A stretch of DNA of 64,000 bases from Streptomyces sp. NBC_00539 (lineage in GTDB: Bacteria; Actinomycetota; Actinomycetes; Streptomycetales; Streptomycetaceae). The notes below the pieces were generated by a model that worked only from the letters and a program-made list of their open reading frames with translations, ran no database searches and was not told where the DNA came from. This document shows positions 1 through 64,000 of the stretch, one piece after another. Position 1 is the stretch's first letter; each line of letters opens with the position of its first letter. The position numbers and the translations under genes were made by a program. The DNA lies in contig NZ_CP107811.1 in the NCBI RefSeq assembly GCF_036346105.1, positions 2,734,501 to 2,798,500 of the forward strand, in the 5' to 3' direction.

Positions 1-1
1 C

Positions 2-829
2 GACTCCGTGCGCGGCGTCCGCCTGATGGACCGGGCCCTCGCGGGCCGGGGCGCCACCGTCGACGTCGTCGTGGAACTCGGCGCCGGGGAGGGTGCCCGC
101 ACGGGCGCCCGCACCGAGGACGACTGCCGCGCCGTCGCCGACGCCGTCGCACAGAGCGACACCCTGCGCCTGGTCGGCGTCGCCGGGTACGAGGCGGAGG
201 TGCCCGGGGCCGATCCGGACTCCGTGCACGCCTACCTGCGCCGGCTCACCGGTCTCGCCGTCGAGTTCGACAAGGCGGGCCGCTTCTCGGGGGACACGGA
301 GGAGATCGTCGTCAGCGCGGGCGGCTCGGCCTGGTTCGACGCCGTCGCCGACGTGTTCGCGGAGCTGCCGCAGCTGTCGCGGCCGACGCTGCGGCTCCTG
401 CGCTCGGGCGCGTACGTCTCCCACGACCACGGCTGGTACACCCGCCTAACGCCCTTCAACCGTCACCCCGACGAGGGCGGGCTGCGCCCCGCGTTCCGGC
501 TGTGGACGCAGGTCGTCTCGCGCCCCTCCCCCACCCAGGCCTTCGTCAACGCCGGCAAGCGGGACATCGCCTACGACCTCGGGCTGCCCGGGGCGGAGCT
601 GGTGCGGGACCCGCTCGACGGCACCGAGCGGCCCGCCACCGGGATCCGGGTGGTCAAACTCTCCGACCAGCACGCCTGGCTGGAGACCGACTCGGCCGAC
701 GACCTCCAGGTGGGCGACTGGGTGGCGCTGGGCATGTCCCACCCCTGCACCATCTTCGAGAAGTGGCCGCTGATCCCCTTGGTGGAGGCGGACGGCACCG
801 TCACCGACTACGTCCGCACCTTCTTCTAG
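2..829 (+). CDS. D-amino-acid deaminase / D-threonine aldolase-like PLP enzyme (5' partial)
   Basis: The 3' part of a fold-type III (alanine racemase-like) PLP enzyme that enters the window in frame from the left; its true start and PLP lysine lie outside. The last ~120 residues look like the D-serine dehydratase-like C-terminal domain: near the end a Ser-His-Pro-Cys motif supplies the His and Cys that bind zinc in this family, followed by the usual IFEKWP segment. Expected reaction: deamination or aldol cleavage of a D-hydroxy-amino acid. Only 14 bases separate it from a D-aminoacylase gene, so the pair probably forms an operon that frees D-amino acids from N-acyl forms and then breaks them down. 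Substrate cannot be told from sequence. Confidence 0.8.
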   Translation, partial: DSVRGVRLMDRALAGRGATVDVVVELGAGEGARTGARTEDDCRAVADAVAQSDTLRLVGVAGYEAEVPGADPDSVHAYLRRLTGLAVEFDKAGRFSGDTEEIVVSAGGSAWFDAVADVFAELPQLSRPTLRLLRSGAYVSHDHGWYTRLTPFNRHPDEGGLRPAFRLWTQVVSRPSPTQAFVNAGKRDIAYDLGLPGAELVRDPLDGTERPATGIRVVKLSDQHAWLETDSADDLQVGDWVALGMSHPCTIFEKWPLIPLVEADGTVTDYVRTFF

Positions 830-843
830 GCCCGGGGCCCGGC

Positions 844-2412
844 GTGGACCTGGTGGTCCGGGGGGCCCGTGTCGTGGACGGCACGGGCGGCCCCTCGTAC
901 ACCGCGGACGTCGCCGTCCACGAGGGCCGGATCGAGGCGGTCGGCCGGATCCGGGCGGGCGGCCGGCGCACCCTCGACGCGCACGGCCTGGTGCTGGCCC
1001 CCGGCTTCGTGGACATGCACGCCCACAGCGACCTGGCCCTGCTGCGCGATCCGGACCACAGCGCGAAGGCCGCCCAGGGCGTGACCCTGGAGGTCCTCGG
1101 CCAGGACGGCATGTCCTACGCGCCCGCCGACGACCGCACCCTGGCCGGGGTCCGGGCGGCGATCGCGGGCTGGAACGGTCCCGGGGACGACGCCGACTTC
1201 GGCTGGCGCACCGTCGGCGGGTACCTGGACCGGCTCGACTCCACCGGCATCGCCGTCAACGCCGCCTACCTCGTGCCGCAGGGCACCGTGCGCGCGTACG
1301 CGGTCGGCTGGGACGACCGCCCCGCCACCCCCGCCGAGCTCGACCGGATGCGCACGCTCGTCGCCGAGGGCCTTGCCGAGGGCGCCGTCGGCATGTCCTC
1401 CGGGCTCACCTACACGCCCGGCATGTACGCCGACGGCGCCGAACTGACCGAGCTGTGCCGGGTGGTGGCCCGGTACGGCGGTTACTACTGCCCGCACCAC
1501 CGCTCGTACGGGCGCGGCGCCCTGGCGGCCTACGCCGAGATGATCGCCCTGGCCCGCGGAGCGGGCTGCGCCCTGCACCTCGCGCACGCCACCATGAACT
1601 TCGCGGAGAACCGGGGCCGGGCGGGGGAACTCCTCGCCCTCCTCGACCGGGCGCTGGCCGAGGGCGCCGACCTCACCCTCGACAGCTACCCGTACACCCC
1701 CGGCTGCACCACCCTCGTCGCCCTGCTGCCGAGCTGGGCGGGCGCGGGCGGCCCCGAAGCCGTGCTCGCCCGGCTCCGGGACGACGCCGAGGCCGGGCGG
1801 ATCCGGCACGCGCTGGAGGTCACCGGCTCCGACGGCTGCCACGGGGTACCGGTGGACTGGGCGGCGGTCGAGGTGTCCGGGGTCGTGGACCCCGCCTTCG
1901 GCGCGCACGTCGGCACCCGCCTGCGCGACTGGGAGCAGGCGCGGCGGCTGCTCCTCGGGGACCGGCTGCGGCCCACCGTCCTGCAGCACGTGGGCCACGA
2001 GGAGAACGTCCGGGCGATCATGCGCCACCCCGCGCACACCGGCGGTTCCGACGGCATCCTCCAGGGCGCCAAGCCCCACCCGAGGGCGTACGGCACGTTC
2101 CCGCACTACCTCGGCCGCTACGTGCGCGAACTGGGCGTGCTGTCGCTGGAGGAGTGCGTGGCGCACCTCGCGGGGCGCCCGGCGGCCCGGCTGCGCCTGC
2201 CCGACCGGGGGCAGGTCCGCCCCGGCTACCGCGCCGACCTGGTGCTCTTCGACGGGGACACGGTGGCCGCGGGGTCGACGTACGAGAACCCGCGGGCGCT
2301 GCCGACGGGTATCCCGCACGTCCTGATCGACGGCCGCTTCGTGATGCGCGACGGCCGCAGGACGGACGTGCTGGCCGGGCGAGCGGTCCGCAGGACGCCG
2401 CCGCGGGGCTGA
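844..2412 (+). CDS. N-acyl-D-amino-acid deacylase (D-aminoacylase family amidohydrolase)
   Basis: A 522-residue amidohydrolase that should hydrolyse N-acyl-D-amino acids in the cytoplasm. The GTG at 844 begins the typical amidohydrolase beta-strand start (VDLVVRGARVVDG). Metal-site motifs are visible: MHAHSD at residues 58-63, a CPHHRSYG segment, LAHATMNF, LQHVGHEENV and GSDGILQG near residue 400 containing the catalytic Asp. Where the best-studied D-aminoacylases have an Asn-Cys-Gly with a metal-ligand Cys, this protein reads Gln-Asp-Gly (LGQDGMSY), so it belongs to another branch and its substrate range may differ. It follows the D-amino-acid deaminase gene by 14 bases, which supports a shared D-amino-acid salvage role. 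Confidence 0.88.
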   Translation: MDLVVRGARVVDGTGGPSYTADVAVHEGRIEAVGRIRAGGRRTLDAHGLVLAPGFVDMHAHSDLALLRDPDHSAKAAQGVTLEVLGQDGMSYAPADDRTLAGVRAAIAGWNGPGDDADFGWRTVGGYLDRLDSTGIAVNAAYLVPQGTVRAYAVGWDDRPATPAELDRMRTLVAEGLAEGAVGMSSGLTYTPGMYADGAELTELCRVVARYGGYYCPHHRSYGRGALAAYAEMIALARGAGCALHLAHATMNFAENRGRAGELLALLDRALAEGADLTLDSYPYTPGCTTLVALLPSWAGAGGPEAVLARLRDDAEAGRIRHALEVTGSDGCHGVPVDWAAVEVSGVVDPAFGAHVGTRLRDWEQARRLLLGDRLRPTVLQHVGHEENVRAIMRHPAHTGGSDGILQGAKPHPRAYGTFPHYLGRYVRELGVLSLEECVAHLAGRPAARLRLPDRGQVRPGYRADLVLFDGDTVAAGSTYENPRALPTGIPHVLIDGRFVMRDGRRTDVLAGRAVRRTPPRG

Positions 2413-2461
2413 TGGCCCCTCGCCCTGGGGCCGTTCACGGGCGGCGCCTACGATGACCGGC

Positions 2462-3472
2462 ATGATCGCTTTTGCCCCGGCCGCAGCGCTGTTCGTCTTC
2501 CTCTGTCTGAGCGTGCGCGAGGACCGGCGGCGCTTTCGCAACGCCGTCCTGCTGGGGCTCACCTTCATCAGCCTGGCGCTGGGGCTGCTCTCGCGGATCT
2601 CGCAGCTGCCGCAGGCCCTCGCGGCGCCCCTGGTGGCCGCCGTGTTCCTGCTGCCGGCGCTCGGGGTGGTGGCGCTCGCCTGCTTCCTCGTCGCCAACGG
2701 CGTGACGATGGTGCGCAAGGAGGGCCGGAGCCTCGGCAACCTGCTGTCGCTGCTGGCCGGCCTCGGGATCTTCGGGGTGCTCGGGCTGGCCCTGGTCACC
2801 GTGCTGAGCGGCTCGGGGAAGCTGGCCGGGATGACCGCGATGGTGGTCATGACCGCCGCCTACGTCTCGTTCCTCTTCCTCTGCTTCCTCGCGTACGCCT
2901 ACCTCTACGGCCGGATCAAGGTGCGCGGCGACGTCGACTACGTGGTCATGCTGGGCTCCGGCCTGGTGTGCGGCGACCAGGTGCCGCCCCTGCTGGCCTC
3001 CCGGCTGCGCAAGGGCAAGCAGATCTACGAGGCCCAGCGCGCCCGGGGCGGCCGGACGCCGGTGCTGCTGCCGTCGGGCGGCAAGGGCTCGGACGAGAAG
3101 GTCGCCGAGGCGCGCGCCATGGCGGACTGGCTGATCGCGGAGGGCGTCCCCGAGGAGCACGTGCGCCTGGAGGACCGCTCCCGCACGACGGAGGAGAACC
3201 TGTCCCTCAGCGCGGCCATCATGGCCGGGACCACCCCGGGGTACAGGTGCGTGGTGGTGACCAACAACTTCCACGCCTTCCGGGCGGCGATGATGGCCCG
3301 CAAGGCCGGGGTCAACGGACAGGTGCTGGGTTCGCCGACGGCCGCGTACTTCTGGCCGAGCGCGACGATCCGCGAGTTCGCGGCGGTGTTCATGGAGCAC
3401 AAGGGGGTCAACCTGGCCGTGTGCGGGTCGCTGCTCGCGCTGGGTGTGGTGCTGACGCTGGTGGTGCACTGA
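2462..3472 (+). CDS. YdcF/SanA-family (DUF218) integral membrane protein
   Basis: A 336-residue protein with four or five hydrophobic helices in the first ~150 residues, a soluble DUF218/YdcF domain (about residues 155-300) and one last C-terminal helix. The domain shows its hallmarks: DYVVMLGSG at its start, SGGKGSDE, an E-A-x-AMADWL stretch, the acidic RTTEENL motif and VTNNFHAFRA. Family members are linked to envelope integrity and binding of nucleotide- or lipid-linked sugars, but no reaction is proven. I place the start at ATG 2462 rather than the in-frame ATG 2453 because TACGAT (2449-2454) is a good -10 box ending 7 bases before it, which suggests a leaderless mRNA. Confidence 0.8.
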   Translation: MIAFAPAAALFVFLCLSVREDRRRFRNAVLLGLTFISLALGLLSRISQLPQALAAPLVAAVFLLPALGVVALACFLVANGVTMVRKEGRSLGNLLSLLAGLGIFGVLGLALVTVLSGSGKLAGMTAMVVMTAAYVSFLFLCFLAYAYLYGRIKVRGDVDYVVMLGSGLVCGDQVPPLLASRLRKGKQIYEAQRARGGRTPVLLPSGGKGSDEKVAEARAMADWLIAEGVPEEHVRLEDRSRTTEENLSLSAAIMAGTTPGYRCVVVTNNFHAFRAAMMARKAGVNGQVLGSPTAAYFWPSATIREFAAVFMEHKGVNLAVCGSLLALGVVLTLVVH

Positions 3473-3575
3473 GGGCGGTTCTGTACCCTTTCCTAATGAT
3501 TTGTCGGTCGACGTGCGTTCATGGCGTGCGCGCCGGAGGATGATGGGAAACGGGGACCCCCCGAGGAGGTACGCG

Positions 3576-3770
3576 ATGGAACGTGAATCGGACCAGCAGC
3601 CCCAGAACGCGGACCGCCCGTCCAAGCTGTGGACCGGCGGCGAGCGGCCCTACGACCCCGAGGACCTCGTCATGGCGACGGGCGCCGACCTGACTCCGGA
3701 GCGGGTCGAGAAGGCCCGGAAGATGATCGAGCGCGAGGGGCCGTCGGTCATCGAACGCTACCTGCCGTAG
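3576..3770 (+). CDS. Small hydrophilic hypothetical protein (64 aa)
   Basis: A 64-residue soluble, charged protein beginning MERESDQQPQNADRP and ending IERYLP. The ATG at 3576 is preceded by a strong Shine-Dalgarno GAGGAGGT (3563-3570), which rules out the longer in-frame upstream start. It has one conserved-looking amphipathic segment (LTPERVEKARKMIEREG). There are no membrane helices or known domains. I do not recognise a function. It stands alone between the YdcF-type gene and the split-barrel oxidoreductase, all on the same strand. Confidence 0.65.
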   Translation: MERESDQQPQNADRPSKLWTGGERPYDPEDLVMATGADLTPERVEKARKMIEREGPSVIERYLP

Positions 3771-3921
3771 CTACGGGGCAGGTCCACGACGCCGCTCCCG
3801 GTCCGCGCCCGCCGGCCGGACCCGGGGCGGCGCTCTTGTGCGGCGCACCGCGCGAAACCAGGTGGCGCCCGGCGTCGTTAGGCCGCAGGGGGACCCCGGG
3901 GGGCCGAAGCCGGAGGACGCC

Positions 3922-4401
3922 GTGTTGCAGACCGCCACCCTGTCGCAGACCGCCAGCATCGACTGGGACCACCCCGTCGACCCACGGGCGGGCCGCGCCC
4001 TGGACCACGTACGGGCCTACGTCGGTTCGGGGGGCCTCGACGGCCATCTCTGGCACGGGGTCCCGACCCTGCTGCTCACCACGGTCGACCGCGAGCGGCA
4101 CCGTACCGTGCGCACCCCGCTGCTCTACGCCCGTGACGGCGCCCGCCACCTCGTCGTGGCCGCGGGCCCGGCCCCGGGCTCGCCTGCCCCGCAGTGGTAC
4201 GCGCACCTCACCGCCCACCCCGAGGTGCGGCTCCAGGTCGGCGCCCTCTCCTTCCAGGCGGTGGCCCGCACCGCGGACGCGGTGGAGCGGGAGACGTACT
4301 GGGAGGCGCTGACCGCGCTGTGGCCCGCGTACGAGGACCACCAGGCGGCCGCGGCGCCCCGCGAGGTCCCGCTCGTGCTCCTGGACCGGCTCGCGGGGTG
4401 A
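3922..4401 (+). CDS. Deazaflavin (F420)/FMN split-barrel nitroreductase-like protein
   Basis: A 159-residue protein resembling the Ddn/nitroreductase branch of split beta-barrel flavin- or F420-binding proteins: VPTLLLTTVDRERHRTVRTPLLY is the typical second strand pair, followed by LVVAAGPAPGSPAPQWYAHL and HPEVRLQVG, the W-Y-x-N/H-L and P-V-E-V-Q motifs of the family. Likely role: F420H2- or FMN-dependent reduction of quinones or other small molecules in the cytoplasm. The start is GTG 3922 because GGAGGA at 3912-3917 is a good Shine-Dalgarno; an upstream in-frame ATG at 3838 would add a proline/arginine-rich stretch atypical of the family. No operon partner is evident. Confidence 0.72.
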   Translation: MLQTATLSQTASIDWDHPVDPRAGRALDHVRAYVGSGGLDGHLWHGVPTLLLTTVDRERHRTVRTPLLYARDGARHLVVAAGPAPGSPAPQWYAHLTAHPEVRLQVGALSFQAVARTADAVERETYWEALTALWPAYEDHQAAAAPREVPLVLLDRLAG

Positions 4402-4592
4402 TCCGCGCAACACCTGGGCGGGAAATCGGGTTCGGCGCCGGGCGTTCCGCAGGGTGGAGCGGGGGGTGGGCCACGGTTTCCAAGGAGGGTGCGCGGCCTG
4501 GCCTCCGCATCCCGCGAAACGGGGCAAAGCGACCGTGCATCCGGTGCCGGAATGAAGCGGCGCGTGCGGCGCGGGGCCCGTAAGCTCCCGTC

Positions 4593-5804
4593 ATGCAGGT
4601 GATCCAGTCAACGAAACTCGCCAATGTCTGCTACGAGATCCGCGGCCCCGTCCTCGAAGAGGCGATGCGGCTCGAAGCGGCAGGTCATCGCATCCTCAAG
4701 CTGAACACCGGCAACCCCGCGGCCTTCGGCTTCGAGTGCCCGCCGGAGATCCTCGAGGACATGCTCCGCAACCTGGGCACCGCCCACGGATACGGGGACG
4801 CGAAGGGGCTGCTCTCCGCGCGCCGCGCGGTCATGCAGCACTACCAGACCAAGGGCATCGAGCTGGACGTCGAGGACGTCTACCTCGGCAACGGCGTCTC
4901 CGAGCTGATCCAGATGTCGATGCAGGCACTGCTGGACGACGGGGACGAGGTGCTGGTCCCGGCGCCGGACTACCCGCTGTGGACGGCCTCGGTCAGCCTC
5001 GCGGGCGGCACGGCCGTGCACTACCGGTGCGACGAGCAGTCCGACTGGATGCCGGACCTCGCGGACATCGAGCGCAAGATCACCGACCGCACCCGCGCCC
5101 TCGTGATCATCAACCCGAACAACCCGACCGGCGCCGTCTACGACGACGAGATGCTGCGCGGCCTCACCGACATCGCGCGCCGCCACGACCTGGTCGTCTG
5201 CTCGGACGAGATCTACGACCGGATCCTGTTCGACGGGGCCACCCACACCAACACCGCCGCGATCGCGCCGGACGTGCTGACCCTCACCTTCAACGGGCTC
5301 TCCAAGAACTACCGCGTCGCCGGCTACCGGGCCGGCTGGATGGCGGTCTGCGGCCCCAAGAAGCACGCCTCGTCGTACATCGAGGGTCTGACGATCCTGG
5401 CGAACATGCGGCTGTGCGCCAACATGCCCTCCCAGCACGCCGTCGCCACCGCCCTCGGCGGCCGGCAGTCGATCAACGACCTCGTACTGCCCGGCGGACG
5501 GCTGCGCGAGCAGCGCGACACGGCCTACGACCTGCTGACGCAGATCCCCGGCATCAGCTGCGTGAAGCCCAAGGGCGCGCTGTACCTGTTCCCGAAGCTG
5601 GACCCGGCGGTCTACAAGATCAAGGACGACCGGCAGATGGTCCTCGACCTGCTGCGGGCCGAGAAGATCATGGTCGTGCACGGTACGGGCTTCAACTGGC
5701 CGGAACCCGACCACTTCCGGATCGTCACGCTGCCGAACGCCAAGGACCTGGCGGACGCGGTCACCCGGATCGGCAACTTCCTGGACGGGTACGGGCAGCT
5801 CTGA
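4593..5804 (+). CDS. alaA: Pyridoxal-phosphate aminotransferase, AlaA type
   Basis: A 403-residue fold-type I aminotransferase closest in motif pattern to AlaA (glutamate-pyruvate aminotransferase). Visible: LNTGNPAAFGF near the N terminus, NGVSELI, the INPNNPTGAVY cofactor-binding motif, DEIYDRI with the pyridine-binding Asp, the PLP-lysine motif GLSKNYRVAGYRAGW, and the substrate-carboxylate Arg near the C terminus in PDHFRIVTLP. Probable reaction: interconversion of alanine + 2-oxoglutarate with pyruvate + glutamate. TAAGCT (4581-4586) ends 6 bases before the ATG and no Shine-Dalgarno is present, so the mRNA is probably leaderless. The gene is monocistronic. Confidence 0.88.
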   Translation: MQVIQSTKLANVCYEIRGPVLEEAMRLEAAGHRILKLNTGNPAAFGFECPPEILEDMLRNLGTAHGYGDAKGLLSARRAVMQHYQTKGIELDVEDVYLGNGVSELIQMSMQALLDDGDEVLVPAPDYPLWTASVSLAGGTAVHYRCDEQSDWMPDLADIERKITDRTRALVIINPNNPTGAVYDDEMLRGLTDIARRHDLVVCSDEIYDRILFDGATHTNTAAIAPDVLTLTFNGLSKNYRVAGYRAGWMAVCGPKKHASSYIEGLTILANMRLCANMPSQHAVATALGGRQSINDLVLPGGRLREQRDTAYDLLTQIPGISCVKPKGALYLFPKLDPAVYKIKDDRQMVLDLLRAEKIMVVHGTGFNWPEPDHFRIVTLPNAKDLADAVTRIGNFLDGYGQL

Positions 5805-5834
5805 CCCCCGCGCGGCCCTGCTCCTGACTCGCCG

Positions 5835-5848
5835 GAGACTCGAGTCTC
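5835..5848. promoter_or_regulatory. Perfect palindrome GAGACTCGAGTCTC upstream of the 5919 gene
   Basis: A perfect 14-base palindrome 36 bases upstream of a TAGGAT -10-like hexamer (5884-5889). It could be an operator for the 5919 gene. It is not followed by a T-run and lies 30 bases after the aminotransferase stop, so a weak terminator role is also possible. Confidence 0.4.
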
Positions 5849-5918
5849 GCCAGATCGAGCACAACTTTAGAACGGATCCAATGTAGGATGGTCTCCTGAC
5901 CCCGCAGGAGGCCTCCTC

Positions 5919-6311
5919 ATGTACGAGCCGATCCGCACCAAGTCGGTCGTCCACCGCATGGCCGGCGGCCGCACCGACTACCCGCACCGCAGCCGCGGCG
6001 AAGCCCTGGACATCCAGCTCGCCGGGCACCTCGCGGCGCTGCTGGCCGTCACCGACGAGCTCGGGCTCGGCGACGCCGCCGCCCGCATCGCCGACCAGGT
6101 CACGCGGCTGCGCGGGGCCCGCCCCGCGCGGGCGGCCCACGGGAAGCCGTCGGACACCGCGGACCTGCACCGGCGGGCCCACGACCTCGCCGGCCGGGCG
6201 CTGCTCGTCGCCGCGTCCCGGGCCGACACCACCGTCGCGATCCTCGCCGCCGAGCGCATGGACGCCCACGCCGCCGCCCTGGAGTCCCAGGACCGGGCCG
6301 GCGCCCACTGA
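5919..6311 (+). CDS. Conserved Streptomyces hypothetical protein (SCO4983-like)
   Basis: A 130-residue protein, basic and alanine/arginine-rich, mostly predicted helical, with no membrane segment or signal peptide. It begins MYEPIRTKSVVHRM. From memory this matches the protein family named after S. coelicolor SCO4983, found near pckG in streptomycetes, but no function is known. It has an upstream -10-like TAGGAT (5884-5889) and the Shine-Dalgarno GCAGGAGG (5904-5911). The palindrome at 5835-5848 lies in its promoter region. The first half contains a helical DIQLAGHLAALLAV segment that could mediate dimerisation. Confidence 0.7.
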   Translation: MYEPIRTKSVVHRMAGGRTDYPHRSRGEALDIQLAGHLAALLAVTDELGLGDAAARIADQVTRLRGARPARAAHGKPSDTADLHRRAHDLAGRALLVAASRADTTVAILAAERMDAHAAALESQDRAGAH

Positions 6312-6347
6312 CGGCCCCGGTCCGGGGCCGCCAAGGCTCCGGACCGG
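6312..6347. terminator. GC-rich hairpins between convergent genes
   Basis: Two mutually exclusive hairpins: CGGCCCCGG/CCGGGGCCG (6312-6330, almost no loop) and CCGGTCCGG/CCGGACCGG (6317-6347). They sit immediately after the 5919 gene's stop and face the 3' end of the gene on the opposite strand, so a bidirectional terminator is likely. Confidence 0.55.
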
Positions 6348-6400
6348 GCGCCATGCACGCCTTCCCGCAACAGCGGCCGACGCCACCGGCGTCCGGCTGA

Positions 6401-7069
6401 TCAGCGGGAAGGGCGCAGGTTCCAGGTGGTGAGTTCGCCTTCGATCAGGCCGTACGAGCCCTCGTCGTAGCGGGTCCCGGTGACCTTCAGGACACCGATC
6501 GGCGACTTCTCGTTGACCAGGCACACGCTGTCGCCCTCGGCGACCGTCACCGCGGAGCGCGACTGGGTCGCCAGCAGGTCCCTGCAGCCCTGGGCGGTGG
6601 GGGCCTCGGCGTTCGTCCACAGTGCGACGGTGCCCTTGACCTCCATCGAGGTTTCGCCGCTGCGCCCGGCCGCCGGGCGGATGCCGAAGCCGGACGTGCC
6701 GCTGTGCGGCGGGATCGAGTTGAGGTCGATGCCTTCCAGCCCGAGGACCACCTTGCCGGTCCACCGGACCGAACCGGCCGCCGACCCGGCGGCAGACGGG
6801 GCGGCCGACGGGGCGGTGCCACCGGCCGGGGGCTGGCCCGCCACGGTCACCGACGAAGCGGGCGGTACCGCCGAAGGCGTGGGCGGGGGCGAGCCGTTGG
6901 AGAAGGCGGCGATGGCGCTCGCCACACCCGCGATGGCACTGACCACGGCGGCCCCGGCCGCCCACAGCTTCGCGTGGGAGCGGCCCGTGGACACCGGTAC
7001 CGACGCGGCCGACGGCAAGTACGGCGGCGGCGCCGGATGTTGCGACGGATGTTGCGACGGATCCTGCAC
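6401..7069 (-). CDS. Membrane-anchored hypothetical protein with extracytoplasmic domain
   Basis: A 222-residue protein: a short Gln/His/Pro-rich cytoplasmic head (VQDPSQHPSQHP), one hydrophobic helix (about residues 33-55), a Pro/Ala/Ser-rich linker, then a ~130-residue beta-rich outer domain with two cysteines (GCRDLLA and VCLVNEK) that could form a disulfide. The start is GTG 7069 because AGGGGGA sits just upstream; longer readings would include Arg/Gly-rich non-coding-like sequence. No known family is recognised. It may sense or bind something at the cell surface. It points toward the 5919 gene, with a hairpin between them. Confidence 0.65.
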   Translation of the reverse strand: MQDPSQHPSQHPAPPPYLPSAASVPVSTGRSHAKLWAAGAAVVSAIAGVASAIAAFSNGSPPPTPSAVPPASSVTVAGQPPAGGTAPSAAPSAAGSAAGSVRWTGKVVLGLEGIDLNSIPPHSGTSGFGIRPAAGRSGETSMEVKGTVALWTNAEAPTAQGCRDLLATQSRSAVTVAEGDSVCLVNEKSPIGVLKVTGTRYDEGSYGLIEGELTTWNLRPSR

Positions 7070-7203
7070 GTTTCCCCCTGAGCGATCGACCTCCGTGACG
7101 ATAGCAATTCCACCACGCGGATCCGAGCACCGTTCGGCGATCAGGTGCGCCCGGAGCGGCCTTGCGACGGGCCCGCCGGAACCCGGCTCACAGAGCCCGC
7201 CCC

Positions 7204-7605
7204 TCACCCCGGCCCGACCCCCGCCACCCCGCACCACGGCCGGGTCGAGGGGGGCCAGACCGGGCCGATGGCTTCCGTGCGGGAGGGGGTGTCGGGGGTG
7301 AGGCCCGGGAGGGCGGCGAGGGCACGGGCGGTGCGGGCGTCGGCGGCGGGCGGCGGACCGTCGCGGAACTCGACCGTGACCACGTACGAGCCCTCACCCC
7401 GGCCCTCGACCACCGCCACCACCCGCCGGCTCGGCGGGTCGACGCGGCACTCGGTGATCCGGACGTCCGGCGGCGCCACAGCCGCACGGGCCCCGTCGCC
7501 GCCGCTCGCCCACACGTACAGCCCCAGCGGGGCGAACACCAGGAGCCCGGCCAGCACCACCAGGCCGACCAGCCAGCCCTGCCACTTCAACGCGCTCACG
7601 CCCAT
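7204..7605 (-). CDS. Small single-pass membrane protein, function unknown
   Basis: A 133-residue protein with an N-terminal transmembrane helix (GWLVGLVVLAGLLVFAPLGL) and an outer domain of about 95 residues with one Cys (ITECRVDPP) and a beta-hairpin-like stretch (SYVVTVEFRDG). ATG 7605 has the Shine-Dalgarno GGGGAGGA just upstream; an earlier in-frame ATG at 7656 lacks one. It is encoded downstream of pckG on the same strand, but the strong terminator at 7707-7743 separates them. No family is recognised. Confidence 0.6.
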   Translation of the reverse strand: MGVSALKWQGWLVGLVVLAGLLVFAPLGLYVWASGGDGARAAVAPPDVRITECRVDPPSRRVVAVVEGRGEGSYVVTVEFRDGPPPAADARTARALAALPGLTPDTPSRTEAIGPVWPPSTRPWCGVAGVGPG

Positions 7606-7706
7606 GGCCCGATCCTCCCCGGAGCCCGCCCGCCCCACCAGCACCCACGGGCCCACACAGCATTTCGAAGTGGGTCCGTCCGCCCCGCTCGACGAGTCGG
7701 AACGCG

Positions 7707-7743
7707 CGACGGCGGGCCTCCGGGAAACGGAGGCCCGCCGTCG
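7707..7743. terminator. Strong hairpin terminator downstream of pckG
   Basis: A perfect 16-bp stem (7707-7722 with 7728-7743) and a GGAAA loop, 93 bases beyond the pckG stop codon and upstream of the next gene on the same strand. Like many Streptomyces terminators it has no T-run. Confidence 0.75.
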
Positions 7744-7835
7744 GCAGACGCATACGAGGTACCTGGAGGACCGGGGCGGGCCCTGATCAGGCGGTGCTCC
7801 CCCGGGAGTTCAGGGGATCACCGGGGGCAGGGGCA

Positions 7836-9665
7836 TCAGCCCAGGCGCTCGACCAGCGCGTGGTACTGGTCCCACAGCTCCTTCGGCGTGTGGTCGCCGT
7901 AGGTGTTCAGGTGCTCGGGGACCAGGGCGGCCTCGTCGCGCCAGACCTCCTTGTCGACCGTCAGCAGGAACTCCAGGTCCTCGGCCGGCAGGTCGAGGCC
8001 CTCGGTGTCGAGGGAGTCCACGGTCGGCAGGATGCCGATGGGGGTCTCGACGCCGTCGGCCTTGCCGTCGAGGCGCTCGACGACCCACTTGAGGACGCGG
8101 CTGTTCTCGCCGAAGCCCGGCCACACGAACTTGCCCGCGTCGTTCTTGCGGAACCAGTTCACGTAGTAGATCTTCGGGAGCTTCGCCGGGTCCGCGGAGG
8201 CGCCGACCTTGATCCAGTGGCCCATGTAGTCGCCCATGTTGTAGCCGCAGAACGGCAGCATGGCGAACGGGTCGCGGCGCAGCTCACCGACCTTGCCCTC
8301 GGCGGCGGCGGTCTTCTCGGAGGCGATGTTCGAGCCGATGAAGACGCCGTGGTTCCAGTCGAAGGACTCGGTCACCAGCGGCACGGCGGAGGCGCGGCGA
8401 CCGCCGAAGAGGATCGCGGAGATCGGGACGCCCTTGGGGTCCTCCCACTCGGGGGCGATCGTCGGGCACTGCGAGGCCGGGACGGCGAAACGGGCGTTGG
8501 GGTGGGCGGCCGGGGTCTCGGACGCCGGGGTCCAGGGGTTGCCCTTCCAGTCGATGAGCTCGGCCGGGGGCTCCTCGGTCATGCCCTCCCACCAGACGTC
8601 GGAGCCGTCCGGGGTGAGCGCGACGTTGGTGAAGACGGTGTTCGCGTACATCGTCTTCATGGCGTTGGCGTTGGTGTGCTCGCCGGTGCCGGGCGCGACG
8701 CCGAAGAAGCCGGCCTCGGGGTTGATCGCGTAGAGGCGGCCGTCCTCACCGAACCGCATCCAGGCGATGTCGTCGCCGATGGTCTCGACCGTCCAGCCGG
8801 GGATCGTGGGCTCCAGCATGGCGAGGTTGGTCTTGCCACAGGCGGAGGGGAACGCGGCGGCGACGTACTTCGCCTCACCCTGCGGCGGGGTGAGCTTGAG
8901 GATCAGCATGTGCTCGGCGAGCCAGCCCTCGTCGCGGGCCATGACGGAGGCGATGCGCAGCGCGTAGCACTTCTTGCCGAGCAGGGCGTTGCCGCCGTAG
9001 CCGGAGCCGTAGGACCAGATCTCGCGGGTCTCGGGGAAGTGCGAGATGTACTTGGTGGTGTTGCACGGCCACGGCACGTCGGCCTCGCCCTCGGCGAGCG
9101 GAGCGCCGAGGGTGTGCACGGCCTTGACGAAGAACCCGTCGGTGCCGAGCTCGTCGAGGACGGCCTTGCCCATGCGGGTCATGGTGCGCATGGCGACGGC
9201 GACGTAGGCGGAGTCGGTGATCTCGACGCCGATCGCGGAGAGCTCGGAGCCGAGGGGGCCCATGCAGAACGGCACGACGTACATCGTGCGGCCCTTCATG
9301 GAACCGCGGAAGATCCCCTTCTCCCCCGCGAACAGCTCCTTCATCTCGGAAGGGGCCTTCCAGTGGTTGGTCGGGCCCGCGTCCTCCTCCTTCTCGGAGC
9401 AGATGAAGGTCCGGTCCTCGACGCGCGCGACGTCGGACGGGTCGGAGGCGGCGTAGTACGAGTTCGGGCGCTTGGCCGGGTCGAGCTTCTTGAACGTGCC
9501 CTTGGAGACGAGCTCCTCGCACAGGCGCTCGTACTCGGCCTCGGAGCCGTCGCACCAGACGACCTGGTCCGGCTCGGTGAGGGCCGCGATCTCGTCGACC
9601 CAGGAAATGAGCTCCGTGTGGTTCGTCGGGAGGGAAGTGGTGGGAGCCGCGTTGTCGCGCGCCAC
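7836..9665 (-). CDS. pckG: Phosphoenolpyruvate carboxykinase (GTP)
   Basis: A 609-residue GTP-dependent PEPCK, full length for the family; it makes PEP from oxaloacetate for gluconeogenesis. Diagnostic motifs: FPSACGKTN at residues 272-280 (P-loop with the reactive Cys), the metal and GTP-binding GDDIAWM about 20 residues later, [10 protein letters not shown] with substrate-binding residues, and the FGGRR and NYG-like WIKVG regions further on. GTG 9665 (VARDNAAP) is preceded by AAGGAG, so I use it rather than upstream ATGs. It diverges from a hemolysin III-type gene and ends at a strong hairpin. Confidence 0.96.
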
Positions 9666-9855
9666 GATTGCTCCTTGTTGAGGGGTTTGTTTGGTGTATG
9701 CCCCGTGGGGGCTGCGACCCGGACGCTTCGCGCTCCGCTCATCCGGTGCCGACCGCACTCATCTGATCATCCGGTGCGTATGCGCATATGTCCAGAGGGC
9801 TTCTCACGTGAGCATCGCCACTCGCGTCAATCTTCCGTAAAGAGCATTAGCGGAA

Positions 9856-9873
9856 ACCTACGGACCCGTAGGT
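9856..9873. promoter_or_regulatory. Probable operator palindrome in the hemolysin III-type promoter
   Basis: ACCTACGGACCCGTAGGT is a perfect 8-2-8 palindrome whose last base is the first T of the -10-like TAGCAT (9873-9878). It occupies the spacer between -35 and -10 where a repressor would block RNA polymerase. Confidence 0.6.
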
Positions 9874-9885
9874 AGCATGTGCGGT

Positions 9886-10578
9886 ATGACTTCTGATGCC
9901 GCCGCCGTGGCCGAAACAGCCCCCCGGGCTCCGGTGGTCCCAACGGAACTCAAGCCGCTCATGCGCGGCTGGTTGCACACAGGAATGTTCCCCGCCGTGG
10001 TGGTCGCCGGACTCGCGCTGATGGCCTTCACCGACTCCACCAGGGCCCGAGTGGCCTGCGGTGTCTACGTACTGACGGCCTGCCTGCTCTTCGGCGTGAG
10101 CGCCGTCTACCACCGCGGCACCTGGGGGCCGCGGGGCGAGGCCGTGCTGCGGCGGCTCGATCACGCCAACATTTTCCTGATCATCGCAGGCACCTATACC
10201 CCGCTGACGGTGCTCCTCCTCCCCGCCTCCACCGGACGGACGCTCCTGTGGGCGGTCTGGATCGCCGCGGCGGCCGGGATCGCCTTCCGCGTCTTCTGGG
10301 TCGGCGCACCGCGCTGGCTCTACACGCCCTGCTACATAGCGATGGGGTGGGCAGCGGTCTTCTTCCTGCCCGACTTCCTGCGGACCGGCGGCATCACGGT
10401 CCTCGTCCTCGTGATCGCCGGCGGCCTGCTCTACAGCGTCGGGGGCGTCATCTACGGGATGAAGCGCCCCAACCCCTCGCCCCGCTTCTTCGGCTTCCAC
10501 GAGGTGTTCCACTCGCTGACCCTCGCCGCGTTCGTCGCGCACTACGTCGGCATCTCGATCGCCGCGTACCAGCACTGA
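9886..10578 (+). CDS. trhA: Hemolysin III / TrhA (YqfA) family membrane protein
   Basis: A 230-residue, seven-helix membrane protein of the hemolysin III/PAQR-like family. Conserved polar motifs of this family are present: SAVYHRG at the end of helix 2, LDHANIF in helix 3 with YTP, and the C-terminal FHEVFH pair of histidines, thought to form a metal site as in adiponectin-receptor-like enzymes. Despite the name, haemolysis is not established for such proteins; related proteins affect membrane lipid homeostasis. ATG 9886 is chosen over 9877 because TAGCAT (9873-9878) is a -10 box ending 7 bases upstream, implying a leaderless mRNA. It diverges from pckG, and the palindrome at 9856-9873 suggests repressor control. 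Confidence 0.85.
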   Translation: MTSDAAAVAETAPRAPVVPTELKPLMRGWLHTGMFPAVVVAGLALMAFTDSTRARVACGVYVLTACLLFGVSAVYHRGTWGPRGEAVLRRLDHANIFLIIAGTYTPLTVLLLPASTGRTLLWAVWIAAAAGIAFRVFWVGAPRWLYTPCYIAMGWAAVFFLPDFLRTGGITVLVLVIAGGLLYSVGGVIYGMKRPNPSPRFFGFHEVFHSLTLAAFVAHYVGISIAAYQH

Positions 10579-10614
10579 CGGCGGCCGTCGGGGCGTAGCC
10601 GTCGAGGTGCGGGT

Positions 10615-10680
10615 GCGCGGCCGTCAGTGCGGGGGTCGGGGCGCGGCCGTCAGTGCGGGGGTCGGGACCCAGGCCGTCAG
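10615..10680. repeat. 26-bp tandem repeat at the yyaL-type gene 3' end
   Basis: The unit GCGCGGCCGTCAGTGCGGGG + GTCGGG occurs perfectly twice (10615-10640, 10641-10666) and then degenerates into ACCCAGGCCGTCAG, which contains the stop codon of the gene on the minus strand (10677-10679). It fills the gap between two convergent genes. Confidence 0.7.
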
Positions 10681-12728
10681 GGCGCGGCCGGGCCCAACTG
10701 CTCCGCGAGCTCGGCCGGTTCCGTCGTGGGCCGCGAGCAGACGAAGTGCCGGCAGACGTACGCAGCCGGCCGGTCCCCGACCAGGCCCCGGCCGGCCAGC
10801 AGCGGGAACTCCCCGCTGCCGTCCGTCCCCTGCGGCGGCCCCACCGCCACCACCGCCCCCGGCGCCGTCCCCAGCAGCGCCGTCCGGTGCAGCGCGGCCG
10901 TCGCCGGATCGTCCGGGTGCCCCACCACGGCCACTTCGCGCGGCCCGTCCAGCAACGCCTCGGCGACCGCCAGCCCGTGCCCGATGAACCGCGGCACGCG
11001 CGGCCCGAGGGCGTGCACCACACCCAGCGCCCGCTCGGCCGCCGTACGGTGCGCCTCGGACCCGGTGTGCGCGGCGTACGACAGCAGCGCCCCGGCCGCA
11101 GCCGTCCAACCCGAGGGCGCGGCGGTGTCCGTGGGGTCCTGCGGGCGCCGGATCAGCTGCTCGGCGTCGTGCGCGGTGTCGTACAGGGAGCCGTCCTCGG
11201 CGGTGAACCCGTCCAGCACCAGGTCCAGGAGGAACCCGGCGAACTCCAGCCAGACCCCCTCACCGGTGACGGCCCCCAGCGCGAGGAAGCCCTCCGCGAC
11301 ATCGCCGTAGTCCTCCAGCACCCCCGCGTTGGCGCCCACCCGGCCGTCCCTGCTGGTCCGCGCCAGGCGGGCCCTGCCGTCCATGTGCACCCGCACCAGG
11401 AGGTCGGCGGCCTCGGTGGCCCGCTCGATCAGGTCGGGCCGCTCGAAGTACGCCCCGCACTCGGCGAGCGCCGCGATGGCCAGCCCGTTCCAGGCGGCGA
11501 CCACCTTGTCGTCCCGGCCCGGCGCCGGACGCCGCGACCGCGCGGCGAGCAGCCGCTCCCTGATCCCGGCCGCCTTCGCCGCGTCCAGGACGGGCCCCTC
11601 CTGCGGCAGCCTCAGCACGGAAGTGCCGTGCTCGAAGTTCCCCTCGTCGGTGACCCCGAAGTACACGGCGGCCAGCGCCCCGTCGTCCTCCCCGAGCACC
11701 TCCGTCAGCTGCGCGGGGGTCCAGGCGTAGTAGGCCCCCTCGACGTGCTTGCCGGTGGCCGGGTCCTCACTGTCGGCGTCGAGCGCGGAGGCGAACCCGC
11801 CCTCGCGGGTGCGCAGCTCGCGGACCATGAAGTCGGCGGTCTCCAGCGCGACGCGCCGCGCGAGGCCGGACCCGGTGGTGCGCCACAGGTGGGCGTAGAC
11901 CCGGCACAGGAGCGCGTTGTCGTAGAGCATCTTCTCGAAGTGCGGCACCACCCAGTCCCGGTCCACCGAGTACCGGGCGAACCCGCCGCCGAGCTGGTCG
12001 TAGATCCCGCCGCGCGCCATGGCCTCGCAGGTGTCGGCCGCCATCTGGAGGGCGCCTTCGGATCCGGTGCGGGCGTGGTGGCGCAGCAGGAACTCCAGCA
12101 CCATGGACGGCGGGAACTTCGGCGCGCCGCCGAACCCGCCGCGGGTGGCGTCGTACTCCCGGGTCAGCGCGAGCAGCGCCTGCGCCAGCTCCTCGCCACC
12201 GGGTGCGCCGGCCTTCCCGTAGTCGAGCGTGCGCCCGGCGAGGTCCCGCACGACGCGCTGGGCGACGTCGGCCACCTCCTCGCGGCGATCACCCCAGGCG
12301 GCGGACACGCCCTGGAGGACTTGCGTGAAGGAGGGCATCCCGTGCCGCGGCTCGGGCGGGTAGTAGGTGCCGAAGTAGAACGGCTCGGCGTCGGGCGTCA
12401 GGAAGACGGTCATGGGCCACCCGCCCTGCCCGGTCGCGGCCTGCACCGCCTCCATGTAGACGGCGTCGACATCGGGCCGCTCCTCGCGGTCCACCTTGAT
12501 GTTCACGAAGTGCTCGTTCATGTACGCGGCGGTCGGATCGTCCTCGAACGACTCTTGGGCCATGACATGGCACCAGTGGCAACTCGAATAGCCGACGCTC
12601 AGCAGCACCGGCACGTCCCGCTCCCGCGCCTGCGCGAACGCCTCCGGCGACCAGGGCCACCAGTCGACGGGGTTGTCGGCGTGCTGGAGGAGGTAGGGGG
12701 AGGTCTCGTGCGCGAGGCGGTTCGACAT
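10677..12728 (-). CDS. YyaL/SPATA20-type thioredoxin-domain protein (DUF255)
   Basis: A 683-residue protein of the DUF255/YyaL family. The first ~170 residues are a thioredoxin-like domain with CHWC at 50-53 (inside [13 protein letters not shown]), followed by an (alpha/alpha)6-like region with [22 protein letters not shown] and a C-terminal extension. The family is widespread in bacteria and animals, with no settled reaction; a role in protein or sugar modification is guessed at. The start gives [20 protein letters not shown], the standard family N terminus. CAGGAT (12736-12741) ends 7 bases upstream, so it may be leaderless. The gene meets the hemolysin III-type gene tail to tail. Confidence 0.9.
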
Positions 12729-12776
12729 GAGACCAATCCTGCCTCACACCACGCGCCGCGGCCCGCGACGGGGCCA

Positions 12777-14092
12777 TCAGGCCACCACGACAGGCGTCCG
12801 TAGACGATCAGCCCATTTCCATACGGGAACCACCCGCGCGTAGTCCCAGACATGGTTCCCTTTCCTTCCGGGCTTGATCACCAGGCAGTCGAAGACCGAG
12901 GCGACCACCCTCCGCTTCTCGTCGAACGCCATCTCGCCGTACAGCCACCGCAGCCGCATCGGGTCCGGAAGCCGGACCCCTCCCTGGCCGCCCTCGGTGA
13001 AGAGCAGTCGTTCGATGGCGTCGTCGACGAGAGGGCCGCTGATGGCACAGCGCCCGCAACCACGGCCCGCGGCCCCGTTGCAGACGTAGTTGTACGGGCT
13101 CTTGCGACTGCGCGTGGTGCTCCTGCCGCTCATCGGCCGGCCGCAGGTGCCGCCGGCGACCAGATCAGCGCCGCAGCGCAGGAACCCACTGGCGAGGTAC
13201 TTGGGTCCGCCCTTCCGGTCGGTCGAACGGGGGCCGAGCGGGCCCCGGTGCAGTTGCACGGTGCCCGCGGAGAAGGTCGCGCGGACCGCAGTCACTGCTC
13301 GGGCGTCACGATCGCCTGCCAGGCTCCGACCAGCGGCTTCTTCGTGTGCGCATCCCTCATCAGCTCCCCCCTGTTGGCGCGGAAGCCGCACACGCGCGGG
13401 GCCGTGATGATCTGCGTGACGGTCTGCGGATTGGGGCGGCCCCCGCGGGTGCCGGTGACACCCAGCGCGGTCCACTCCCGCGCCACCTCTGCGACGGCCT
13501 TCCCTTCGATGCGGTCCTCGATCGCCTTGCGTACGAGCGCCGACTCCGACGGGTGCAGGGTGAGCCGGTCCTCCAGCCAGCCGAACGGCCTGGGCCCACT
13601 GTGTGGCTTTCCGTCCATGGCGCGCGACCAGTGCCAGTCCTGCACGCGGCGGCTACGCATCCGCCCCTCGACAACCGCTCCTCGGAGGGCTCCGGCCGCG
13701 GCCAGGATCCCTTCCTTGCTGTACGGATCCCGCAGCCCGTCCCGGTCGAAGTACACCCGCCCGGGGTTCGCGGTCAGCGCGGCCATGAAACGGATCAGGT
13801 CCTCGGCCCTGCGGTAGAGCCGGTCGTCGGCGACGGCGACGACACCCATCAGCGGACCGGCGGTGAAGGCGTGGCCGCGCTGGAGGTCCCCGAGCAGGCG
13901 GTCGAAGGCGGGGCGCTCCCGGTCGTCCTTGGTCGCGTTGCGTGCGTTGTCCGTGTACGTCGCGACGACGACGCAGCCGTGCTGCGTGGCGGTGCGTTCG
14001 TTGATGCGGTGCTGATCCCGCACCCCTCGCGCGTCGCGTTGGCGCGTGTCCTGCGAGGTGCGTGCGTACGAGGCGACCGGTATGGGACCCAT
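12777..14092 (-). pseudogene. Large serine recombinase/integrase, broken by a frameshift
   Basis: Two overlapping reading frames together encode a ~440-residue serine recombinase. The first (14092 to 13292) has the resolvase domain (VASYARTSQD with the candidate nucleophilic Ser, DDRLYRRAEDL) and a recombinase domain (PHSGPRPFGW, NPQTVTQIITAPRVCGFRAN), ending ...AIVTPEQ-stop. In another frame the text resumes as TAVRATFSAGTVQLHRG, then the zinc ribbon (GFLRCG, GTCGRPM, YVCNG, GCGRCAI), a short linker and a C-terminal basic end. The family normally reads E-Q-W-x-A-V-R here: loss of one G from TGG at about 13292-13294 created the TGA. Either a recent mutation or a sequencing error. It is a remnant or scar of an integrated element, since no excisionase, replication or transfer genes are nearby. 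The start 14092 is used because AAGGGG lies upstream. Confidence 0.8.
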
Positions 14093-14323
14093 GGCCCCCT
14101 TCCCCTTCGAGAGTTCGTCCGATGCTCGGCTCAACGCACGAATCGGTGATCGGGTTACGTGGACCGTGGGCCCCGGTCGCGCGCGGGCGGTGGGGTGGAT
14201 ATATGCGCTGTGGAGGGTGGGTGGGGGGGCAACTGGCTCTGAAATAGCTCAGATTGCTCGCGTGGGTGCAGGGTGCGCAGGAGACTTGGGGCTCGTTGCC
14301 GGAGCGCTGGGAGGGGGACGCCG

Positions 14324-17300
14324 ATGCGGGATGGTCATCGTGGTGAGGCCGAACGGCTGTTGGAGCGGGCCGTGGAGGAGGAGGCGCGGCGGGGGCCGGT
14401 GGACAAGGCGGCGCTGCTCGCGCGGGGGCGGGAGGCGCTGGAGCAGATCGCGGTGGCCGCCGCCGAGGAGTACGAGGCGTACGTGCGGGCGCTGGACGAG
14501 GCGGCCGCCGGGGAGGAGTCCCTGGCCGAGGCGTTCCGGCGGGCGAACACCTCCACCGCCCTGCTGGTGACCGGAGTCGCCGCGGTGGCCGCCGCCGGGG
14601 CCGACCTGGCCTTCGGCGTGGCGGCCGGGAGCGCCCTCGGTGCCGGGCTGGCGGCGGGAGTTGCCGGGGCCGCGGCGACGGTGGCCAAGGTGACGGCCCT
14701 GCACCTGCCGGCCGCGAACCGGCGGGCCGGCGTCCTGGGCCGGCCGGGCGGCGCCGAGCAGCTGAGGCTGCATTGGCTGTCGGTGCTGGAGGTGCGCGGG
14801 ATCCGTCCGTTCCTGGAGCAGCAGCGGCTGGTGGTGGCGGCGGTGCGCACCGGTCCGCGCGGCTCGGGCGGGGCGGGGGGCGGCGTGGTGGGCCTCGCGA
14901 AGCAGCCGGGCGGGAGCGGGCCCGCGCTGCGCGGTACGGACCGCAGTGCGCAGGCCCGTCGGCGCAGCGCGCTGGAGCAGTCGTTCGGGCAGCTCCCGCA
15001 GTCGGAAGCGGTGTTCGCGGGGCGGCGGGCGGAGCTGGCCCGGATCGTGCAGTGGGTGCAGGCGGCCCGGGCCGGTACGGAGACCCGGCCGGTGGTCGTG
15101 GTGCTGCACGGCGAGCCGGGTTCGGGCCGTACGGCCCTGGCGTTGCGGGCGGCGCACGCGCTGCGGGACCAGTTCCGGGGCGCGTGCGTGGTGGACCTGC
15201 GGGGCGGGGCGGCCGAGGCGGGTCAGGCCCCGCTGCCGACGCGGGAGGCGTTGCTGCACCTGCTGAACCGGCTCGGGGCCCCGCGGGAGCAGTTGCTGTT
15301 CCGGGAGGGGGCGTCGGCGGAGCAGCAGGTGCGGCGGCTCGGCGAGCTGTACCACCAGCACCTGCAGGGGCAGCCGGTGACGGTGGTGCTGGACGACGCG
15401 GTGGATCCGGCGCAGGTCCGCGCGCTGGTGCCGGAGCGGTCGGAGAGCCTGGTGCTGGTGACGGCGCCGGGGCCGCTGGAGCTGCCGGCGGACCTCGCGG
15501 CGTGGGTGCACCAGCTGCCCGTCACACGGCTGGCGCGGACGGAGGCGGCCGAGTTGGTCGGGGCCGCGGGCGGCGCCCCGTACGACGAGGAGGCGCAGGC
15601 GGTCCTGCTGGAGCTCGGAGCCGGGCTGCCGCTCGCGCTGCGCGTGCTGGCGCCGCTGGGTCCGGTGGGTCCGGTGGCGGAGCCCGGCCCGGCGGGATCC
15701 GGGCTCGAAGCGGCGCTGGCCCTGGCCTACGCGCGCATGCCCGAGGAGCGGCGCCGGCTGCTGCGGCGCCTGACCCTGGCGGGGCGCGCCTCGCTCGGCC
15801 CGTCGGCAGCGGCGGCGTTGATCGACGCCGACCCGGTGGAGGCCGGGCGGCTGCTGCGCGAACTGGCGGACGCCGGGCTGCTGGACCACGTACGCGGCGA
15901 GCGGTACCGGATGCACGACGCGGTGCGCGCGTACGCGGCGGCGCGGCTCGCTGCGGACGAGGACAGGGCGCATGCGGCGGCCGCGCACGAGCGGCTGATC
16001 CGCAATTACGCGCACCTCGCGGACTCGGTGATCCGGATGGTCGACGGGAAGATGTCGACGCGCGCGCACCACTTCGGCGGTCACGGCTTCGCTTCCCTCG
16101 ACGCGGCGCTGCGCTGGCTGGACGACGAGTCGAGCTTCATCACGGCGGCGCTGCGGCACTCGCAGGACGTGGACCAGCAGGCGGTACTGGACCTGCTGGG
16201 CGCGCTCTGCGACTTCTGCCTGCTGCGCGGGGACCTGTACCGGCTCGGGGAGATCAACGAGCTGGCCCGGGCGGTGGAGGGCGGCCGGCCGGGCCCGGAC
16301 GGGCGGCTGGCGCGTTCGGTGCAGTGGCGCACGGGGATCGCGGCGCGCCAGCTCGGCGACCTGGACAAGGCGCGCACGACGCTGACGTCGGTGGTCGACC
16401 AGTACATGGAGGCCAGGCAGGAGGCGGGCGCGGCGATGGCGCTGGTCTCGCTCGGCATCACGCTGCACCACCAGGGCAACCTGCCGGAGGCGGCGGCCCG
16501 GCTCCGTGAGGCGCTGGCCCTGCAGGAAGGGGACGACCTGGCGGGCGACCGCGCGTGGGGTCTGCACGCGCTCGCGGCGGTGGAGCGTGACCGGGGGCTG
16601 CTGGCGGAGGCACTGTCCCTGCTGGAGCGTTCGCTGGTGCTGCACCGGGAGAGCGAGAGCGTGCACGGCGAGGCGTGGGCGCACCTCCAACTCGGGCAGG
16701 TGCACCTGCGTCTGGGCGGGGTGGAACGGGCGGAGGAGGAGCTGCGCTCGGCCCTGGAGCTGTACGGGCGCACCCGTGACGACCGCGGTGAGGCGTGGGC
16801 GCGGACGCAGCTGGGGCGGGCCCGGGTCGTCGCGGGGGATCCGGATCCGGCGCTGGAGCGGCTGCGGGACGCGCTGGCCCGTCACCGGCTCGCGGAGGAC
16901 GCGCGGGGTGAGGCGTGGACGCTGTACTACCTCGGGCAGGCGCTGGAGGAGGGGGGTGAGCGGGACGCGGCGGTGCGGGAGCTGGAGCGGGCCCGGGCGA
17001 TGTTCTCGCGGATGCGGGACGTGTACGGGCTGGCGCACGCCCGGCACCATTCGGGCCGGGTGACCCGCGACCAGCGGGCGGCGCAGACGGGGAACCTGCG
17101 CAACTCCGGCTACGCCCGGCAGCTGCTGGTGGACGCGCGCGCGGACTTCCGGCGGATCGGGCTGGCGCACGGCGAGGCGTGGACGTGCCTGGAGCTGGCG
17201 GTGATCGACGCGGGCAACGCGCGGGTGCCGCAGGCCGTGGTGCTGTGCGAGGAGGCCGCGCGGCTGTTCGTTTCGTACGGGGACCTGCGGGGCGAGGACT

Positions 17301-17551
17301 GGGCCCGCTTCCTGCGCTGCACGCTGCTGCCGTACGCCGCCGAGGGCGATCCGCAGGAGGCGGCGGCGGAACTGGCACGGCTGTCGGCGGCCCCGCATCC
17401 GCTGCGGGACGGCCGGCTGGCGGACTGCCTGGACGCGTACGCGGTGATCGTGGACCGGGGCGTCGATCCGGCGGAGGGCTGGCAGGCGTGGCGCCTGGGC
17501 CTGGTGCCGAACCTCCACTCCCGGGAGGTCATGGGCGTGCGGGTGCCGTGA
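14324..17551 (+). CDS. STAND/NB-ARC ATPase with TPR repeats and hydrophobic N-terminal module
   Basis: A 1075-residue signal-transduction NTPase. Order: charged helical N terminus (1-75); an Ala/Gly-rich hydrophobic stretch (76-128) able to form a membrane hairpin; a Gly-rich linker; NB-ARC domain starting FAGRRAEL (231-238) with Walker A GEPGSGRT (263-270), Walker B VTVVLDDA (352-359), GLPLA (434-438) and the regulatory MHD (530-532); then TPR-like repeats from about 640 to 1030, several containing R/H-G-E-A-W. By family knowledge the TPRs sense a ligand, the ATPase oligomerises and the N terminus acts. There is no helix-turn-helix or SARP domain, so it is not AfsR-like. ATG 14324 follows GAGGGGG. 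It diverges from the broken recombinase; monocistronic with a strong terminator. Its ligand and effector action are unknown. Confidence 0.85.
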   Translation: MRDGHRGEAERLLERAVEEEARRGPVDKAALLARGREALEQIAVAAAEEYEAYVRALDEAAAGEESLAEAFRRANTSTALLVTGVAAVAAAGADLAFGVAAGSALGAGLAAGVAGAAATVAKVTALHLPAANRRAGVLGRPGGAEQLRLHWLSVLEVRGIRPFLEQQRLVVAAVRTGPRGSGGAGGGVVGLAKQPGGSGPALRGTDRSAQARRRSALEQSFGQLPQSEAVFAGRRAELARIVQWVQAARAGTETRPVVVVLHGEPGSGRTALALRAAHALRDQFRGACVVDLRGGAAEAGQAPLPTREALLHLLNRLGAPREQLLFREGASAEQQVRRLGELYHQHLQGQPVTVVLDDAVDPAQVRALVPERSESLVLVTAPGPLELPADLAAWVHQLPVTRLARTEAAELVGAAGGAPYDEEAQAVLLELGAGLPLALRVLAPLGPVGPVAEPGPAGSGLEAALALAYARMPEERRRLLRRLTLAGRASLGPSAAAALIDADPVEAGRLLRELADAGLLDHVRGERYRMHDAVRAYAAARLAADEDRAHAAAAHERLIRNYAHLADSVIRMVDGKMSTRAHHFGGHGFASLDAALRWLDDESSFITAALRHSQDVDQQAVLDLLGALCDFCLLRGDLYRLGEINELARAVEGGRPGPDGRLARSVQWRTGIAARQLGDLDKARTTLTSVVDQYMEARQEAGAAMALVSLGITLHHQGNLPEAAARLREALALQEGDDLAGDRAWGLHALAAVERDRGLLAEALSLLERSLVLHRESESVHGEAWAHLQLGQVHLRLGGVERAEEELRSALELYGRTRDDRGEAWARTQLGRARVVAGDPDPALERLRDALARHRLAEDARGEAWTLYYLGQALEEGGERDAAVRELERARAMFSRMRDVYGLAHARHHSGRVTRDQRAAQTGNLRNSGYARQLLVDARADFRRIGLAHGEAWTCLELAVIDAGNARVPQAVVLCEEAARLFVSYGDLRGEDWARFLRCTLLPYAAEGDPQEAAAELARLSAAPHPLRDGRLADCLDAYAVIVDRGVDPAEGWQAWRLGLVPNLHSREVMGVRVP

Positions 17552-17580
17552 CCCCGCCCGGGGGCGGGGTCACGGCACCC
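17541..17580. terminator. Hairpin overlapping the STAND gene stop codon
   Basis: A perfect 19-bp stem (17541-17559 with 17562-17580) and a GG loop. The last codons and the stop codon of the STAND gene lie inside its left arm. Confidence 0.75.
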
Positions 17581-17650
17581 GTCCCGGCACCCGCGCGGGC
17601 GTCACGACGCCACGGCGCGGTCCGGGGCGGCGGACGCTACGGCTCGGCCG

Positions 17651-17872
17651 CTACGGCTTGCGGGTGTCGGGGGCGGAGGCGGCCGGCTCGGGCGCCTCCT
17701 GGAAGTCCACCCGGCCCATGTGCCGGCTCATGGACTTCATCAGGCCCCACACCCCGAGGGCGAGGGCGGCGAACACGATGAAGCCCAGGAGCCCGGGCGT
17801 CACCTTGTTCTTGTCGAAGGTGTCGGCGGCCAGCGGAAGGAGCTGGGTGACTGCTGCCTGCGTAGCGCTCAT
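17651..17872 (-). CDS. Small single-pass membrane protein downstream of mca
   Basis: A 73-residue protein: hydrophilic N terminus (MSATQAAVTQLLPLAADTF), one transmembrane helix (TPGLLGFIVFAALALGVWGL), then a basic and Pro/Ala-rich cytoplasmic tail. Its ATG lies 2 bases after the mca stop codon, so it is almost certainly translated from the mca mRNA. The start codon sits in the loop of an inverted repeat (17859-17881) that could modulate its translation. No family function is known; constant pairing with mca would suggest a link to mycothiol metabolism, but this is only inference. Confidence 0.75.
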   Translation of the reverse strand: MSATQAAVTQLLPLAADTFDKNKVTPGLLGFIVFAALALGVWGLMKSMSRHMGRVDFQEAPEPAASAPDTRKP

Positions 17873-17881
17873 AGCTACGCA
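17859..17881. promoter_or_regulatory. Inverted repeat enclosing the start codon of the 17872 gene
   Basis: TGCGTAGC and GCTACGCA (8-bp perfect arms, 7-base loop). On the minus-strand mRNA the loop reads TATGAGC, presenting the ATG, while the left arm contains the mca stop codon. Could couple or limit translation of the downstream gene. Confidence 0.5.
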
Positions 17882-18756
17882 TTCTCCCGGATGCCCGCGA
17901 AGAGGTCGGACTCGGGGAGGGAAGTGTCCACGAACGACTTCACGAGCTCGTACTCCTCGGTGGGCCAGACCTCCCGCTGGATGTCCATCGGGACGCGGAA
18001 CCAGCCGCCGTCGGGGTCGATCTGCGTGGCGTGCGCGATGAGCGCCTTGTCACGGATCTCGAAGAAGTCGGCGCAGGGGACGTGGGTGGTCAGCGTCCGC
18101 TCCTTGCGCTCGAACTCCTTCCAGCGCTCCAGCCACTCTCCGTAGGGGGACTCCAGGCCGCGCGCGAGCAGCGCCTCGTGCAGGGCGATGGTGCGCGGCT
18201 TGTTGAAGCCCTGGTTGTAGTAGAGCTTCTGCGGCTGGTAGGCGGGGCCGAACTCGGCCTCGGGGAACTTCTCGGTGTCGGCCGCGCCGTCGAAGGCGAC
18301 CATGGTGACCTTGTGGGTCATGATGTGGTCGGGGTGCGGGTACCCGCCGTTCTCGTCGTACGTGGTGATCACCTGCGGCCGGAAGGCGCGGATCTTCTTC
18401 ACCAGGCGGCCGGCGGCCTCCTCGACGTCGGCGAGCGCGAAGCAGCCCTCGGGCAGCGGCGGCAGCGGGTCGCCCTCGGGAAGGCCGGAGTCGACGTAGC
18501 CGAGCCACTCCTGCTCGATGCCGAGGATCTCGCGCGCCTCGTCCATCTCCTTCGCGCGCACCTCGTGGATGTGCTCCTCGATGTACTTGTCACCCTGGAG
18601 CTTGGGGTTCAGGATCGAGCCGCGCTCGCCACCGGTGCAGGTCACGACGAGTACCGGCACCCCCTCGGACACGTACTTGGCCATGGTGGCCGCGCCCTTG
18701 CTCGACTCGTCGTCGGGGTGGGCATGGACGGCCATCAGTCGAAGCTGCTCGGTCAA
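17875..18756 (-). CDS. mca: Mycothiol S-conjugate amidase
   Basis: A 293-residue zinc amidase of the LmbE/PIG-L fold. Mca cleaves mycothiol S-conjugates of electrophiles to glucosaminyl-inositol and a mercapturic acid for export. Seen: the zinc-binding VHAHPDDES (10-18), the TCTGGERG segment, DENGGYPHPDH with the second zinc His and the catalytic region, and the long C-terminal extension EYELVKSFVDTSLPESDLFAGI that marks Mca rather than MshB. The start is an unusual TTG at 18756 with AGAGGAT upstream; the next in-frame ATG would cut off MTEQLRL. The small membrane gene follows after 2 bases. Confidence 0.93.
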   Translation of the reverse strand: MTEQLRLMAVHAHPDDESSKGAATMAKYVSEGVPVLVVTCTGGERGSILNPKLQGDKYIEEHIHEVRAKEMDEAREILGIEQEWLGYVDSGLPEGDPLPPLPEGCFALADVEEAAGRLVKKIRAFRPQVITTYDENGGYPHPDHIMTHKVTMVAFDGAADTEKFPEAEFGPAYQPQKLYYNQGFNKPRTIALHEALLARGLESPYGEWLERWKEFERKERTLTTHVPCADFFEIRDKALIAHATQIDPDGGWFRVPMDIQREVWPTEEYELVKSFVDTSLPESDLFAGIRENA

Positions 18757-18889
18757 GACAGGATCCTCTGTGATTCGTCAGGGCGGAGGCTTCTATAGTG
18801 ACCGAATCGGGGGACGGAAAATTCCTGGGGTGGGATCCGGCGGCGGTGCCGCTCCCCGGCCCGCTGGGCCCTCTCGAAAGGATCGGTCG

Positions 18890-19300
18890 ATGAGCACGGT
18901 GCGCGAGGGACTGCCCGAGGGCCGGTACGGCCGTTCGGCGGACGAGCGGGCGGACCGGAAGCTCAAGATCGTCGGCTCGGTGCTCGGGGTTGCGTTGCTG
19001 GGTGTCGTGGGCTGGATCGGCTGGGACTACGTCGCCGGTCAGAGCGTCACCGCCGAGGTGATCAAGTTCCGGATCGTGTCCGCGAACGAGGTGAAGGTGC
19101 ACCTGGAGGTCCGCAAGGACGCCGGTGTGACCGGGGTGTGCACCCTCAGCTCCCAGGACAAGGACCACGGTGAGGTCGGCCGGGCCGATTTCACCTTCGC
19201 CGGGCGCGACACGCGCGTGGACGAGGTCGTCTCGCTCAAGACCACCGGGCGCGCGACGATGGTGGAGCTGGTGGGCTGCCAGGCGGCTCCGGCGGGCTGA
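18890..19300 (+). CDS. DUF4307-type membrane protein
   Basis: A 136-residue protein with a basic cytoplasmic head (RYGRSADERADRK), one transmembrane helix (about residues 25-47) and an outer domain with two Cys (VCTLSSQ and ELVGCQ) likely paired by a disulfide. This arrangement matches the actinobacterial DUF4307 family, usually found next to mca. Function unknown. ATG 18890 has GAAAGGA upstream. It diverges from mca; TATAGT (18794-18799) is a likely -10 box in the 133-base gap. Confidence 0.8.
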   Translation: MSTVREGLPEGRYGRSADERADRKLKIVGSVLGVALLGVVGWIGWDYVAGQSVTAEVIKFRIVSANEVKVHLEVRKDAGVTGVCTLSSQDKDHGEVGRADFTFAGRDTRVDEVVSLKTTGRATMVELVGCQAAPAG

Positions 19301-19513
19301 CCCTGCGGCCGCCGCAAGGCGACCCGGCCGGTGCGCGCGGGTTGCGTGACCGTTCGCGGCGGGGCCGCGTGAGCGGCCGCGCCGGGTTTCGTGACTGGCG
19401 ATGACGCACTTCATACGGAAGGTGTCCTCCCCCTTTTCTTCCCGAATTGTTAGGCTCGTGGTTTCGTCCGCCGCTGGCGGCTTTGTAGTCCCCTGTACCG
19501 ACGAGGAGCACCC

Positions 19514-20011
19514 GTGACCCAGACGAGCGAGAGCGTCACCTGGCTGACCCAGGCGGCGTACGACCAGCTGAAGGCGGAGCTGGACTACCTCTCTGGTCCT
19601 GCCCGCACGGAGATCGCGGCGAAGATCGCGGCCGCGCGCGAAGAGGGCGACCTCCGGGAGAACGGCGGCTACCACGCGGCCAAGGAGGAGCAGGGCAAGC
19701 AGGAGCTGCGCGTGCGCCAGCTGACGCAGCTGCTGGAGAACGCCAAGGTCGGCACCGCGCCCGCCTCCGACGGCGTGGTGGCCCCCGGCACCCTCGTCAA
19801 GATCGCCTTCGACGGCGACGAGGACGACACCATGGAGTTCCTGCTGGCCTCGCGCGAGTACGCGTCCTCGGACTTCGAGACGTACTCCCCGCAGTCGCCG
19901 CTGGGCATGGGCGTGATGGGCAAGACGATCGGCGAGAACGCCGAGTACGAGCTGCCGAACGGCAAGAAGGCGGCCGTCAAGATCCTCGACGTCAAGCCGT
20001 TCAGCGGCTGA
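19514..20011 (+). CDS. greA: Transcript cleavage/elongation factor GreA
   Basis: A 165-residue GreA: the N-terminal coiled coil (about 15-85) carries the acidic tip motif AREEGDLRENGGYHAAKEEQ-like DLRENGGYH, and the C-terminal FKBP-like domain contains SPLGMGVMGKTIGENAEY. GreA enters the RNA polymerase secondary channel and stimulates cleavage of backtracked RNA. GTG 19514 is preceded by GAGGAG (19503-19508). The gene is monocistronic and ends in a very strong bidirectional hairpin. Confidence 0.95.
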   Translation: MTQTSESVTWLTQAAYDQLKAELDYLSGPARTEIAAKIAAAREEGDLRENGGYHAAKEEQGKQELRVRQLTQLLENAKVGTAPASDGVVAPGTLVKIAFDGDEDDTMEFLLASREYASSDFETYSPQSPLGMGVMGKTIGENAEYELPNGKKAAVKILDVKPFSG

Positions 20012-20046
20012 TCACCCCCTGCCTCCCTCCGGGACGTGTCGTTCCG

Positions 20047-20096
20047 GGACATGCGAACGCCCGGCCGGAATGTTCCGGCCGGGCGTTCGCATGTCC
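20047..20096. terminator. Bidirectional 24-bp hairpin terminator
   Basis: A perfect 24-bp stem (20047-20070 with 20073-20096) and a two-base loop, between the convergent greA and ABC permease genes. Its symmetry lets it serve both. Confidence 0.85.
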
Positions 20097-20110
20097 GGCG
20101 GGGAGCGCGC

Positions 20111-20971
20111 CTACGCACTCGCCGAGCGGTACTTGCGGACGGCGAGCGTGCGGAACACCCCGATGATCAGCACCGACCACAGGACGGATGCGAGGACGGC
20201 GTGCTGCATCGGCCAGGCCGCGGGCGCCAGGTAGCCGGGCGGCAGGTTGCCGAACAGTTCGCGGGCCGCCTGGACGGTGGCGCTGAACGGGTTCCACTCC
20301 GCGATGTGCTGCAGGAAGGGCGGCATGTTGTCGGAGGGCACGAAGGCGTTGGAGATGAACGTGAGCGGGAAGAGCCAGATCAGCCCGCCGGAGGTGGCCG
20401 CCTCGGGGGTCCGCACGGACAGGCCGATGAGCGCGCCGATCCAGGAGAAGGCGTAGCCGAGCAGGAGCAGCAGCCCGAAGCCGGCCAGGACCTTGCCGAG
20501 GCTCTCGTGGGTGCGCCAGCCGACGATCAGGGCGACCACGGCCAGGACGATCACCGTGAGCGTGGTCTGGACGAGGTCGGCGAGGGTGCGCCCGGTCAGG
20601 ACGGCGCCGCGGGCCATCGGCAGGGAGCGGAACCGGTCGATGAGGCCCTTGTGCATGTCGTCGGCGATGCCCGCGCCGGCGCCGGCCGTGGCGAAGGTGA
20701 CGGTCTGGGCGAAGATGCCGGCCATGAGGAACTCGCGGTAGGCGGCGGGCGAGGTGCTGCCGCCGAGACTGATCGATCCGCCGAAGACGTAGCTGAACAG
20801 CACGACGAACATGACCGGCTGGATCACGCCGAAGACGATCATCTCGGGGATGCGGGACATCCGGATCAGGTTCCGTTTGGCGATGACCAGGGAGTCGTTG
20901 ACGCCCTGGACGATCCCGCCGCGCGGGCGGGGCGCCGCGAGCCGCGGGGCCGGGGAGGGGGTGGCGCTCAC
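20111..20971 (-). CDS. ABC-2 type transporter permease (DrrB-like)
   Basis: A 286-residue six-helix ABC-2 permease. It has an N-terminal cytoplasmic arm, helix 1 around IVFGVIQPVMFVVLFSYVFGG, the TVTFATAGAGAGIADDM segment and RSLPMARGAVLTGRTLADLV coupling region typical of DrrB/NodJ permeases, and LIWLFPLTFISNAFVP near the end. The start GTG 20971 overlaps the stop of the ATPase gene (GTGA), so the two are translationally coupled. Expected role: export of a hydrophobic compound or antibiotic; substrate unknown. Confidence 0.9.
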   Translation of the reverse strand: MSATPSPAPRLAAPRPRGGIVQGVNDSLVIAKRNLIRMSRIPEMIVFGVIQPVMFVVLFSYVFGGSISLGGSTSPAAYREFLMAGIFAQTVTFATAGAGAGIADDMHKGLIDRFRSLPMARGAVLTGRTLADLVQTTLTVIVLAVVALIVGWRTHESLGKVLAGFGLLLLLGYAFSWIGALIGLSVRTPEAATSGGLIWLFPLTFISNAFVPSDNMPPFLQHIAEWNPFSATVQAARELFGNLPPGYLAPAAWPMQHAVLASVLWSVLIIGVFRTLAVRKYRSASA

Positions 20972-22005
20972 TTCACGGCCTCCTTGCGTGCCTTGCCCTT
21001 GCGGCCCTTCGCGTCGGCGGGGTCGGCGGCGGCCGGTTCCGCGTCGCTCGCCGCCGCGTCCGCCGAATGGGCCGCGTGGCCGGTGAGGGAGATGAAGACG
21101 TCGTCCAGGGTGGGGCGGCGCAGGCCGATGTCGTCGATCTCGATCCCGCGTCCGTCGAGTTCGCGGATGACCTCGGCGAGCAGCTTGGCGCCGCCGGTGA
21201 CCGGGACGGTCAGCTTGCGGGTGTGCTCCTCGACGGTGGTCCCGCCCTTGCCGAAGCCGGCCAGGACGGCGCGGGCCTCGGTCATGTGGTCCCGTTCGTG
21301 GACCACGACCTCGACGCGTTCGCCGCCGGTCTGCGCCTTGAGCTGGTCGGAGGTGCCGCGGGCGATGACCTTGCCGTGGTCGACCACGCAGATGTCGTGC
21401 GCGAGGTGGTCGGCCTCCTCCAGGTACTGGGTGGTGAGCAGCAAGGTGGTGCCGCCGGCCACGAGTTCCTGGATGACGTCCCACAGTTGCTGGCGGTTGC
21501 GGGGGTCGAGGCCGGTGGTCGGCTCGTCCATGAACATCACGGGCGGCCGGACCACGAGTGCGGCGGCGAGGTCCAGGCGCCTGCGCATGCCGCCGGAGTA
21601 GGTCTTGGCCGTGCGGTCGGCGGCGTCGGCGAGGCGGAAGCGTTCGAGGAGTTCGGCGGCGCGGGCCTTGGCCGCCTTGGAGCTCATCTGGTAGAGCCGG
21701 CCGACCATCTGGAGGTTCTCGCGGCCCGTGAGGTACTCGTCGACGGCCGCGAACTGGCCTGAGAGGCCTATGGAGCGGCGGACTTCGTTGGGGTGCTCGA
21801 GCACGTCGATCCCGGCGACGAAGGCCTTGCCGCTGTCGGGCTGGAGCAGCGTGGTGAGGACGCGCACGGCCGTCGTCTTGCCCGCGCCGTTCGGACCGAG
21901 AAGGCCCAGGACGGTTCCTTCCGGGACGTCGAGGTCCACGCCGTCCAATGCCCGTACGTCGCCGAAGGTCTTCACCAGGCCTTCGGCGTAGATGGCGCCT
22001 GGCAT
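20968..22005 (-). CDS. ABC transporter ATP-binding protein (DrrA family)
   Basis: A 345-residue ATPase of the daunorubicin-resistance DrrA family. Walker A LGPNGAGKTTA, Q-loop, signature YSGGMRRRLDL, Walker B PPVMFMDEPTTGLD and the H-loop in LLTTQYLEEAD are all intact. The C-terminal DrrA-specific domain (ELDGRGIEIDDIGLRRPTLDDVFISLTGH) is present and followed by an unusual Lys/Ala-rich tail. ATG 22005 has GGGAG upstream. It forms a two-gene exporter operon with the permease. Confidence 0.92.
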   Translation of the reverse strand: MPGAIYAEGLVKTFGDVRALDGVDLDVPEGTVLGLLGPNGAGKTTAVRVLTTLLQPDSGKAFVAGIDVLEHPNEVRRSIGLSGQFAAVDEYLTGRENLQMVGRLYQMSSKAAKARAAELLERFRLADAADRTAKTYSGGMRRRLDLAAALVVRPPVMFMDEPTTGLDPRNRQQLWDVIQELVAGGTTLLLTTQYLEEADHLAHDICVVDHGKVIARGTSDQLKAQTGGERVEVVVHERDHMTEARAVLAGFGKGGTTVEEHTRKLTVPVTGGAKLLAEVIRELDGRGIEIDDIGLRRPTLDDVFISLTGHAAHSADAAASDAEPAAADPADAKGRKGKARKEAVK

Positions 22006-22099
22006 GTGGGTCTCCCTGTGCGGATCAGGTGTTTCCTCGGCAAATCCTATGGTCGGGGCGGACTCGCCGCCCGGTCTTCCGCACAAGTGACGCCCCGGC

Positions 22100-23335
22100 T
22101 CAGCCGCCGATGACCGTGTAGCCCGCCCCGTGGAGCGACCGTGCGACCTCCGTGCAGTGCTCGGGCCCCTTGGTCTCCAGGTGCAGTTCGACCTCCACCT
22201 CCGTGAGGCCGAGGCGCGGGTCGGTCCGTACGTGGCTGACGTCCAGCACGTTCGCGTCCACCGTCGACAACACCCCCAGCAGCCCGGCCAGCGCCCCCGG
22301 CCGGTCCGCGACGCGCAGCCGCAAGGACAGGTAGCGGCCCGCCGCCGCCATGCCGTGGCGCAGGATCCGCTGGAGCAGCAGCGGGTCGATGTTGCCGCCC
22401 GACAGCACGGCGACGACCGGGCCCGTGCCGTACAGTTCGGGCTCGCTCAGCAGGGCCGCGACCGGGCTGCACCCGGCCGGCTCGACGACGAGCTTGGCCC
22501 GCTCCAGGCACAGCAGCAGGGCGCTGGAGAGCGCGTCCTCCGACACCGTGCGGACCTCGTCAAGCAGTTCGCCGATGATGCGGAAGGGGACGTCGCCGGG
22601 GCGGCCGACCTTGATGCCGTCGGCCATCGTGACCGGGTTGTCGACCGCCACCGGGTGGCCGGCCCTGAGCGAGGGCGGGTACGCGGCCGCGCCCGCCGCC
22701 TGGACACCGACGACCCGTACGTCCGGCCGCAGCGCCTTCACCGCGACCGCGATCCCGGCCGCCAGCCCGCCGCCGCCCACTCCGACCAGGATGGTCCGCA
22801 CCTCCGGGCACTGCTCCAGGATCTCCAGGCCGACCGTGCCCTGGCCGGCGATGATGTCGCGGTGGTCGAAGGGGTGAATGAACTCCGCCCCGGTGCGGTC
22901 CGCGTACTCCTGGGCCGCGGCGAGGGTCTCGTCGACGACCTGGCCGTGCAGCCGTACCTCGGCCCCGTACTCCTGGGTCGCGGCGACCTTGGGCAGCGGC
23001 GCGCCGACGGGCATGAACACCGTCGAGCGGACCCCGAGCAGCGACGAGGCAAGGGCCACGCCCTGCGCGTGGTTGCCGGCACTGGCCGCGACGACCCCCG
23101 CCGCCCGCTGCTCGGGCCGCAGCCCCGCGATGCGCACGTACGCCCCGCGCAGCTTGAAGGAACCCGTCCGCTGGAGGTTCTCGCACTTGAAGTGCACCGG
23201 GGAGCCGGTGAGCGCGGACAGGTGGCGGCTGCCCTCCATCGGGGTCACCCGCGAGACGCCCGACAGCATCTTCTGGGCACCCCGCACGTCGTCGAGGATG
23301 ACCTGCGGCACGGGCTGGGGAACGCGGTAGTTCAT
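22100..23335 (-). CDS. ilvA: Threonine ammonia-lyase (catabolic type, with ACT domain)
   Basis: A 411-residue PLP enzyme that converts threonine to 2-oxobutyrate and ammonia. The PLP lysine is in RTGSFKLRGAY; ASAGNHAQGVA and the VGVGGGGLAAG phosphate-binding loop follow. The C-terminal ~75 residues (LSLRLRVADRPGALAGLLGVL... VEVELHLETKGPEH) form a single ACT domain, as in the catabolic, AMP- or ligand-tuned enzymes rather than the biosynthetic two-ACT form. GAGACT (23342-23347) ends 6 bases before the ATG, possibly a leaderless start. It diverges from the MarR gene. Confidence 0.9.
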   Translation of the reverse strand: MNYRVPQPVPQVILDDVRGAQKMLSGVSRVTPMEGSRHLSALTGSPVHFKCENLQRTGSFKLRGAYVRIAGLRPEQRAAGVVAASAGNHAQGVALASSLLGVRSTVFMPVGAPLPKVAATQEYGAEVRLHGQVVDETLAAAQEYADRTGAEFIHPFDHRDIIAGQGTVGLEILEQCPEVRTILVGVGGGGLAAGIAVAVKALRPDVRVVGVQAAGAAAYPPSLRAGHPVAVDNPVTMADGIKVGRPGDVPFRIIGELLDEVRTVSEDALSSALLLCLERAKLVVEPAGCSPVAALLSEPELYGTGPVVAVLSGGNIDPLLLQRILRHGMAAAGRYLSLRLRVADRPGALAGLLGVLSTVDANVLDVSHVRTDPRLGLTEVEVELHLETKGPEHCTEVARSLHGAGYTVIGG

Positions 23336-23540
23336 GCCGCCAGTCTCGCAGGACCCCGCCCGCCCGCCCTGCCGGAAACCCCGCCCTTCGCGCGGCCGGA
23401 AGCCCCGCCCTCCTGCCGGGCCGAAGTCGGCACGGACCGAGCCCGGAAGAAGGGTTCTCGAACGGGGCGTACGGGCCGCCGTGGGGCCGCGTACTCTGTC
23501 CCCCATCCTTGTCGGACCCACGCGAAGAGAGCTCACGGCC

Positions 23541-24062
23541 ATGCCCTCCATCCCGGCCAGTTCCGACCTGTCCCCGGCGGCCGAAACGCCCGCCGAAGCC
23601 GGTCTCCTCGACGCGCTCCAGCACCAGGTGGCGGTCTTCGCCCGCCGGGCGGAGCAGACCCGCCTCGGTGGGGTGGGCCAGGCCCGCAACTCGATGGACC
23701 GCGCCGCCTACCTGCTGCTGAACCGGCTGGACCTGGAAGGGCCCATGGGCGTCAAGGCGCTCGCGGGCGGCATGGGCATCGACTCCTCCACCGTCACCCG
23801 GCAGGTCGCCCCCCTCGTCGACGCCGGCCTGGTCAAGCGCACCTCCCACCCCGAGGACGGCCGGGCCGTGGTCCTCGCGCTGTCCCCGCGCGGGCTGGCG
23901 CGGCTGGAGGAGGTGCGTTCCTCGCGGCGGGAGCTGATGGCGCGGGTGACGCAGGACTGGACCGAGAAGGAGCGCGAGGCGTTCACCGCGCTGCTGACCC
24001 GGTTCAACGTGTCGCTCTCGGAGCTGATGGCCTCCGTCGCGGAGGCGGGCCCCGCGTCCTGA
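23541..24062 (+). CDS. MarR-family transcriptional regulator
   Basis: A 173-residue winged-helix regulator. The N-terminal half contains the dimerisation helices; the winged helix is at about 70-125 with recognition region GGMGIDSSTVTRQVAPLVDAGLVKR and the wing HPEDGRAVVLALSPRG. Such proteins sense phenolic or oxidative ligands and usually repress their own or neighbouring genes. It lies divergent from ilvA. ATG 23541 follows the weak GAAGAGAG; TACTCT (23492-23497) is a possible -10 box. Target genes cannot be told. Confidence 0.88.
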   Translation: MPSIPASSDLSPAAETPAEAGLLDALQHQVAVFARRAEQTRLGGVGQARNSMDRAAYLLLNRLDLEGPMGVKALAGGMGIDSSTVTRQVAPLVDAGLVKRTSHPEDGRAVVLALSPRGLARLEEVRSSRRELMARVTQDWTEKEREAFTALLTRFNVSLSELMASVAEAGPAS

Positions 24063-24144
24063 ACCCGCCGGGACGGGCGCCCGCGCATCCGGCCCCGTCG
24101 CACCCCTTGACCGGGGTGGTCCCCCCGGCCGCACTATGTGGGCC

Positions 24145-24594
24145 ATGGGGGCTGTGGACCACCGGGCGGGAACCTTCACGGAGTTCGAGGCGTTCGTCGC
24201 GGGCGCGGCGGGCCGGCTCCTGCACGTCGCGGTCCTGCTGACGGGCGAGCCCGAAACCGATCCGCCCACCGCGCGCCGTCTCCTCGCGGGCGCGCTGGCC
24301 CGGACGTACGCGCAGTGGCGCCGGCTGCGCGCGGACGACCCGTACGAGTTCACGCGCCGACAGCTGTGCGCCGCGTACGCCCGCACCGCCTGGCGGCACC
24401 CCGCCGGCACCGGGATCCTGGCCCGGCTGAGTCCGCAGGAGCGGCTCGTGCTGGTGCTGCGGGTCTACGAGGGCGTCGCGGAGGAGGTCACGGCAGCGCA
24501 GCTGGGGCTGCCGGCCGAGCGGGTGCAGGCGCTGCGCGCAGGGGCCCTGGCCAAGCTCCGCACGGGGACGGCCGACGGGGGCGCCGCGGCGTGA
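24145..24594 (+). CDS. Minimal sigma-factor-like protein (region 4 only recognisable)
   Basis: A 149-residue protein whose last ~60 residues resemble sigma region 4 of SigE-type extracytoplasmic factors (LARLSPQERLVLVLRVYEGVAEEVTAAQLGLPAERVQALRAGALAKLR). The N-terminal half (EFEAFVAGAAGRLLHVAVLLTG) is reminiscent of region 2.1 of that family but region 2.2-2.4 is very short. It may be a reduced ECF sigma factor or a sigma-derived regulator. TTGACC (24107-24112) and CACTAT (24132-24137) could be the promoter, placing ATG 24145 at the transcript start; ATG 24136 is the alternative. Its stop overlaps the next gene's start. Confidence 0.6.
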   Translation: MGAVDHRAGTFTEFEAFVAGAAGRLLHVAVLLTGEPETDPPTARRLLAGALARTYAQWRRLRADDPYEFTRRQLCAAYARTAWRHPAGTGILARLSPQERLVLVLRVYEGVAEEVTAAQLGLPAERVQALRAGALAKLRTGTADGGAAA

Positions 24595-24845
24595 GCCGGT
24601 TCCCCGATCCCAAGGAAGACCAGGTCAGGCAGCTGCTGGAGGGGCCGCACCCGCCGGTGCCGACCGGGCTGGCGGCGGCCGCGGCGGCTCGCGGGGCCCG
24701 GCTGCTGCGCCGCTACCGGGCGCTGCGGCGGTTGGGTTGGGCGGTGCTCTTCGCGGCGGCCGCGGCCTTCACCGTGTGGGCCGTCGTGACCCGGCCCTGG
24801 GTGACGCCGCCGAGCGGTGTCTCCCCGCCCCTGGAGGGCTGGTAG
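24591..24845 (+). CDS. Small membrane protein coupled to the sigma-like gene
   Basis: An 84-residue protein starting at GTG 24591, which overlaps the TGA of the sigma-like gene (GTGA). It has a cytoplasmic N-terminal half (FPDPKEDQVRQLLEGPHPPVP), an Arg-rich helix, one transmembrane helix (GWAVLFAAAAAFTVWAVV) and a short outer tail. This size and topology, with tight coupling to a sigma-like gene, suggest an anti-sigma-like membrane partner, though no zinc-binding HxxxCxxC motif is present. Function unproven. Confidence 0.65.
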   Translation: MSRFPDPKEDQVRQLLEGPHPPVPTGLAAAAAARGARLLRRYRALRRLGWAVLFAAAAAFTVWAVVTRPWVTPPSGVSPPLEGW

Positions 24846-24847
24846 CA

Positions 24848-24880
24848 CCGCCCGGCGCCGTCGGTGACCGCGCCGGGCGG
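24848..24880. terminator. Hairpin between convergent genes
   Basis: An 11-bp perfect stem (24848-24858 with 24870-24880) and an 11-base loop, between the small membrane gene and metB; likely works in both directions. Confidence 0.6.
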
Positions 24881-24932
24881 CGACGCGGAGGTGCGGTGCC
24901 GGGCGGCGCGGGCCGGATCCGGAAGCGACTGC

Positions 24933-26090
24933 CTAGCCGAGGGCCTGCGTCAGGTCCGCGACGAGGTCGTCGCCGTTCTCGATGCCGACCGAGAGGCGGA
25001 TCAGGTCCGACGGGACCTCCAGCGCCGATCCGACGACGGAAGCGTGGGTCATCCGGCCCGGGTGCTCGATGAGGGACTCGACGCCGCCCAGGGACTCGCC
25101 CAGCGTGAAGAGCTTCGCGCGGTTGCAGACGGCGACGGCCGCCTCCTCGCCGCCCTCGACCTGGAAGGAGATCATGCCGCCGAAGTTGCGCATCTGCTTG
25201 GCGGCGACCTCGTGGCCGGGGTGCTCGGGCAGGCCCGGGTAGAGGACCTTGGTGACCTTCGGGTGCCGCTTGAGCACCTCCACGATCTTCGCCGCGTTCT
25301 CGGCGTGCCGGTCCATGCGGACGGCGAGGGTCTTGATGCCGCGCAGCACGATCCAGGAGTCGAAGGGGCCGGCGACGGCGCCCATCGCGTTCTGGTGGTA
25401 GGCCAGTTCCTCGCCCAGCGCCGCGTCGGCGGTGACGAGCGCACCGCCGACGACGTCGGAGTGGCCGCCCATGTACTTCGTCAGGGAGTGCACGACCACG
25501 TCGGCGCCCAGGGCCAGCGGCTGCTGCAGGTAGGGCGAGGCGAAGGTGTTGTCGACGACCAGCTTGGCGCCGGCCGTGCGCGCGATGTCGGCCACCATGG
25601 CGATGTCGGTGATGCCGAGCAGCGGGTTCGAGGGGGTCTCGACCCAGATGACCTTGGTCTTCGGGGTCAGCGCCGCGCGGATGGAGTCCGCGTCGGAGGT
25701 GTCGGCCACCGACCACTCGACGCCCCAGCGGGAGACGACCTTCGCGAAGAGGCGGAAGGTGCCGCCGTAGGCGTCGTTCGGGATGACCACGTGGTCGCCC
25801 GGGGCCAGCAGCGTACGCAGCAGGCAGTCCTCGGCGGCGAGCCCGGACGCGAAGGCGAGGCCGCGCCGGCCGCCCTCCAGTGCCGCGAGGTTCTCCTCCA
25901 AGGCGGTGCGGGTCGGGTTGGCGCTGCGGCTGTACTCGTAGCCGCCGCGCAGGCCGCCGACGCCGTCCTGCTTGTAGGTGGACACCTGGTAGATCGGGGG
26001 CACGACCGCGCCGGTCAGCGGGTCCGCCGTGTTGCCCGCGTGGATCGCGCGGGTCTCGAAGCTCTGGTGCTCGTGGCTGTCGTCGCTCAT
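24933..26090 (-). CDS. metB: Cystathionine gamma-synthase/lyase
   Basis: A 385-residue Cys/Met-metabolism PLP enzyme. The family pattern is clear: FETRAIHAGN at the start, YEYSRSANPTR, SGLAAEDCLLRTLL, YGGTFRLF, WVETPSNPLL, VVDNTFASPYLQQPLALGADVVVHSLTKYMGGHSDVV with the PLP lysine, and SLGGVESLIEHPGRMTH. Sequence cannot firmly separate synthase (methionine synthesis) from lyase (cysteine release); in actinobacteria one protein often does both. TAGCAT (26098-26103 on the minus strand) ends 7 bases before the ATG, so it looks leaderless. It diverges from the 26192 gene. Confidence 0.9.
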   Translation of the reverse strand: MSDDSHEHQSFETRAIHAGNTADPLTGAVVPPIYQVSTYKQDGVGGLRGGYEYSRSANPTRTALEENLAALEGGRRGLAFASGLAAEDCLLRTLLAPGDHVVIPNDAYGGTFRLFAKVVSRWGVEWSVADTSDADSIRAALTPKTKVIWVETPSNPLLGITDIAMVADIARTAGAKLVVDNTFASPYLQQPLALGADVVVHSLTKYMGGHSDVVGGALVTADAALGEELAYHQNAMGAVAGPFDSWIVLRGIKTLAVRMDRHAENAAKIVEVLKRHPKVTKVLYPGLPEHPGHEVAAKQMRNFGGMISFQVEGGEEAAVAVCNRAKLFTLGESLGGVESLIEHPGRMTHASVVGSALEVPSDLIRLSVGIENGDDLVADLTQALG

Positions 26091-26191
26091 GTGGCAGATG
26101 CTATGCCCCGCACCGCCCCCGGGTCCTGCCGGGCCGGGCGGCCCGGGGAGGGCATTCGCGCCGGTGCGGGTGCGTCTGGTTCGCTGGGGTC

Positions 26192-27298
26192 ATGGAGATT
26201 CTGTGGTTCCTGATCGCGGTCGGGCTCGTCGTGGCCGCCCTCGGCCCGTACATCCGGCGCAGGCGGGGCGGTGTGCGGCTGGTTTCGCCCGCCAGCCCCG
26301 ACGCCGCCGACCCGGCGGACTACGGATTCGACCGGCAGGAGGACCTCGACGTCCGGGTGCCCGGGCCCGACGAGGACCTGATGGACGCCTTGGAGAACGT
26401 GCGCCGCACCGGCGGCTGGCAGGCCGCCTCGCAGCTGCTGGCCGGCACCCCCGCGGCCGGGGAGCTGCGCTGGCAGCGCGTCCAGGCCTTCGGCGGCGCG
26501 GCCGCGTTGGAGCTCGCGGAGCGTCCGGGGCAGGGCGCACCGTGGCTCAAGGCGTGGCGGCTCGACGCCCCGAAGGACGCGGGTGGCGCGCAGGTGCACG
26601 CGGAGCTGCTGGTGCAGCAGGCGTGGCGCAACTCGGGCGGGGTCGGCTCGCGGGACCACCGGATCATCCTGGAGGAGGCCCGGGAGGCGTGCGGCCGGGC
26701 GGCGCTGCTGGCGCCCGGCGACCCGGTCCCGTACATCACGGAGCTGGCGGTGGGGCGGGCGCTCGGGTACTCCGAGGCGGAGTACGACGCGCTGTGGGCG
26801 AAGGTCATCGACGTGGCGCCGGCGCACATGGGCGCGCACCTGGCCGCGCTGAACTACTGGTGCGAGAAGTGGCACGGCTCGCGGGAGAAGGCCGACGCGT
26901 TCGCGCACGCGGCGGCGGCCCGCGCCCCGCAGGGCTCGCTGCTGGCGGCGCTGCCTCTGTTCGCGGTGTACGAGCACCTGCCGGAGGTGGTGCTCGTGTC
27001 GACGTTCTGGCGCAGCGCGGTGGTGACCCGGGCGGTGGAGGGGGCCATGTACGCGGTGCGTACGGCGCGACCGGACGACCCGATGCTGGCGCACGTCCGG
27101 CACATGCTGCTGCTGTTCCTGGTGCGGATGGAGCGCTGGGCGGAGGCGATGGAGCAGGTGCGGCACGTGGACGGGTACGTGGGCGCCCTCCCGTGGTCGG
27201 CTTCCCCGGACCCCGCGGCGTCGTACGCGATCCACCGTGCCCTGGCTGTCGCGGGCTACGAGGCGAACGGCGGCTCCCCGGCGACCCTGCCCCACTGA
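26192..27298 (+). CDS. Membrane-anchored TPR-like hypothetical protein
   Basis: A 368-residue protein with an N-terminal membrane anchor (MEILWFLIAVGLVVAALGPYI), a basic stop (RRRRGG), then a fully helical cytoplasmic domain resembling irregular TPR repeats (HAELLVQQAWRNSG, ITELAVGRALGYSEAEYDALWAKVI, AHMGAHLAALNYWCEKWHGS). No enzyme motif is seen. A conserved Streptomyces-type protein of unknown function. It begins 102 bases from the divergent metB and ends before a strong hairpin. Confidence 0.75.
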   Translation: MEILWFLIAVGLVVAALGPYIRRRRGGVRLVSPASPDAADPADYGFDRQEDLDVRVPGPDEDLMDALENVRRTGGWQAASQLLAGTPAAGELRWQRVQAFGGAAALELAERPGQGAPWLKAWRLDAPKDAGGAQVHAELLVQQAWRNSGGVGSRDHRIILEEAREACGRAALLAPGDPVPYITELAVGRALGYSEAEYDALWAKVIDVAPAHMGAHLAALNYWCEKWHGSREKADAFAHAAAARAPQGSLLAALPLFAVYEHLPEVVLVSTFWRSAVVTRAVEGAMYAVRTARPDDPMLAHVRHMLLLFLVRMERWAEAMEQVRHVDGYVGALPWSASPDPAASYAIHRALAVAGYEANGGSPATLPH

Positions 27299-27548
27299 CC
27301 GGCCGTCGCCCGCCGGGCCGTCGGCCCGCAGACCCCCGACTGCTGCGCCTCCACAACCGGCCGGAGGTCGTCGCGGCCCGGGACTCCTGCGTGCGCCGGG
27401 CGGGCGTCTGACGACAGGGGCGGCGCCGGGGCCGGAAGGCTGGGGGCGGCCCCGCCGGGGCCGGACGGCTGGGTGCGGGTGCTGGGGGCGGGCCGGGGAA
27501 TCCCGGCCCGCCCCCAGCCGTTGAACGGAGACCACTAGGAGGGAATCC
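27299..27548. other. Non-coding gap before msrA
   Basis: 250 bases without a convincing gene. It holds GC-rich repeats of GGCTGGG(G/T)GCG type and the terminator at 27481-27516, then the msrA Shine-Dalgarno. Confidence 0.5.
27481..27516. terminator. 16-bp hairpin terminator upstream of msrA
   Basis: A perfect stem (27481-27496 with 27501-27516) with a GAAT loop, terminating transcription from the 26192 gene. Confidence 0.75.
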
Positions 27549-28214
27549 ATGTTCTCGTACCGCCGTACGCCCGAGCTCCCCACCCGAGAGGAGGCCCTCA
27601 AGGGCCGCCCCCAGCCCCTCTTCGACGTGCCGGCCGTGCACACGGTGCTCGGCAACCCGCTCTCCGGCCCGTACCCCGCCCACCTGGCCGTGGCCGACTT
27701 CGGGCTGGGCTGTTTCTGGGGCGCGGAGCGCAAGTTCTGGCAGACGCCGGGGGTGTGGACGACCCTGGCCGGCTACCAGGGCGGTTTCACGGAGAACCCG
27801 ACGTACGAGGAGGTGTGCTCGGGCCTGACCGGCCACACCGAGGTCGTCCGGGTGGTCTTCGACCCGTCGCAGGTCTCCTACGCCGCGCTCCTCAAGCTGT
27901 TCTGGGAGTCCCACGACCCCACCCAGGGCTTCCGCCAGGGCAACGACGTCGGCACCCAGTACCGCTCGGCGATCTACACCCACTCCCCCGCCCAGCAGGC
28001 GGAGGCCGAGGCGTCCCGCGCCGCCTACCAGCGCGTCCTCACCGCCGCGGGCCACGGGGAGATCACCACGGCCGTCCTCCCGGCCTCGGACCGCCCCTTC
28101 TGGCCCGCGGAGGCCCACCACCAGCAGTACCTCGACAAGAACCCGTCCGGCTACTGCGGCATCGGGGGCACGGGCGTCTCCTGCCCCATCGGCGTGGCCG
28201 CCGCCGACGGCTGA
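27549..28214 (+). CDS. msrA: Peptide-methionine (S)-S-oxide reductase
   Basis: A 221-residue MsrA that repairs methionine-S-sulfoxide. The catalytic motif is [12 protein letters not shown] (Cys at about residue 55), followed by [26 protein letters not shown] and [21 protein letters not shown], all standard. The C-terminal extension has [15 protein letters not shown], with resolving Cys candidates that pass electrons to thioredoxin. The ~40-residue N-terminal extension before the core is usual for actinobacterial MsrA. ATG 27549 follows AGGAGGG (27537-27543). Confidence 0.94.
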
Positions 28215-28232
28215 GTCGGGCGGCCGGCGGCG

Positions 28233-28262
28233 GGCCGGCCGGCCGGCCGGCCGGCCGGCCGG
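28233..28262. repeat. (GGCC)n tetranucleotide run
   Basis: Seven and a half perfect GGCC units between the stop codons of the convergent msrA and alcohol dehydrogenase genes. Self-complementary, so it may fold as a terminator, and prone to slippage. Confidence 0.8.
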
Positions 28263-29327
28263 TCAGATGGTGGAGGTGTCGATCACGAAGCGGTAGCGGA
28301 CGTCGCTCGACCGGACGCGGTCGTAGGCCTCGTTGACGGTGTCGGCGCTGATGAGTTCGATCTCGGCGCCGAGGCCGTGCTCGGCGCAGAAGTCGAGCAT
28401 CTCCTGCGTCTCGGCGATGCCGCCGATCATGGAGCCGGCGAGGGTCTTGCGGCCGCCGATGACCGAGAACAGGTTCAGCGAGACCGGCTCCTCCGGCGCG
28501 CCGACGTTCACCAGCGCGCCGTCGACCTTGAGCAGGCCGAGGTACGCGTCGAGGTCCAGCGGGGCGGAGACGGTGGACACCACCAGGTCGAAGGTGCCGG
28601 TGAGCTCCTCGAAGGTGCTCTCGTCGCTCGTCGCGTAGTAGTGGGCGGCGCCCAGCCTCAGGCCGTCCTCCCGCTTGCGCAGCGACTGCGACAGGACGGT
28701 GACCTCCGCGCCCAGCGCGTGCGCGATCTTCACGCCGATGTGGCCCAGCCCGCCGAGGCCGACGATCGCGACCTTCTTGCCGGGGCCCGCCTGCCAGTGC
28801 CGCAGCGGCGAGTAGAGGGTGATGCCCGCGCACAGCAGCGGGGCGGCGACGTCGAGGGCGAGACCGTCGGGGATGCGGACGGTGTAGTTCTCGTCGACGA
28901 CGATGTGCGTGGAGTAGCCGCCGTACGTGGGCTGCCCGTCCTTGCCGAGGGAGTTGTACGTGCCGGTCATGCCCCGGACGCAGAACTGCTCCTGGCCGCG
29001 CAGGCAGTACTCGCAGGTGCGGCAGGAGTCGACGAAGCAGCCGACGCCGACGCGGTCGCCGACCGCGAACTTCGTGACGCCCGCGCCGACCTCGGTGACG
29101 ACGCCGGCGATCTCGTGGCCCGGGACCATGGGGTAGATGCCCTCGCCCCAGCCGTCGGTGACCTGGTGGATGTCGGAGTGGCAGATGCCGGCGTACTTGA
29201 TGTCGATGAGGACGTCGTGCTCGCCCACCGCACGGCGCGCGATGGTGGTGCGCTCCAGCGGCGCCTTGGGGGCGGGGGCGGCGTACGCGGCGACCTGGGT
29301 GAGCGGGGTGTGCTGAGTGGCGGACAT
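28263..29327 (-). CDS. Zinc-dependent NAD(P)H alcohol dehydrogenase (YahK/cinnamyl type)
   Basis: A 354-residue medium-chain dehydrogenase. Catalytic zinc ligands: Cys in GICHSDIH, His-Glu in PGHEIAG and the later LLCAGIT Cys. The structural zinc site is [19 protein letters not shown]. The Rossmann motif is [12 protein letters not shown]. Its motif pattern fits the NADPH-dependent cinnamyl-alcohol/aldehyde reductase branch, which reduces many aldehydes. It diverges from an XRE/MmyB regulator, with a perfect palindrome in between, so that regulator probably controls it. Confidence 0.9.
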
Positions 29328-29409
29328 GCGCTGCTTCTCCTGAGTTCCGTGGTGCGGTGCGTCCCACGATGCCCGGGGCGGCGGCGCCCACCCAGCCCCC
29401 TGCAGAGCA

Positions 29410-29426
29410 TAGGACCGCTGGTCCTA
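29410..29426. promoter_or_regulatory. Probable operator TAGGACC-GCT-GGTCCTA
   Basis: A perfect 7-3-7 palindrome in the 148-base gap between the divergent dehydrogenase and the MmyB-type regulator, 50 bases before the regulator start and 83 before the dehydrogenase start. Likely the regulator's binding site. Confidence 0.65.
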
Positions 29427-29475
29427 CCACTGGCGGGGTCAGGCTGCCGGTCCGCCGCCCGGCGATACTGGCGCT

Positions 29476-30372
29476 ATGGACCAGCTTGATCAGCGCGCCG
29501 AACTGGGCGAGTTCCTCCGCTCCCGCCGCGCGCGCCTGCGCCCCGAGGACGTGGGCCTGCCGGAGTACGGGCGCCACCGCCGGGTGCCGGGTCTGCGCCG
29601 GGAGGAACTGGCGCAGCTGGCGGGCGTGTCGGTGGCGTACTACACGCGCCTGGAGCAGGGCCACGGCCAGAACGTGTCGGCGGACGTACTGGACGCGATC
29701 GCGCGCGCCCTGCGCCTGGACGGCACCGAGTCGGCGCACCTGACCCGTCTGGCGAGCCCTCGGCCGCGCAGGCGCCGTACCCCCCGGCGCCCGGAGCAGG
29801 TCCGCCCGGAGCTGCGCGTGCTGCTGGACGCGATGGAGGGCGTACCGGCGTACCTGGTGGGCCGGCGTCAGGACGTCCTGGCCTGGAACCGGATGGCGAC
29901 GGCGGTGTTCGGCGACTTCGGCGCGCTGCCCGCGCAGGAGCGGAACCTGGTCCGGATGGTGTTCCTGGATCCGGCGACGGCCGAGCTGTACAGGGACTGG
30001 GAGTGCCGGGCCTGCCAGGTGGTGAGCTACCTTCGCCTGTACGCGGGCCGGCACCCCGAGGACGAGCAGCTCTCCGCGCTGGTCGGGGAGTTGTCGGTGA
30101 AGAGCGAGGAGTTCCGGCGGCTGTGGGCCGCGCACACGCTGGCGGACGACAAGACGCGCGGCGTGAAGCGGCTGCGGCACCCCCTGGTGGGCGACGTGAG
30201 CCTGGCGTTCGAGACGCTGGCCCTGCCGGACGACTCAGAGCAGTCCCTGATCACCTTCCACGCCGCGCCGGGCTCCCCGTCGGCGGACGCGCTGCGCCTG
30301 CTGTCGTCCTGGTCGGCGGCGGGCCCGGTCCCGTCGCCGGCAGTGGGGACGGGCGGGCCCGCCGGGCAGTGA
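29476..30372 (+). CDS. XRE-type regulator with MmyB-like ligand-binding domain
   Basis: A 298-residue regulator. Residues ~12-80 are a helix-turn-helix (LGEFLRSRRARLRPEDVGLP, LRREELAQLAGVSVAYYTRLEQGHGQNVSADVLDAIARAL), preceded by the conserved 'G-R-R-R-x-P-G-L-R-R-E-E' type segment. From ~100 on is the MmyB-like domain (VPAYLVGRRQDVLAWNRMATAVFGDF... NLVRMVFLDPATAELYRDWE), a PAS-like fold thought to bind fatty acids or other small ligands. Members usually regulate a neighbouring oxidoreductase. GATACT (29464-29469) ends 6 bases before the ATG; leaderless. Confidence 0.9.
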   Translation: MDQLDQRAELGEFLRSRRARLRPEDVGLPEYGRHRRVPGLRREELAQLAGVSVAYYTRLEQGHGQNVSADVLDAIARALRLDGTESAHLTRLASPRPRRRRTPRRPEQVRPELRVLLDAMEGVPAYLVGRRQDVLAWNRMATAVFGDFGALPAQERNLVRMVFLDPATAELYRDWECRACQVVSYLRLYAGRHPEDEQLSALVGELSVKSEEFRRLWAAHTLADDKTRGVKRLRHPLVGDVSLAFETLALPDDSEQSLITFHAAPGSPSADALRLLSSWSAAGPVPSPAVGTGGPAGQ

Positions 30373-30382
30373 CGCCGTCCGC

Positions 30383-31060
<678 letters not shown>

Positions 31061-31120
31061 CTCGTTGCCTCGCTCGATCAGAAAGCTCGATCAGGAATGG
31101 GGGAGGGTCGCGCCTGCGGG

Positions 31121-32614
31121 CTATTCGACGCGCCGCAGCGCGTCCGCCGGCCGCAGCCGCGACGCCCGCCAGCCGCCGAAACCGCCCGCGATCAGCCCGC
31201 CCGCCACGGCCAGGGCGACGGCCAGGCCGATGACCGACGGGGACACGGGCGCGGTGAGGGCCACGTCCAGGGCCTTGCCGGCGCTCTGGCGGGCGGCGCG
31301 CATCCCGCCGAATCCGCCCTGTCCGCCGGCCCGCATTCCCGCGCGGCCCGCGGCGCCGGCGAGCCGGGCGGTGAGGGTGGGGCCGGCGGCGGTGATCGCG
31401 TACGCGGCGCCCAGGCCGACGCCGATGCCGAGGACGCCACCGATCAGGCCGTTGACCAGGGCTTCCCCGACGACCTGGAGGGTGACGCGGCTGCTCTTCC
31501 AGCCGAGCGCCTTGAGGGTGCCGAACTCCCGCACGCGCCGGGAGACTGCGGAGGAGGTCAGCAACCCGGCGACCAGGAAGGCGGCGGCGAGCACGAGGTA
31601 GGAGAGCCAGGTGCCGACGGTGGAGGCGAGCGAGGCGGCCGTCGACAGCGAGCCGGAGACGGTGTCGGCGAGGTCGGCGGAGGTGGTGACGGTGGTGTCG
31701 GGGACGTTCTTCTGGATGGCCCGCTTGACGGAGCCGATGGCCTGGGAGTCCCGGGCCTGGACGTAGACCGTGGTGATCTTGTCGGGGGTCTCGGCGAGCG
31801 TCTGGGCCTGGTGCAGGGGGACGTAGAGGTTGGCGGTGGCGTCCCCGCTGTCGGCGGTGGCGATCCCGAGGACCTTGAACGGGGTGTTCTTGACGGTGAG
31901 TTCGGAGCCGACGGCCAGGTTGTTCTTCTTGGCGTAGGCGCTGTCGACGACGGTGACGGCCGCGTCCTTGTCGCCCGCCGCGAAACCACGGCCCGAGGTG
32001 ATCTTGGAGGTGGTCAGCGGGCCCAGCTCCGGCCGGGTGACGTCCGTGCCGTACACGGAGAAGGAGTTGACGTCGAAGTCGGCGCCACCGCCCTCGACGG
32101 TGTTCCCGCCGCCCGCGCCGCCCGCGCCCGGCTTGCCGGCCGTACCGCCCGCTGCCCCGCCGCCGCCCTGGCCCCGGCGGAACTCGCCCCGCTTGAACTG
32201 CCCGTTGACCTTCATCACCTGGAGGCTGAGGCCGCCGACCGCCCGGGCGACGCCGTCCTGTCCGGCCACCTTGGCGACGGTCGCGGAGTCGAGGGTCTGG
32301 AAGCCCTGGGGCATCACCAGGTCACGGCTCTGCTGGGCGTCGGCGTCCGCGTCCCCTTCGCCGCGTGCGTCGAACTTGAAGCGCGGGCGGCCGGCGGAGC
32401 CCCCTTCACCCTGCGGCGACTGGGCCTTGGTGACCGTCATGTCGGTACCCAGTCCGTAGAGGGACTGCAGGACCTCGCCCTGGGCCCGGGACATGCCCGC
32501 CGATACGGAGTTGACGACGATGACGAGGGCGATGCCGAGGGCGAGGCCGGACGCGACGACCAGCGCCGCCTTGCGGCGGCGGCGCAACTCGCGCCGCAGG
32601 TAGGTGAAGAACAT
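31121..32614 (-). CDS. ABC transporter permease (FtsX/MacB family)
   Basis: A 497-residue permease with one N-terminal helix (ALVVASGLALGIALVIVVNSV), a large outer domain (about 40-330) interrupted by a Gly-rich low-complexity stretch, and three C-terminal helices with FGTLKALGWKSSRV, the FtsX coupling motif. The outer domain resembles the MacB periplasmic core. Forms one transporter with the ATPase at 30383. Likely role: envelope function, signal-peptide or drug efflux; the substrate cannot be read from sequence. Confidence 0.9.
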   Translation of the reverse strand: MFFTYLRRELRRRRKAALVVASGLALGIALVIVVNSVSAGMSRAQGEVLQSLYGLGTDMTVTKAQSPQGEGGSAGRPRFKFDARGEGDADADAQQSRDLVMPQGFQTLDSATVAKVAGQDGVARAVGGLSLQVMKVNGQFKRGEFRRGQGGGGAAGGTAGKPGAGGAGGGNTVEGGGADFDVNSFSVYGTDVTRPELGPLTTSKITSGRGFAAGDKDAAVTVVDSAYAKKNNLAVGSELTVKNTPFKVLGIATADSGDATANLYVPLHQAQTLAETPDKITTVYVQARDSQAIGSVKRAIQKNVPDTTVTTSADLADTVSGSLSTAASLASTVGTWLSYLVLAAAFLVAGLLTSSAVSRRVREFGTLKALGWKSSRVTLQVVGEALVNGLIGGVLGIGVGLGAAYAITAAGPTLTARLAGAAGRAGMRAGGQGGFGGMRAARQSAGKALDVALTAPVSPSVIGLAVALAVAGGLIAGGFGGWRASRLRPADALRRVE

Positions 32615-32681
32615 GGCGCCGAACGTAGGCAGCGCCCCTGATGGCCGGGTAAGCCGCGGATAAGAGTCGGATGAGAACGGC

Positions 32682-32717
32682 GAACGGCGGGGAACCCGTC
32701 AGGGTTCCCCGCCGTTC
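32682..32717. terminator. 16-bp hairpin terminator downstream of the L,D-transpeptidase
   Basis: Perfect stem 32682-32697 with 32702-32717 and a GTCA loop, 52 bases past the transpeptidase stop. Confidence 0.75.
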
Positions 32718-32768
32718 ACACACGCCTACGCGTCGGCGCGTCCGGCGCCGGCGCAGCCGGTCGGCGCG

Positions 32769-34028
32769 TCAGGAGGCCGTGCCGGCCTTCCACTCCGCCC
32801 AGCTCATGTTCCAGCCGTTGAGCCCGTTGTCGGGCTTGATGGTCTTGTCGGGGGAGTTGACGACGGTGACCACGTCGCCGATGAGCGAGTTGTCGAAGAA
32901 CCACGCGCCCGCGGTGTTCGGGTCGTTGGCGCCCTGGGTGTCGTTCAGGCCGACACAGCCGTGACTGGTGTTGACGTTGCCGAAGATCGAGTCCGATCCC
33001 CAGTAGTTGCCGTGGATGAACGTGCCCGAGGTGGACAGCCGCATCGCGTGCGGGACGTCCTTGATGTCGTACTCGCCCTTGCCCTCGCCGTTCTTGAAGC
33101 CGACGGTGGCGCCGTCCATCCGGGTCTCCTTGAACTTCTCGGAGATCACCATCTGGCCGTTGTACGTCGGGTTCGCGGGGGAGCCGGCCGAGATCGGGAT
33201 GGTCTTGATGACCTGGCCGTCGCGGGTGACCGTCATCTTCTTGGTCTTCGCGTCGACCGTGGAGACCTGGCTCCGGCCGATCTTGAAGGTGACGGTCTTG
33301 CTCTGGACGCCCTTGATGCCCGGGGCGCCCTGGACGCCGTCCAGCGCGAGCTTGAGCGTGACGGTGGAGTTCGCCTGCCAGTACTGCTCCGGCCGGAAGT
33401 CCAGCCGCTGCGCGTCGAACCAGTGGCCGACCACTTCCTGGCCGCTGCTGGAGGAGACGTTGATGGCGGCCTGGACGGCCTTCTGGTCCTTGATCGGCTT
33501 GTTGAAGGTGATCGAGACCGGCATGCCCACGCCGACGGTCTGGCCCTCGTCCGGCACGAACGAGCCGATGAAGCTGTTCTCCGGGGAGACGGTGGTGAAG
33601 GAGGCGTTCTCGTGCGCCTCGTGACCCGCCTCGTCCTTGGCGCTCGCCGACAGGGCGTACTTGGTCGAGCGCTTGAGGGCGGCGTCCGGCTTCCAGCTCT
33701 TGCCGTCGGCGGCTATCTTGCCCGGCACGTCCGCGCCGTCGGAGCTCTTGAGCTCGACCTTGGTGAGGGTGCCGTCACTGACGGTCACGCTCGTGGCGTC
33801 GTTCAGGCCGATGTTGGTGGCGCCGTCCTTGGGCGTGATGGCTATTCGGGCCTTCGAGGCGTCCTTGGCCGCCGCCGCGTCGACATCGGCCTGCGACTTG
33901 CCCGACGCCTGGCCGTTGCCCTTTGGCTGGTCACCTCCGCCGTCGCACGCCGAAAGCACCAGTACGCCACCGAGGACGGCGGAAATGGCCACCAGGGACC
34001 TCTTCCGCCGCTTGCTGTCCGTCCTCAC
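32769..34028 (-). CDS. L,D-transpeptidase lipoprotein (Ig-like domains + YkuD)
   Basis: A 419-residue secreted cell-wall enzyme. A lipoprotein signal peptide ends in the lipobox VLVLSAC (Cys28). Two Ig-like domains follow (about 60-280), then the YkuD catalytic domain with the HGNYWGSDSIFG... TSHGCVGLND motif that holds the catalytic His and Cys. This layout matches mycobacterial LdtMt2-type enzymes, which make 3-3 cross-links in peptidoglycan. I use GTG 34028 (VRTDSKRRKRSLV), with GGAG just upstream and a canonical signal peptide; ATG 34040 is 4 codons earlier. Confidence 0.92.
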   Translation of the reverse strand: MRTDSKRRKRSLVAISAVLGGVLVLSACDGGGDQPKGNGQASGKSQADVDAAAAKDASKARIAITPKDGATNIGLNDATSVTVSDGTLTKVELKSSDGADVPGKIAADGKSWKPDAALKRSTKYALSASAKDEAGHEAHENASFTTVSPENSFIGSFVPDEGQTVGVGMPVSITFNKPIKDQKAVQAAINVSSSSGQEVVGHWFDAQRLDFRPEQYWQANSTVTLKLALDGVQGAPGIKGVQSKTVTFKIGRSQVSTVDAKTKKMTVTRDGQVIKTIPISAGSPANPTYNGQMVISEKFKETRMDGATVGFKNGEGKGEYDIKDVPHAMRLSTSGTFIHGNYWGSDSIFGNVNTSHGCVGLNDTQGANDPNTAGAWFFDNSLIGDVVTVVNSPDKTIKPDNGLNGWNMSWAEWKAGTAS

Positions 34029-34186
34029 ACGCCACTCCATCGTTGCCGGAACCCCCGAGCTCCCTCCCAGCTGCCGCTGAAAGGTACCCACCGGGCAGGA
34101 GGCCATGCCCCCTGCCCACGGTTGTGACAACGCGTGAACGGCCCGTTTCGGTTCCACATTCCGTTGGGATGTGGGCAACCCCACGG

Positions 34187-34531
34187 TCAGGCGTTGTCGG
34201 TCACCTCTTCGTCGAAGTCCCCATCTTCCTCGTCCATGTCCCACTCCATGGACTCGGGGTCGTATTCGACGGGCTCACTGCTCCAGGAAGCCTGCGCCAG
34301 ATCCACCCCGGGGATCTCCGCGACCAGGTCAGTGGGGTCGACGAGGTAGGCCAGCGCCTCCGACTCGTCCTCGCCCACCGCCGACTCGGCGTGGCCGCGC
34401 TCCTCGTCCGGCATGAACTCGTCGGCCTTGATGTGGGCGAGGGCGGCGCCGGTGAGTGCTGTGGTGTCGGTCACTTCAAGGACCAAATCCACCCGAAGTC
34501 GTACGTACCGTGAGGTGTCAGAAGAGTTCAT
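34187..34531 (-). CDS. Small acidic hypothetical protein
   Basis: A 114-residue protein, very acidic at the C terminus (EYDPESMEWDMDEEDGDFDEEV), soluble, with no membrane segment. The N-terminal half (YVRLRVDLVLEVTDTTALTGAALAHI) looks like a small alpha/beta fold. No known family function; conserved-looking in Streptomyces. TACTCT (minus strand, 34539-34544) ends 7 bases before ATG 34531 and no Shine-Dalgarno is present, so leaderless. Confidence 0.7.
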   Translation of the reverse strand: MNSSDTSRYVRLRVDLVLEVTDTTALTGAALAHIKADEFMPDEERGHAESAVGEDESEALAYLVDPTDLVAEIPGVDLAQASWSSEPVEYDPESMEWDMDEEDGDFDEEVTDNA

Positions 34532-34639
34532 ACGACGGAGAGTAAGCCCCGAACCTGTCCCGACTTTCCCACGACCCGCCCCTTTCACTAGCATCGGCGC
34601 ACACGGCCAATTCGCTGCTGCCACAAGGGGGATCGCACC

Positions 34640-34981
34640 GTGTCCGCACGTCGATCGCTGCTCACCGCTCTCGGAGCGACCACCCTCCTCGCCGCCCTCT
34701 GGTTCGTGCCCTCGGCGAACGCCACCGCACCGGACCGGACGCCGGTCCGCTCCGGCCTGTCCGACCAGCGGAGCCTGCCCGCCCAGGAGAACCGGGCCAC
34801 CCTCACCGACACCGCCGCGGTCGTGGACGCCTCGGCGCCCCGCGAGGCCGCCGCCCTGCCCCTCTCGCTCGCCGACACCGGCAGCGTCGACACCAGCCCC
34901 TACCTGCTGGGCGGCACGCTCTTCCTGGGCGTGGGCGCCGGCTTCGTCACCTTCTCCGTACGCCGCTCACGCGCGCAGTAG
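34640..34981 (+). CDS. Small surface protein with LADTG sortase signal
   Basis: A 113-residue exported protein. It has an N-terminal signal peptide (SLLTALGATTLLAALWF, cleavage likely after ANA), a ~45-residue Ala/Pro/Thr-rich mature part, and a C-terminal sorting signal: LADTG at 77-81, a hydrophobic helix (88-107) and a basic tail RRSRAQ. LAxTG is the signal known for Streptomyces class E sortases (long chaplins). No chaplin domain is present, so what it displays is unknown. GTG 34640 follows AAGGGGG; TAGCAT at 34589-34594 could be its -10. Confidence 0.75.
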   Translation: MSARRSLLTALGATTLLAALWFVPSANATAPDRTPVRSGLSDQRSLPAQENRATLTDTAAVVDASAPREAAALPLSLADTGSVDTSPYLLGGTLFLGVGAGFVTFSVRRSRAQ

Positions 34982-35003
34982 GCGGCGCACCGGCGCACGC
35001 GAA

Positions 35004-35038
35004 AGGGCCGCGCCCGGGGGAGTCCCGGACGCGGCCCT
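35004..35038. terminator. Bidirectional hairpin between the LADTG gene and hutH
   Basis: Outer stem AGGGCCGCG/CGCGGCCCT (35004-35012 with 35030-35038) and an inner CGGG/CCCG stem, between convergent genes. Confidence 0.65.
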
Positions 35039-35043
35039 CGTCG

Positions 35044-35075
35044 CGTCAGGTCGTGCTCACGTCAGGTCGTGCTCA
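35044..35075. repeat. 16-bp tandem duplication including the hutH stop codon
   Basis: CGTCAGGTCGTGCTCA occurs twice in a row (35044-35059, 35060-35075). The second copy holds the hutH stop codon (35073-35075). Confidence 0.75.
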
Positions 35076-36620
35076 GGCGAGCGGACCGGTGACCGCTTCC
35101 ACGGCGTCGACGAGCGCACCGGAGCGCACGAACGCGTCGGCTGCGGCCAGGTCGGGGGCGAGGAAACGATCCGGCCCGGGGCCCTGGACGCCTGCCTCCC
35201 GCACCGCCGCGATGGCGGCCCGGCTGGCCGGGGACGGGGTGAGCCCGTGGCGCAGCTCGATCGCGCGGGTGGCCGCGTACAGCTCGATCGCGACGATCCG
35301 GGTCAGGTTGTCGATCGCGGTACGGAGCTTGCGCGCGCCCGACCACCCCATGGAGACGTGGTCCTCCTGCATGGCGGAGGAGGGGATCGAGTCGGCGGAG
35401 GCGGGGACCGCGAGCCGCTTCATCTCGCTGACCAGAGCGGCCTGCGTGTACTGGGCGATCATCAGACCGGAGTCGACGCCGGCGTCGTCCGCCAGGAACG
35501 GCGGCAGGCCGTGCGAGCGGTTCTTGTCGAGCAGCCGGTCGGTGCGGCGCTCGGCGATGGAGCCCAGGTCTGCGGCGGCGATGGCCAGGAAGTCCAGTAC
35601 GTACGCCACGGGCGCGCCGTGGAAGTTGCCGTTGGACTCGACCCGGCCGTCGGGCAGCACCACCGGGTTGTCGACGGCCGAGGCCAGCTCGCGCGAGGCC
35701 ACCAGGGCGGCGTGCGCCATGGTGTCGCGGCCGGCGCCGGCCACCTGCGGGGCGCAGCGCACCGAGTAGGCGTCCTGGACGCGCGGGGCGGTCTCCTCCT
35801 GGTAGTGCCGGACCAGGCCCGAGCCCTCCAGGACGGCGGCCATGTTGGCGGCGGAGGCGCCCTGCCCGGGGTGCGGGCGGATGGCGTGCAGCTCGGGCGC
35901 GAGCACCTTCTCGGTGCCGAGCAGCGCCTCCAGGGTCAGCGCGGCGGTGATGTCGGCGGAGGTGTACAGCTTGCCGAGGTCGGCGAGGGCCATGATCAGC
36001 ATGCCGAGCATGCCGTCGGTGCCGTTGAGGAGGGCCAGGCCCTCCTTCTCGCGCAGCTCGACCGGCTCGATCCCGGCTTCGGCGAGCAGCTCGCCCGCCG
36101 GGCGCACGACCCCGTCGGGGCCCTCCGCGTCGCCTTCGCCCATGAGGGTGAGGGCGCAGTGGGAGAGCGGGGCGAGGTCCCCGGAGCAGCCGAGGGAGCC
36201 GTACTCGTGCACGACCGGCGTGATCCCGGCGTTCAGTACGTCGGCCATCGTCTGCGCGACGGAGGGCCGGACGCCGGTGTACCCGGAGGCCACGGTCTTG
36301 AGCCGCAGGAACATCAGGGCGCGCACGACCTCGCGCTCGACGCGCGGGCCCATGCCGGCGGCGTGCGAGCGGACGATGTTCCGCTGGAGCTGGGCGCGCA
36401 GCTCGGGGCTGATGTGCCGGGAGGCGAGGGCGCCGAAGCCGGTGGAGACCCCGTAGACCGGCTCGGGCTTGGCGGCGAGCGCGTCGACGATCTCGCGGGC
36501 GCGGGCCAGGGCGTCCAGCGCCTCGCCGGACAGCTCGACCCGCGCGTTGCCGCGGGCGACGGCGATGACGTCCTCGGCGGTGGTCCCGGACGTTCCCACC
36601 ACGACAGTGTGCATATCCAT
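35073..36620 (-). CDS. hutH: Histidine ammonia-lyase
   Basis: A 515-residue MIO-type lyase converting histidine to urocanate and ammonia, the first step of histidine breakdown. The MIO prosthetic-group motif is GSLGCSGDLAPLSH, so the tripeptide is Cys145-Ser-Gly instead of the more usual Ala-Ser-Gly; the family pattern allows this. Tyr56 (VYGVSTGFG) is the conserved catalytic Tyr, and the NGTDGMLG, NFHGAPVA and SANMAAV-type motifs follow. Other hut genes are not nearby. TAGGCT (minus strand, 36628-36633) ends 7 bases before the ATG; leaderless. Confidence 0.93.
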   Translation of the reverse strand: MDMHTVVVGTSGTTAEDVIAVARGNARVELSGEALDALARAREIVDALAAKPEPVYGVSTGFGALASRHISPELRAQLQRNIVRSHAAGMGPRVEREVVRALMFLRLKTVASGYTGVRPSVAQTMADVLNAGITPVVHEYGSLGCSGDLAPLSHCALTLMGEGDAEGPDGVVRPAGELLAEAGIEPVELREKEGLALLNGTDGMLGMLIMALADLGKLYTSADITAALTLEALLGTEKVLAPELHAIRPHPGQGASAANMAAVLEGSGLVRHYQEETAPRVQDAYSVRCAPQVAGAGRDTMAHAALVASRELASAVDNPVVLPDGRVESNGNFHGAPVAYVLDFLAIAAADLGSIAERRTDRLLDKNRSHGLPPFLADDAGVDSGLMIAQYTQAALVSEMKRLAVPASADSIPSSAMQEDHVSMGWSGARKLRTAIDNLTRIVAIELYAATRAIELRHGLTPSPASRAAIAAVREAGVQGPGPDRFLAPDLAAADAFVRSGALVDAVEAVTGPLA

Positions 36621-36688
36621 ATTCAGCAGCCTACGGACTGAATCTCTTCATGTCACTAGCAACTTGGTGGAGCAGTCGTTACAGGCTG

Positions 36689-37801
36689 CTACGCCCTGCC
36701 GCGGAACCGGCGCCGCTCCCCCCGGCCGGCCTGTGCCGCGTCGGCGAGCCGCACCACCGCGCTGTCCCGGCCGGCCACCACGGGCCCCCGCGAGCGCGCG
36801 GCCTTGGCCTTGTACTGGGCCGCGTCGGCGAGCCGGAACAGCCGCCGCGAGGACTTCACCGGCCCGATCGGGTCCCCCGTGGAGGCGACCCCGCAAGCCA
36901 CCCCCTCGCCCAGTTCCAGCTCGGCGGCGCGCAGGCACACCTCCTCGGTCACCCGCACCACCTCGTCCGCCGACGGACCGACGCTGACCAGGCAGAACTC
37001 GTCACCACCGAGCCTGGCCACGAGCGCACCGGGCAGTATGGCCCCGCACAGGCTCAGCACGGACCCGAACCGCTCCAGCAGCCGGTCCCCCATGGCGTGG
37101 CCGAGGGTGTCGTTGACCCGCTTGAGCCCGTTCAGGTCACATACCACGAGACTGACCACGGCGCCGCTGCGCCGGTGCTCCTCCAGGGCCTCGTCGAGCC
37201 GCATGTCGACGGCCCGCCGGTTGGCCAGTCCCGTCAGCGGGTCGGTGAACGCCAGGCGCCGGGCCTCTTCGAGGCGCTCGTTCTGCGCGAGCCCGGCGGC
37301 CACGACGGCGGCCAGTACGGTCGCGAACTCCGCGTCGTCCTCGTCGAAGTCGGGCAGGCCCTCGTCCCGGGCGACGTACAGCTCCCCCCAGGCCCGGCCG
37401 CTGAGCACGATCGGCGCGACCACGCAGGTGCCGCGTCCGCGCCGGCGCAGCGCTTCGCCGCGCCTGCCCGGGCGGCCGCCGCCCGCGGCCTCGACCCAGG
37501 CGTGGGGGCCGGCGCCGCCGACCCAGCGCTCGTGCAGGAACTCGGTGATCTCGGGGAATTCGTGGACGGGGTAGGACTCGTCCTCGGGGAACTCCTCCTC
37601 CCCCGCCCGCCGCTCGCCTTCGTTCACGAGGACGCGCAGCCGGCCGTGCTCGCGCTCCCAGGCGGAGATGGCGGCGAACGACCCGTCCATGGCCAGCCGG
37701 GCGCCCCGCGCGGCCGCCCGCACGCTGTCCCGTGGCGCGCACGCCGCGGCCATGGCCTGCGCGAGGCCCACGACGGCCCGAAGCCGCCCGTCAACTCCCA
37801 T
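36689..37801 (-). CDS. GAF-GGDEF diguanylate cyclase (CdgE-like)
   Basis: A 370-residue cytoplasmic protein: a GAF-like sensor domain (about 5-175, with WGELYVARDE) and a GGDEF domain from ~180 on (DPLTGLANRRA, CDLNGLKRVNDTLGHAMGD, RLGGDEFCLV with an intact active site). It should make cyclic-di-GMP, which in Streptomyces controls sporulation through BldD. The GAF-GGDEF order matches CdgE as I remember it. The start ATG 37801 is chosen since TAACCT ends 6 bases upstream. The Arg-rich tail is short and unstructured. Confidence 0.88.
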   Translation of the reverse strand: MGVDGRLRAVVGLAQAMAAACAPRDSVRAAARGARLAMDGSFAAISAWEREHGRLRVLVNEGERRAGEEEFPEDESYPVHEFPEITEFLHERWVGGAGPHAWVEAAGGGRPGRRGEALRRRGRGTCVVAPIVLSGRAWGELYVARDEGLPDFDEDDAEFATVLAAVVAAGLAQNERLEEARRLAFTDPLTGLANRRAVDMRLDEALEEHRRSGAVVSLVVCDLNGLKRVNDTLGHAMGDRLLERFGSVLSLCGAILPGALVARLGGDEFCLVSVGPSADEVVRVTEEVCLRAAELELGEGVACGVASTGDPIGPVKSSRRLFRLADAAQYKAKAARSRGPVVAGRDSAVVRLADAAQAGRGERRRFRGRA

Positions 37802-37957
37802 CACAACAGGTTAGGGAGTTCTATCCGATTTGGTGACAATCGCCGCGATTTTCCGGACCGGCCAAGATCACGGCTGCCGAGCGGACCACACGCCGGCCAC
37901 CCGCGCCACTACCCGCACGGCTGCGCGCACGGCCACCCGCGACGCTCACGCGCCCCG

Positions 37958-38773
37958 CTACACACCCGGCCACTGGGGCCTGCGCTTCTCGTTGAACGCC
38001 GCCACGCCCTCGGCCCGGTCGCCGGAGAAGGCCACCGTCCGCCACGCCGCGTCCTCGATCTCCAGGCCGGCCGCCAGGTCCATCCCGTGCCCCAGCCGCA
38101 GCGCCCGCTTCGCCGCCCGCAGCCCGACCGGCGAGTTCGACGCCATCCGGGCGGCCAGCGCCAGCGCCTCCGCGCGGTCCGTGCCGGCCGCGACCACCGA
38201 GTCCACCAGACCCAGCTCCAGCGCCTCCGGCGCCTCCACCCGGCGCGCCGTGAAGATGAGCTCCGCCGCGCGGGCCGCACCGACCCGCCTGGGCAGCAGC
38301 TGCGTGCCGCCGCCGCCCGGGATCACCCCGACCGACACCTCCGGCAGGCCGACCACGGCGGTCTCGTCGGCCACGATCACATCGCAGGCCAGCGCGAGCT
38401 CGAAGCCGCCGCCGAGCGCGAAGCCGTGCACCGCCGCGATCGTCGGCATCGGCAGCTCCAGCACGCCCCCGTACGCACCCCGCGTCGTCGGCCGCTGCCG
38501 CACCAGCTCGGCGTCCGACATCGCGTTGCGCTCCTTGAGGTCGGCGCCCACGCAAAACGCCCGGTCCACCGCCGAGGACAGCACGACCACCCGTACCGAG
38601 GCGTCCGCCGCCAGCCGCGCGCACGCGTCCCCGATGGCCCGGGCCATGCCCGTCGACACCGCGTTCATCGCCTTGGGCCGGTCCAGGACCAGCTCGGCGA
38701 CCCCGTCCTCATGCCGGCGCACGGCCAGGAACTCCGACTCCACGGTCTCCGCCGCCACGCTCTTCGACGCCAC
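37958..38773 (-). CDS. Enoyl-CoA hydratase/isomerase family protein
   Basis: A 271-residue crotonase-fold enzyme. Oxyanion-hole segments: AFCVGADLKERN (first) and HGFALGGGFELALACDVIVA (second); the catalytic Glu region LPEVSVGVIPGGGGTQLLPR is present. Likely hydrates or isomerises enoyl-CoA in fatty-acid or amino-acid breakdown. The start is GTG 38773 with GGGAGGGC upstream. A near-perfect inverted repeat (38788-38805) lies just ahead, suggesting TetR-type control. Confidence 0.88.
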   Translation of the reverse strand: MASKSVAAETVESEFLAVRRHEDGVAELVLDRPKAMNAVSTGMARAIGDACARLAADASVRVVVLSSAVDRAFCVGADLKERNAMSDAELVRQRPTTRGAYGGVLELPMPTIAAVHGFALGGGFELALACDVIVADETAVVGLPEVSVGVIPGGGGTQLLPRRVGAARAAELIFTARRVEAPEALELGLVDSVVAAGTDRAEALALAARMASNSPVGLRAAKRALRLGHGMDLAAGLEIEDAAWRTVAFSGDRAEGVAAFNEKRRPQWPGV

Positions 38774-38787
38774 AGGACAGCCCTCCC

Positions 38788-38805
38788 GGTTAACGAACGT
38801 TACCC
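38788..38805. promoter_or_regulatory. Inverted repeat upstream of the enoyl-CoA hydratase gene
   Basis: GGTTAACG-AA-CGTTACCC, arms matching at 7 of 8 positions with a 2-base centre. It lies 15 bases before the start codon and has the look of a TetR-family operator. Confidence 0.45.
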
Positions 38806-39987
38806 GGGGATCCTAGGCGTCCGCCGCGTCAGCGACCAGGGCTCCACGACCCCGAGCCCGCGCACCGGACGCTGCCACATCGGCTGGAGCGCGAACCGGT
38901 AGGTTCCGCCGCCCTCCTCCGACTCGGACTCCTTCTCCGAGACCGGCGCGGCGCCCGTCCGGCCGAGTTCCTCGGCCATGGCCCCGTCCACCAGCACCGC
39001 GTTCTTGGGGGCTATGGACGTCAGCCGGCTCGCCAGGTTCACCGTCGTCCCGAAGACGTCGCCCATCCGGGTCGTCACCGTCCCGAACGCGATCCCGACC
39101 CGCAGCTCCGGCATCTGCGGGTCCGCCTCCATCGTCTCGATCAGCCGCATCGCGATCTCCGCCGCCGTCGCCGCGTCGTCCGCCGCGTACAGCACCTCGT
39201 CGCCCAGCGTCTTGATCAGCCGTCCGCCGTGCGCGGCGATCAGGTCCGCCGCCGTCGTCTCGAAGGCCTCGACCAGCTCGCCGAGCTCCTCCTCCTCCAG
39301 CCGCCGGGTCAGCCGGGTGAAGCCCACCAGGTCCGCGAAGCCCACCGCGAGCCGCCGGTCGACCATCTCCTCGTCGTCCGCCACCTGCACCACGCGCCCG
39401 GTCGCGGCCGCCAGCTGGCGCCGCCACACGTAGACGAGGAACTCCTCCAGCTCCGGCAGCAGCAGCTCGACCAGCGGGTACGTGACCTCCGTACGGGTCA
39501 TTCCCGGCTCCGGCGGCTCCGTCAGCCCCTCCAGGAAGGAGTCGATCTGCCATTCCGCCAGCCGGGCGGTGGTCTGCCCGGTGGACCGCGCGACCTGCAC
39601 CGCCATCGGCTCGCTCAGCAGCCCGGCCTCCACCAGACCGGCGAGTCGGCGCAGCGCCAGTACGTCCGCCTCCGTGAGGGCCTTGGCCTGGCCGATGTCC
39701 GCGAAGCCCATGGCCCGCCAGAAGCGGGAGGCGAGCTCCATCGACACCCCGGCGCTGCGGGCGGCCTGGAAGGGGGTGTACCGGCGCTCGGCGCCCAGGA
39801 TCAGCTGCTCCAGGCGGATGGCCAGCGGGTCGGCCGTCGGCTGGACCGTGTGGTCCACCTCGTGGTGGGGAGTGTGCTGGTCCCGCCCGATCGGGGTGGT
39901 GCCCGAACCGGCCTGGGTCGCACCTGCGCCGGACCCGGACGCGCCGGACGTAGGGTCGTCGACGGTCAAGGGCCGCCTCCTGTCCAT
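38800..39987 (-). CDS. cya: Class III adenylate cyclase
   Basis: A 395-residue protein. A low-complexity N terminus (1-50) is followed by a helical regulatory domain (50-200, ERRYTPFQAARSAGVSMELASRFWRAMGF) and the class III cyclase catalytic domain (215-385): VGFADLVGFTRLT with the metal Asp, GGRLIKTLGDEVLYA, RVGIAFGTVTTRMGDVFGTTVNLASRL. This is the soluble actinobacterial type (SCO4928-like, from memory), making cAMP that supports germination and development. It overlaps the inverted repeat ahead of the hydratase gene downstream. No clear leaderless signal; TACGGA touches the ATG. Confidence 0.9.
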   Translation of the reverse strand: MDRRRPLTVDDPTSGASGSGAGATQAGSGTTPIGRDQHTPHHEVDHTVQPTADPLAIRLEQLILGAERRYTPFQAARSAGVSMELASRFWRAMGFADIGQAKALTEADVLALRRLAGLVEAGLLSEPMAVQVARSTGQTTARLAEWQIDSFLEGLTEPPEPGMTRTEVTYPLVELLLPELEEFLVYVWRRQLAAATGRVVQVADDEEMVDRRLAVGFADLVGFTRLTRRLEEEELGELVEAFETTAADLIAAHGGRLIKTLGDEVLYAADDAATAAEIAMRLIETMEADPQMPELRVGIAFGTVTTRMGDVFGTTVNLASRLTSIAPKNAVLVDGAMAEELGRTGAAPVSEKESESEEGGGTYRFALQPMWQRPVRGLGVVEPWSLTRRTPRIPG

Positions 39988-40136
39988 TCCGTACGCAATT
40001 CCGACTACCGAACCGGTTGATCACCGCATGGACCGGGACCTTCGCCGGCTACCGCTGGGTGCTGCCCCCAAAACCATACGGCAGGTGTGCCGTAGCTCAC
40101 TCCCCGCTCCGCCCGCCCGGCCGGGCCGCCCGGCCG

Positions 40137-41012
40137 CTAGTGGACCGACCGCAGGTGGACCACGTCCCCGGCCCCCACGGCCAGCCGCTCGTCCTGCGCC
40201 GTGCGGATCACGAGCCGCCCTTCCGCGTCGACCGCTTCGGCCGTCCCGGTGATCGTGCGGCCGCCGGGCAGGTCCGCCCGGACGTGCCGGCCCAGCGTCG
40301 CGCAGCCCGCCGCGTACGTCTCCTGGAGGCCGCTGGCCGCCGGATCGCCGCCCGCCGCGCGCCAGGTCTCGTACCACTGCTCCAGGGAGCGCAGTACGGC
40401 CTTGAGCAGCGGTTCCCGGTCGGTGACGGTGGCCTTGGCGAGGGCGAGGGAGCCCGCGGTGTCGACGGGCAGCTCGTCCTCGGTGAGGGTGACGTTCAGC
40501 CCGATGCCGACGACGACCCCGTCACCGACGCGCTCGGAGAGGATGCCGCCCGCCTTGCGCTCCTCGCCCTCGACGGTGACCAGCAGGTCGTTCGGCCACT
40601 TGAGGGCGGTGTCGACGCCCGCCGCCCGGGACAGTCCGGTCGCGGTGGCCACCCCGGCGAGCAGGGTCAGCCACCCCCACCGCTCCTCGGGCACCCCGGG
40701 GCCGGGCTTGAGCAGCACCGAGAAGAACAGCCCGGACCGGGCGGGCGCGACCCAGCTCCGGTCCAGCCGCCCGCGCCCGGCGCTCTGCTCCTCGGCGACG
40801 AGCACGGCTCCCTCGCCCAGCTCCCCGGCCCGCGCGGCGAGATCGGTGTTCGTGGACCCGGTGGACGAAACCACCTCCAGCGAACTCCACAACCCCTCCC
40901 CCACGAGATGCCGCCGCAAGGCGGCGGCATTCAACGGCGGCCGGTCCAGGCTGGACCAACGTCCCGCGGAAGCTCCCGAGGGAGTTCCTCCTGATGCATC
41001 TGATGGCGTCAT
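40137..41012 (-). CDS. birA: Biotin--[acyl-CoA carboxylase] ligase (BirA)
   Basis: A 291-residue ligase that biotinylates the carboxyl-carrier domain of acyl-CoA carboxylases. Active-site motifs: SSTGSTNTDLAARA, EEQSAGRGRLDRSW (biotinyl-AMP loop), LKWPNDLL, ERKAGGIL and GIGLNVTL; the C-terminal beta-barrel is present, but the N-terminal helix-turn-helix of repressor-type BirA is absent, so it does not bind DNA. TACTGT ends 7 bases before ATG 41012 (leaderless). It diverges from pccB, a partner of its substrate. Confidence 0.93.
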   Translation of the reverse strand: MTPSDASGGTPSGASAGRWSSLDRPPLNAAALRRHLVGEGLWSSLEVVSSTGSTNTDLAARAGELGEGAVLVAEEQSAGRGRLDRSWVAPARSGLFFSVLLKPGPGVPEERWGWLTLLAGVATATGLSRAAGVDTALKWPNDLLVTVEGEERKAGGILSERVGDGVVVGIGLNVTLTEDELPVDTAGSLALAKATVTDREPLLKAVLRSLEQWYETWRAAGGDPAASGLQETYAAGCATLGRHVRADLPGGRTITGTAEAVDAEGRLVIRTAQDERLAVGAGDVVHLRSVH

Positions 41013-41142
41013 GCAACCCACAGTAGGTGTGTCAAACGCCGCACTGCCGAGCGCCATGCCCGCCGATACGCTACGCACGAGTAGCCAGCAGCAGTCCATC
41101 AATTGACCAGGCAGTTGACACCACACAGGGAGCCGCGCCCCG

Positions 41143-42738
41143 ATGTCACAACCCTCAGAGCCGATCGACATGCACACCACCGCGGGGAAGATCGCGGATC
41201 TGCAGCGCCGGATCGACGAAGCCACCCACGCCGGGTCCGCGCGGGCGGTGGAGAAGCAGCACGCCAAGGGGAAGCTGACGGCGCGTGAGCGGATCGGTCT
41301 GCTGCTGGACGAGGGGTCCTTCGTCGAGCTCGACGAGTTCGCCCGGCACCGCTCGACCAACTTCGGGCTGGAGCAGACCCGCCCCTACGGCGACGGCGTC
41401 GTGACCGGCTACGGCACGGTCGACGGCCGGCCGGTGGCCGTGTTCTCGCAGGACTTCACCGTCTTCGGCGGGGCCCTCGGCGAGGTCTACGGCCAGAAGA
41501 TCATCAAGGTGATGGACTTCGCGCTGAAGACCGGCTGCCCGGTCATCGGCATCAACGACTCCGGCGGCGCCCGCATCCAGGAGGGCGTCAGCGCGCTCGG
41601 CATGTACGGCGAGATCTTCCGCCGCAACGTCCACGCGTCGGGCGTGATCCCGCAGATCAGCCTCGTCGTGGGCCCCTGCGCCGGCGGCGCCGTGTACTCC
41701 CCCGCCATCACCGACTTCACCGTGATGGTCGACCAGACCTCGCACATGTTCATCACCGGCCCGGACGTCATCAAGACGGTCACCGGCGAGGACGTGGGCT
41801 TCGAGGAGCTCGGCGGCGCCCGCACCCACAACTCCACCTCGGGTGTCGCCCACCACATGGCCGGGGACGAGAAGGACGCCATCGAGTACGTCAAGTCACT
41901 CCTGGCCTACCTGCCGTCCAACAACCTCTCCGAGGCGCCCGCCTTCCCCGAGGAGGCGGACACCGAGGTCTCCGACCTCGACCGCGAGCTGGACGTACTG
42001 ATCCCGGACAGCGCGAACCAGCCGTACGACATGCACACGGTGATCGAGCACGTCGTCGACGACGGCGAGTTCCTGGAGACGCAGTCGCTGTTCGCGCCGA
42101 ACATCCTCACCGGCTTCGGCCGCGTCGAGGGCCACCCGGTGGGCATCGTCGCGAACCAGCCGATGCAGTTCGCCGGCTGCCTGGACATCAACGCCTCCGA
42201 GAAGGCCGCCCGCTTCGTGCGGACCTGCGACGCCTTCAACATCCCGGTGCTGACGTTCGTGGACGTACCGGGCTTCCTGCCGGGCACCGACCAGGAGTAC
42301 AACGGAATCATCCGGCGCGGCGCGAAGCTGATCTACGCCTACGCCGAGGCCACCGTCCCCCTGATCACCGTCATCACCCGCAAGGCCTTCGGCGGTGCGT
42401 ACGACGTCATGGGCTCCAAGCACCTCGGCGCGGACCTGAACCTGGCCTGGCCGACCGCGCAGATCGCCGTCATGGGCGCGCAGGGCGCGGTGAACATCCT
42501 GCACCGCCGCACGATCGCCGAGGCCGAGGCCGCCGGTCAGGGGGAGGAGACGCGGGCCCGGCTGATCGCCGAGTACGAGGACACCCTGCTGAACCCGTAC
42601 ACCGCCGCCGAGCGCGGGTACATCGACGCGGTGGCCATGCCGTCGGAGACCCGGGCACACGTGGTGAAGGGGCTGCGGCAGCTGCGGACCAAGCGGGAGT
42701 CCCTGCCCCCGAAGAAGCACGGCAACATCCCCCTCTAG
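41143..42738 (+). CDS. pccB: Propionyl-CoA carboxylase beta subunit
   Basis: A 531-residue carboxyltransferase. The N half has [22 protein letters not shown] and [14 protein letters not shown]; the C half has [34 protein letters not shown] and [21 protein letters not shown]. The Asp in GGAYDVMG is the residue that sets propionyl-CoA preference in S. coelicolor PccB (Ile there favours broader use). It transfers carboxyl from biotin to propionyl-CoA to make methylmalonyl-CoA, a polyketide and odd-chain fatty-acid building block. The Shine-Dalgarno GGGAG lies ~12 bases upstream. Confidence 0.94.
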
Positions 42739-42750
42739 GAGGTCAGTCCT

Positions 42751-42960
42751 GTGGTGATCAAGGTCGTCAAGGGGAATCCGACGCCGGAGGAGCTGGCCGC
42801 CGCACTGGCGGTGGTCCAAGCGCGCGCGGCGGCGCTGGCTTCCGCGCCGTCGGGCGCGCCCGGGGTGCCGGACGAGTGGTCGGCGCCCGCGCGGGTGGCG
42901 CGCCGGACGCTGCCCCAGCCGGGTCCGCGCGCCTGGGGCCGTACGTACTGGCCCGCTTAG
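42751..42960 (+). CDS. pccE: Acyl-CoA carboxylase epsilon subunit
   Basis: A 69-residue protein with the typical start VIKVVKGNPTPEELAAALAVVQARAAA, an amphipathic helix that binds the beta-subunit hexamer, then a Pro/Ala-rich linker and the conserved end W..PARVARRTLPQPGPRAWGRTYWPA. In actinobacteria the epsilon subunit raises carboxylase activity and joins alpha to beta. GTG 42751 follows AGGAGGTC (42737-42744), which overlaps the pccB stop, so the two are co-translated. Confidence 0.92.
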   Translation: MVIKVVKGNPTPEELAAALAVVQARAAALASAPSGAPGVPDEWSAPARVARRTLPQPGPRAWGRTYWPA

Positions 42961-43060
42961 GACCCGCGTGGGACCCGTACAGGGACCGGGTACGGACCGT
43001 GTACGGGCGCAGGGGCCGCGCGGGGACGCGCAGGCCGGCGTTGCGAAAGATGGCGTGAAC

Positions 43061-43102
43061 GGACGGTGGCGCTTGAGTACGCGTACTCAGGCGCCACCGT
43101 CC
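43061..43102. terminator. 21-bp palindrome with TGAGTACGCGTACTCA core
   Basis: Two 21-base arms (43061-43081, 43082-43102) with one mismatch (a U-G pair in RNA) and no loop. The core TGAGTACGCGTACTCA (43074-43089) is perfect. It lies between pccE and a small ORF; it could be a terminator for pccB-pccE or a large operator. Confidence 0.55.
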
Positions 43103-43124
43103 TGCGTGGGGCAAGGATCGGAGG

Positions 43125-43259
43125 ATGCTCTGGTCAGACCCGAAGGACGAGCCGCCGAAGGACATGCGCGACGCGCAAGCCATGCTCCGGCGGCTCATGG
43201 TGGTGCTCGCCCTCGCCATGGTCGTCGTGGTGTACGTCCTCGGCGTCGGCCCGTTCTGA
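43125..43259 (+). CDS. Small single-pass membrane protein (44 aa)
   Basis: ATG 43125 to TGA 43257-43259 encodes MLWSDPKDEPPKDMRDAQ followed by a Met/Arg-rich helix, one transmembrane segment (VVLALAMVVVVYVLGVG) and a final PF. AAGGA (43113-43117) is well spaced upstream. It lies between the carboxylase epsilon gene and maf. A small membrane protein at this place occurs in other streptomycetes as I remember. Function unknown. Confidence 0.65.
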   Translation: MLWSDPKDEPPKDMRDAQAMLRRLMVVLALAMVVVVYVLGVGPF

Positions 43260-43325
43260 GGCGGGTTCCGGGGCCCCTCCGGAGCCGTCCGCACGCCCGC
43301 CCGCGGGCCCCCTACGATGGCTGGC

Positions 43326-43934
43326 ATGACTGCTGCCGCGCCCCGCTCCCTCGTCCTCGCCTCCGCCTCACCCGCCCGGCTGAACCTGCTGCGGCAGGCG
43401 GGGCTCGCCCCGCACGTGATCGTCAGCGGCTTCGACGAGGACACCCTCTCCGCCGACACGCCGTCCGAGCTGGCGCTCGCACTGGCCGAGGCGAAGGCCG
43501 GCGTGGTGGCGGCGCTGGACGAGGCCGCGGGGGCGCTGGTGATCGGCTGCGACTCCGTCCTGGAGCTCGACGGGGAGGCGCTCGGCAAGCCGGCCGACGC
43601 CGAGGAGGCAACGGCCCGCTGGAAGTCGATGCGGGGCCGGGCCGGGGTGCTGCGCACCGGGCACTGCGTGATCGACACGGCGAGCGGCCGTCAGGTTTCG
43701 GCCACGGCGTCCACGACGGTCCGCTTCGGCGAGCCGACGGACGCGGAGGTCGCCGCGTACGTGGCCAGCGGTGAGCCGCTGCACGTGGCGGGCGCCTTCA
43801 CCCTGGACGGCCTGTCGGCGCCCTTCATCGACGGCATCGACGGGGACCACGGCAACGTGATCGGCATCTCCCTGCCCCTGCTGCGCTCCCTGCTGGCCGA
43901 ACTGGGCGTGTCCCTCACGGATTTGTGGGCCTGA
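43326..43934 (+). CDS. maf: Maf-family nucleoside triphosphate pyrophosphatase
   Basis: A 202-residue Maf protein. Signature: [19 protein letters not shown] at the start, [24 protein letters not shown] with the catalytic Asp and the RSMRGR-like [15 protein letters not shown], and [18 protein letters not shown] near the end. It hydrolyses dTTP/UTP or modified nucleotides to monophosphates and is tied to cell-division arrest or nucleotide-pool cleaning. TACGAT (43313-43318) ends 7 bases before ATG 43326, so leaderless; the ATG at 43317 overlaps the -10 and is not the start. Confidence 0.93.
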
Positions 43935-44379
43935 GCCCCCCTGACCCGGTCGGCGGGGCGTCCTGGACGTCTGGGGCGTCCTCCACGGGTGGCGCGGCGT
44001 AGAGCATCAGGGCCAGCACGAGCAGGCACAGGACCAGCATCAGGGCGGCGAAGGCGCCCCAGCCCACCAGCCCGAGGGCGAGGGCGCCGAGCACCGCGTG
44101 GGTGACGGCGGCGACCACCAGGACCACGCGGGTGAAGCGGCCGGGCGCCCGGTCCCGTACGGCGAGGACGGCGAGCAGGACGGCGCAGAGCAGCAGGAAG
44201 GCGCCCATCACCGCCCCGAGGCCGTAGGTCGCCCGGGCCATCAGCTCCGGATCGCTGCCGGCGATCGACATCGACTGGTTCTGCGTCGCCTTCCCCAGCA
44301 CGACGTGCACGAGAACGAGCACCGCCGCTTCCACGACGAGCACGATCGCGGCCAGTGCGGCCACGAGTCTGCGCAGCAC
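43915..44379 (-). CDS. Four-helix membrane protein, function unknown
   Basis: About 154 residues with four hydrophobic helices ([80 protein letters not shown]) and a Pro-rich tail. No family motif is recognised. A GTG at 44379 following GATGGGGG is preferred; an in-frame GTG at 44403 is possible. It overlaps the maf 3' end by 20 bases on the other strand, an arrangement that supports real gene ends here. It is divergent from accA2. Confidence 0.65.
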
Positions 44380-44403
44380 GACGCCCCCATCCCCAGAAGC
44401 CAC

Positions 44404-44769
44404 AGGCCGGGATCCAGAAGCCTGTTCGACGCCTGGAGGCTACTCATGGGTAAACGCGCGGACAAGGGGTGCGGGCAGCTTGGTTGCCGACGGGCCCGCG
44501 TGACGGCTCTCACGCAAAGAATGCATAGGCCGTTCGTAGGGACTCCACAAAGATTCACCAGGGGCCGCTGACCCGGTGAACAGAGACCTCGGCTGCGCCA
44601 CGGGGTTACTGTGCAGTCGGGGATCTCCCTGACCTGGGGCGACACAAGGGTTTCTGGGCTCGGGCAAGCCTCGCTATCACGCTCTGTGTGGGGAAGCTCA
44701 CCTGCGGATAGGGGTCGAAAGGCCGTGTCAGCTGTCCCTAAACTCAGCTTGTTTCTAGGAGGAGCCATC
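44404..44769. other. 366-base region upstream of accA2
   Basis: No convincing coding frame. It includes TAAACT (44739-44744), a possible -10 box, and an imperfect stem TTCACCaGGG...CCCGGTGAA around 44552-44580. It may hold the accA2 leader or a small RNA. Confidence 0.4.
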
Positions 44770-46533
44770 GTGCGCAAGGTGCTCATCGCCAACCGTGGCG
44801 AAATCGCTGTCCGCGTTGCCCGTGCCTGCCGGGATGCCGGGATCGCGAGCGTAGCCGTCTACGCCGACCCGGACCGGGACGCGCTGCACGTCCGCGCGGC
44901 AGACGAAGCGTTCGCGTTGGGCGGTGACACCCCGGCCGCCAGCTACCTGGACATCAAGAAGGTCCTCCAGGCAGCAGCCGACTCCGGTGCTGACGCCATC
45001 CACCCCGGATACGGCTTCCTGTCCGAGAACGCGGACTTCGCCCAAGCCGTTCTCGACGCGGGCCTGACCTGGATCGGCCCGCCGCCGCAGGCGATCCGCG
45101 ACCTCGGCGACAAGGTCGCCGCCCGTCACATCGCCCAGCGCGCCGGCGCCCCGCTGGTGGCCGGCACCCCGGACCCGGTGTCCGGGGCCGACGAGGTCGT
45201 GGCCTTCGCCGAGGAGCACGGCCTGCCCATCGCCATCAAGGCCGCCTTCGGTGGCGGCGGTCGCGGCCTCAAGGTCGCCCGCACGCTCGAAGAGGTCCCG
45301 GAGCTGTACGACTCCGCCGTGCGCGAGGCCGTCGCCGCGTTCGGCCGGGGCGAGTGCTTCGTGGAGCGCTACCTCGACAAGCCGCGCCACGTCGAGACGC
45401 AGTGCCTGGCCGACTCGCACGGCAACGTGGTGGTCGTCTCCACCCGTGACTGCTCGCTCCAGCGCCGCCACCAGAAGCTCGTCGAGGAGGCGCCCGCGCC
45501 GTTCCTCACCGAGGCGCAGAACGCCGAGCTGTACGCGGCGTCCAAGGCGATCCTCAAGGAGGCCGGCTACCAGGGCGCCGGCACCGTCGAGTTCCTCGTG
45601 GGGACCGACGGCACCATCTCCTTCCTCGAGGTGAACACCCGCCTCCAGGTCGAGCACCCCGTCACCGAGGAGGTCACCGGCATCGACCTCGTGCGCGAGA
45701 TGTTCCGCATCGCCGACGGTGAGGCGCTCGGCTACGACGACCCGCAGCTGCGCGGCCACTCCTTCGAGTTCCGCATCAACGGCGAGGACCCGGGCCGCGG
45801 CTTCCTGCCGGCCCCGGGCACGGTGACGAAGTTCGCCCCGCCCTCGGGCCCCGGTGTCCGCCTGGACGCGGGTGTCGAGTCGGGCTCGGTCATCGGCCCG
45901 GCGTGGGACTCGCTGCTGGCCAAGCTGATCGTCACGGGTGCCACCCGCGAGCAGGCCCTCCAGCGCGCCGCCCGCGCCCTGGCGGAGTTCGAGGTGGAGG
46001 GCATGGCCACCGCCATCCCGTTCCACCGCGCGGTCGTCGCCGACCCGGCGTTCGCCCCGACCGACGGCACTCCGTTCAAGATCCACACGCGGTGGATCGA
46101 GACCGAGTTCGTCAACGAGATCCCGGCCTTCACGGCGCCCGCCGCCGAGGAGGCCGACGAGGAGCCGGGCCGCGAGACCGTGGTGGTCGAGGTCGGCGGC
46201 AAGCGGCTGGAGGTCTCCCTCCCGTCCTCGCTGGGCATGACGCTTGCCCGCACGGCCGCAGCGGGCGGTGCCAAGCCGAAGCGCCGCGCCGCGAAGAAGT
46301 CGGGGCCGGCCGCCTCGGGCGACACGCTGGCGTCCCCGATGCAGGGCACGATCGTCAAGATCGCCGTGGAGGAGGGCCAGCAGGTCAACGAGGGCGACCT
46401 GGTCGTCGTCCTGGAGGCCATGAAGATGGAGCAGCCGCTGAACGCGCACCGCTCGGGCACGATCGTCGGCCTGACGGCCGAGGTCGGCGCCTCCCTGACG
46501 TCGGGCGCCACCATCTGCGAGATCAAGGACTGA
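44770..46533 (+). CDS. accA2: Acyl-CoA carboxylase alpha subunit (biotin carboxylase + BCCP)
   Basis: A 587-residue protein, length as for S. coelicolor AccA2. The biotin carboxylase part has [14 protein letters not shown], the ATP-grasp loop [40 protein letters not shown] and FRINGEDP. An Ala/Lys-rich linker ([10 protein letters not shown]) leads to the biotinyl domain, with the biotin lysine in EAMKMEQ. It supplies carboxybiotin to PccB- and AccB-type beta subunits. GTG 44770 follows AGGAGGAG. Confidence 0.95.
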
Positions 46534-46538
46534 TCCGC

Positions 46539-46580
46539 CACGCGAAGGCCCCCGCCCGGAAGGGCGGGGGCCTTCGCGTG
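46539..46580. terminator. 19-bp hairpin terminator downstream of accA2
   Basis: Perfect stem 46539-46557 with 46562-46580 and a GGAA loop, starting 6 bases after the accA2 stop. Confidence 0.85.
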
Positions 46581-46712
46581 CTCCCGGAACCGGCCCGGCC
46601 GGCGAGGGGGCTCGCAGTCCGAGGTGCGGGGCTGCGCCCCGCGACGCCCGGTGCGGCGGCGCGACGTCCCGCGCAGCGGCACCGCACCCGGCCACCGCAC
46701 CGCCGCGTCCCG

Positions 46713-47669
46713 TCAGCGTCGGCGCATGTCCGCCACCCGCCCCCGCTCCCTCTCCCCCGCCTGCTGCTCCAGCAGCCCGGCCGGCGCGCTGCGCAGCTGC
46801 GCCGTCGGACCGCCGCGGCGCTGCACCGGCAGGGGCGACTCGCGCCGGGGCCGGCGCCCCGCCATCCCGTCGCCGCCGGAGGCCGCCGCGCCGCCCGCCA
46901 CCGTGATCTGCACGCCCTGGTCGGCCAGCGCCTGGAGTTCGGTGGCGGCCCGGTCGTCGTGCGGGGGCGGCTCGTCGGTGACCAGCCGCGTCATGACGTC
47001 CGTCGGCACGGTCTGGAACATGGTGTCGGTGCCCAGCTTGGTGTGGTCGGCGAGGACCACGACCTCCGCGGCCGCCTGCACCAGCGCCCGGTCCACGCTC
47101 GCGGAGAGCATGTTGGACGTGGACAGCCCGCGCTCGGCCGTCAGGCCGCTCCCGCTCAGGAAGGCCCGCGATACCCGCAGCCCCTGGAGGGACTGCTCGG
47201 CGCCGCTGCCGACGAGCGCGTAGTTGGAGCCGCGCAGGGTCCCGCCGGTCATCACCACTTCGACCCGGTTGGCATGGGCCAGCGCCTGGGCGACGAGCAG
47301 CGAGTTGGTGACCACGGTCAGCCCGGGCACCCGCGCGAGCCGGCGGGCCAGCTCCTGGGTCGTGGTGCCCGCTCCGACGACGACGGCCTCGCCCTCTTCC
47401 ACGAGGGAGGCCGCCACGTCGGCGATGGCGGTCTTCTCCGCCGTCGCGAGATGGGACTTTTGCGGGAAGCCGGATTCACGGGTGAACCCGCCCGGCAGCA
47501 CCGCACCGCCGTGCCGGCGGTCGAGGAGTCCTTCTGCCTCCAGTGCCCGCACGTCCCGCCGTACGGTCACTTCGGAGGTCTGGACGACGCGGGCGAGCTC
47601 CCGGAGCGACACCGCTCCGTTGGCCCGCACCATTTCGAGGATCAATTGGCGACGTTCTGCAGCGAACAC
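46713..47669 (-). CDS. DeoR-family transcriptional regulator
   Basis: A 318-residue regulator. N-terminal helix-turn-helix: AAERRQLILEMVRANGAVSLRELARVVQTSEVTVRRDVRALEAEGLLDRRHGGA, the DeoR signature. The middle is the sugar-phosphate-binding DeoRC domain (GTTTQELARRL, VVTNSLLVAQAL, GGTLRGSNYALVG, DHTKLG). A ~70-residue Arg/Gly-rich tail is unusual. DeoR proteins sense sugar phosphates. It lies 2.4 kb from pnp; whether it binds the CTACGCGCGTAG box is untested. TACTGT ends 7 bases before GTG 47669 (leaderless). Confidence 0.9.
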   Translation of the reverse strand: MFAAERRQLILEMVRANGAVSLRELARVVQTSEVTVRRDVRALEAEGLLDRRHGGAVLPGGFTRESGFPQKSHLATAEKTAIADVAASLVEEGEAVVVGAGTTTQELARRLARVPGLTVVTNSLLVAQALAHANRVEVVMTGGTLRGSNYALVGSGAEQSLQGLRVSRAFLSGSGLTAERGLSTSNMLSASVDRALVQAAAEVVVLADHTKLGTDTMFQTVPTDVMTRLVTDEPPPHDDRAATELQALADQGVQITVAGGAAASGGDGMAGRRPRRESPLPVQRRGGPTAQLRSAPAGLLEQQAGERERGRVADMRRR

Positions 47670-47844
47670 GAAACTGACAGTAACCCGGACGACCGACTGC
47701 TTTCAGCTCCTTCCGCCGGAATACCGAAGTTGTCCATAAGGTGGGGCGACAAGTGGTATACGCGGCCGGACAGTTGCGTGAACAGTCCGCTACGACCCCA
47801 CCCGCCACCCCAAATCCCTTGCGGAACAGGGCGGTTCGCGGCGG

Positions 47845-49284
47845 TTACGCCTCCCCGGCGACCTTGCGGGTGTGCAACTGGCGTGCCACCTCGGCGATCG
47901 AGCCGGACAGCGAGGGGTACACGGTGAACGCGTTTGCGATCTGCTCGACCGTCAGGTTGTTGTCCACGGCGATCGAGATGGGGTGGATGAGCTCGCTGGC
48001 GCGCGGCGCGACGACCACGCCGCCGACCACGATGCCGGTGCCGGGGCGGCAGAACAGCTTCACGAAGCCGTCCCGGATGCCCTGCATCTTCGCCCGCGCG
48101 TTGCGCAGCAGCGGGAGCTTCACGACGCGGGCGTCGATCTTGCCGGCGTCCACGTCGGCCTGGGTGTAACCGACGGTGGCGATCTCCGGGTCGGTGAAGA
48201 CGTTCGAGGAGACCGTCTTGAGGTTCAGCGGGGCCACCGCGTCCCCGAGGAAGTGGTACATCGCGATCCGGCCCTGCATGGCGGCGACGGAGGCCAGCGC
48301 GAAGACCCCGGTCACGTCACCGGCGGCGTACACGCCCGGCGAGGACGTGCGCGACACCTTGTCGGTCCAGATGTGGCCGGACTCCTTGAGCCGGACCCCG
48401 GACTCCTCCAGGTTCATGCCCTGCGTGTTGGGGACGGCGCCGACCGCCATCAGGCAGTGGGTGCCGCTGATGACCCGGCCGTCGGAGAGGGTGACCTCGA
48501 CCCGGTCGCCGACCCGCTTGGCGGACTCGGCGCGCGAGCGGCCGATGACGTTCATCCCGCGGCGGCGGAAGACGTCCTCCAGGACGGCGGCGGCGTCGGG
48601 GTCCTCGCCCGGCAGCACCCGGTCGCGGGACGACACCAGGGTCACGCGGGAGCCGAGGGCCTGGTAGGCGCCGGCGAACTCCGCGCCGGTCACACCGGAG
48701 CCGACGACGATGAGCTCCTCGGGGAGCTCGTCGAGGTCGTAGACCTGGGTCCAGTTGAGGATGCGCTCGCCGTCGGGCATCGCGTCGGGGATCTCGCGGG
48801 GGTGGCCGCCGGTCGCGATCAGCACCGCGTCGGCGGTCAGGATCGTCTCGGTGCCGTCGGCGGCGGTGACGATGACGTCCCGCGTGCCGTCGATACCCTG
48901 GGGGCCGCCGAGCTTGCCGCGACCGCGCATGACGCGTGCGCCCGCCCGGGTGACGGAGGCGGTGATGTCGTGCGACTGGGCGAGCGCGAGGCGCTTGACG
49001 CGCCGGTTCACCTTGCCGAGGTCGACGCCGACGACGCGCGCGGCCTGCTCGATGTGCGGGGTGTCGTCCGCGACGACGATGCCGAGCTCCTCGTACGACG
49101 AGTCGAAGGTCGTCATGACCTCGGCGGTCGCGATGAGGGTCTTGGAGGGCACGCAGTCGGTCAGGACCGAGGCGCCGCCGAGTCCGTCGCAGTCCACGAC
49201 GGTCACCTCCGCGCCGAGCTGAGCCCCTACGAGGGCCGCCTCATACCCGCCGGGTCCGCCGCCGATGATCACGATCCGGGTCAC
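47845..49284 (-). CDS. LpdA-like NAD(P)H quinone reductase
   Basis: A 479-residue FAD-dependent pyridine-nucleotide disulfide-type oxidoreductase (IIGGGPGGYEAAL FAD motif; VVGSGVTGAEFAGAY NAD(P) motif). At the redox site it reads GGASVLTDCVPSK: the first Cys of the usual CxxxxC pair is Ser, so it cannot be a dihydrolipoamide dehydrogenase or mycothione reductase. This matches M. tuberculosis LpdA (Rv3303c), an NAD(P)H quinone reductase protecting against oxidative stress. GTG 49284 has GGCGGAG upstream. Confidence 0.9.
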   Translation of the reverse strand: MTRIVIIGGGPGGYEAALVGAQLGAEVTVVDCDGLGGASVLTDCVPSKTLIATAEVMTTFDSSYEELGIVVADDTPHIEQAARVVGVDLGKVNRRVKRLALAQSHDITASVTRAGARVMRGRGKLGGPQGIDGTRDVIVTAADGTETILTADAVLIATGGHPREIPDAMPDGERILNWTQVYDLDELPEELIVVGSGVTGAEFAGAYQALGSRVTLVSSRDRVLPGEDPDAAAVLEDVFRRRGMNVIGRSRAESAKRVGDRVEVTLSDGRVISGTHCLMAVGAVPNTQGMNLEESGVRLKESGHIWTDKVSRTSSPGVYAAGDVTGVFALASVAAMQGRIAMYHFLGDAVAPLNLKTVSSNVFTDPEIATVGYTQADVDAGKIDARVVKLPLLRNARAKMQGIRDGFVKLFCRPGTGIVVGGVVVAPRASELIHPISIAVDNNLTVEQIANAFTVYPSLSGSIAEVARQLHTRKVAGEA

Positions 49285-49504
49285 GAAAACTCCGCCTCAC
49301 GTCTACCCGGCCGGCTGCCGCCCCGGCCGGGGCTTCCGGGGGGTCTCCCCGGGGGATGCATTCCGTGCCCCATTGTCCCGCACGCTTCAAGGTGCTTCAC
49401 GCCCGGTCCCGCCGTCGGCTCCGCCGAACCGGTCATCCCGTGGCCGGCCCCCGGTCATCCGCCTGGCACGCCGCCCGGGCCGCCCCTCCCGTACCCTCGA
49501 CCTC

Positions 49505-49942
49505 ATGTCGCTCTACGCCGCGTACGCCGGCAACCTCGACCCGCGGCTGATGACGCGCCGCGCTCCGCATTCGCCGCTGCGCGGCACGGGCTGGATCAAC
49601 GACTGGCGGCTGACCTTCGGCGGCGAGCAGATGGGCTGGGAGGGTGCCCTCGCCACGATCGTCGAAGCGCCGCGCCATCAGGTCTTCGTGGCGCTGTACG
49701 ACATCGCGCCGCTCGACGAGGACTCGATGGACCGGTGGGAGGGCGTCGGGCTCGACATCTACCGCCGGATGCGGATCCGGGTGCACACCCTGGACGGCGA
49801 GGAGGCCGCCTGGGTGTACGTCCTGAACGGCTACGAGGGCGGTCTGCCCTCGGCGCGCTACCTCGGCGAGATCGCGGACGCGGCCGAGTCGGCGGGCGCG
49901 CCGCACGACTACGTGATGGAACTGCGCAAGCGCCCCTGCTGA
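49505..49942 (+). CDS. Gamma-glutamylcyclotransferase-like protein
   Basis: A 145-residue protein with the AIG2/GGCT fold: LYAAYAGNLDPRLMTRRAPHSP is the substrate-binding Y-G-S-N-like loop, LTFGGEQMGWEGALATIVE follows, and DEDSMDRWEGVG holds the catalytic Glu/Asp region. It may form 5-oxoproline from gamma-glutamyl compounds, though substrates are unknown. TACCCT (49492-49497) ends 7 bases before ATG 49505, so leaderless. It lies between lpd and pnp. Confidence 0.8.
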   Translation: MSLYAAYAGNLDPRLMTRRAPHSPLRGTGWINDWRLTFGGEQMGWEGALATIVEAPRHQVFVALYDIAPLDEDSMDRWEGVGLDIYRRMRIRVHTLDGEEAAWVYVLNGYEGGLPSARYLGEIADAAESAGAPHDYVMELRKRPC

Positions 49943-50016
49943 GGCCCTTCCGCCCGGCAGGTGCCATTTCGGCGGAAACGACAAGGCAACGATCCGAACA
50001 CCGTGACCTGTGCCAT

Positions 50017-50028
50017 CTACGCGCGTAG
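50017..50028. promoter_or_regulatory. Nucleoside-catabolism operator CTACGCGCGTAG (pnp)
   Basis: A perfect 12-base palindrome preceded by AT, identical over 14 bases to the one in front of deoC (61589-61602). It would cover the -35 position for the -10 box TACGCT (50041-50046). Confidence 0.7.
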
Positions 50029-50040
50029 GCCAGGAACGGT

Positions 50041-50053
50041 TACGCTCGTCAGC
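50041..50053 (+). promoter_or_regulatory. -10 box of a leaderless pnp transcript
   Basis: TACGCT (50041-50046) followed by 7 bases and GTG 50054. No Shine-Dalgarno is present, so transcription probably starts at or next to the start codon. Confidence 0.55.
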
Positions 50054-50860
50054 GTGAACGCATCTGTTACCGACCCCTTCGCCGACGCCACCGCCGCGGC
50101 CGCCCGCCTGCGGGAGCTGACCGGCGCCGAAACCCACGATGTCGCCCTCGTCATGGGCTCCGGCTGGGCCCCCGCCGCAGAGGCGCTCGGTGCGCCCGAG
50201 GCCGAGTTCCCGGTCACCGAGCTGCCCGGCTTCCCGCCGCCCGCCGTGGAGGGCCACGGCGGCAAGATCCGCTCGTACAAGATCGGCGACAAGCGCGCGC
50301 TGCTCTTCCTCGGCCGGACCCACTTCTACGAGGGCCGCGGCGTCGCCGCCGTCGCCCACGGCGTCCGTACCGCCGTCGCCGCCGGCTGCAAGACCGTCGT
50401 GCTGACCAACGGCTGCGGCGGCCTGCGCGAGGGCATGAAGCCCGGCCAGCCGGTCCTGATCAGCGACCACCTCAACCTGACGGCCACCTCGCCGATCGTC
50501 GGCGCCAACTTCGTGGACCTCACCGACCTCTACTCGCCGCGCCTGCGCGCGCTGTGCAAGGAGATCGACGAGACCCTCGAAGAAGGCGTCTACGTCCAGT
50601 TCCCCGGCCCGCACTACGAGACCCCGGCCGAGATCAACATGATCCGCGTCATGGGCGCGGACCTGGTCGGCATGTCCACCGTCCTGGAGGCCATCGCCGC
50701 CCGTGAGGCCGGCGCCGAGGTGCTGGGCATCTCCCTGGTCACCAACCTGGCGGCGGGCCTGTCCGGCGAGCCGCTGAACCACGAAGAGGTGCTCCAGGCC
50801 GGCCGTGACTCGGCCTCGCGCATGGGCAAGCTGCTGACCCAGGTCCTCGCCCGCATCTGA
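50054..50860 (+). CDS. pnp: Purine nucleoside phosphorylase (trimeric type)
   Basis: A 268-residue phosphorylase that splits purine (deoxy)nucleosides to base and (deoxy)ribose-1-phosphate. Features: [57 protein letters not shown], and the base-binding [18 protein letters not shown] (Glu and Met); NHEEVL near the end. It starts at GTG 50054, and an upstream in-frame ATG is outside the promoter. Products feed the phosphosugar mutase next door and DeoC. Confidence 0.92.
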
Positions 50861-50888
50861 GGACCGTACGAGAGGTAAGGCGGAAGTA

Positions 50889-52538
50889 GTGCAGGAAGTG
50901 CAGGACGACCTGATCACCCGGGCCCGGGCGTGGCTGGCCGAGGACCCGGACCCGCAGACGGCGGCCGAACTGGGCGAGCTCATCGAGGCCGGCGACACGG
51001 CGGAACTCGCCGACCGCTTCTCCGGCATGCTGCAGTTCGGCACCGCCGGACTCCGCGGCGAGCTGGGCGCGGGCCCGATGCGGATGAACCGCGCCGTGGT
51101 CATCCGGGCCGCGGCGGGCCTCGCCGCCTACCTCAAGGCCCAGGGCCACGCCGGCGGCCTGGTCGTCGTCGGCTACGACGCGCGGTACAAGTCGGCGGAC
51201 TTCGCCCGTGACACCGCGGCCGTCATGACCGGCGCCGGTCTGCGCGCGGCCGTCCTGCCCCGCCCCCTGCCGACGCCCGTCCTCGCGTACGCCATAAGGC
51301 ACCTGGGCGCCGTCGCCGGCGTCGAGGTGACCGCGAGCCACAACCCGCCCCGGGACAACGGCTACAAGGTCTACCTCGGCGACGGCTCCCAGATCGTCTC
51401 CCCGGCGGACGCCGAGATCGCTGCGGAGATCGAGCGGATCACCACCCTCGACTCCGTGCCCCGCCCCGAGTCCGGCTGGGAAGACCTCGGCGACGAGGTC
51501 CTGGAGGCCTACCTGGCGCGTACGGACGCCGTCCTGACCCCCGGCTCCCCCCGGGGCGTGCGGACCGTCTACACGGCCATGCACGGCGTCGGCAAGGACG
51601 TCGTGATGGCCGCCTTCGCCCGGCACGGCTTCCCCACCCCGGTCCTGGTGGCCGAGCAGGCGGAACCGGACCCGGCCTTCCCGACGGTCGCCTTCCCCAA
51701 CCCGGAGGAGCCGGGCGCGATGGACCTGTCCTTCGCGAAGGCGGCCGAGGTGAACCCGGACATCGTCATCGCCAACGACCCGGACGCCGACCGCTGCGCG
51801 GTGGCGGTCCCGGACGACGGCGCCTGGCGGATGCTCCGCGGCGACGAGGTCGGCGCGCTCCTGGCCGCCCACCTGGTCCACAAGGGCGCCCGCGGCGTCT
51901 TCGCCGAGTCCATCGTCTCCTCCAGCCTCCTGGGCCGGATCGCGGACGCGGCGGGCCTCCCCTACGAGGAGACGCTCACCGGCTTCAAGTGGATCTCCCG
52001 CGTCGAGGGCCTGCGCTACGGCTACGAGGAGGCGCTCGGCTACTGCGTGGACCCCGAGGGCGTCCGCGACAAGGACGGCATCACCGCCGCCCTCCTGATC
52101 GCCGAACTCGCCTCGGAGCTCAAGGAGCAGGGCCGCACCCTGAGCGACCTGCTGGACGACCTGGCGATGGCCCACGGCCTGCACGCCACCGACCAGCTGT
52201 CGGTACGGGTCTCGGACCTGTCGGTCATCGCCTCCGCCATGGCCGCCCTGCGCGCGCAGCCTCCGGTGTCCCTGGCGGGCCTGCGGGTCACCTCGGCGGA
52301 GGACCTCAGCCACGGCACGCAGTCCCTGCCCCCCACGGACGGCCTGCGCTACTACCTGGAGGGCGACTACCGGGCCCGCGTGATCGTCCGCCCGTCGGGC
52401 ACGGAGCCGAAGCTCAAGTGCTACCTGGAGGTCGTGGTCCCGGTCTCCGAGGCCTCCGACCTCACCTCGTCCCGCACCCGCGGCCAGGAGATCCTCGACG
52501 CCGTCAAGAAGGACCTCTCCGCCGCGATGGGCCTCTAG
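50889..52538 (+). CDS. pmmB: Phosphomannomutase/phosphopentomutase-type phosphosugar mutase
   Basis: A 549-residue alpha-D-phosphohexomutase. Catalytic loop GVEVTASHNPPRDNGYKVY (phosphoserine in TASHNP), metal loop NDPDADRCAV, sugar-binding GDEVGAL, and the phosphate-binding RPSGTEPKLKCYLEV at the C terminus. Its tight linkage to pnp (28-base gap) favours use as a phosphopentomutase for (deoxy)ribose-1-phosphate, but its family includes phosphomannomutases and glucomutases. GTG 50889; terminated by a 14-bp hairpin. Confidence 0.88.
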   Translation: MQEVQDDLITRARAWLAEDPDPQTAAELGELIEAGDTAELADRFSGMLQFGTAGLRGELGAGPMRMNRAVVIRAAAGLAAYLKAQGHAGGLVVVGYDARYKSADFARDTAAVMTGAGLRAAVLPRPLPTPVLAYAIRHLGAVAGVEVTASHNPPRDNGYKVYLGDGSQIVSPADAEIAAEIERITTLDSVPRPESGWEDLGDEVLEAYLARTDAVLTPGSPRGVRTVYTAMHGVGKDVVMAAFARHGFPTPVLVAEQAEPDPAFPTVAFPNPEEPGAMDLSFAKAAEVNPDIVIANDPDADRCAVAVPDDGAWRMLRGDEVGALLAAHLVHKGARGVFAESIVSSSLLGRIADAAGLPYEETLTGFKWISRVEGLRYGYEEALGYCVDPEGVRDKDGITAALLIAELASELKEQGRTLSDLLDDLAMAHGLHATDQLSVRVSDLSVIASAMAALRAQPPVSLAGLRVTSAEDLSHGTQSLPPTDGLRYYLEGDYRARVIVRPSGTEPKLKCYLEVVVPVSEASDLTSSRTRGQEILDAVKKDLSAAMGL

Positions 52539-52594
52539 CCCCTCTCGTCCGGATCCTGCCTGACCGGCACGATCCGGAAGAGACGGCCCAGCCC

Positions 52595-52625
52595 GAAGAG
52601 CCCCGCCCACCGGGCGGGGCTCTTC
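52595..52625. terminator. 14-bp hairpin terminator after pmmB
   Basis: Stem 52595-52608 with 52612-52625 and an ACC loop, between pmmB and the convergent afsQ3-like gene. Confidence 0.75.
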
Positions 52626-52695
52626 CACGTGCACACGGTCCCACCGGCGAGGACCGGACACCCACCCACCGGGCCGGGGACGGGTGGGGCCCGCC

Positions 52696-53361
52696 TCAGG
52701 ACGCGCTCGGCGTCGGTCTCACCACGTCCCCCAGCGTCGGCACCGACTCCGGCCTGGAGCGGACGGCGTCACTGCACTCCCACGCCCTCGGCGGATCCGC
52801 ATCCGGCCCGCCCAGAACCACCGGCCCCGGCCCCGCCGACACCGCCTCGCTCTCCGCCAGCGTGCACACGATCTGCGACAGCGCCACCGGCGGAAGGTCC
52901 TCCGGCTTGCGGCTCAGCCGCACCGTCCCCGCCGGGTCACCCGGCCGCGTCGGCGCCGCCGAGAGCCCGTCCGGCACCCCGGTGGTGAATCCGGCGTCCC
53001 GCTCCTGCGCCGACGGCTCCCGCTCCAGCGCCTCCAGCAGCGCCTGCGCCGCCAGCACCACCGGGTCGCGCGCCGGCCGCTTCTCGGGCACGGGGACCAC
53101 CCGTTCCACGCCCACCAACTGCGACCCGCACACCAGCTCCACCGTGGCCCGGAACCCCGGCACCCCGCTCGGCTGCTGCCCGCTCGGCTGCGCCGGGGTG
53201 TCGCACGACACCCGCGACGGCGCCGCGCCCACGTCCACCGGCACGGTCGTCGCCCGGATCCCGCAGCCCCCCGCGCCGACCGCCGTCACGGCCGCCACCA
53301 GCAGCAGCCCCGTCATCCGCACCGCGCCACGTACCGTGCCGCGCCCCGCCCTACGCCTCAC
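52696..53361 (-). CDS. AfsQ3-like lipoprotein
   Basis: A 221-residue lipoprotein: a signal peptide with lipobox region VGAGGC (Cys33), then a Pro/Ser-rich linker and a ~120-residue outer domain with four more cysteines (VSCDTP, VCGSQL, IVCTLAE, WECSDA). It overlaps afsQ2 by 11 bases. In S. coelicolor a lipoprotein gene (afsQ3) occupies this place and is thought to modulate sensing by AfsQ2. The signal sensed is not known. Confidence 0.8.
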   Translation of the reverse strand: MRRRAGRGTVRGAVRMTGLLLVAAVTAVGAGGCGIRATTVPVDVGAAPSRVSCDTPAQPSGQQPSGVPGFRATVELVCGSQLVGVERVVPVPEKRPARDPVVLAAQALLEALEREPSAQERDAGFTTGVPDGLSAAPTRPGDPAGTVRLSRKPEDLPPVALSQIVCTLAESEAVSAGPGPVVLGGPDADPPRAWECSDAVRSRPESVPTLGDVVRPTPSAS

Positions 53362-54844
53362 CGGCGATCACCTTCCCCACGTCCACCGGCAGCCGCAGTG
53401 TGAACAGCGCCCCGCCCCCGCTGCCGTTGGCGGCCGTGATGTCGCCGCCGTGGATGTGCGCGTTCTCCCTCGCGATGGACAGGCCCAGCCCGCTCCCGTC
53501 CGACTTCGGCCGGGACGCGCTCGCCTTGTAGAACCGGTCGAAGACGTGCGGCAGCACCTCCTCCGGAATGCCCGGACCGTTGTCCTTGACCGCGATCAGC
53601 AGCCACTCCCCCTCCACCCGCACCGACACCCGCACCGGCGAGCCGCCGTGCTTGAGCGCGTTGCCGATGAGGTTGGCCAGGATCACGTCGAGCCGCCGCG
53701 GGTCCAGCCGCACCACGATCCCGCGCTCCGCGTCGAGTTCCACGGCGTCGAGCCACGCCCGCGCGTCGATGCAGGCCGTGACCTGGTCGGCGACGTCCAC
53801 GTCGTCCAGTACGAGGCGCGCCGTCCCCGCGTCGAAGCGGGTGACCTCCATCAGGTTCTCCACCAGGTCGTTCAGCCGCCGGGTCTCGCTGACCACCAGC
53901 GCCACCGCCGGTGCGATCATCGGATCGAGGTCGTCGACCTCCTCCTCCAGCACCTCGGCGACCGCCGTCAACGCCGTCAGCGGCGTCCGCAGTTCGTGCG
54001 ACATGTCCGCGACGAAGCGCCGACTGGCCTCCTCCCGGGCGCTCATGTCGGCGACCTTCTTCTCCAGCGCCTCCGCCGTCTTGTTGAAGGTGTGCGACAG
54101 GTCGGCGAGCTCGTCGGTCCCCGACACGTCGAGCCGGTGGTCCAGTTCGCCCTCCCCGAGCCGCCGCGCCGCGTCCCCCAGCCGTTGTACGGGCTTGAGC
54201 ACGGTCCGGGCGGCGGCCTGCGCCAGCAGCGCGGAGCCGAGCAGCGCGAGACCCGTCGCGATGGTCAGCGACCAGCCCAGCGCGTTGAGGTCGTCGCGTT
54301 CCTGCGCGAGCGACTTGTACATGTAACCCGTCGGGCCGCCGCCCACGATCCGTGTCCCGCCCACCAGGTACGGGTTGCCGCGCGGCTTCGTGCGCTGCCA
54401 GTACATGTGGTACTCGGCGTCGTTGGCGGCCGTCGTCTTCTGTCGGTCGTTCACTGCGTGCTGGAGGGATGCGGGTACGTCGTCCAGCCCGAAGGAGTCG
54501 GGGCCGGCCGCGCCGAACACCTTGCGGCCGTTCTTGAGTTCGTCCACCAGCAGCACGCTGTACCCGGGGCTGCTGCCCGCCATCAGCTCGGCGGTGCGCT
54601 GCAACTCCTCGGGGGTCGGGTCGGCGGGCAGCGCCGCGGCCCGGTTCTGCATCTCCTGCCGGAAGTCGCCGAGGGCCGCGTCCTGGGTACGGGTGAGCAC
54701 CGCCTCGCGGTTGAGCCAGTAGGCGATCCCGGAGGCGGACACGGCGGCCGTCAGCGCGACGAGGGCGAACACGACGAGGAGCCGCAGCCGCAGACTGGTC
54801 CAGCGCCGGCCCGCGAACACGCCCCGCACGAACTGCTTGGTCAC
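53351..54844 (-). CDS. afsQ2: Sensor histidine kinase AfsQ2
   Basis: A 497-residue membrane kinase: helix 1 (20-42), an outer sensor domain (43-190), helix 2 (~190-212), HAMP (KPVQRLGDAARRLG), dimerisation domain with phospho-acceptor His283 in FVADMSHELRTPLTAL, and ATPase boxes ILANLIGNALKHG, DNGPGIPEE and GSGLGLSIA. It phosphorylates AfsQ1, encoded upstream with a 4-base overlap (ATGA). In S. coelicolor AfsQ1/Q2 acts on antibiotic synthesis and nitrogen use when glutamate is the nitrogen source. Confidence 0.92.
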   Translation of the reverse strand: MTKQFVRGVFAGRRWTSLRLRLLVVFALVALTAAVSASGIAYWLNREAVLTRTQDAALGDFRQEMQNRAAALPADPTPEELQRTAELMAGSSPGYSVLLVDELKNGRKVFGAAGPDSFGLDDVPASLQHAVNDRQKTTAANDAEYHMYWQRTKPRGNPYLVGGTRIVGGGPTGYMYKSLAQERDDLNALGWSLTIATGLALLGSALLAQAAARTVLKPVQRLGDAARRLGEGELDHRLDVSGTDELADLSHTFNKTAEALEKKVADMSAREEASRRFVADMSHELRTPLTALTAVAEVLEEEVDDLDPMIAPAVALVVSETRRLNDLVENLMEVTRFDAGTARLVLDDVDVADQVTACIDARAWLDAVELDAERGIVVRLDPRRLDVILANLIGNALKHGGSPVRVSVRVEGEWLLIAVKDNGPGIPEEVLPHVFDRFYKASASRPKSDGSGLGLSIARENAHIHGGDITAANGSGGGALFTLRLPVDVGKVIAGEA

Positions 54845-55518
54845 TGCGGGGAGTCCAGGCGGTAGCCGACGCCGCGGACCGTACGGATCAGCGTGGGCGA
54901 GGACGGGACCTCCTCGACCTTCGCGCGCAGCCGCTGCACGCAGGCGTCGACGAGGCGCGAGTCACCGAGGTAGTCGTGCTCCCAGACCAGGCGCAGCAAC
55001 TGCTGCCGCGACAGGGCCTGGCCGGGCCTGCGGCTGAGCTCCAGCAGCAGGCGCAGCTCGGTCGGGGTGAGTTGGAGGTCGTCGCCGTTCTTCGTCACCG
55101 TCATGGCGGCGCGGTCGATGACCAGGGACCCGAACACGGCGGAGTCACTGGCCTCGCGTTCGCCGCGGCGCAGCACGGCCCGGATCCGGGCGTCGAGCAC
55201 CCGGCCCTGGACGGGTTTGACAACGTAGTCATCGGCTCCGGACTCCAGCCCGACCACCACGTCGATGTCGTCGCTGCGCGCGGTCAGCAAGATGATCGGC
55301 AGCTGGTCGGTGCGCCGGATCCGCCGGCACACCTCGAAGCCGTCGATCCCGGGCAGCATCACGTCCAGCACGATCAGGTCCGGCCGCTGCTCGCGCAGCA
55401 GTTTCAGGCCGTCCTCGCCCGTCGCCGCGGTGGCCACACGGTGGCCCTGGCGGGACAGGGAGAGTTCGAGGGCCGTGCGGATGGCGTCGTCGTCCTCGAT
55501 CAGCAACAGGAAAGGCAC
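54841..55518 (-). CDS. afsQ1: Response regulator AfsQ1 (OmpR/PhoB family)
   Basis: A 225-residue regulator: receiver domain starting VPFLLLIEDDDAIRT, phospho-acceptor Asp in DLIVLDVMLPGIDG, conserved Thr and Lys in LTARSDD and YVVKPV; winged-helix DNA-binding domain from ~130 (LTPTELRLLLELSRRPG, RLVDACVQRLRAKVE, IRTVRGVGYRL). I start at GTG 55518 because it gives the family length; ATG 55536 is possible. It overlaps afsQ2. The divergent sigQ and the intergenic AfsQ1 box confirm the locus. Confidence 0.95.
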   Translation of the reverse strand: MPFLLLIEDDDAIRTALELSLSRQGHRVATAATGEDGLKLLREQRPDLIVLDVMLPGIDGFEVCRRIRRTDQLPIILLTARSDDIDVVVGLESGADDYVVKPVQGRVLDARIRAVLRRGEREASDSAVFGSLVIDRAAMTVTKNGDDLQLTPTELRLLLELSRRPGQALSRQQLLRLVWEHDYLGDSRLVDACVQRLRAKVEEVPSSPTLIRTVRGVGYRLDSPQ

Positions 55519-55588
55519 GGGCTCATTCTGTCCCATCGGCCGTCGGGACTCGACCGTCCGTCGTACGGGGACGCGGACGCGGGCCGCT

Positions 55589-55604
55589 GTGACAGGGCTG
55601 TGAC
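55589..55604. promoter_or_regulatory. AfsQ1-binding box GTGAC-N6-GTGAC
   Basis: GTGACAGGGCTGTGAC matches perfectly the published S. coelicolor AfsQ1 consensus GTnAC-N6-GTnAC. It lies in the afsQ1-sigQ intergenic region, 85 bases before the sigQ ATG, as expected for direct control of sigQ by AfsQ1. Confidence 0.85.
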
Positions 55605-55688
55605 AGTCGCAGGACACCGCGGTTAAGTCGGCGGGGCAGGCTTCTACCAGAGACGGACCGAAGCAGACTCCACGACGGGGGGCGCGAG

Positions 55689-56381
55689 ATGAACACGCTG
55701 CACAGCACCACGACCAGCGCGGTCGTCACGCGGCTGCACGATGCGAACCGCCGGGCGGGTGTCCGTACGGCGACGGTCGCCCGTCAGCGGCCGACGCATC
55801 CTGTAGCCATTGACGCGAACACGTACCAGGCGGTTCCCGCCCCGCGACTTCCTTCCGCCTCGGAGGCGGAATTCACGGCGTACGTGCAGGAACGCCGGGC
55901 CGCGCTGTACGCGACGGCGTTCCACCTCACCGGCGACCGGTACGAGGCGGAGGACCTGCTGCAGAGCGCGCTGTTCTCGACGTACCGGGCGTGGGACCGG
56001 ATCAGCGACAAGGCGGCCGTCGGCGGGTACCTGCGGCGCACGATGACGAACCTGCACATCAGCGCGTGGCGTCGGCGGAAGCTGAACGAGTACCCGACGG
56101 AGGAGCTGCCGGAGACGGCCTCGGACACGGACGCGATGCGGGGTACGGAGCTGCGGGCGGTGCTGTGGCAGGCGCTGGCCCGGATCCCGGAGCCGCAGCG
56201 GACGATGCTGGTGCTGCGGTACTACGAGGGCCGCACGGACCCGGAGATCGCGGAGATCCTGGGCATCAGCGTCGGCACGGTGAAGTCCAGCATCTGGCGG
56301 TCGCTGCGGCGGCTGCGCGAGGACGACGCCCTGAGCTTCGGCCGGGACGAGGCGGAGTCCTTCGGGGAGCTCGTCGCCTGA
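55689..56381 (+). CDS. sigQ: RNA polymerase sigma factor SigQ (SigE family)
   Basis: A 230-residue ECF-like sigma factor. Residues 1-55 are a low-complexity extension; region 2 is at about 58-130 (EFTAYVQERRAALYATAFHLTGDRYEAEDLLQSALFSTYRAWDRI), region 4 at ~150-210 (LARIPEPQRTMLVLRYYEGRTDPEIAEILGISVGTVKSSIWRSLRRLR). The gene is divergent from afsQ1, as for S. coelicolor sigQ, which opposes antibiotic production there. An AfsQ1 box lies in its promoter. Confidence 0.92.
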   Translation: MNTLHSTTTSAVVTRLHDANRRAGVRTATVARQRPTHPVAIDANTYQAVPAPRLPSASEAEFTAYVQERRAALYATAFHLTGDRYEAEDLLQSALFSTYRAWDRISDKAAVGGYLRRTMTNLHISAWRRRKLNEYPTEELPETASDTDAMRGTELRAVLWQALARIPEPQRTMLVLRYYEGRTDPEIAEILGISVGTVKSSIWRSLRRLREDDALSFGRDEAESFGELVA

Positions 56382-56440
56382 CGAAGACCATCGGGCCGAG
56401 GGGGCCCGTCCTACGGGGGTGGGGCGGGGGCCGCGGGGGG

Positions 56441-56486
56441 AAGAGGCGGGATCAAGCGGTCGGGGGTCCGCATGATCCCGCCTCTT
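56441..56486. terminator. 14-bp stem terminator after sigQ
   Basis: AAGAGGCGGGATCA (56441-56454) pairs with TGATCCCGCCTCTT (56473-56486) across an 18-base loop. Confidence 0.65.
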
Positions 56487-56540
56487 CGCATGCGCGGCGA
56501 CGTTCGGGGCGCGGATCCGGGCCTCACGGGGCGACCCCGG

Positions 56541-56930
56541 CCAACCCCAGCCCCGTCGGCGTTTGAGGCGCGGGGTCTGGGGCCTCACCGGGCCAACCCC
56601 GGCCAACCCCAGCCCCGCCGGCGTTTGAGGCGCGGGGTCGGGGGCGGAGCCCCAGGAAACCCGGCTCCGCCGGGCACCGGGCTCTGCCCGGACCCGCGCC
56701 TCAAACGCCGGCGAGGCTGAAAGTTACGCCCCCGGCACCGGGAAGCCAGGCCGGTGGGGCTGAAAGTTTGCCCCCGGCACCGGGAAGCCGAAGGCCGGTG
56801 GGGCTGGGTTGGCCCGGCCCGGCGCCCCGAACCCCAGCGGGGCTGGAGTTGGCCCGGTCCGCTCCTCAAACGCCCGCGAGGCTGCGAGTTGCGCCCCCGG
56901 CACCGGGAAGCCGAAGGCCGACGGGGCTGG
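56541..56930. repeat. Cluster of Streptomyces intergenic repeats
   Basis: Two direct copies of a ~40-bp element ending GGCGTTTGAGGCGCGGGGT (56541-56580, 56601-56640), two inverted copies (56691-56720, 56857-56890), and three copies of a ~42-bp element containing GCCCCCGGCACCGGGAAGCC (56720-56762, 56763-56806, 56886-56929). No gene is credible here. Such GCCGGCGTTTGAGG elements are scattered through streptomycete genomes. Confidence 0.75.
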
Positions 56931-57026
56931 TGCGGCGCGGCGGAGCCGTGAAGTGCACGGGGGCGCAGGCGCGAGGAGAACGCGGGCGGTGGCGCAGGGG
57001 GGCCGAGCAAACCCCCCGGCCAGGGG

Positions 57027-57659
57027 TTAGGCGGGGGCTGCCGTGCGGTGGCGGCCCGCCGCGCAGGCAGCCAGGCGGCCGAGCGCCTCGTCGCGGGCGC
57101 AGGCGTACGCGCCGAGCGCGGTGTGCCGGGCCACGATGCCCCGCTCCGCCCGCATCAGCCGCCAACCCCTGCGCAGCAGGAACGGCACCGACTTGCGCCC
57201 CTCGCGCAGATCCCGCGCCAGCCGCCGGCGGAACGTCGTCGACGGCCGCCCCCGCAGGCAGATCGCGTCCGCCAGCAGCCCCAGCTCCTGGCACCGGGCC
57301 ACGATGTCGGCCGCGAAGATCCCCTCCGCGATGAACAGCGGCGTCCGGGCGATGTCCAGCGTCTCCGACCCCGTCCGCGAGGACGTCGCGATGGAGTACA
57401 CCGGCACCTCGGTACGCCCCTCCCCGCACAGTTCCGCGATCGCGGCGACCGCCGCCTGCGCGTCCCACGACAGCGGCGAGTCCCAGTCGATGTCGGAGCT
57501 GCCCTCCACCAGCGGCAGCGTCGGGTCGTCGCCCTCCTTGTAGAAGTCGTCCAGGCGCAGCACGGGCAGGCCCGAGCGGGCCGCGAGCGAGGACTTGCCG
57601 GAGCCCGAGGGCCCGGTCAGCAGGACGACGCGCGTGGGGAGGGGGGAGGAGGAGCTCAC
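57027..57659 (-). CDS. Uridine kinase-like P-loop protein
   Basis: A ~210-residue cytoplasmic kinase-like protein: Walker A LTGPSGSGKSSLAA, LRLDDFYKEGDDPTLP (the substrate/metal DDFY motif of uridine kinases), PLFIAEGIFAADI (Walker B-like), and an Arg-rich lid (FRRRLARDLREGRKS). It may phosphorylate a nucleoside. Start uncertain: GTG 57659 is given; GTG 57686 adds nine residues. In S. coelicolor a similar gene neighbours sigQ. Confidence 0.75.
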   Translation of the reverse strand: MSSSSPLPTRVVLLTGPSGSGKSSLAARSGLPVLRLDDFYKEGDDPTLPLVEGSSDIDWDSPLSWDAQAAVAAIAELCGEGRTEVPVYSIATSSRTGSETLDIARTPLFIAEGIFAADIVARCQELGLLADAICLRGRPSTTFRRRLARDLREGRKSVPFLLRRGWRLMRAERGIVARHTALGAYACARDEALGRLAACAAGRHRTAAPA

Positions 57660-57718
57660 GGGACACCAGTTTGAGTCCTCCCCCACGAAAAAACAAAAGG
57701 GGAGCTCCGGCCCACGCG

Positions 57719-57746
57719 CCCTGACGGCCCTACCGGTCCGTCAGGG
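57719..57746. promoter_or_regulatory. Hairpin CCCTGACGG/CCGTCAGGG in the gap before the 57865 gene
   Basis: A 9-bp stem (57719-57727 with 57738-57746) in the 205-base divergent intergenic region. Could be an operator or an upstream regulatory element; not at a gene end. Confidence 0.35.
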
Positions 57747-57864
57747 GAGGAGGTCTCCACGAACGAGTGACCTCAGCGGCTCCGGGATCCGGCGGGTTGG
57801 TGTCCGGCACGCCACCTCAACTACGCTGCGTGCGCACGCGACTACGACCTCAGGCGGGATCCCC

Positions 57865-58215
57865 ATGGCACGTCACGCAGCCCCCGGCAGCTCCACGCTG
57901 CGCTCCGCAGGCATCACGCTCTCCATGGCCGGTGCGGCCCTGGCCATGGCCGCCGGCGGCGCCCAGGCGGGCGAACTCTCCGTCCCGGCGGCCCTGGCCG
58001 GCGTCACCGACCCGATCGCGAACCTCAAGGTGAACCCGCTCGCCCACACCGGCGTGGACCCCCTCGACAACGGCGTGGGCACCAAGGTCGCGGACTTCCC
58101 GGCGGTCGGCACCACCATGGTCACCGGCATCCTGACCCAGGGCCCCTCGGTCGGTGAACTGCCCACCGCCGCCGCGGGCTCGCTCCTCGGCCCGCTGCTG
58201 CCCGGAGCGAAGTGA
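57865..58215 (+). CDS. Small secreted protein
   Basis: A 116-residue protein with a clear signal peptide (MARHAAPGSSTLRSAGITLSMAGAALAMAAGGAQA, cleavage after AQA), and a ~80-residue mature part (LAGVTDPIANLKVNPLAHTGVDPLDNGVGTKV...), Gly/Pro/Thr-rich with no cysteines. No enzyme motif. This class of short secreted streptomycete protein has no settled function. It is followed by a bidirectional hairpin. Confidence 0.75.
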   Translation: MARHAAPGSSTLRSAGITLSMAGAALAMAAGGAQAGELSVPAALAGVTDPIANLKVNPLAHTGVDPLDNGVGTKVADFPAVGTTMVTGILTQGPSVGELPTAAAGSLLGPLLPGAK

Positions 58216-58221
58216 CACGAA

Positions 58222-58254
58222 GGCCCCGGCAGCGCGGGGGACGCTGCCGGGGCC
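58222..58254. terminator. 13-bp hairpin between convergent genes
   Basis: GGCCCCGGCAGCG (58222-58234) pairs with CGCTGCCGGGGCC (58242-58254). Confidence 0.75.
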
Positions 58255-58269
58255 GGTTCGCGAGTGCCC

Positions 58270-59166
58270 CTAGTACGAGGAGCCGGACGCGCCCAGCGAA
58301 CCCGTGGGGTGCCAGACCGTCTTGGTCTCCAGGAACGCCGTCATGCGCGACGTGCCCGGGTCGGCGGTCCAGTCGTCCACAGGCTGTGGACGCAGGACGC
58401 GCTTGAGGTTGTCGGCCGCGGCGATCTCCAGCTCCTTGGCAAGCGCCGCGCCGGCGCCCGCCAGGTCGATCGCGTTGACGTCCTGGTGGGACGCCAGGTG
58501 CGGGCCCATCTCGGCGGCCTTGCCGGACAGGATGTTGACCACGCCGCCGGGCAGGTCGGACGTCGCCAGCACCTCGCCCAGCGAGAGGGCGGGCAGCGGG
58601 GACTTCTCCGAGGCGATCACCACGACCGTGTTGCCCGTGGCGATGACCGGCGCGATCACCGAGACCAGGCCCAGGAACGACGAGTCCTGCGGGGCGACGA
58701 CGGTGACGACACCGGTCGGCTCCGGCGTGGACAGGTTGAAGAACGGACCCGCGACCGGGTTGGCGGCTCCCACGACCTGGCCGATCTTGTCGGTCCAGCC
58801 CGCGTACCAGACCCAGCGGTCGATGGCCGCGTCCACGACGGCGGCGGCCTTCACCTTGGACAGGCCCTCCGCCTCGCGGACCTCGTGGACGAACTGCCCG
58901 CGGCGGCCCTCCAGCATCTCGGCGATGCGGTAGAGGATCTGGCCGCGGTTGTACGCGGTCGCGCCCGCCCAGCCGCCGAAGGCCTTGCGCGCGGCGACGA
59001 CCGCGTCACGGGCGTCCTTGCGGGAGGACAGGGGGGCGTTGGCCAGCCACTTGCCGTTGGAGTCCGTCACCTCGTACACCCGGCCGCTCTCGGAGCGGGG
59101 GAACTTGCCCCCGACGTACAGCTTGTAGGTCTTGAAGACGTTCAGACGCGTGGTCGTCTCAGACAT
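58270..59166 (-). CDS. Aldehyde dehydrogenase-fold protein lacking the catalytic region
   Basis: A 298-residue protein similar to the N-terminal NAD-binding half of aldehyde dehydrogenases (YKLYVGGKFPRSESG, NAPLSSRKDARDAVVAARKAFGGW, TPEPTGVVTVVAPQDSSFLGL, VIATGNTVVVIASEKSPLPAL) but ending just where the catalytic Glu and Cys would follow. Its start codon overlaps the stop of the complete ALDH gene by 8 bases (ATGTCTGA). The pair resembles ALDH16, a single protein in animals and some bacteria with a catalytic ALDH domain followed by a Cys-less one; here it is two ORFs. The truncation looks regular, with no frameshift remnant. Confidence 0.8.
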   Translation of the reverse strand: MSETTTRLNVFKTYKLYVGGKFPRSESGRVYEVTDSNGKWLANAPLSSRKDARDAVVAARKAFGGWAGATAYNRGQILYRIAEMLEGRRGQFVHEVREAEGLSKVKAAAVVDAAIDRWVWYAGWTDKIGQVVGAANPVAGPFFNLSTPEPTGVVTVVAPQDSSFLGLVSVIAPVIATGNTVVVIASEKSPLPALSLGEVLATSDLPGGVVNILSGKAAEMGPHLASHQDVNAIDLAGAGAALAKELEIAAADNLKRVLRPQPVDDWTADPGTSRMTAFLETKTVWHPTGSLGASGSSY

Positions 59167-60601
59167 CGAGGTAAGCCTCCAGGCCGTGGCGACCGCCCTC
59201 GCGGCCGAAGCCCGACTCCTTGTAGCCGCCGAAGGGCGAGGTCGGGTCGAACTTGTTGAACGTGTTGGCCCACACCACACCCGCGCGGAGCTTGTTCGCG
59301 ACCGCGAGGATGCGCGAGCCCTTCTCCGTCCAGATGCCGGCGGACAGGCCGTACTGGCTGTTGTTGGCCTTCGCCACGGCCTCGTCGGGCGTACGGAAGG
59401 TCAGTACGGACAGCACCGGGCCGAAGATCTCGTCGCGGGCGACGGTGTGCGCCTGGGTGACGTTGGTGAACAGCGTCGGGGCGAACCAGTAGCCGGAGGA
59501 CGGCAGCTCGCACGCCGGGGACCAGCGCTCGGCGCCCTCGGCCTCGCCGGTGTCGGCGAGCGCGGTGATCCGGGCCAGCTGCTCGGCGGAGTTGATCGCG
59601 CCGATGTCGGTGTTCTTGTCGAGCGGGTCACCGAGGCGCAGCGTCGAGAGGCGGCGCTTGAGGGAGTCCAGCAGCTCGTCGTGGATCGACTCCTGGACCA
59701 GCAGGCGCGAGCCCGCGCAGCAGACCTGGCCCTGGTTGAAGAAGATGCCGGTGACGATGCCCTCGACGGCCTGGTCGATGGGGGCGTCGTCGAAGACGAT
59801 GTTGGCGCCCTTGCCGCCCAGCTCCAGGGTGACCTTCTTGTCGGTGCCGGCGACGTGGCGGGCGATCTTCTTGCCCACCGCCGTGGAGCCGGTGAAGGCG
59901 ACCTTGTTGACGTCGGGGTGCTCGACGAGGGCCGCGCCCGCGTCGCCGTACCCCGTGAGGATGTTGACGACGCCCTTGGGCAGACCGGCCTGGCGGCAGA
60001 TGTCCGCGAAGAACAGGGCGGACAGCGGGGTGGTCTCGGCGGGCTTGAGGACGACCGTGTTGCCGGTGGCGAGCGCGGGGGCGATCTTCCACGCGAGCAT
60101 CAGCAGCGGGAAGTTCCACGGGATGACCTGGCCGGCCACGCCGAGCGGGCGCGGGTTCGCGCCGTAGCCGGCGTGGTCGAGCTTGTCGGCCCAGCCCGCG
60201 TAGTAGAAGAAGTGCGCGGCGACCAGGGGGAGGTCCGCGTCGCGGGTCTCCTTGATCGGCTTGCCGTTGTCCAGGGTCTCCAGGACGGCCAGCTCGCGGC
60301 TGCGCTCCTGGATGATCCGGGCGATGCGGAAGAGGTACTTGGCGCGCTCGGAGCCCGGCAGCGCGGACCACTTCTCGAAGGCCTTGCGGGCGGCCTTGAC
60401 GGCGCGGTCGACATCGGCGGCGCCGGCCTGGGCGACCTCGGAGAGGACTTCCTCGGACGACGGCGAGACGGTCTTGAAGACCTTGCCGTCGGCGGCGTCG
60501 GTGAACTCGCCGTCGATGAAGAGGCCGTAGGAGGGGGCGATGTCGACGACCGAGCGGGACTCGGGGGCCGGCGCGTACTCGAAGGGGGAAGGCTTGTTCA
60601 T
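59159..60601 (-). CDS. Aldehyde dehydrogenase (catalytic subunit)
   Basis: A 480-residue NAD-dependent ALDH. Motifs: GLFIDGEFTDAADGK, VIPWNFPLLMLAWKIAPALATGNTVV, KPAETTPLSAL, GSTAVGKKI, the catalytic Glu in TLELGGKGAN and the catalytic Cys in FFNQGQVCCAGSR; EIFGPVLSV and PFGGYKESGFGREGG near the end. It begins 7 bases after deoC's stop, so in this operon it is well placed to oxidise the acetaldehyde released by DeoC to acetate. Confidence 0.92.
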   Translation of the reverse strand: MNKPSPFEYAPAPESRSVVDIAPSYGLFIDGEFTDAADGKVFKTVSPSSEEVLSEVAQAGAADVDRAVKAARKAFEKWSALPGSERAKYLFRIARIIQERSRELAVLETLDNGKPIKETRDADLPLVAAHFFYYAGWADKLDHAGYGANPRPLGVAGQVIPWNFPLLMLAWKIAPALATGNTVVLKPAETTPLSALFFADICRQAGLPKGVVNILTGYGDAGAALVEHPDVNKVAFTGSTAVGKKIARHVAGTDKKVTLELGGKGANIVFDDAPIDQAVEGIVTGIFFNQGQVCCAGSRLLVQESIHDELLDSLKRRLSTLRLGDPLDKNTDIGAINSAEQLARITALADTGEAEGAERWSPACELPSSGYWFAPTLFTNVTQAHTVARDEIFGPVLSVLTFRTPDEAVAKANNSQYGLSAGIWTEKGSRILAVANKLRAGVVWANTFNKFDPTSPFGGYKESGFGREGGRHGLEAYLDV

Positions 60602-60608
60602 GAGGGTC

Positions 60609-61577
60609 TCAGTCCACCGTCACGTAGTCGGGACCGGAGTAACGCCCGGTGCTCAGCTTCTGGCGCTGCATCAGCAGGTCGTTGAGCAGGCTGGAGGCGC
60701 CGAAGCGGAACCAGTGGTTGCTCAGCCAGTCCTCGCCCACGGTCTCGTTGACCAGGACCAGGAACTTGATCGCGTCCTTGGTGGTGCGGATGCCGCCGGC
60801 CGGCTTCACGCCGATCTGGATTCCAGTCTGCTCCTTGAAGTCGCGTACGGCTTCGAGCATGAGCAGGGTGTTGGCGGGGGTGGCGTTGACGCCGACCTTG
60901 CCGGTGGAGGTCTTGATGAAGTCGGCGCCCGCGAGCATGCCGATCCAGGAGGCGCGGCGGATGTTGTCGTAGGTCGACAGCTCGCCGGTCTCGAAGATGA
61001 CCTTCAGCCGGGCGGCGCTGCCGTCCTCTCGGACGCACGCCTCCTTGACGGCCTTGATCAGCTCGTACGTCTCCAGGTAGCGGCCGGCGAGGAAGGCGCC
61101 ACGGTCGATGACCATGTCGATCTCGTCGGCGCCGGCGGCGACGGCGTCCCGGGTGTCCGCGAGCTTGACGGGCAGGGCGGCGCGGCCGGCCGGGAAGGCG
61201 GTCGCGACGGACGCCACCTTGACGTCGGCGCCGTTCAGGGCGGCCTTGGCGGTGGCCACCATGTCCGGGTAGACGCAGACCGCGGCGGTCATGGGCGTCG
61301 TCCGGTCGGTCGGGTCGGGGTTGACGGCCTTGGCGGAGAGCGCCCGCACCTTGCCCGGGGTGTCCGCACCCTCAAGCGTGGTCAGGTCGATCATCGAGAT
61401 GGCCAGGTCGATGGCGTACGCCTTGGCCGTCGTCTTGATCGAGCGGGTGCCGAGGGAGGCCGCGCGGGCCTCCAGTCCGACTGCGTCTACGCCGGGCAGC
61501 CCGTGCAGGAAGCGGCGCAGCGCACTGTCGGACGTCGTCACGTCAGCGAATGCGGTGAGGGTGGTGGGCATGGTCAC
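60609..61577 (-). CDS. deoC: Deoxyribose-phosphate aldolase
   Basis: A 322-residue class I aldolase splitting 2-deoxyribose-5-phosphate into glyceraldehyde-3-phosphate and acetaldehyde. Seen: AAVCVYPDMV, DEIDMVIDRGAFLAG, LKVIFETGELSTYD, FIKTSTGKVGVNATPANTLLM (Schiff-base Lys in K-T-S-T-G-K) and KPAGGIRTTKDA. I place the start at GTG 61577 (VTMPTT) rather than ATG 61571: TATGCT (61584-61589, minus strand) ends 6 bases before it, giving a leaderless mRNA. First gene of a deoC-ALDH-ALDH' operon; the CTACGCGCGTAG operator abuts its -10. Confidence 0.92.
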   Translation of the reverse strand: MTMPTTLTAFADVTTSDSALRRFLHGLPGVDAVGLEARAASLGTRSIKTTAKAYAIDLAISMIDLTTLEGADTPGKVRALSAKAVNPDPTDRTTPMTAAVCVYPDMVATAKAALNGADVKVASVATAFPAGRAALPVKLADTRDAVAAGADEIDMVIDRGAFLAGRYLETYELIKAVKEACVREDGSAARLKVIFETGELSTYDNIRRASWIGMLAGADFIKTSTGKVGVNATPANTLLMLEAVRDFKEQTGIQIGVKPAGGIRTTKDAIKFLVLVNETVGEDWLSNHWFRFGASSLLNDLLMQRQKLSTGRYSGPDYVTVD

Positions 61578-61583
61578 CAGATG

Positions 61584-61602
61584 AGCATATCTACGCGCGT
61601 AG
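61584..61602 (-). promoter_or_regulatory. deoC promoter: -10 box and operator CTACGCGCGTAG
   Basis: The operator (61591-61602) directly adjoins the -10 TATGCT (61589-61584 on the minus strand), so bound protein would block the promoter. It is identical to the pnp element. Confidence 0.7.
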
Positions 61603-61879
61603 CGACATGTCACCCCCCGCCGGTGCACATCTGTGCGCGGCCTCCCGCATCCGGGCACGGCGGGCGTCCGGCCGCAGACCACCCTGCGGACCGCTGACCT
61701 CCGCTTTTGCTGTTACACGGCACGGACACAAACCCCACCGTCCGGTCGCACAAGATCCGTAAATTTCTCTTCAGCAGCCCGCCAGACCTCACCGGATGAA
61801 AGCCTCGGCAGAGAACCCGTAGAGAAAAAGGGGCATGCGACTCTCCCACCTTCCCGCGACAATGCTTCCTGGAGTCGTT
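61603..61879. other. Intergenic region between deoC and the surface-protein gene
   Basis: About 280 bases with no convincing gene. It is richer in A+T than its surroundings (61740-61835) and holds the divergent promoter for the 61880 gene, preceded by AGAGAAAAAGGGG. Confidence 0.45.
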
Positions 61880-62884
61880 ATGCGTTCCGCCCTCCGCACC
61901 TCGATCGTCACCGCCGCCCTCGCCGGCGCCCTGCTCGCGCCGGCCGCGACGGCGCTCGCCGCGCCCGCCCCGCAGACCACCGCCGGGGCCGCGGCAACCG
62001 GATCGGTGTCGGACGACGACCGCTACGCGGGCGAGCCGGTCTACATCGGCGAGGGCCTCGTCGCGGTGCTGCGCAACAAGGCCGAGGGCCCCGAGGCCTG
62101 GATCCGCGCCGTGGGCCCGGACTGGAAGCCGGGCGACGACTACATGGTCCGCGTGGTGGCGGTGGTGGACCGCACGCACCCGGCCCTGACGGCCGACGGG
62201 CTGCAGCTCAAGCTCACCAAGGCGGACACGGCCGCCCCGGTGCTCGTCGTCACCACGGACGGGGTGGCCAAGTCCTACCCGCTGCCGAAGGGCAGGACCG
62301 GCCCGGTGTGCGGGACCGAGGCCAAGCAGGTCGCCCTCGGCGGGGCCTTGCTCGCCGACGTGTCGATGTCCACCGCGGGCCCGGAGGTCACCATCCGGAC
62401 GGACGTCACCGACAACTGGCGCCACCTGGACCGCACCTTCCCCGCGCTGCCCGCGTCCGACGGCATCATCGCCCGCATCGTCAACCCGAGCGGCGCCGCG
62501 CCCACCTTCGAGTGGAAGGCCCAGGGCGGTGACACGCCGCTCGGCCACACCTCCTTCCCGGCCCTGCCCAAGGGCTGCAAGCCGGACTACAAGGTCACGG
62601 AGGACCGGGGCGCCGACGAGCCCGCTCCGAAGCCCACCCCGTCCACCACCGCCACGGCCGCCGCCAAGCCGGCCACCCCGGTCAGCGTCAAGCCGGTGGC
62701 CGACGTGAAGCCGCAGACGGGTGCGCAGACCTCCGTCGTGCCCCAGGGCGGGGTCGCCGCCGGGGCCGAGATCGCCGCCGAGGACACCGGCAGCACCACC
62801 ACGGCGGCCCTCGGCGCCGGGCTGGCAGCCGTCCTGGCCGCGATCGGGGCCGCCTTCCTGATCCGCCGCCGCGCCCAGCGCTGA
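61880..62884 (+). CDS. Secreted surface protein with C-terminal membrane anchor
   Basis: A 334-residue exported protein: signal peptide (1-27, ending ALA), an outer domain (about 40-240) with two cysteines (GPVCGTE and KGCKPDY) probably paired, a Pro/Thr/Ala/Lys linker (244-285), and a C-terminal TG-hydrophobic-RRRAQR tail. The expected sortase motif reads AEDTG (300-304), not LPxTG or LAxTG, so sortase anchoring is doubtful. It is directly upstream of a class F sortase gene. The start is ATG 61880 with GGAG upstream. Confidence 0.8.
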   Translation: MRSALRTSIVTAALAGALLAPAATALAAPAPQTTAGAAATGSVSDDDRYAGEPVYIGEGLVAVLRNKAEGPEAWIRAVGPDWKPGDDYMVRVVAVVDRTHPALTADGLQLKLTKADTAAPVLVVTTDGVAKSYPLPKGRTGPVCGTEAKQVALGGALLADVSMSTAGPEVTIRTDVTDNWRHLDRTFPALPASDGIIARIVNPSGAAPTFEWKAQGGDTPLGHTSFPALPKGCKPDYKVTEDRGADEPAPKPTPSTTATAAAKPATPVSVKPVADVKPQTGAQTSVVPQGGVAAGAEIAAEDTGSTTTAALGAGLAAVLAAIGAAFLIRRRAQR

Positions 62885-62915
62885 CGCGCACGGCACGTCC
62901 CTCCTCGTCCTGCCT

Positions 62916-62945
62916 CCGGCGGGCCACCTCGCGGTGGCCCGCCGG
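62916..62945. terminator. 13-bp hairpin between the surface protein and sortase genes
   Basis: CCGGCGGGCCACC (62916-62928) pairs with GGTGGCCCGCCGG (62933-62945), loop TCGC. It may terminate or attenuate read-through into the sortase gene. Confidence 0.65.
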
Positions 62946-62966
62946 CCCTCGTTTCCCGGAGCCCCC

Positions 62967-63572
62967 ATGACCCGCCGCGTCCGCCCGCTCCTGGCCGCCG
63001 CGCTCCTCGCCGCCGCCCTGACCGGCTGCGGCGGCGCCACCACCGCCGCTTCCGTCCCCGCCGCGCCGCCCGCCGTCACCCCCACGACCGCTCCCGCCGC
63101 TCCGGCGACGGCCGCACCCCTGCCCGCCTCCACGCCCGTACGCGTACGCATCCCCTCCGCCGGGGTGGACGCCTCCCCCGTGCTGCGGCTGGGCCTCGCC
63201 GCCGACGGCACCGTCGAGGTGCCCCCGGTCTCCGACGGGGACAAGATCGGCTGGTACACCAAGGGCGTCACCCCCGGCGAAACCGGTCCGGCCGTGCTGA
63301 TCGGGCACTTCGACACGGCCCGCGGGCCCGGCGTGCTCAAGGACGTCTCGCGCGTCCGCACCGGCGACGAGGTCAGCGTCACCCGGGCCGACGGCAGCAC
63401 CGCGGTCTTCCGGGTGCGCGAACTGGAACAGGTGGACAAGAAGACGTTCCCCACCGCCAAGGTGTACGGGGACACCACCCGCCCGGAGCTGCGCGTCATC
63501 ACCTGCGGCGGCGAGCTCACCGACGGCCACCGGCCCGACAACATCATCCTGTACGCCGATCTCGTCGGCTGA
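62967..63572 (+). CDS. Class F sortase
   Basis: A 201-residue sortase with a lipoprotein-like N terminus (LLAAALLAAALTGCGG), an Ala/Pro/Thr linker and a catalytic domain from ~60. The triad is visible: His in LIGHFDT, Cys in VITCGGELTD, and Arg ten residues later in GHRPDNIIL. By family, sortases cleave LPxTG-like signals and join proteins to the cell wall; class F (actinobacterial) substrates are poorly defined. The neighbouring 61880 protein is a natural candidate, although it lacks a canonical motif. ATG 62967 with GGAG upstream. Confidence 0.88.
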   Translation: MTRRVRPLLAAALLAAALTGCGGATTAASVPAAPPAVTPTTAPAAPATAAPLPASTPVRVRIPSAGVDASPVLRLGLAADGTVEVPPVSDGDKIGWYTKGVTPGETGPAVLIGHFDTARGPGVLKDVSRVRTGDEVSVTRADGSTAVFRVRELEQVDKKTFPTAKVYGDTTRPELRVITCGGELTDGHRPDNIILYADLVG

Positions 63573-63597
63573 GACGGCGTGAGGCAGAATCGGGCGC

Positions 63598-64000
63598 ATG
63601 AGCAGCCAGCAGCCCGCCGACGGTCCGGTCTACGCCGATCGCGTCTACCGCTCGTCCCCGGCCGTCGTGACCGGGGTACTGACCCTCGCGCTGATCGTGT
63701 GGCTGTGCGGGGACGCCGTCGTGTTCGGGGACGGCAGCACGCGCTGGATCGGCCTGGCCGTCGCGCTGTGCGCCGTGCCGCTGACCGTCGCGTTCACCAT
63801 CCGGCCGGCCGTCTTCGCCAACGACGACCGGATGCGGGTCCGCAACCCCTTCCGGGTCATCGAGCTGCCCTGGGCCTCCGTGGACGTGGTGCGCGCCGGG
63901 TACTCGGCGGAGGTACTGGCCGAGGGCGAGAAGTACCAGCTGTGGTCGGTCCCGGTGTCCCTGCGGGAGCGCAAGAAGGCGCAGCGCCGGCAGGGCCGGG
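63598..64000 (+). CDS. PH-domain-like membrane protein (3' partial)
   Basis: The first 134 codons of a protein leaving the window. Two transmembrane helices (SPAVVTGVLTLALIVWLCG and WIGLAVALCAVPLTVAFTI) precede a bacterial PH-like domain (VFANDDRMRVRNPFRVIELPWASVDVVRAGYSAEVLAEG, YQLWSVPVSLRERKKAQR). The ATG at 63598 is preceded by CAGAAT (63585-63590) 7 bases upstream, so probably leaderless. Function of such proteins is unknown. Confidence 0.8.
   Translation, partial: MSSQQPADGPVYADRVYRSSPAVVTGVLTLALIVWLCGDAVVFGDGSTRWIGLAVALCAVPLTVAFTIRPAVFANDDRMRVRNPFRVIELPWASVDVVRAGYSAEVLAEGEKYQLWSVPVSLRERKKAQRRQGR

Follow-up and report, generated by a model that had tools for sequence, protein, structure and literature searches.

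Two promoters in the 64-kb window, by which we mean the whole stretch of DNA analyzed here, carry the same palindrome, and the question raised by this locus is which regulator reads it. CTACGCGCGTAG is a 12-mer palindrome with a C/G centre (CTACGC/GCGTAG), exact at 50017-50028 and 61591-61602. The first-pass annotation had described a 14-mer, ATCTACGCGCGTAG, at 50015-50028 and 61589-61602, and both starts are recovered here with exact 12-mer cores. Its remark that the window holds no third full palindrome agrees with our scan, which returned two exact copies and four places with two mismatches. Base composition predicts approximately 0.007 copies per 64 kb and 0.8 per 7.5 Mb. The 7.5-Mb host genome contains four exact copies, compared to none of the same pattern read backwards, and all four cluster within 31 kb, so that the sharing is indeed hard to explain by chance. 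The genes concerned are pnp and deoC, as annotated, with both proteins scoring above their NCBIfam cut-offs (Table 1).

Table 1. Features around the two palindromes, in window coordinates.
Feature	Position	Strand	Remarks
DeoR-family regulator	46713..47669	-	judged an unlikely reader of the operator
Operator CTACGCGCGTAG of pnp	50017..50028	palindrome	overlaps probable -35 region
Probable pnp -10, TACGCT	50041..50046	+	12 nt past the operator; read by eye
pnp, purine-nucleoside phosphorylase	50054..50860	+	GTG start from sequence; NCBIfam TIGR01698, 332 bits (cut-off 302.6)
Phosphomannomutase-type gene downstream of pnp	50889..52538	+	all 7 NCBIfam hits below cut-off
Aldehyde dehydrogenase directly after deoC	59159..60601	-	among the hits listed, all 25 below cut-offs
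deoC, deoxyribose-phosphate aldolase	60609..61571	-	ATG at 61571; NCBIfam TIGR00126, 178.6 bits (cut-off 117.3)
deoC -10, TATGCT	61584..61589	-	promoter scan; relatives compared
Operator CTACGCGCGTAG of deoC	61591..61602	palindrome	within the -35/-10 spacer (18 nt)
deoC -35, GTGACA	61608..61613	-	promoter scan

At deoC, the placement of the palindrome within the spacer accords with the earlier observation that it touches the -10. Several relatives show TGTACA or TGACA-like hexamers at the -35 place, and all 16 sequences compared (own included) carry the operator with 0 or 1 mismatch, directly followed by ATATGCT in 15. At pnp, the overlap with a -35 region claimed earlier is supported by eye, counting from TACGCT; the consensus promoter scan found no promoter there. 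TACNCT recurs at the same spacing in 12 of 12 sequences, own included. The operator is present with 0 to 2 mismatches in 50 of 50 pnp upstream regions, most of them fetched through the motif, and in all 9 pnp promoters selected by position (this by-place set of 9 pnp and 5 deoC promoters comes from genomes chosen after copy numbers were known). The aldehyde dehydrogenase gene probably forms one operon with deoC and lacks an operator of its own, its best match having 4 to 5 mismatches in 17 of 17 sequences. The phosphomannomutase-type gene is possibly cotranscribed with pnp, and a phosphopentomutase role is what we infer for it. No motif footprint is seen in the upstream regions of lpdA, pmm, aldh, and deoR.

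Elsewhere in the host genome, the two further exact copies precede the adenosine deaminase gene add and a nucleoside-type ABC transporter/cdd/deoA cluster, so that all four exact copies lie upstream of nucleoside genes. Hits scattered through unrelated places, which would have spoken against a regulon, are thus not what we observe among the exact copies. Of the targets that the first-pass annotation predicted, deoA, cdd, add, and a nucleoside transporter were recovered, and no rbs gene was recognized at the own-genome sites read. One-mismatch places number 12, versus 20 for the reversed control, and 11 of these were read for context (position 6557165 is the remaining one). Five lie upstream of nucleotide genes (deoA, 5'-nucleotidase, purine permease, a pyrimidine operon, and purSQL) and one precedes an ABC solute-binding lipoprotein gene. 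The others comprise one near an rpoB-like gene, three in or near coding sequence, and one with no clear context.

Exact copies of CTACGCGCGTAG occur in 150 of 150 genomes of the genus (2 to 6 each; 573 in total versus 69 for the reversed control) and in 60 of 61 genomes of the family, the 61st having degenerate copies at pnp and deoC. Of 17 genera sampled, 16 have the motif, and orthologous promoters retain the same variant. Outside the family, 10 of 268 genomes contain exact copies, one of them three. Upstream sets taken mostly by protein or by place show a one-mismatch site in 22 of 28 purine permease regions (paralogs included, the own member found via the one-mismatch search), a site in 18 of 30 pyrimidine-degradation hydrolase regions (two loci obtained by motif or place), and a site in 7 of 7 usable relatives for 5'-nucleotidase (8 regions asked). 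None of 200 control palindromes performed equally well in any of the three sets, the 5'-nucleotidase comparison covering all 10 regions, of which the own and two others came through the motif. The near-copy at deoA, where the set was likewise assembled by protein or place, is retained in 3 of 13 sequences. For the pnp, add, transporter, purN, and lipoprotein loci, most or all were fetched via or beside the motif, and their counts are not independent. On the strength of these sequence comparisons, CTACGCGCGTAG is a conserved operator of nucleotide scavenging, in line with the nucleoside regulon proposed by the first-pass annotation.

Several sites stand apart from this pattern. Where a second add gene has an exact copy (five loci), the palindrome lies over the predicted start, inside the reading frame, and may be coding. 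One genome has a site before a Cof-type HAD gene, and five motif loci have no clear gene context. These last two groups, as well as the copies in the 10 other-family genomes, may well be due to chance.

LacI-family operators are typically short palindromes with a C/G centre, a pattern that CTACGC/GCGTAG follows. Our candidate reader is a LacI-family protein encoded outside the window (contig C1:3301674-3302702), directly after a gene with a GlnR domain, and matching PF00356 (49 bits) and Peripla_BP_3 (108 bits) above cut-off. Presumably it is of the SCO4158 type. In Streptomyces coelicolor, the LacI gene SCO4158 likewise lies directly downstream of glnR (PMC9739823), in agreement with the neighborhood of the host gene. 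The candidate is present in 61 of 61 family genomes and in all 28 class-set genomes that belong to the genus, and homologs at 37 to 45% identity occur in 20 of 268 other-family genomes. Its unusual recognition helix, AVVSYV-N-GPR, is found in 49 of 49 family LacI proteins read (93 to 100% alike in the DNA-binding part) as well as in that of the genome without an exact site. The 12 further own LacI proteins that were aligned all lack the signature, a uniqueness that applies to the 13 of 15 own-genome LacI matches whose helix was compared, two not being recovered. As to autoregulation, the own lacI promoter lacks a full operator and shows a half-site, GCGTAGACT, where its -10 lies; 2 of 200 control palindromes performed equally well. 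SCO4158 is called a ccpA gene, with a constitutive promoter, in one paper (PMC4365011), and is said to be a possible regulator of glnR in another (PMC9739823). In the paper listings and text passages searched, the operator is undescribed and no nucleoside targets are given for SCO4158.

An association between LacI proteins of this type and the operator is seen across bacteria. Among 119 loci with the 14-bp form TCTACGCGCGTAGA, a LacI gene was seen in 37, and 36 of these 37 encode the AVVSYV-N-GPR helix; the 82 loci with no LacI seen, some of them incomplete, are in many cases probably chance occurrences. The 37 motif-linked proteins average 73% identity to the host LacI in the DNA-binding part (60 to 81% for those of other phyla) and 31% in the rest, compared to 43% and 26% for the 12 other host LacI proteins. 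With a ligand domain only 31% alike, the inducer of the operator-linked LacIs is not transferable to the host protein. In six proteobacterial loci read, TCTACGCGCGTAGA stands before a transporter-LacI-nucleoside hydrolase operon. In the other-family class genome with three copies, a LacI with the AVVSYV-N-GPR helix is encoded between two of them, and the genes beside its sites could not be recognized as nucleoside genes.

The other families also set a limit. Of the 20 class genomes from other families that encode a LacI homolog, only 1 contains exact copies. Across 20 LacI loci from 19 of these genomes (the 20th, with a weak match, is not among the loci read), 17 carry the helix signature, and copies with at most two mismatches occur in 7 of 20 versus 11 of 20 for the reversed control, with no exact copy. 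The helix signature alone therefore does not predict the operator. Three of the 20 loci have well-formed near-copies upstream.

Taken together, we propose that CTACGCGCGTAG is the operator of this LacI-family factor, which would repress nucleoside-salvage promoters and be released by an inducer. We put the probability of this reading at roughly 0.84, lowered from 0.87, with the rival readings raised, after the other-family LacI result (7 versus 11 of 20). A LacI dimer would bind the palindrome within or beside the -35/-10 elements of the pnp, deoC, add, and nucleoside-transporter promoters and block RNA polymerase. When nucleosides, or a product thereof, are present, the protein would let go, and uptake, deamination, phosphorolysis, and deoxyribose-phosphate cleavage would be switched on together, with the one-mismatch targets (5'-nucleotidase, purine permease, and the pyrimidine-degradation operon) induced alongside. 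The sites, where they lie, how they are conserved, and the association of LacI with the operator across bacteria are observed; binding by LacI, repression rather than activation, and the action of an inducer are what we infer.

The first-pass annotation had named the DeoR-family gene of the window as a candidate regulator. In such a reading its protein would bind the palindrome, repress the genes, and respond to deoxyribose-5-phosphate, like DeoR of E. coli. In that species the same pathway is under DeoR control; in the window the gene is located 2.4 kb away from pnp, and it occurs in all 61 family genomes and shares a 20-kb stretch with pnp in the nine family genomes read (approximately 11 kb apart in one). 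We nevertheless consider this assignment improbable, since its own promoter lacks the operator and LacI explains the motif better. None of 57 deoR upstream regions has a site with up to two mismatches, and the four closest other-family DeoR loci (66 to 70% identity, similar HTH) place the gene beside sugar ABC transporters. Of the 25 class genomes from other families that have a DeoR homolog, 24 lack exact copies, which by itself is weak evidence because LacI homologs there mostly lack the site too. The two candidates are told apart by the LacI helix, which is encoded at 36 motif loci, and nothing seen outside the family ties any DeoR to the motif. Also counted against DeoR is a network inference from 2010, in which SCO4920 was connected with sigma-factor and developmental genes (PMC3224704).

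The annotation had also allowed for any other regulator, and a LacI-family protein elsewhere on the chromosome indeed fits better. Another candidate, a MarR gene (11091-11528 of the locus read) that lies 0.4 kb beyond the purine permease gene, was dropped after the LacI link appeared. A different protein could read the motif in the family, with LacI merely a relative having a similar DNA-binding part. The missing full site at host lacI, the divergent ligand domains, and the helix without operator in other families would agree with this, and the likeness of the DNA-binding part, both within the family and to the operator-linked LacIs of other phyla, argues against it, as does the absence of the signature from the 12 other own proteins; we regard it as slightly less probable still than DeoR. 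We give next to no weight to the possibility that the pair arose by chance, or serves a structural or restriction purpose, and has no regulatory role: the composition-based expectation is close to one copy genome-wide, and we find four at functionally linked promoters of a single 31-kb region, conserved across nearly all genera sampled.

If LacI is the reader, a poorly understood regulator found throughout the family gains a candidate operator and a target list, which would explain the unit-wise switching of nucleoside recycling where mycelial lysis feeds development. The pairing of operator and recognition helix in several phyla, despite a changed ligand domain, is useful for the study of LacI specificity. 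More tentatively, and with the odds rather against it, this single LacI might be the nucleotide-scavenging master regulator of the whole Streptomycetaceae, acting on a secreted nuclease (in some genomes), 5'-nucleotidase, and uptake through pyrimidine-base degradation, and in several lineages also on de novo purine synthesis (purSQL and purNH), as a functional PurR counterpart. Were this true, it would govern the path that leads from the cell exterior into central metabolism, with uptake of nucleosides and purines, deamination, phosphorolysis, and deoxyribose-phosphate cleavage on the way, and would couple the reuse of DNA and RNA released by dying mycelium to the supply of purines.

Among known systems, the E. 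coli DeoR regulon (deoCABD, nupG, and tsx) switches as a group the same kinds of enzymes (DeoC, DeoA, and a nucleoside phosphorylase) together with a nucleoside transporter; its regulator family and its operator differ from those seen here. PurR/CytR-type LacI regulators have a palindromic operator with a C/G centre. AdeR, HpxR, and UriR control nucleoside utilization, and CytR responds to cytidine and adenosine (PMC4052901). All five have the LacI fold of the host protein and regulate nucleoside or purine genes, as is proposed for it. Profile scores set the host LacI apart, far below the cut-offs for PurR (NF007979; 179.9 bits, cut-off 501), CytR (NF008269; 168 bits, cut-off 436), and UriR (NF051853; 116 bits, cut-off 550), and also below that for RbsR (NF047341; 190.5 bits, cut-off 382). 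In Bifidobacterium, the ribose-type LacI repressors RbsR2 and RbsR3 were co-opted for the control of ribonucleoside hydrolase genes and transporter genes (PMC4746261), with the operator TGATAAAACGTTTTATCA as opposed to the host CTACGCGCGTAG. Operons made up of a transporter, a LacI gene, and a nucleoside hydrolase in Pantoea, Serratia, Pluralibacter, Cedecea, Providencia, and Pseudomonas encode a LacI with the host's helix signature and are preceded by the same 14-bp palindrome, TCTACGCGCGTAGA, although the ligand domain is about 31% alike. We take this group to be possibly the RihR group of RegPrecise. Its members are local one-operon regulators working with a nucleoside hydrolase, whereas the host-family LacI would control several operons of phosphorolytic salvage.

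A pattern search of the 64-kb window recovers the two operator copies described in the first-pass annotation, each an exact match to the 12-bp palindrome CTACGCGCGTAG, with no third exact copy; pnp and deoC, which they precede, both score over their NCBIfam cut-offs. Across the 7.5-Mb genome there are four exact copies, against 0.8 expected from composition and none for the reversed control (the pattern read backwards). Far from scattered, all four lie within 31 kb, for which four random places have a probability of ~3e-7. They precede pnp, deoC, add (site 16 bp ahead of the ATG; adenosine deaminase family membership confirmed), and the ATPase gene of a PnrA-type ABC transporter. Behind this ATPase gene, in one run, come two permease genes and those for cytidine deaminase and thymidine phosphorylase; a Bmp-type binding lipoprotein is encoded upstream, and the transporter's substrates are probably nucleosides. 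Twelve further places with one mismatch do not exceed the control's 20, but five of the twelve precede nucleotide genes: deoA, a 5'-nucleotidase, an NCS2-type permease, purSQL, and a carbon-nitrogen hydrolase gene that shares its run with one for dihydropyrimidinase. The latter enzyme is over cut-off; the hydrolase reaches only a below-cut-off match to N-carbamoylputrescine amidase and is presumably a beta-ureidopropionase.

The transporter ATPase gene itself appears to start at a noncanonical ATC. GGAGAGTGCG(T/C)CATC with the in-frame ATC is present in 16/16 sequences, own included, and in-frame ATG, GTG, TTG, and CTG are all absent in 5 of 12 ATPase sequences with an in-frame upstream stop visible.

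Locations of operators, related sites, and genes (C1, the chromosome; L-numbers, loci)
Feature	Location	Description
pnp operator	50017-50028	palindrome ahead of pnp, GTG start 50054
deoC operator	61591-61602	palindrome ahead of deoC, ATG start 61571, minus strand
DeoR-family gene	46713-47669	minus strand
LacI-family gene	C1:3301674-3302702	
Transporter ATPase start	C1 ~2815057	minus strand
purN sites	L083, L084, L164, L166, L167, L169, L176	
purS sites	L056, L100, L247	
Lipoprotein near-operator	L007, L188, L156, L193, L070, L161	CTACGCGCGTTA
Near-palindrome	L510:4341-4352	CTAAGCGCATAG, AT flanks, upstream of LacI homolog
Near-palindrome	L509:5642-5653	CTACGCGGGTAG, AT flanks, upstream of LacI homolog
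Near-palindrome	L507:1754-1765	CTACACGAGTAG, AT flanks, upstream of LacI homolog

At deoC, the palindrome lies inside the spacer of a sigma-70-like promoter (GTGACA-18-TATGCT), and ATATGCT follows it directly in 15 of the 16 sequences compared (own included); the operator is therefore locked to the core promoter, bearing out the earlier view that it touches the -10. For add, 10 of the 12 sequences shown have a TAGAGT -10 placed 4 nt after the site; for pnp, all 12 shown have a TACNCT element some 12 nt after it. Such geometry fits a repressor occluding RNA polymerase.

All 150 genomes of the genus contain 2 to 6 exact copies (573 in total versus 69 for the reversed pattern), and 60 of 61 Streptomycetaceae genomes contain at least one, covering 16 of 17 genera; among class genomes outside the family, 10 of 268 have any. 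The sole family exception, G445, carries CTACGCGAGTAG at deoC and CTACGCGCGTTA at pnp. Promoters taken by place keep the site with 0 to 2 mismatches (9/9 pnp, 5/5 deoC). Among upstream regions gathered mostly by protein or place, we observe a one-mismatch site at the purine permease (22/28), a site at the pyrimidine-operon hydrolase (18/30), the variant CTACGCGCGTTG, identical to the own genome's, at the 5'-nucleotidase (7/7 usable relatives), and a site with 1 to 2 mismatches at deoA (3/13, own included). Upstream of deoR, lpdA, pmm, and aldh, which served as controls, no site appears in the regions compared. Loci found through the motif add sites with 0 to 1 mismatch ahead of purN (seven) and purS (two, with a third at L247), which suggests that purine synthesis may be controlled besides salvage in some lineages, as well as sites lying across the start predicted for a second add gene. 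In one genome (L159), a site precedes a secreted protein, ExeM-like nuclease by eye, for which Pfam gives a sub-threshold lamin-tail domain alone.

Exact copies also stand ahead of similar secreted proteins in four genomes of one genus, g127 (L079, L163, L168, and L171); of these, the L168 protein was tested and shows a putative Ig domain together with a carbohydrate-binding match below threshold. The lipoprotein gene beside the transporter has an asymmetric near-operator of its own, CTACGCGCGTTA, in six of the seven loci, which were collected on account of the neighboring site. Of the 22 purine permease operators, 21 share one form of asymmetry, mostly TCTACGCGCGGAGAT, with A or C occasionally occupying the changed position, suggesting selection for weaker binding or a second function of the sequence.

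The palindrome is best explained, with a probability of about 0.84, as the operator of a LacI-family protein of what we take to be the SCO4158 type. Its gene, which follows one with a GlnR domain at a distance of 8.4 kb from the 5'-nucleotidase site, occurs in 61/61 family genomes (identity, 66 to 100%). The genome has 15 LacI-HTH matches, and of 13 LacIs recovered for comparison this one alone has the helix AVVSYV-N-GPR, which recurs in 49/49 family proteins read and in that of G445. Scanning genome contigs for TCTACGCGCGTAGA yields at least 119 loci in many phyla. Among the matches listed, phmmer (E ≤ 1e-10) detects a LacI-family gene in 37 of 119 loci, in Enterobacterales, Pseudomonas, Kibdelosporangium, Rothia, Arthrobacter, Microbacteriaceae, Propionibacteriaceae, and Chloroflexi; 36 of these 37 LacIs have the helix (the other, AVVTYS), and 35 start downstream of the site. 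In L254, one of the remaining two, the ORF start is over-extended and takes in the site; in L299, the other, one of two sites is 128 bp upstream. In the six proteobacterial loci read, the site is followed by an MFS transporter gene, then lacI, then a nucleoside hydrolase gene (the one hydrolase tested scores over cut-off for IU_nuc_hydro), and Pseudomonas has an extra gene; Arthrobacter and Rothia have a PfkB/ribokinase-type gene between site and LacI. Among the matches listed, operator-linked LacIs average 73% likeness to the own LacI in residues 4 to 60 and 31% in the rest, versus 43% and 26% for its 12 paralogs. If the helix reads the palindrome, as it probably does, one would expect just this pattern: DNA-binding part and operator in common, ligand domain diverged.

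The first-pass annotation had named the DeoR-family gene of the window as a candidate regulator while allowing for any other, and this gene is likewise present in 61/61 family genomes. However, 24 of the 25 class genomes from other families that have a DeoR homolog lack the exact operator, and the four closest of these DeoR loci (66 to 70% identity; L195 to L198, another actinobacterial family) adjoin sugar ABC transporters, so DeoR may be a sugar regulator. The absence is not decisive, because outside the family most LacI homologs have no such site either. In 20 other-family LacI loci from 19 class genomes (L375 and L376 included), 17 have the helix signature, yet copies with up to two mismatches occur in the stretch read in only 7 versus 11 for the reversed control, none exact. 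Many of these helices vary beside the signature (TSPAVVSYVLN, AGVS, TNDGPR), and L506 (genome G232), with a helix almost identical to the own, has no near-copy in its stretch. The helix alone therefore does not predict the operator, though it is common to operator-linked LacIs. In G233, the sole other-family class genome with three sites, two of these flank a LacI gene whose product carries this helix; the genes at its sites are not recognizably nucleoside genes. Well-formed near-copies lie upstream of LacI in three other-family loci, where they may represent operators of this subgroup that have diverged. It is the scan of motif loci, with the shared helix in 36 of 37 LacI-bearing loci, that decides for LacI, leaving control by DeoR improbable.

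In earlier work, SCO4158 is located downstream of glnR and proposed as its possible regulator (PMC9739823), its constitutive promoter is put to use (PMC4365011), it is tabulated with SCO4920 under carbon catabolite regulation (PMC4848846), and a predicted ArgR site ahead of it (PMC5839063) and possible read-through into SCO4157 (PMC3878966) are noted. Among the papers listed by our literature search, none was found to describe the CTACGCGCGTAG operator or to assign nucleoside targets to SCO4158. LacI nucleoside regulators are already described: AdeR, HpxR, and UriR are named in a comparative study (PMC4052901), and Bifidobacterium RbsR2/3 have an operator that differs from ours (PMC4746261). 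Judged from sequence, the SCO4158-type LacI would be a further nucleoside regulator of this known kind with a wide predicted regulon.
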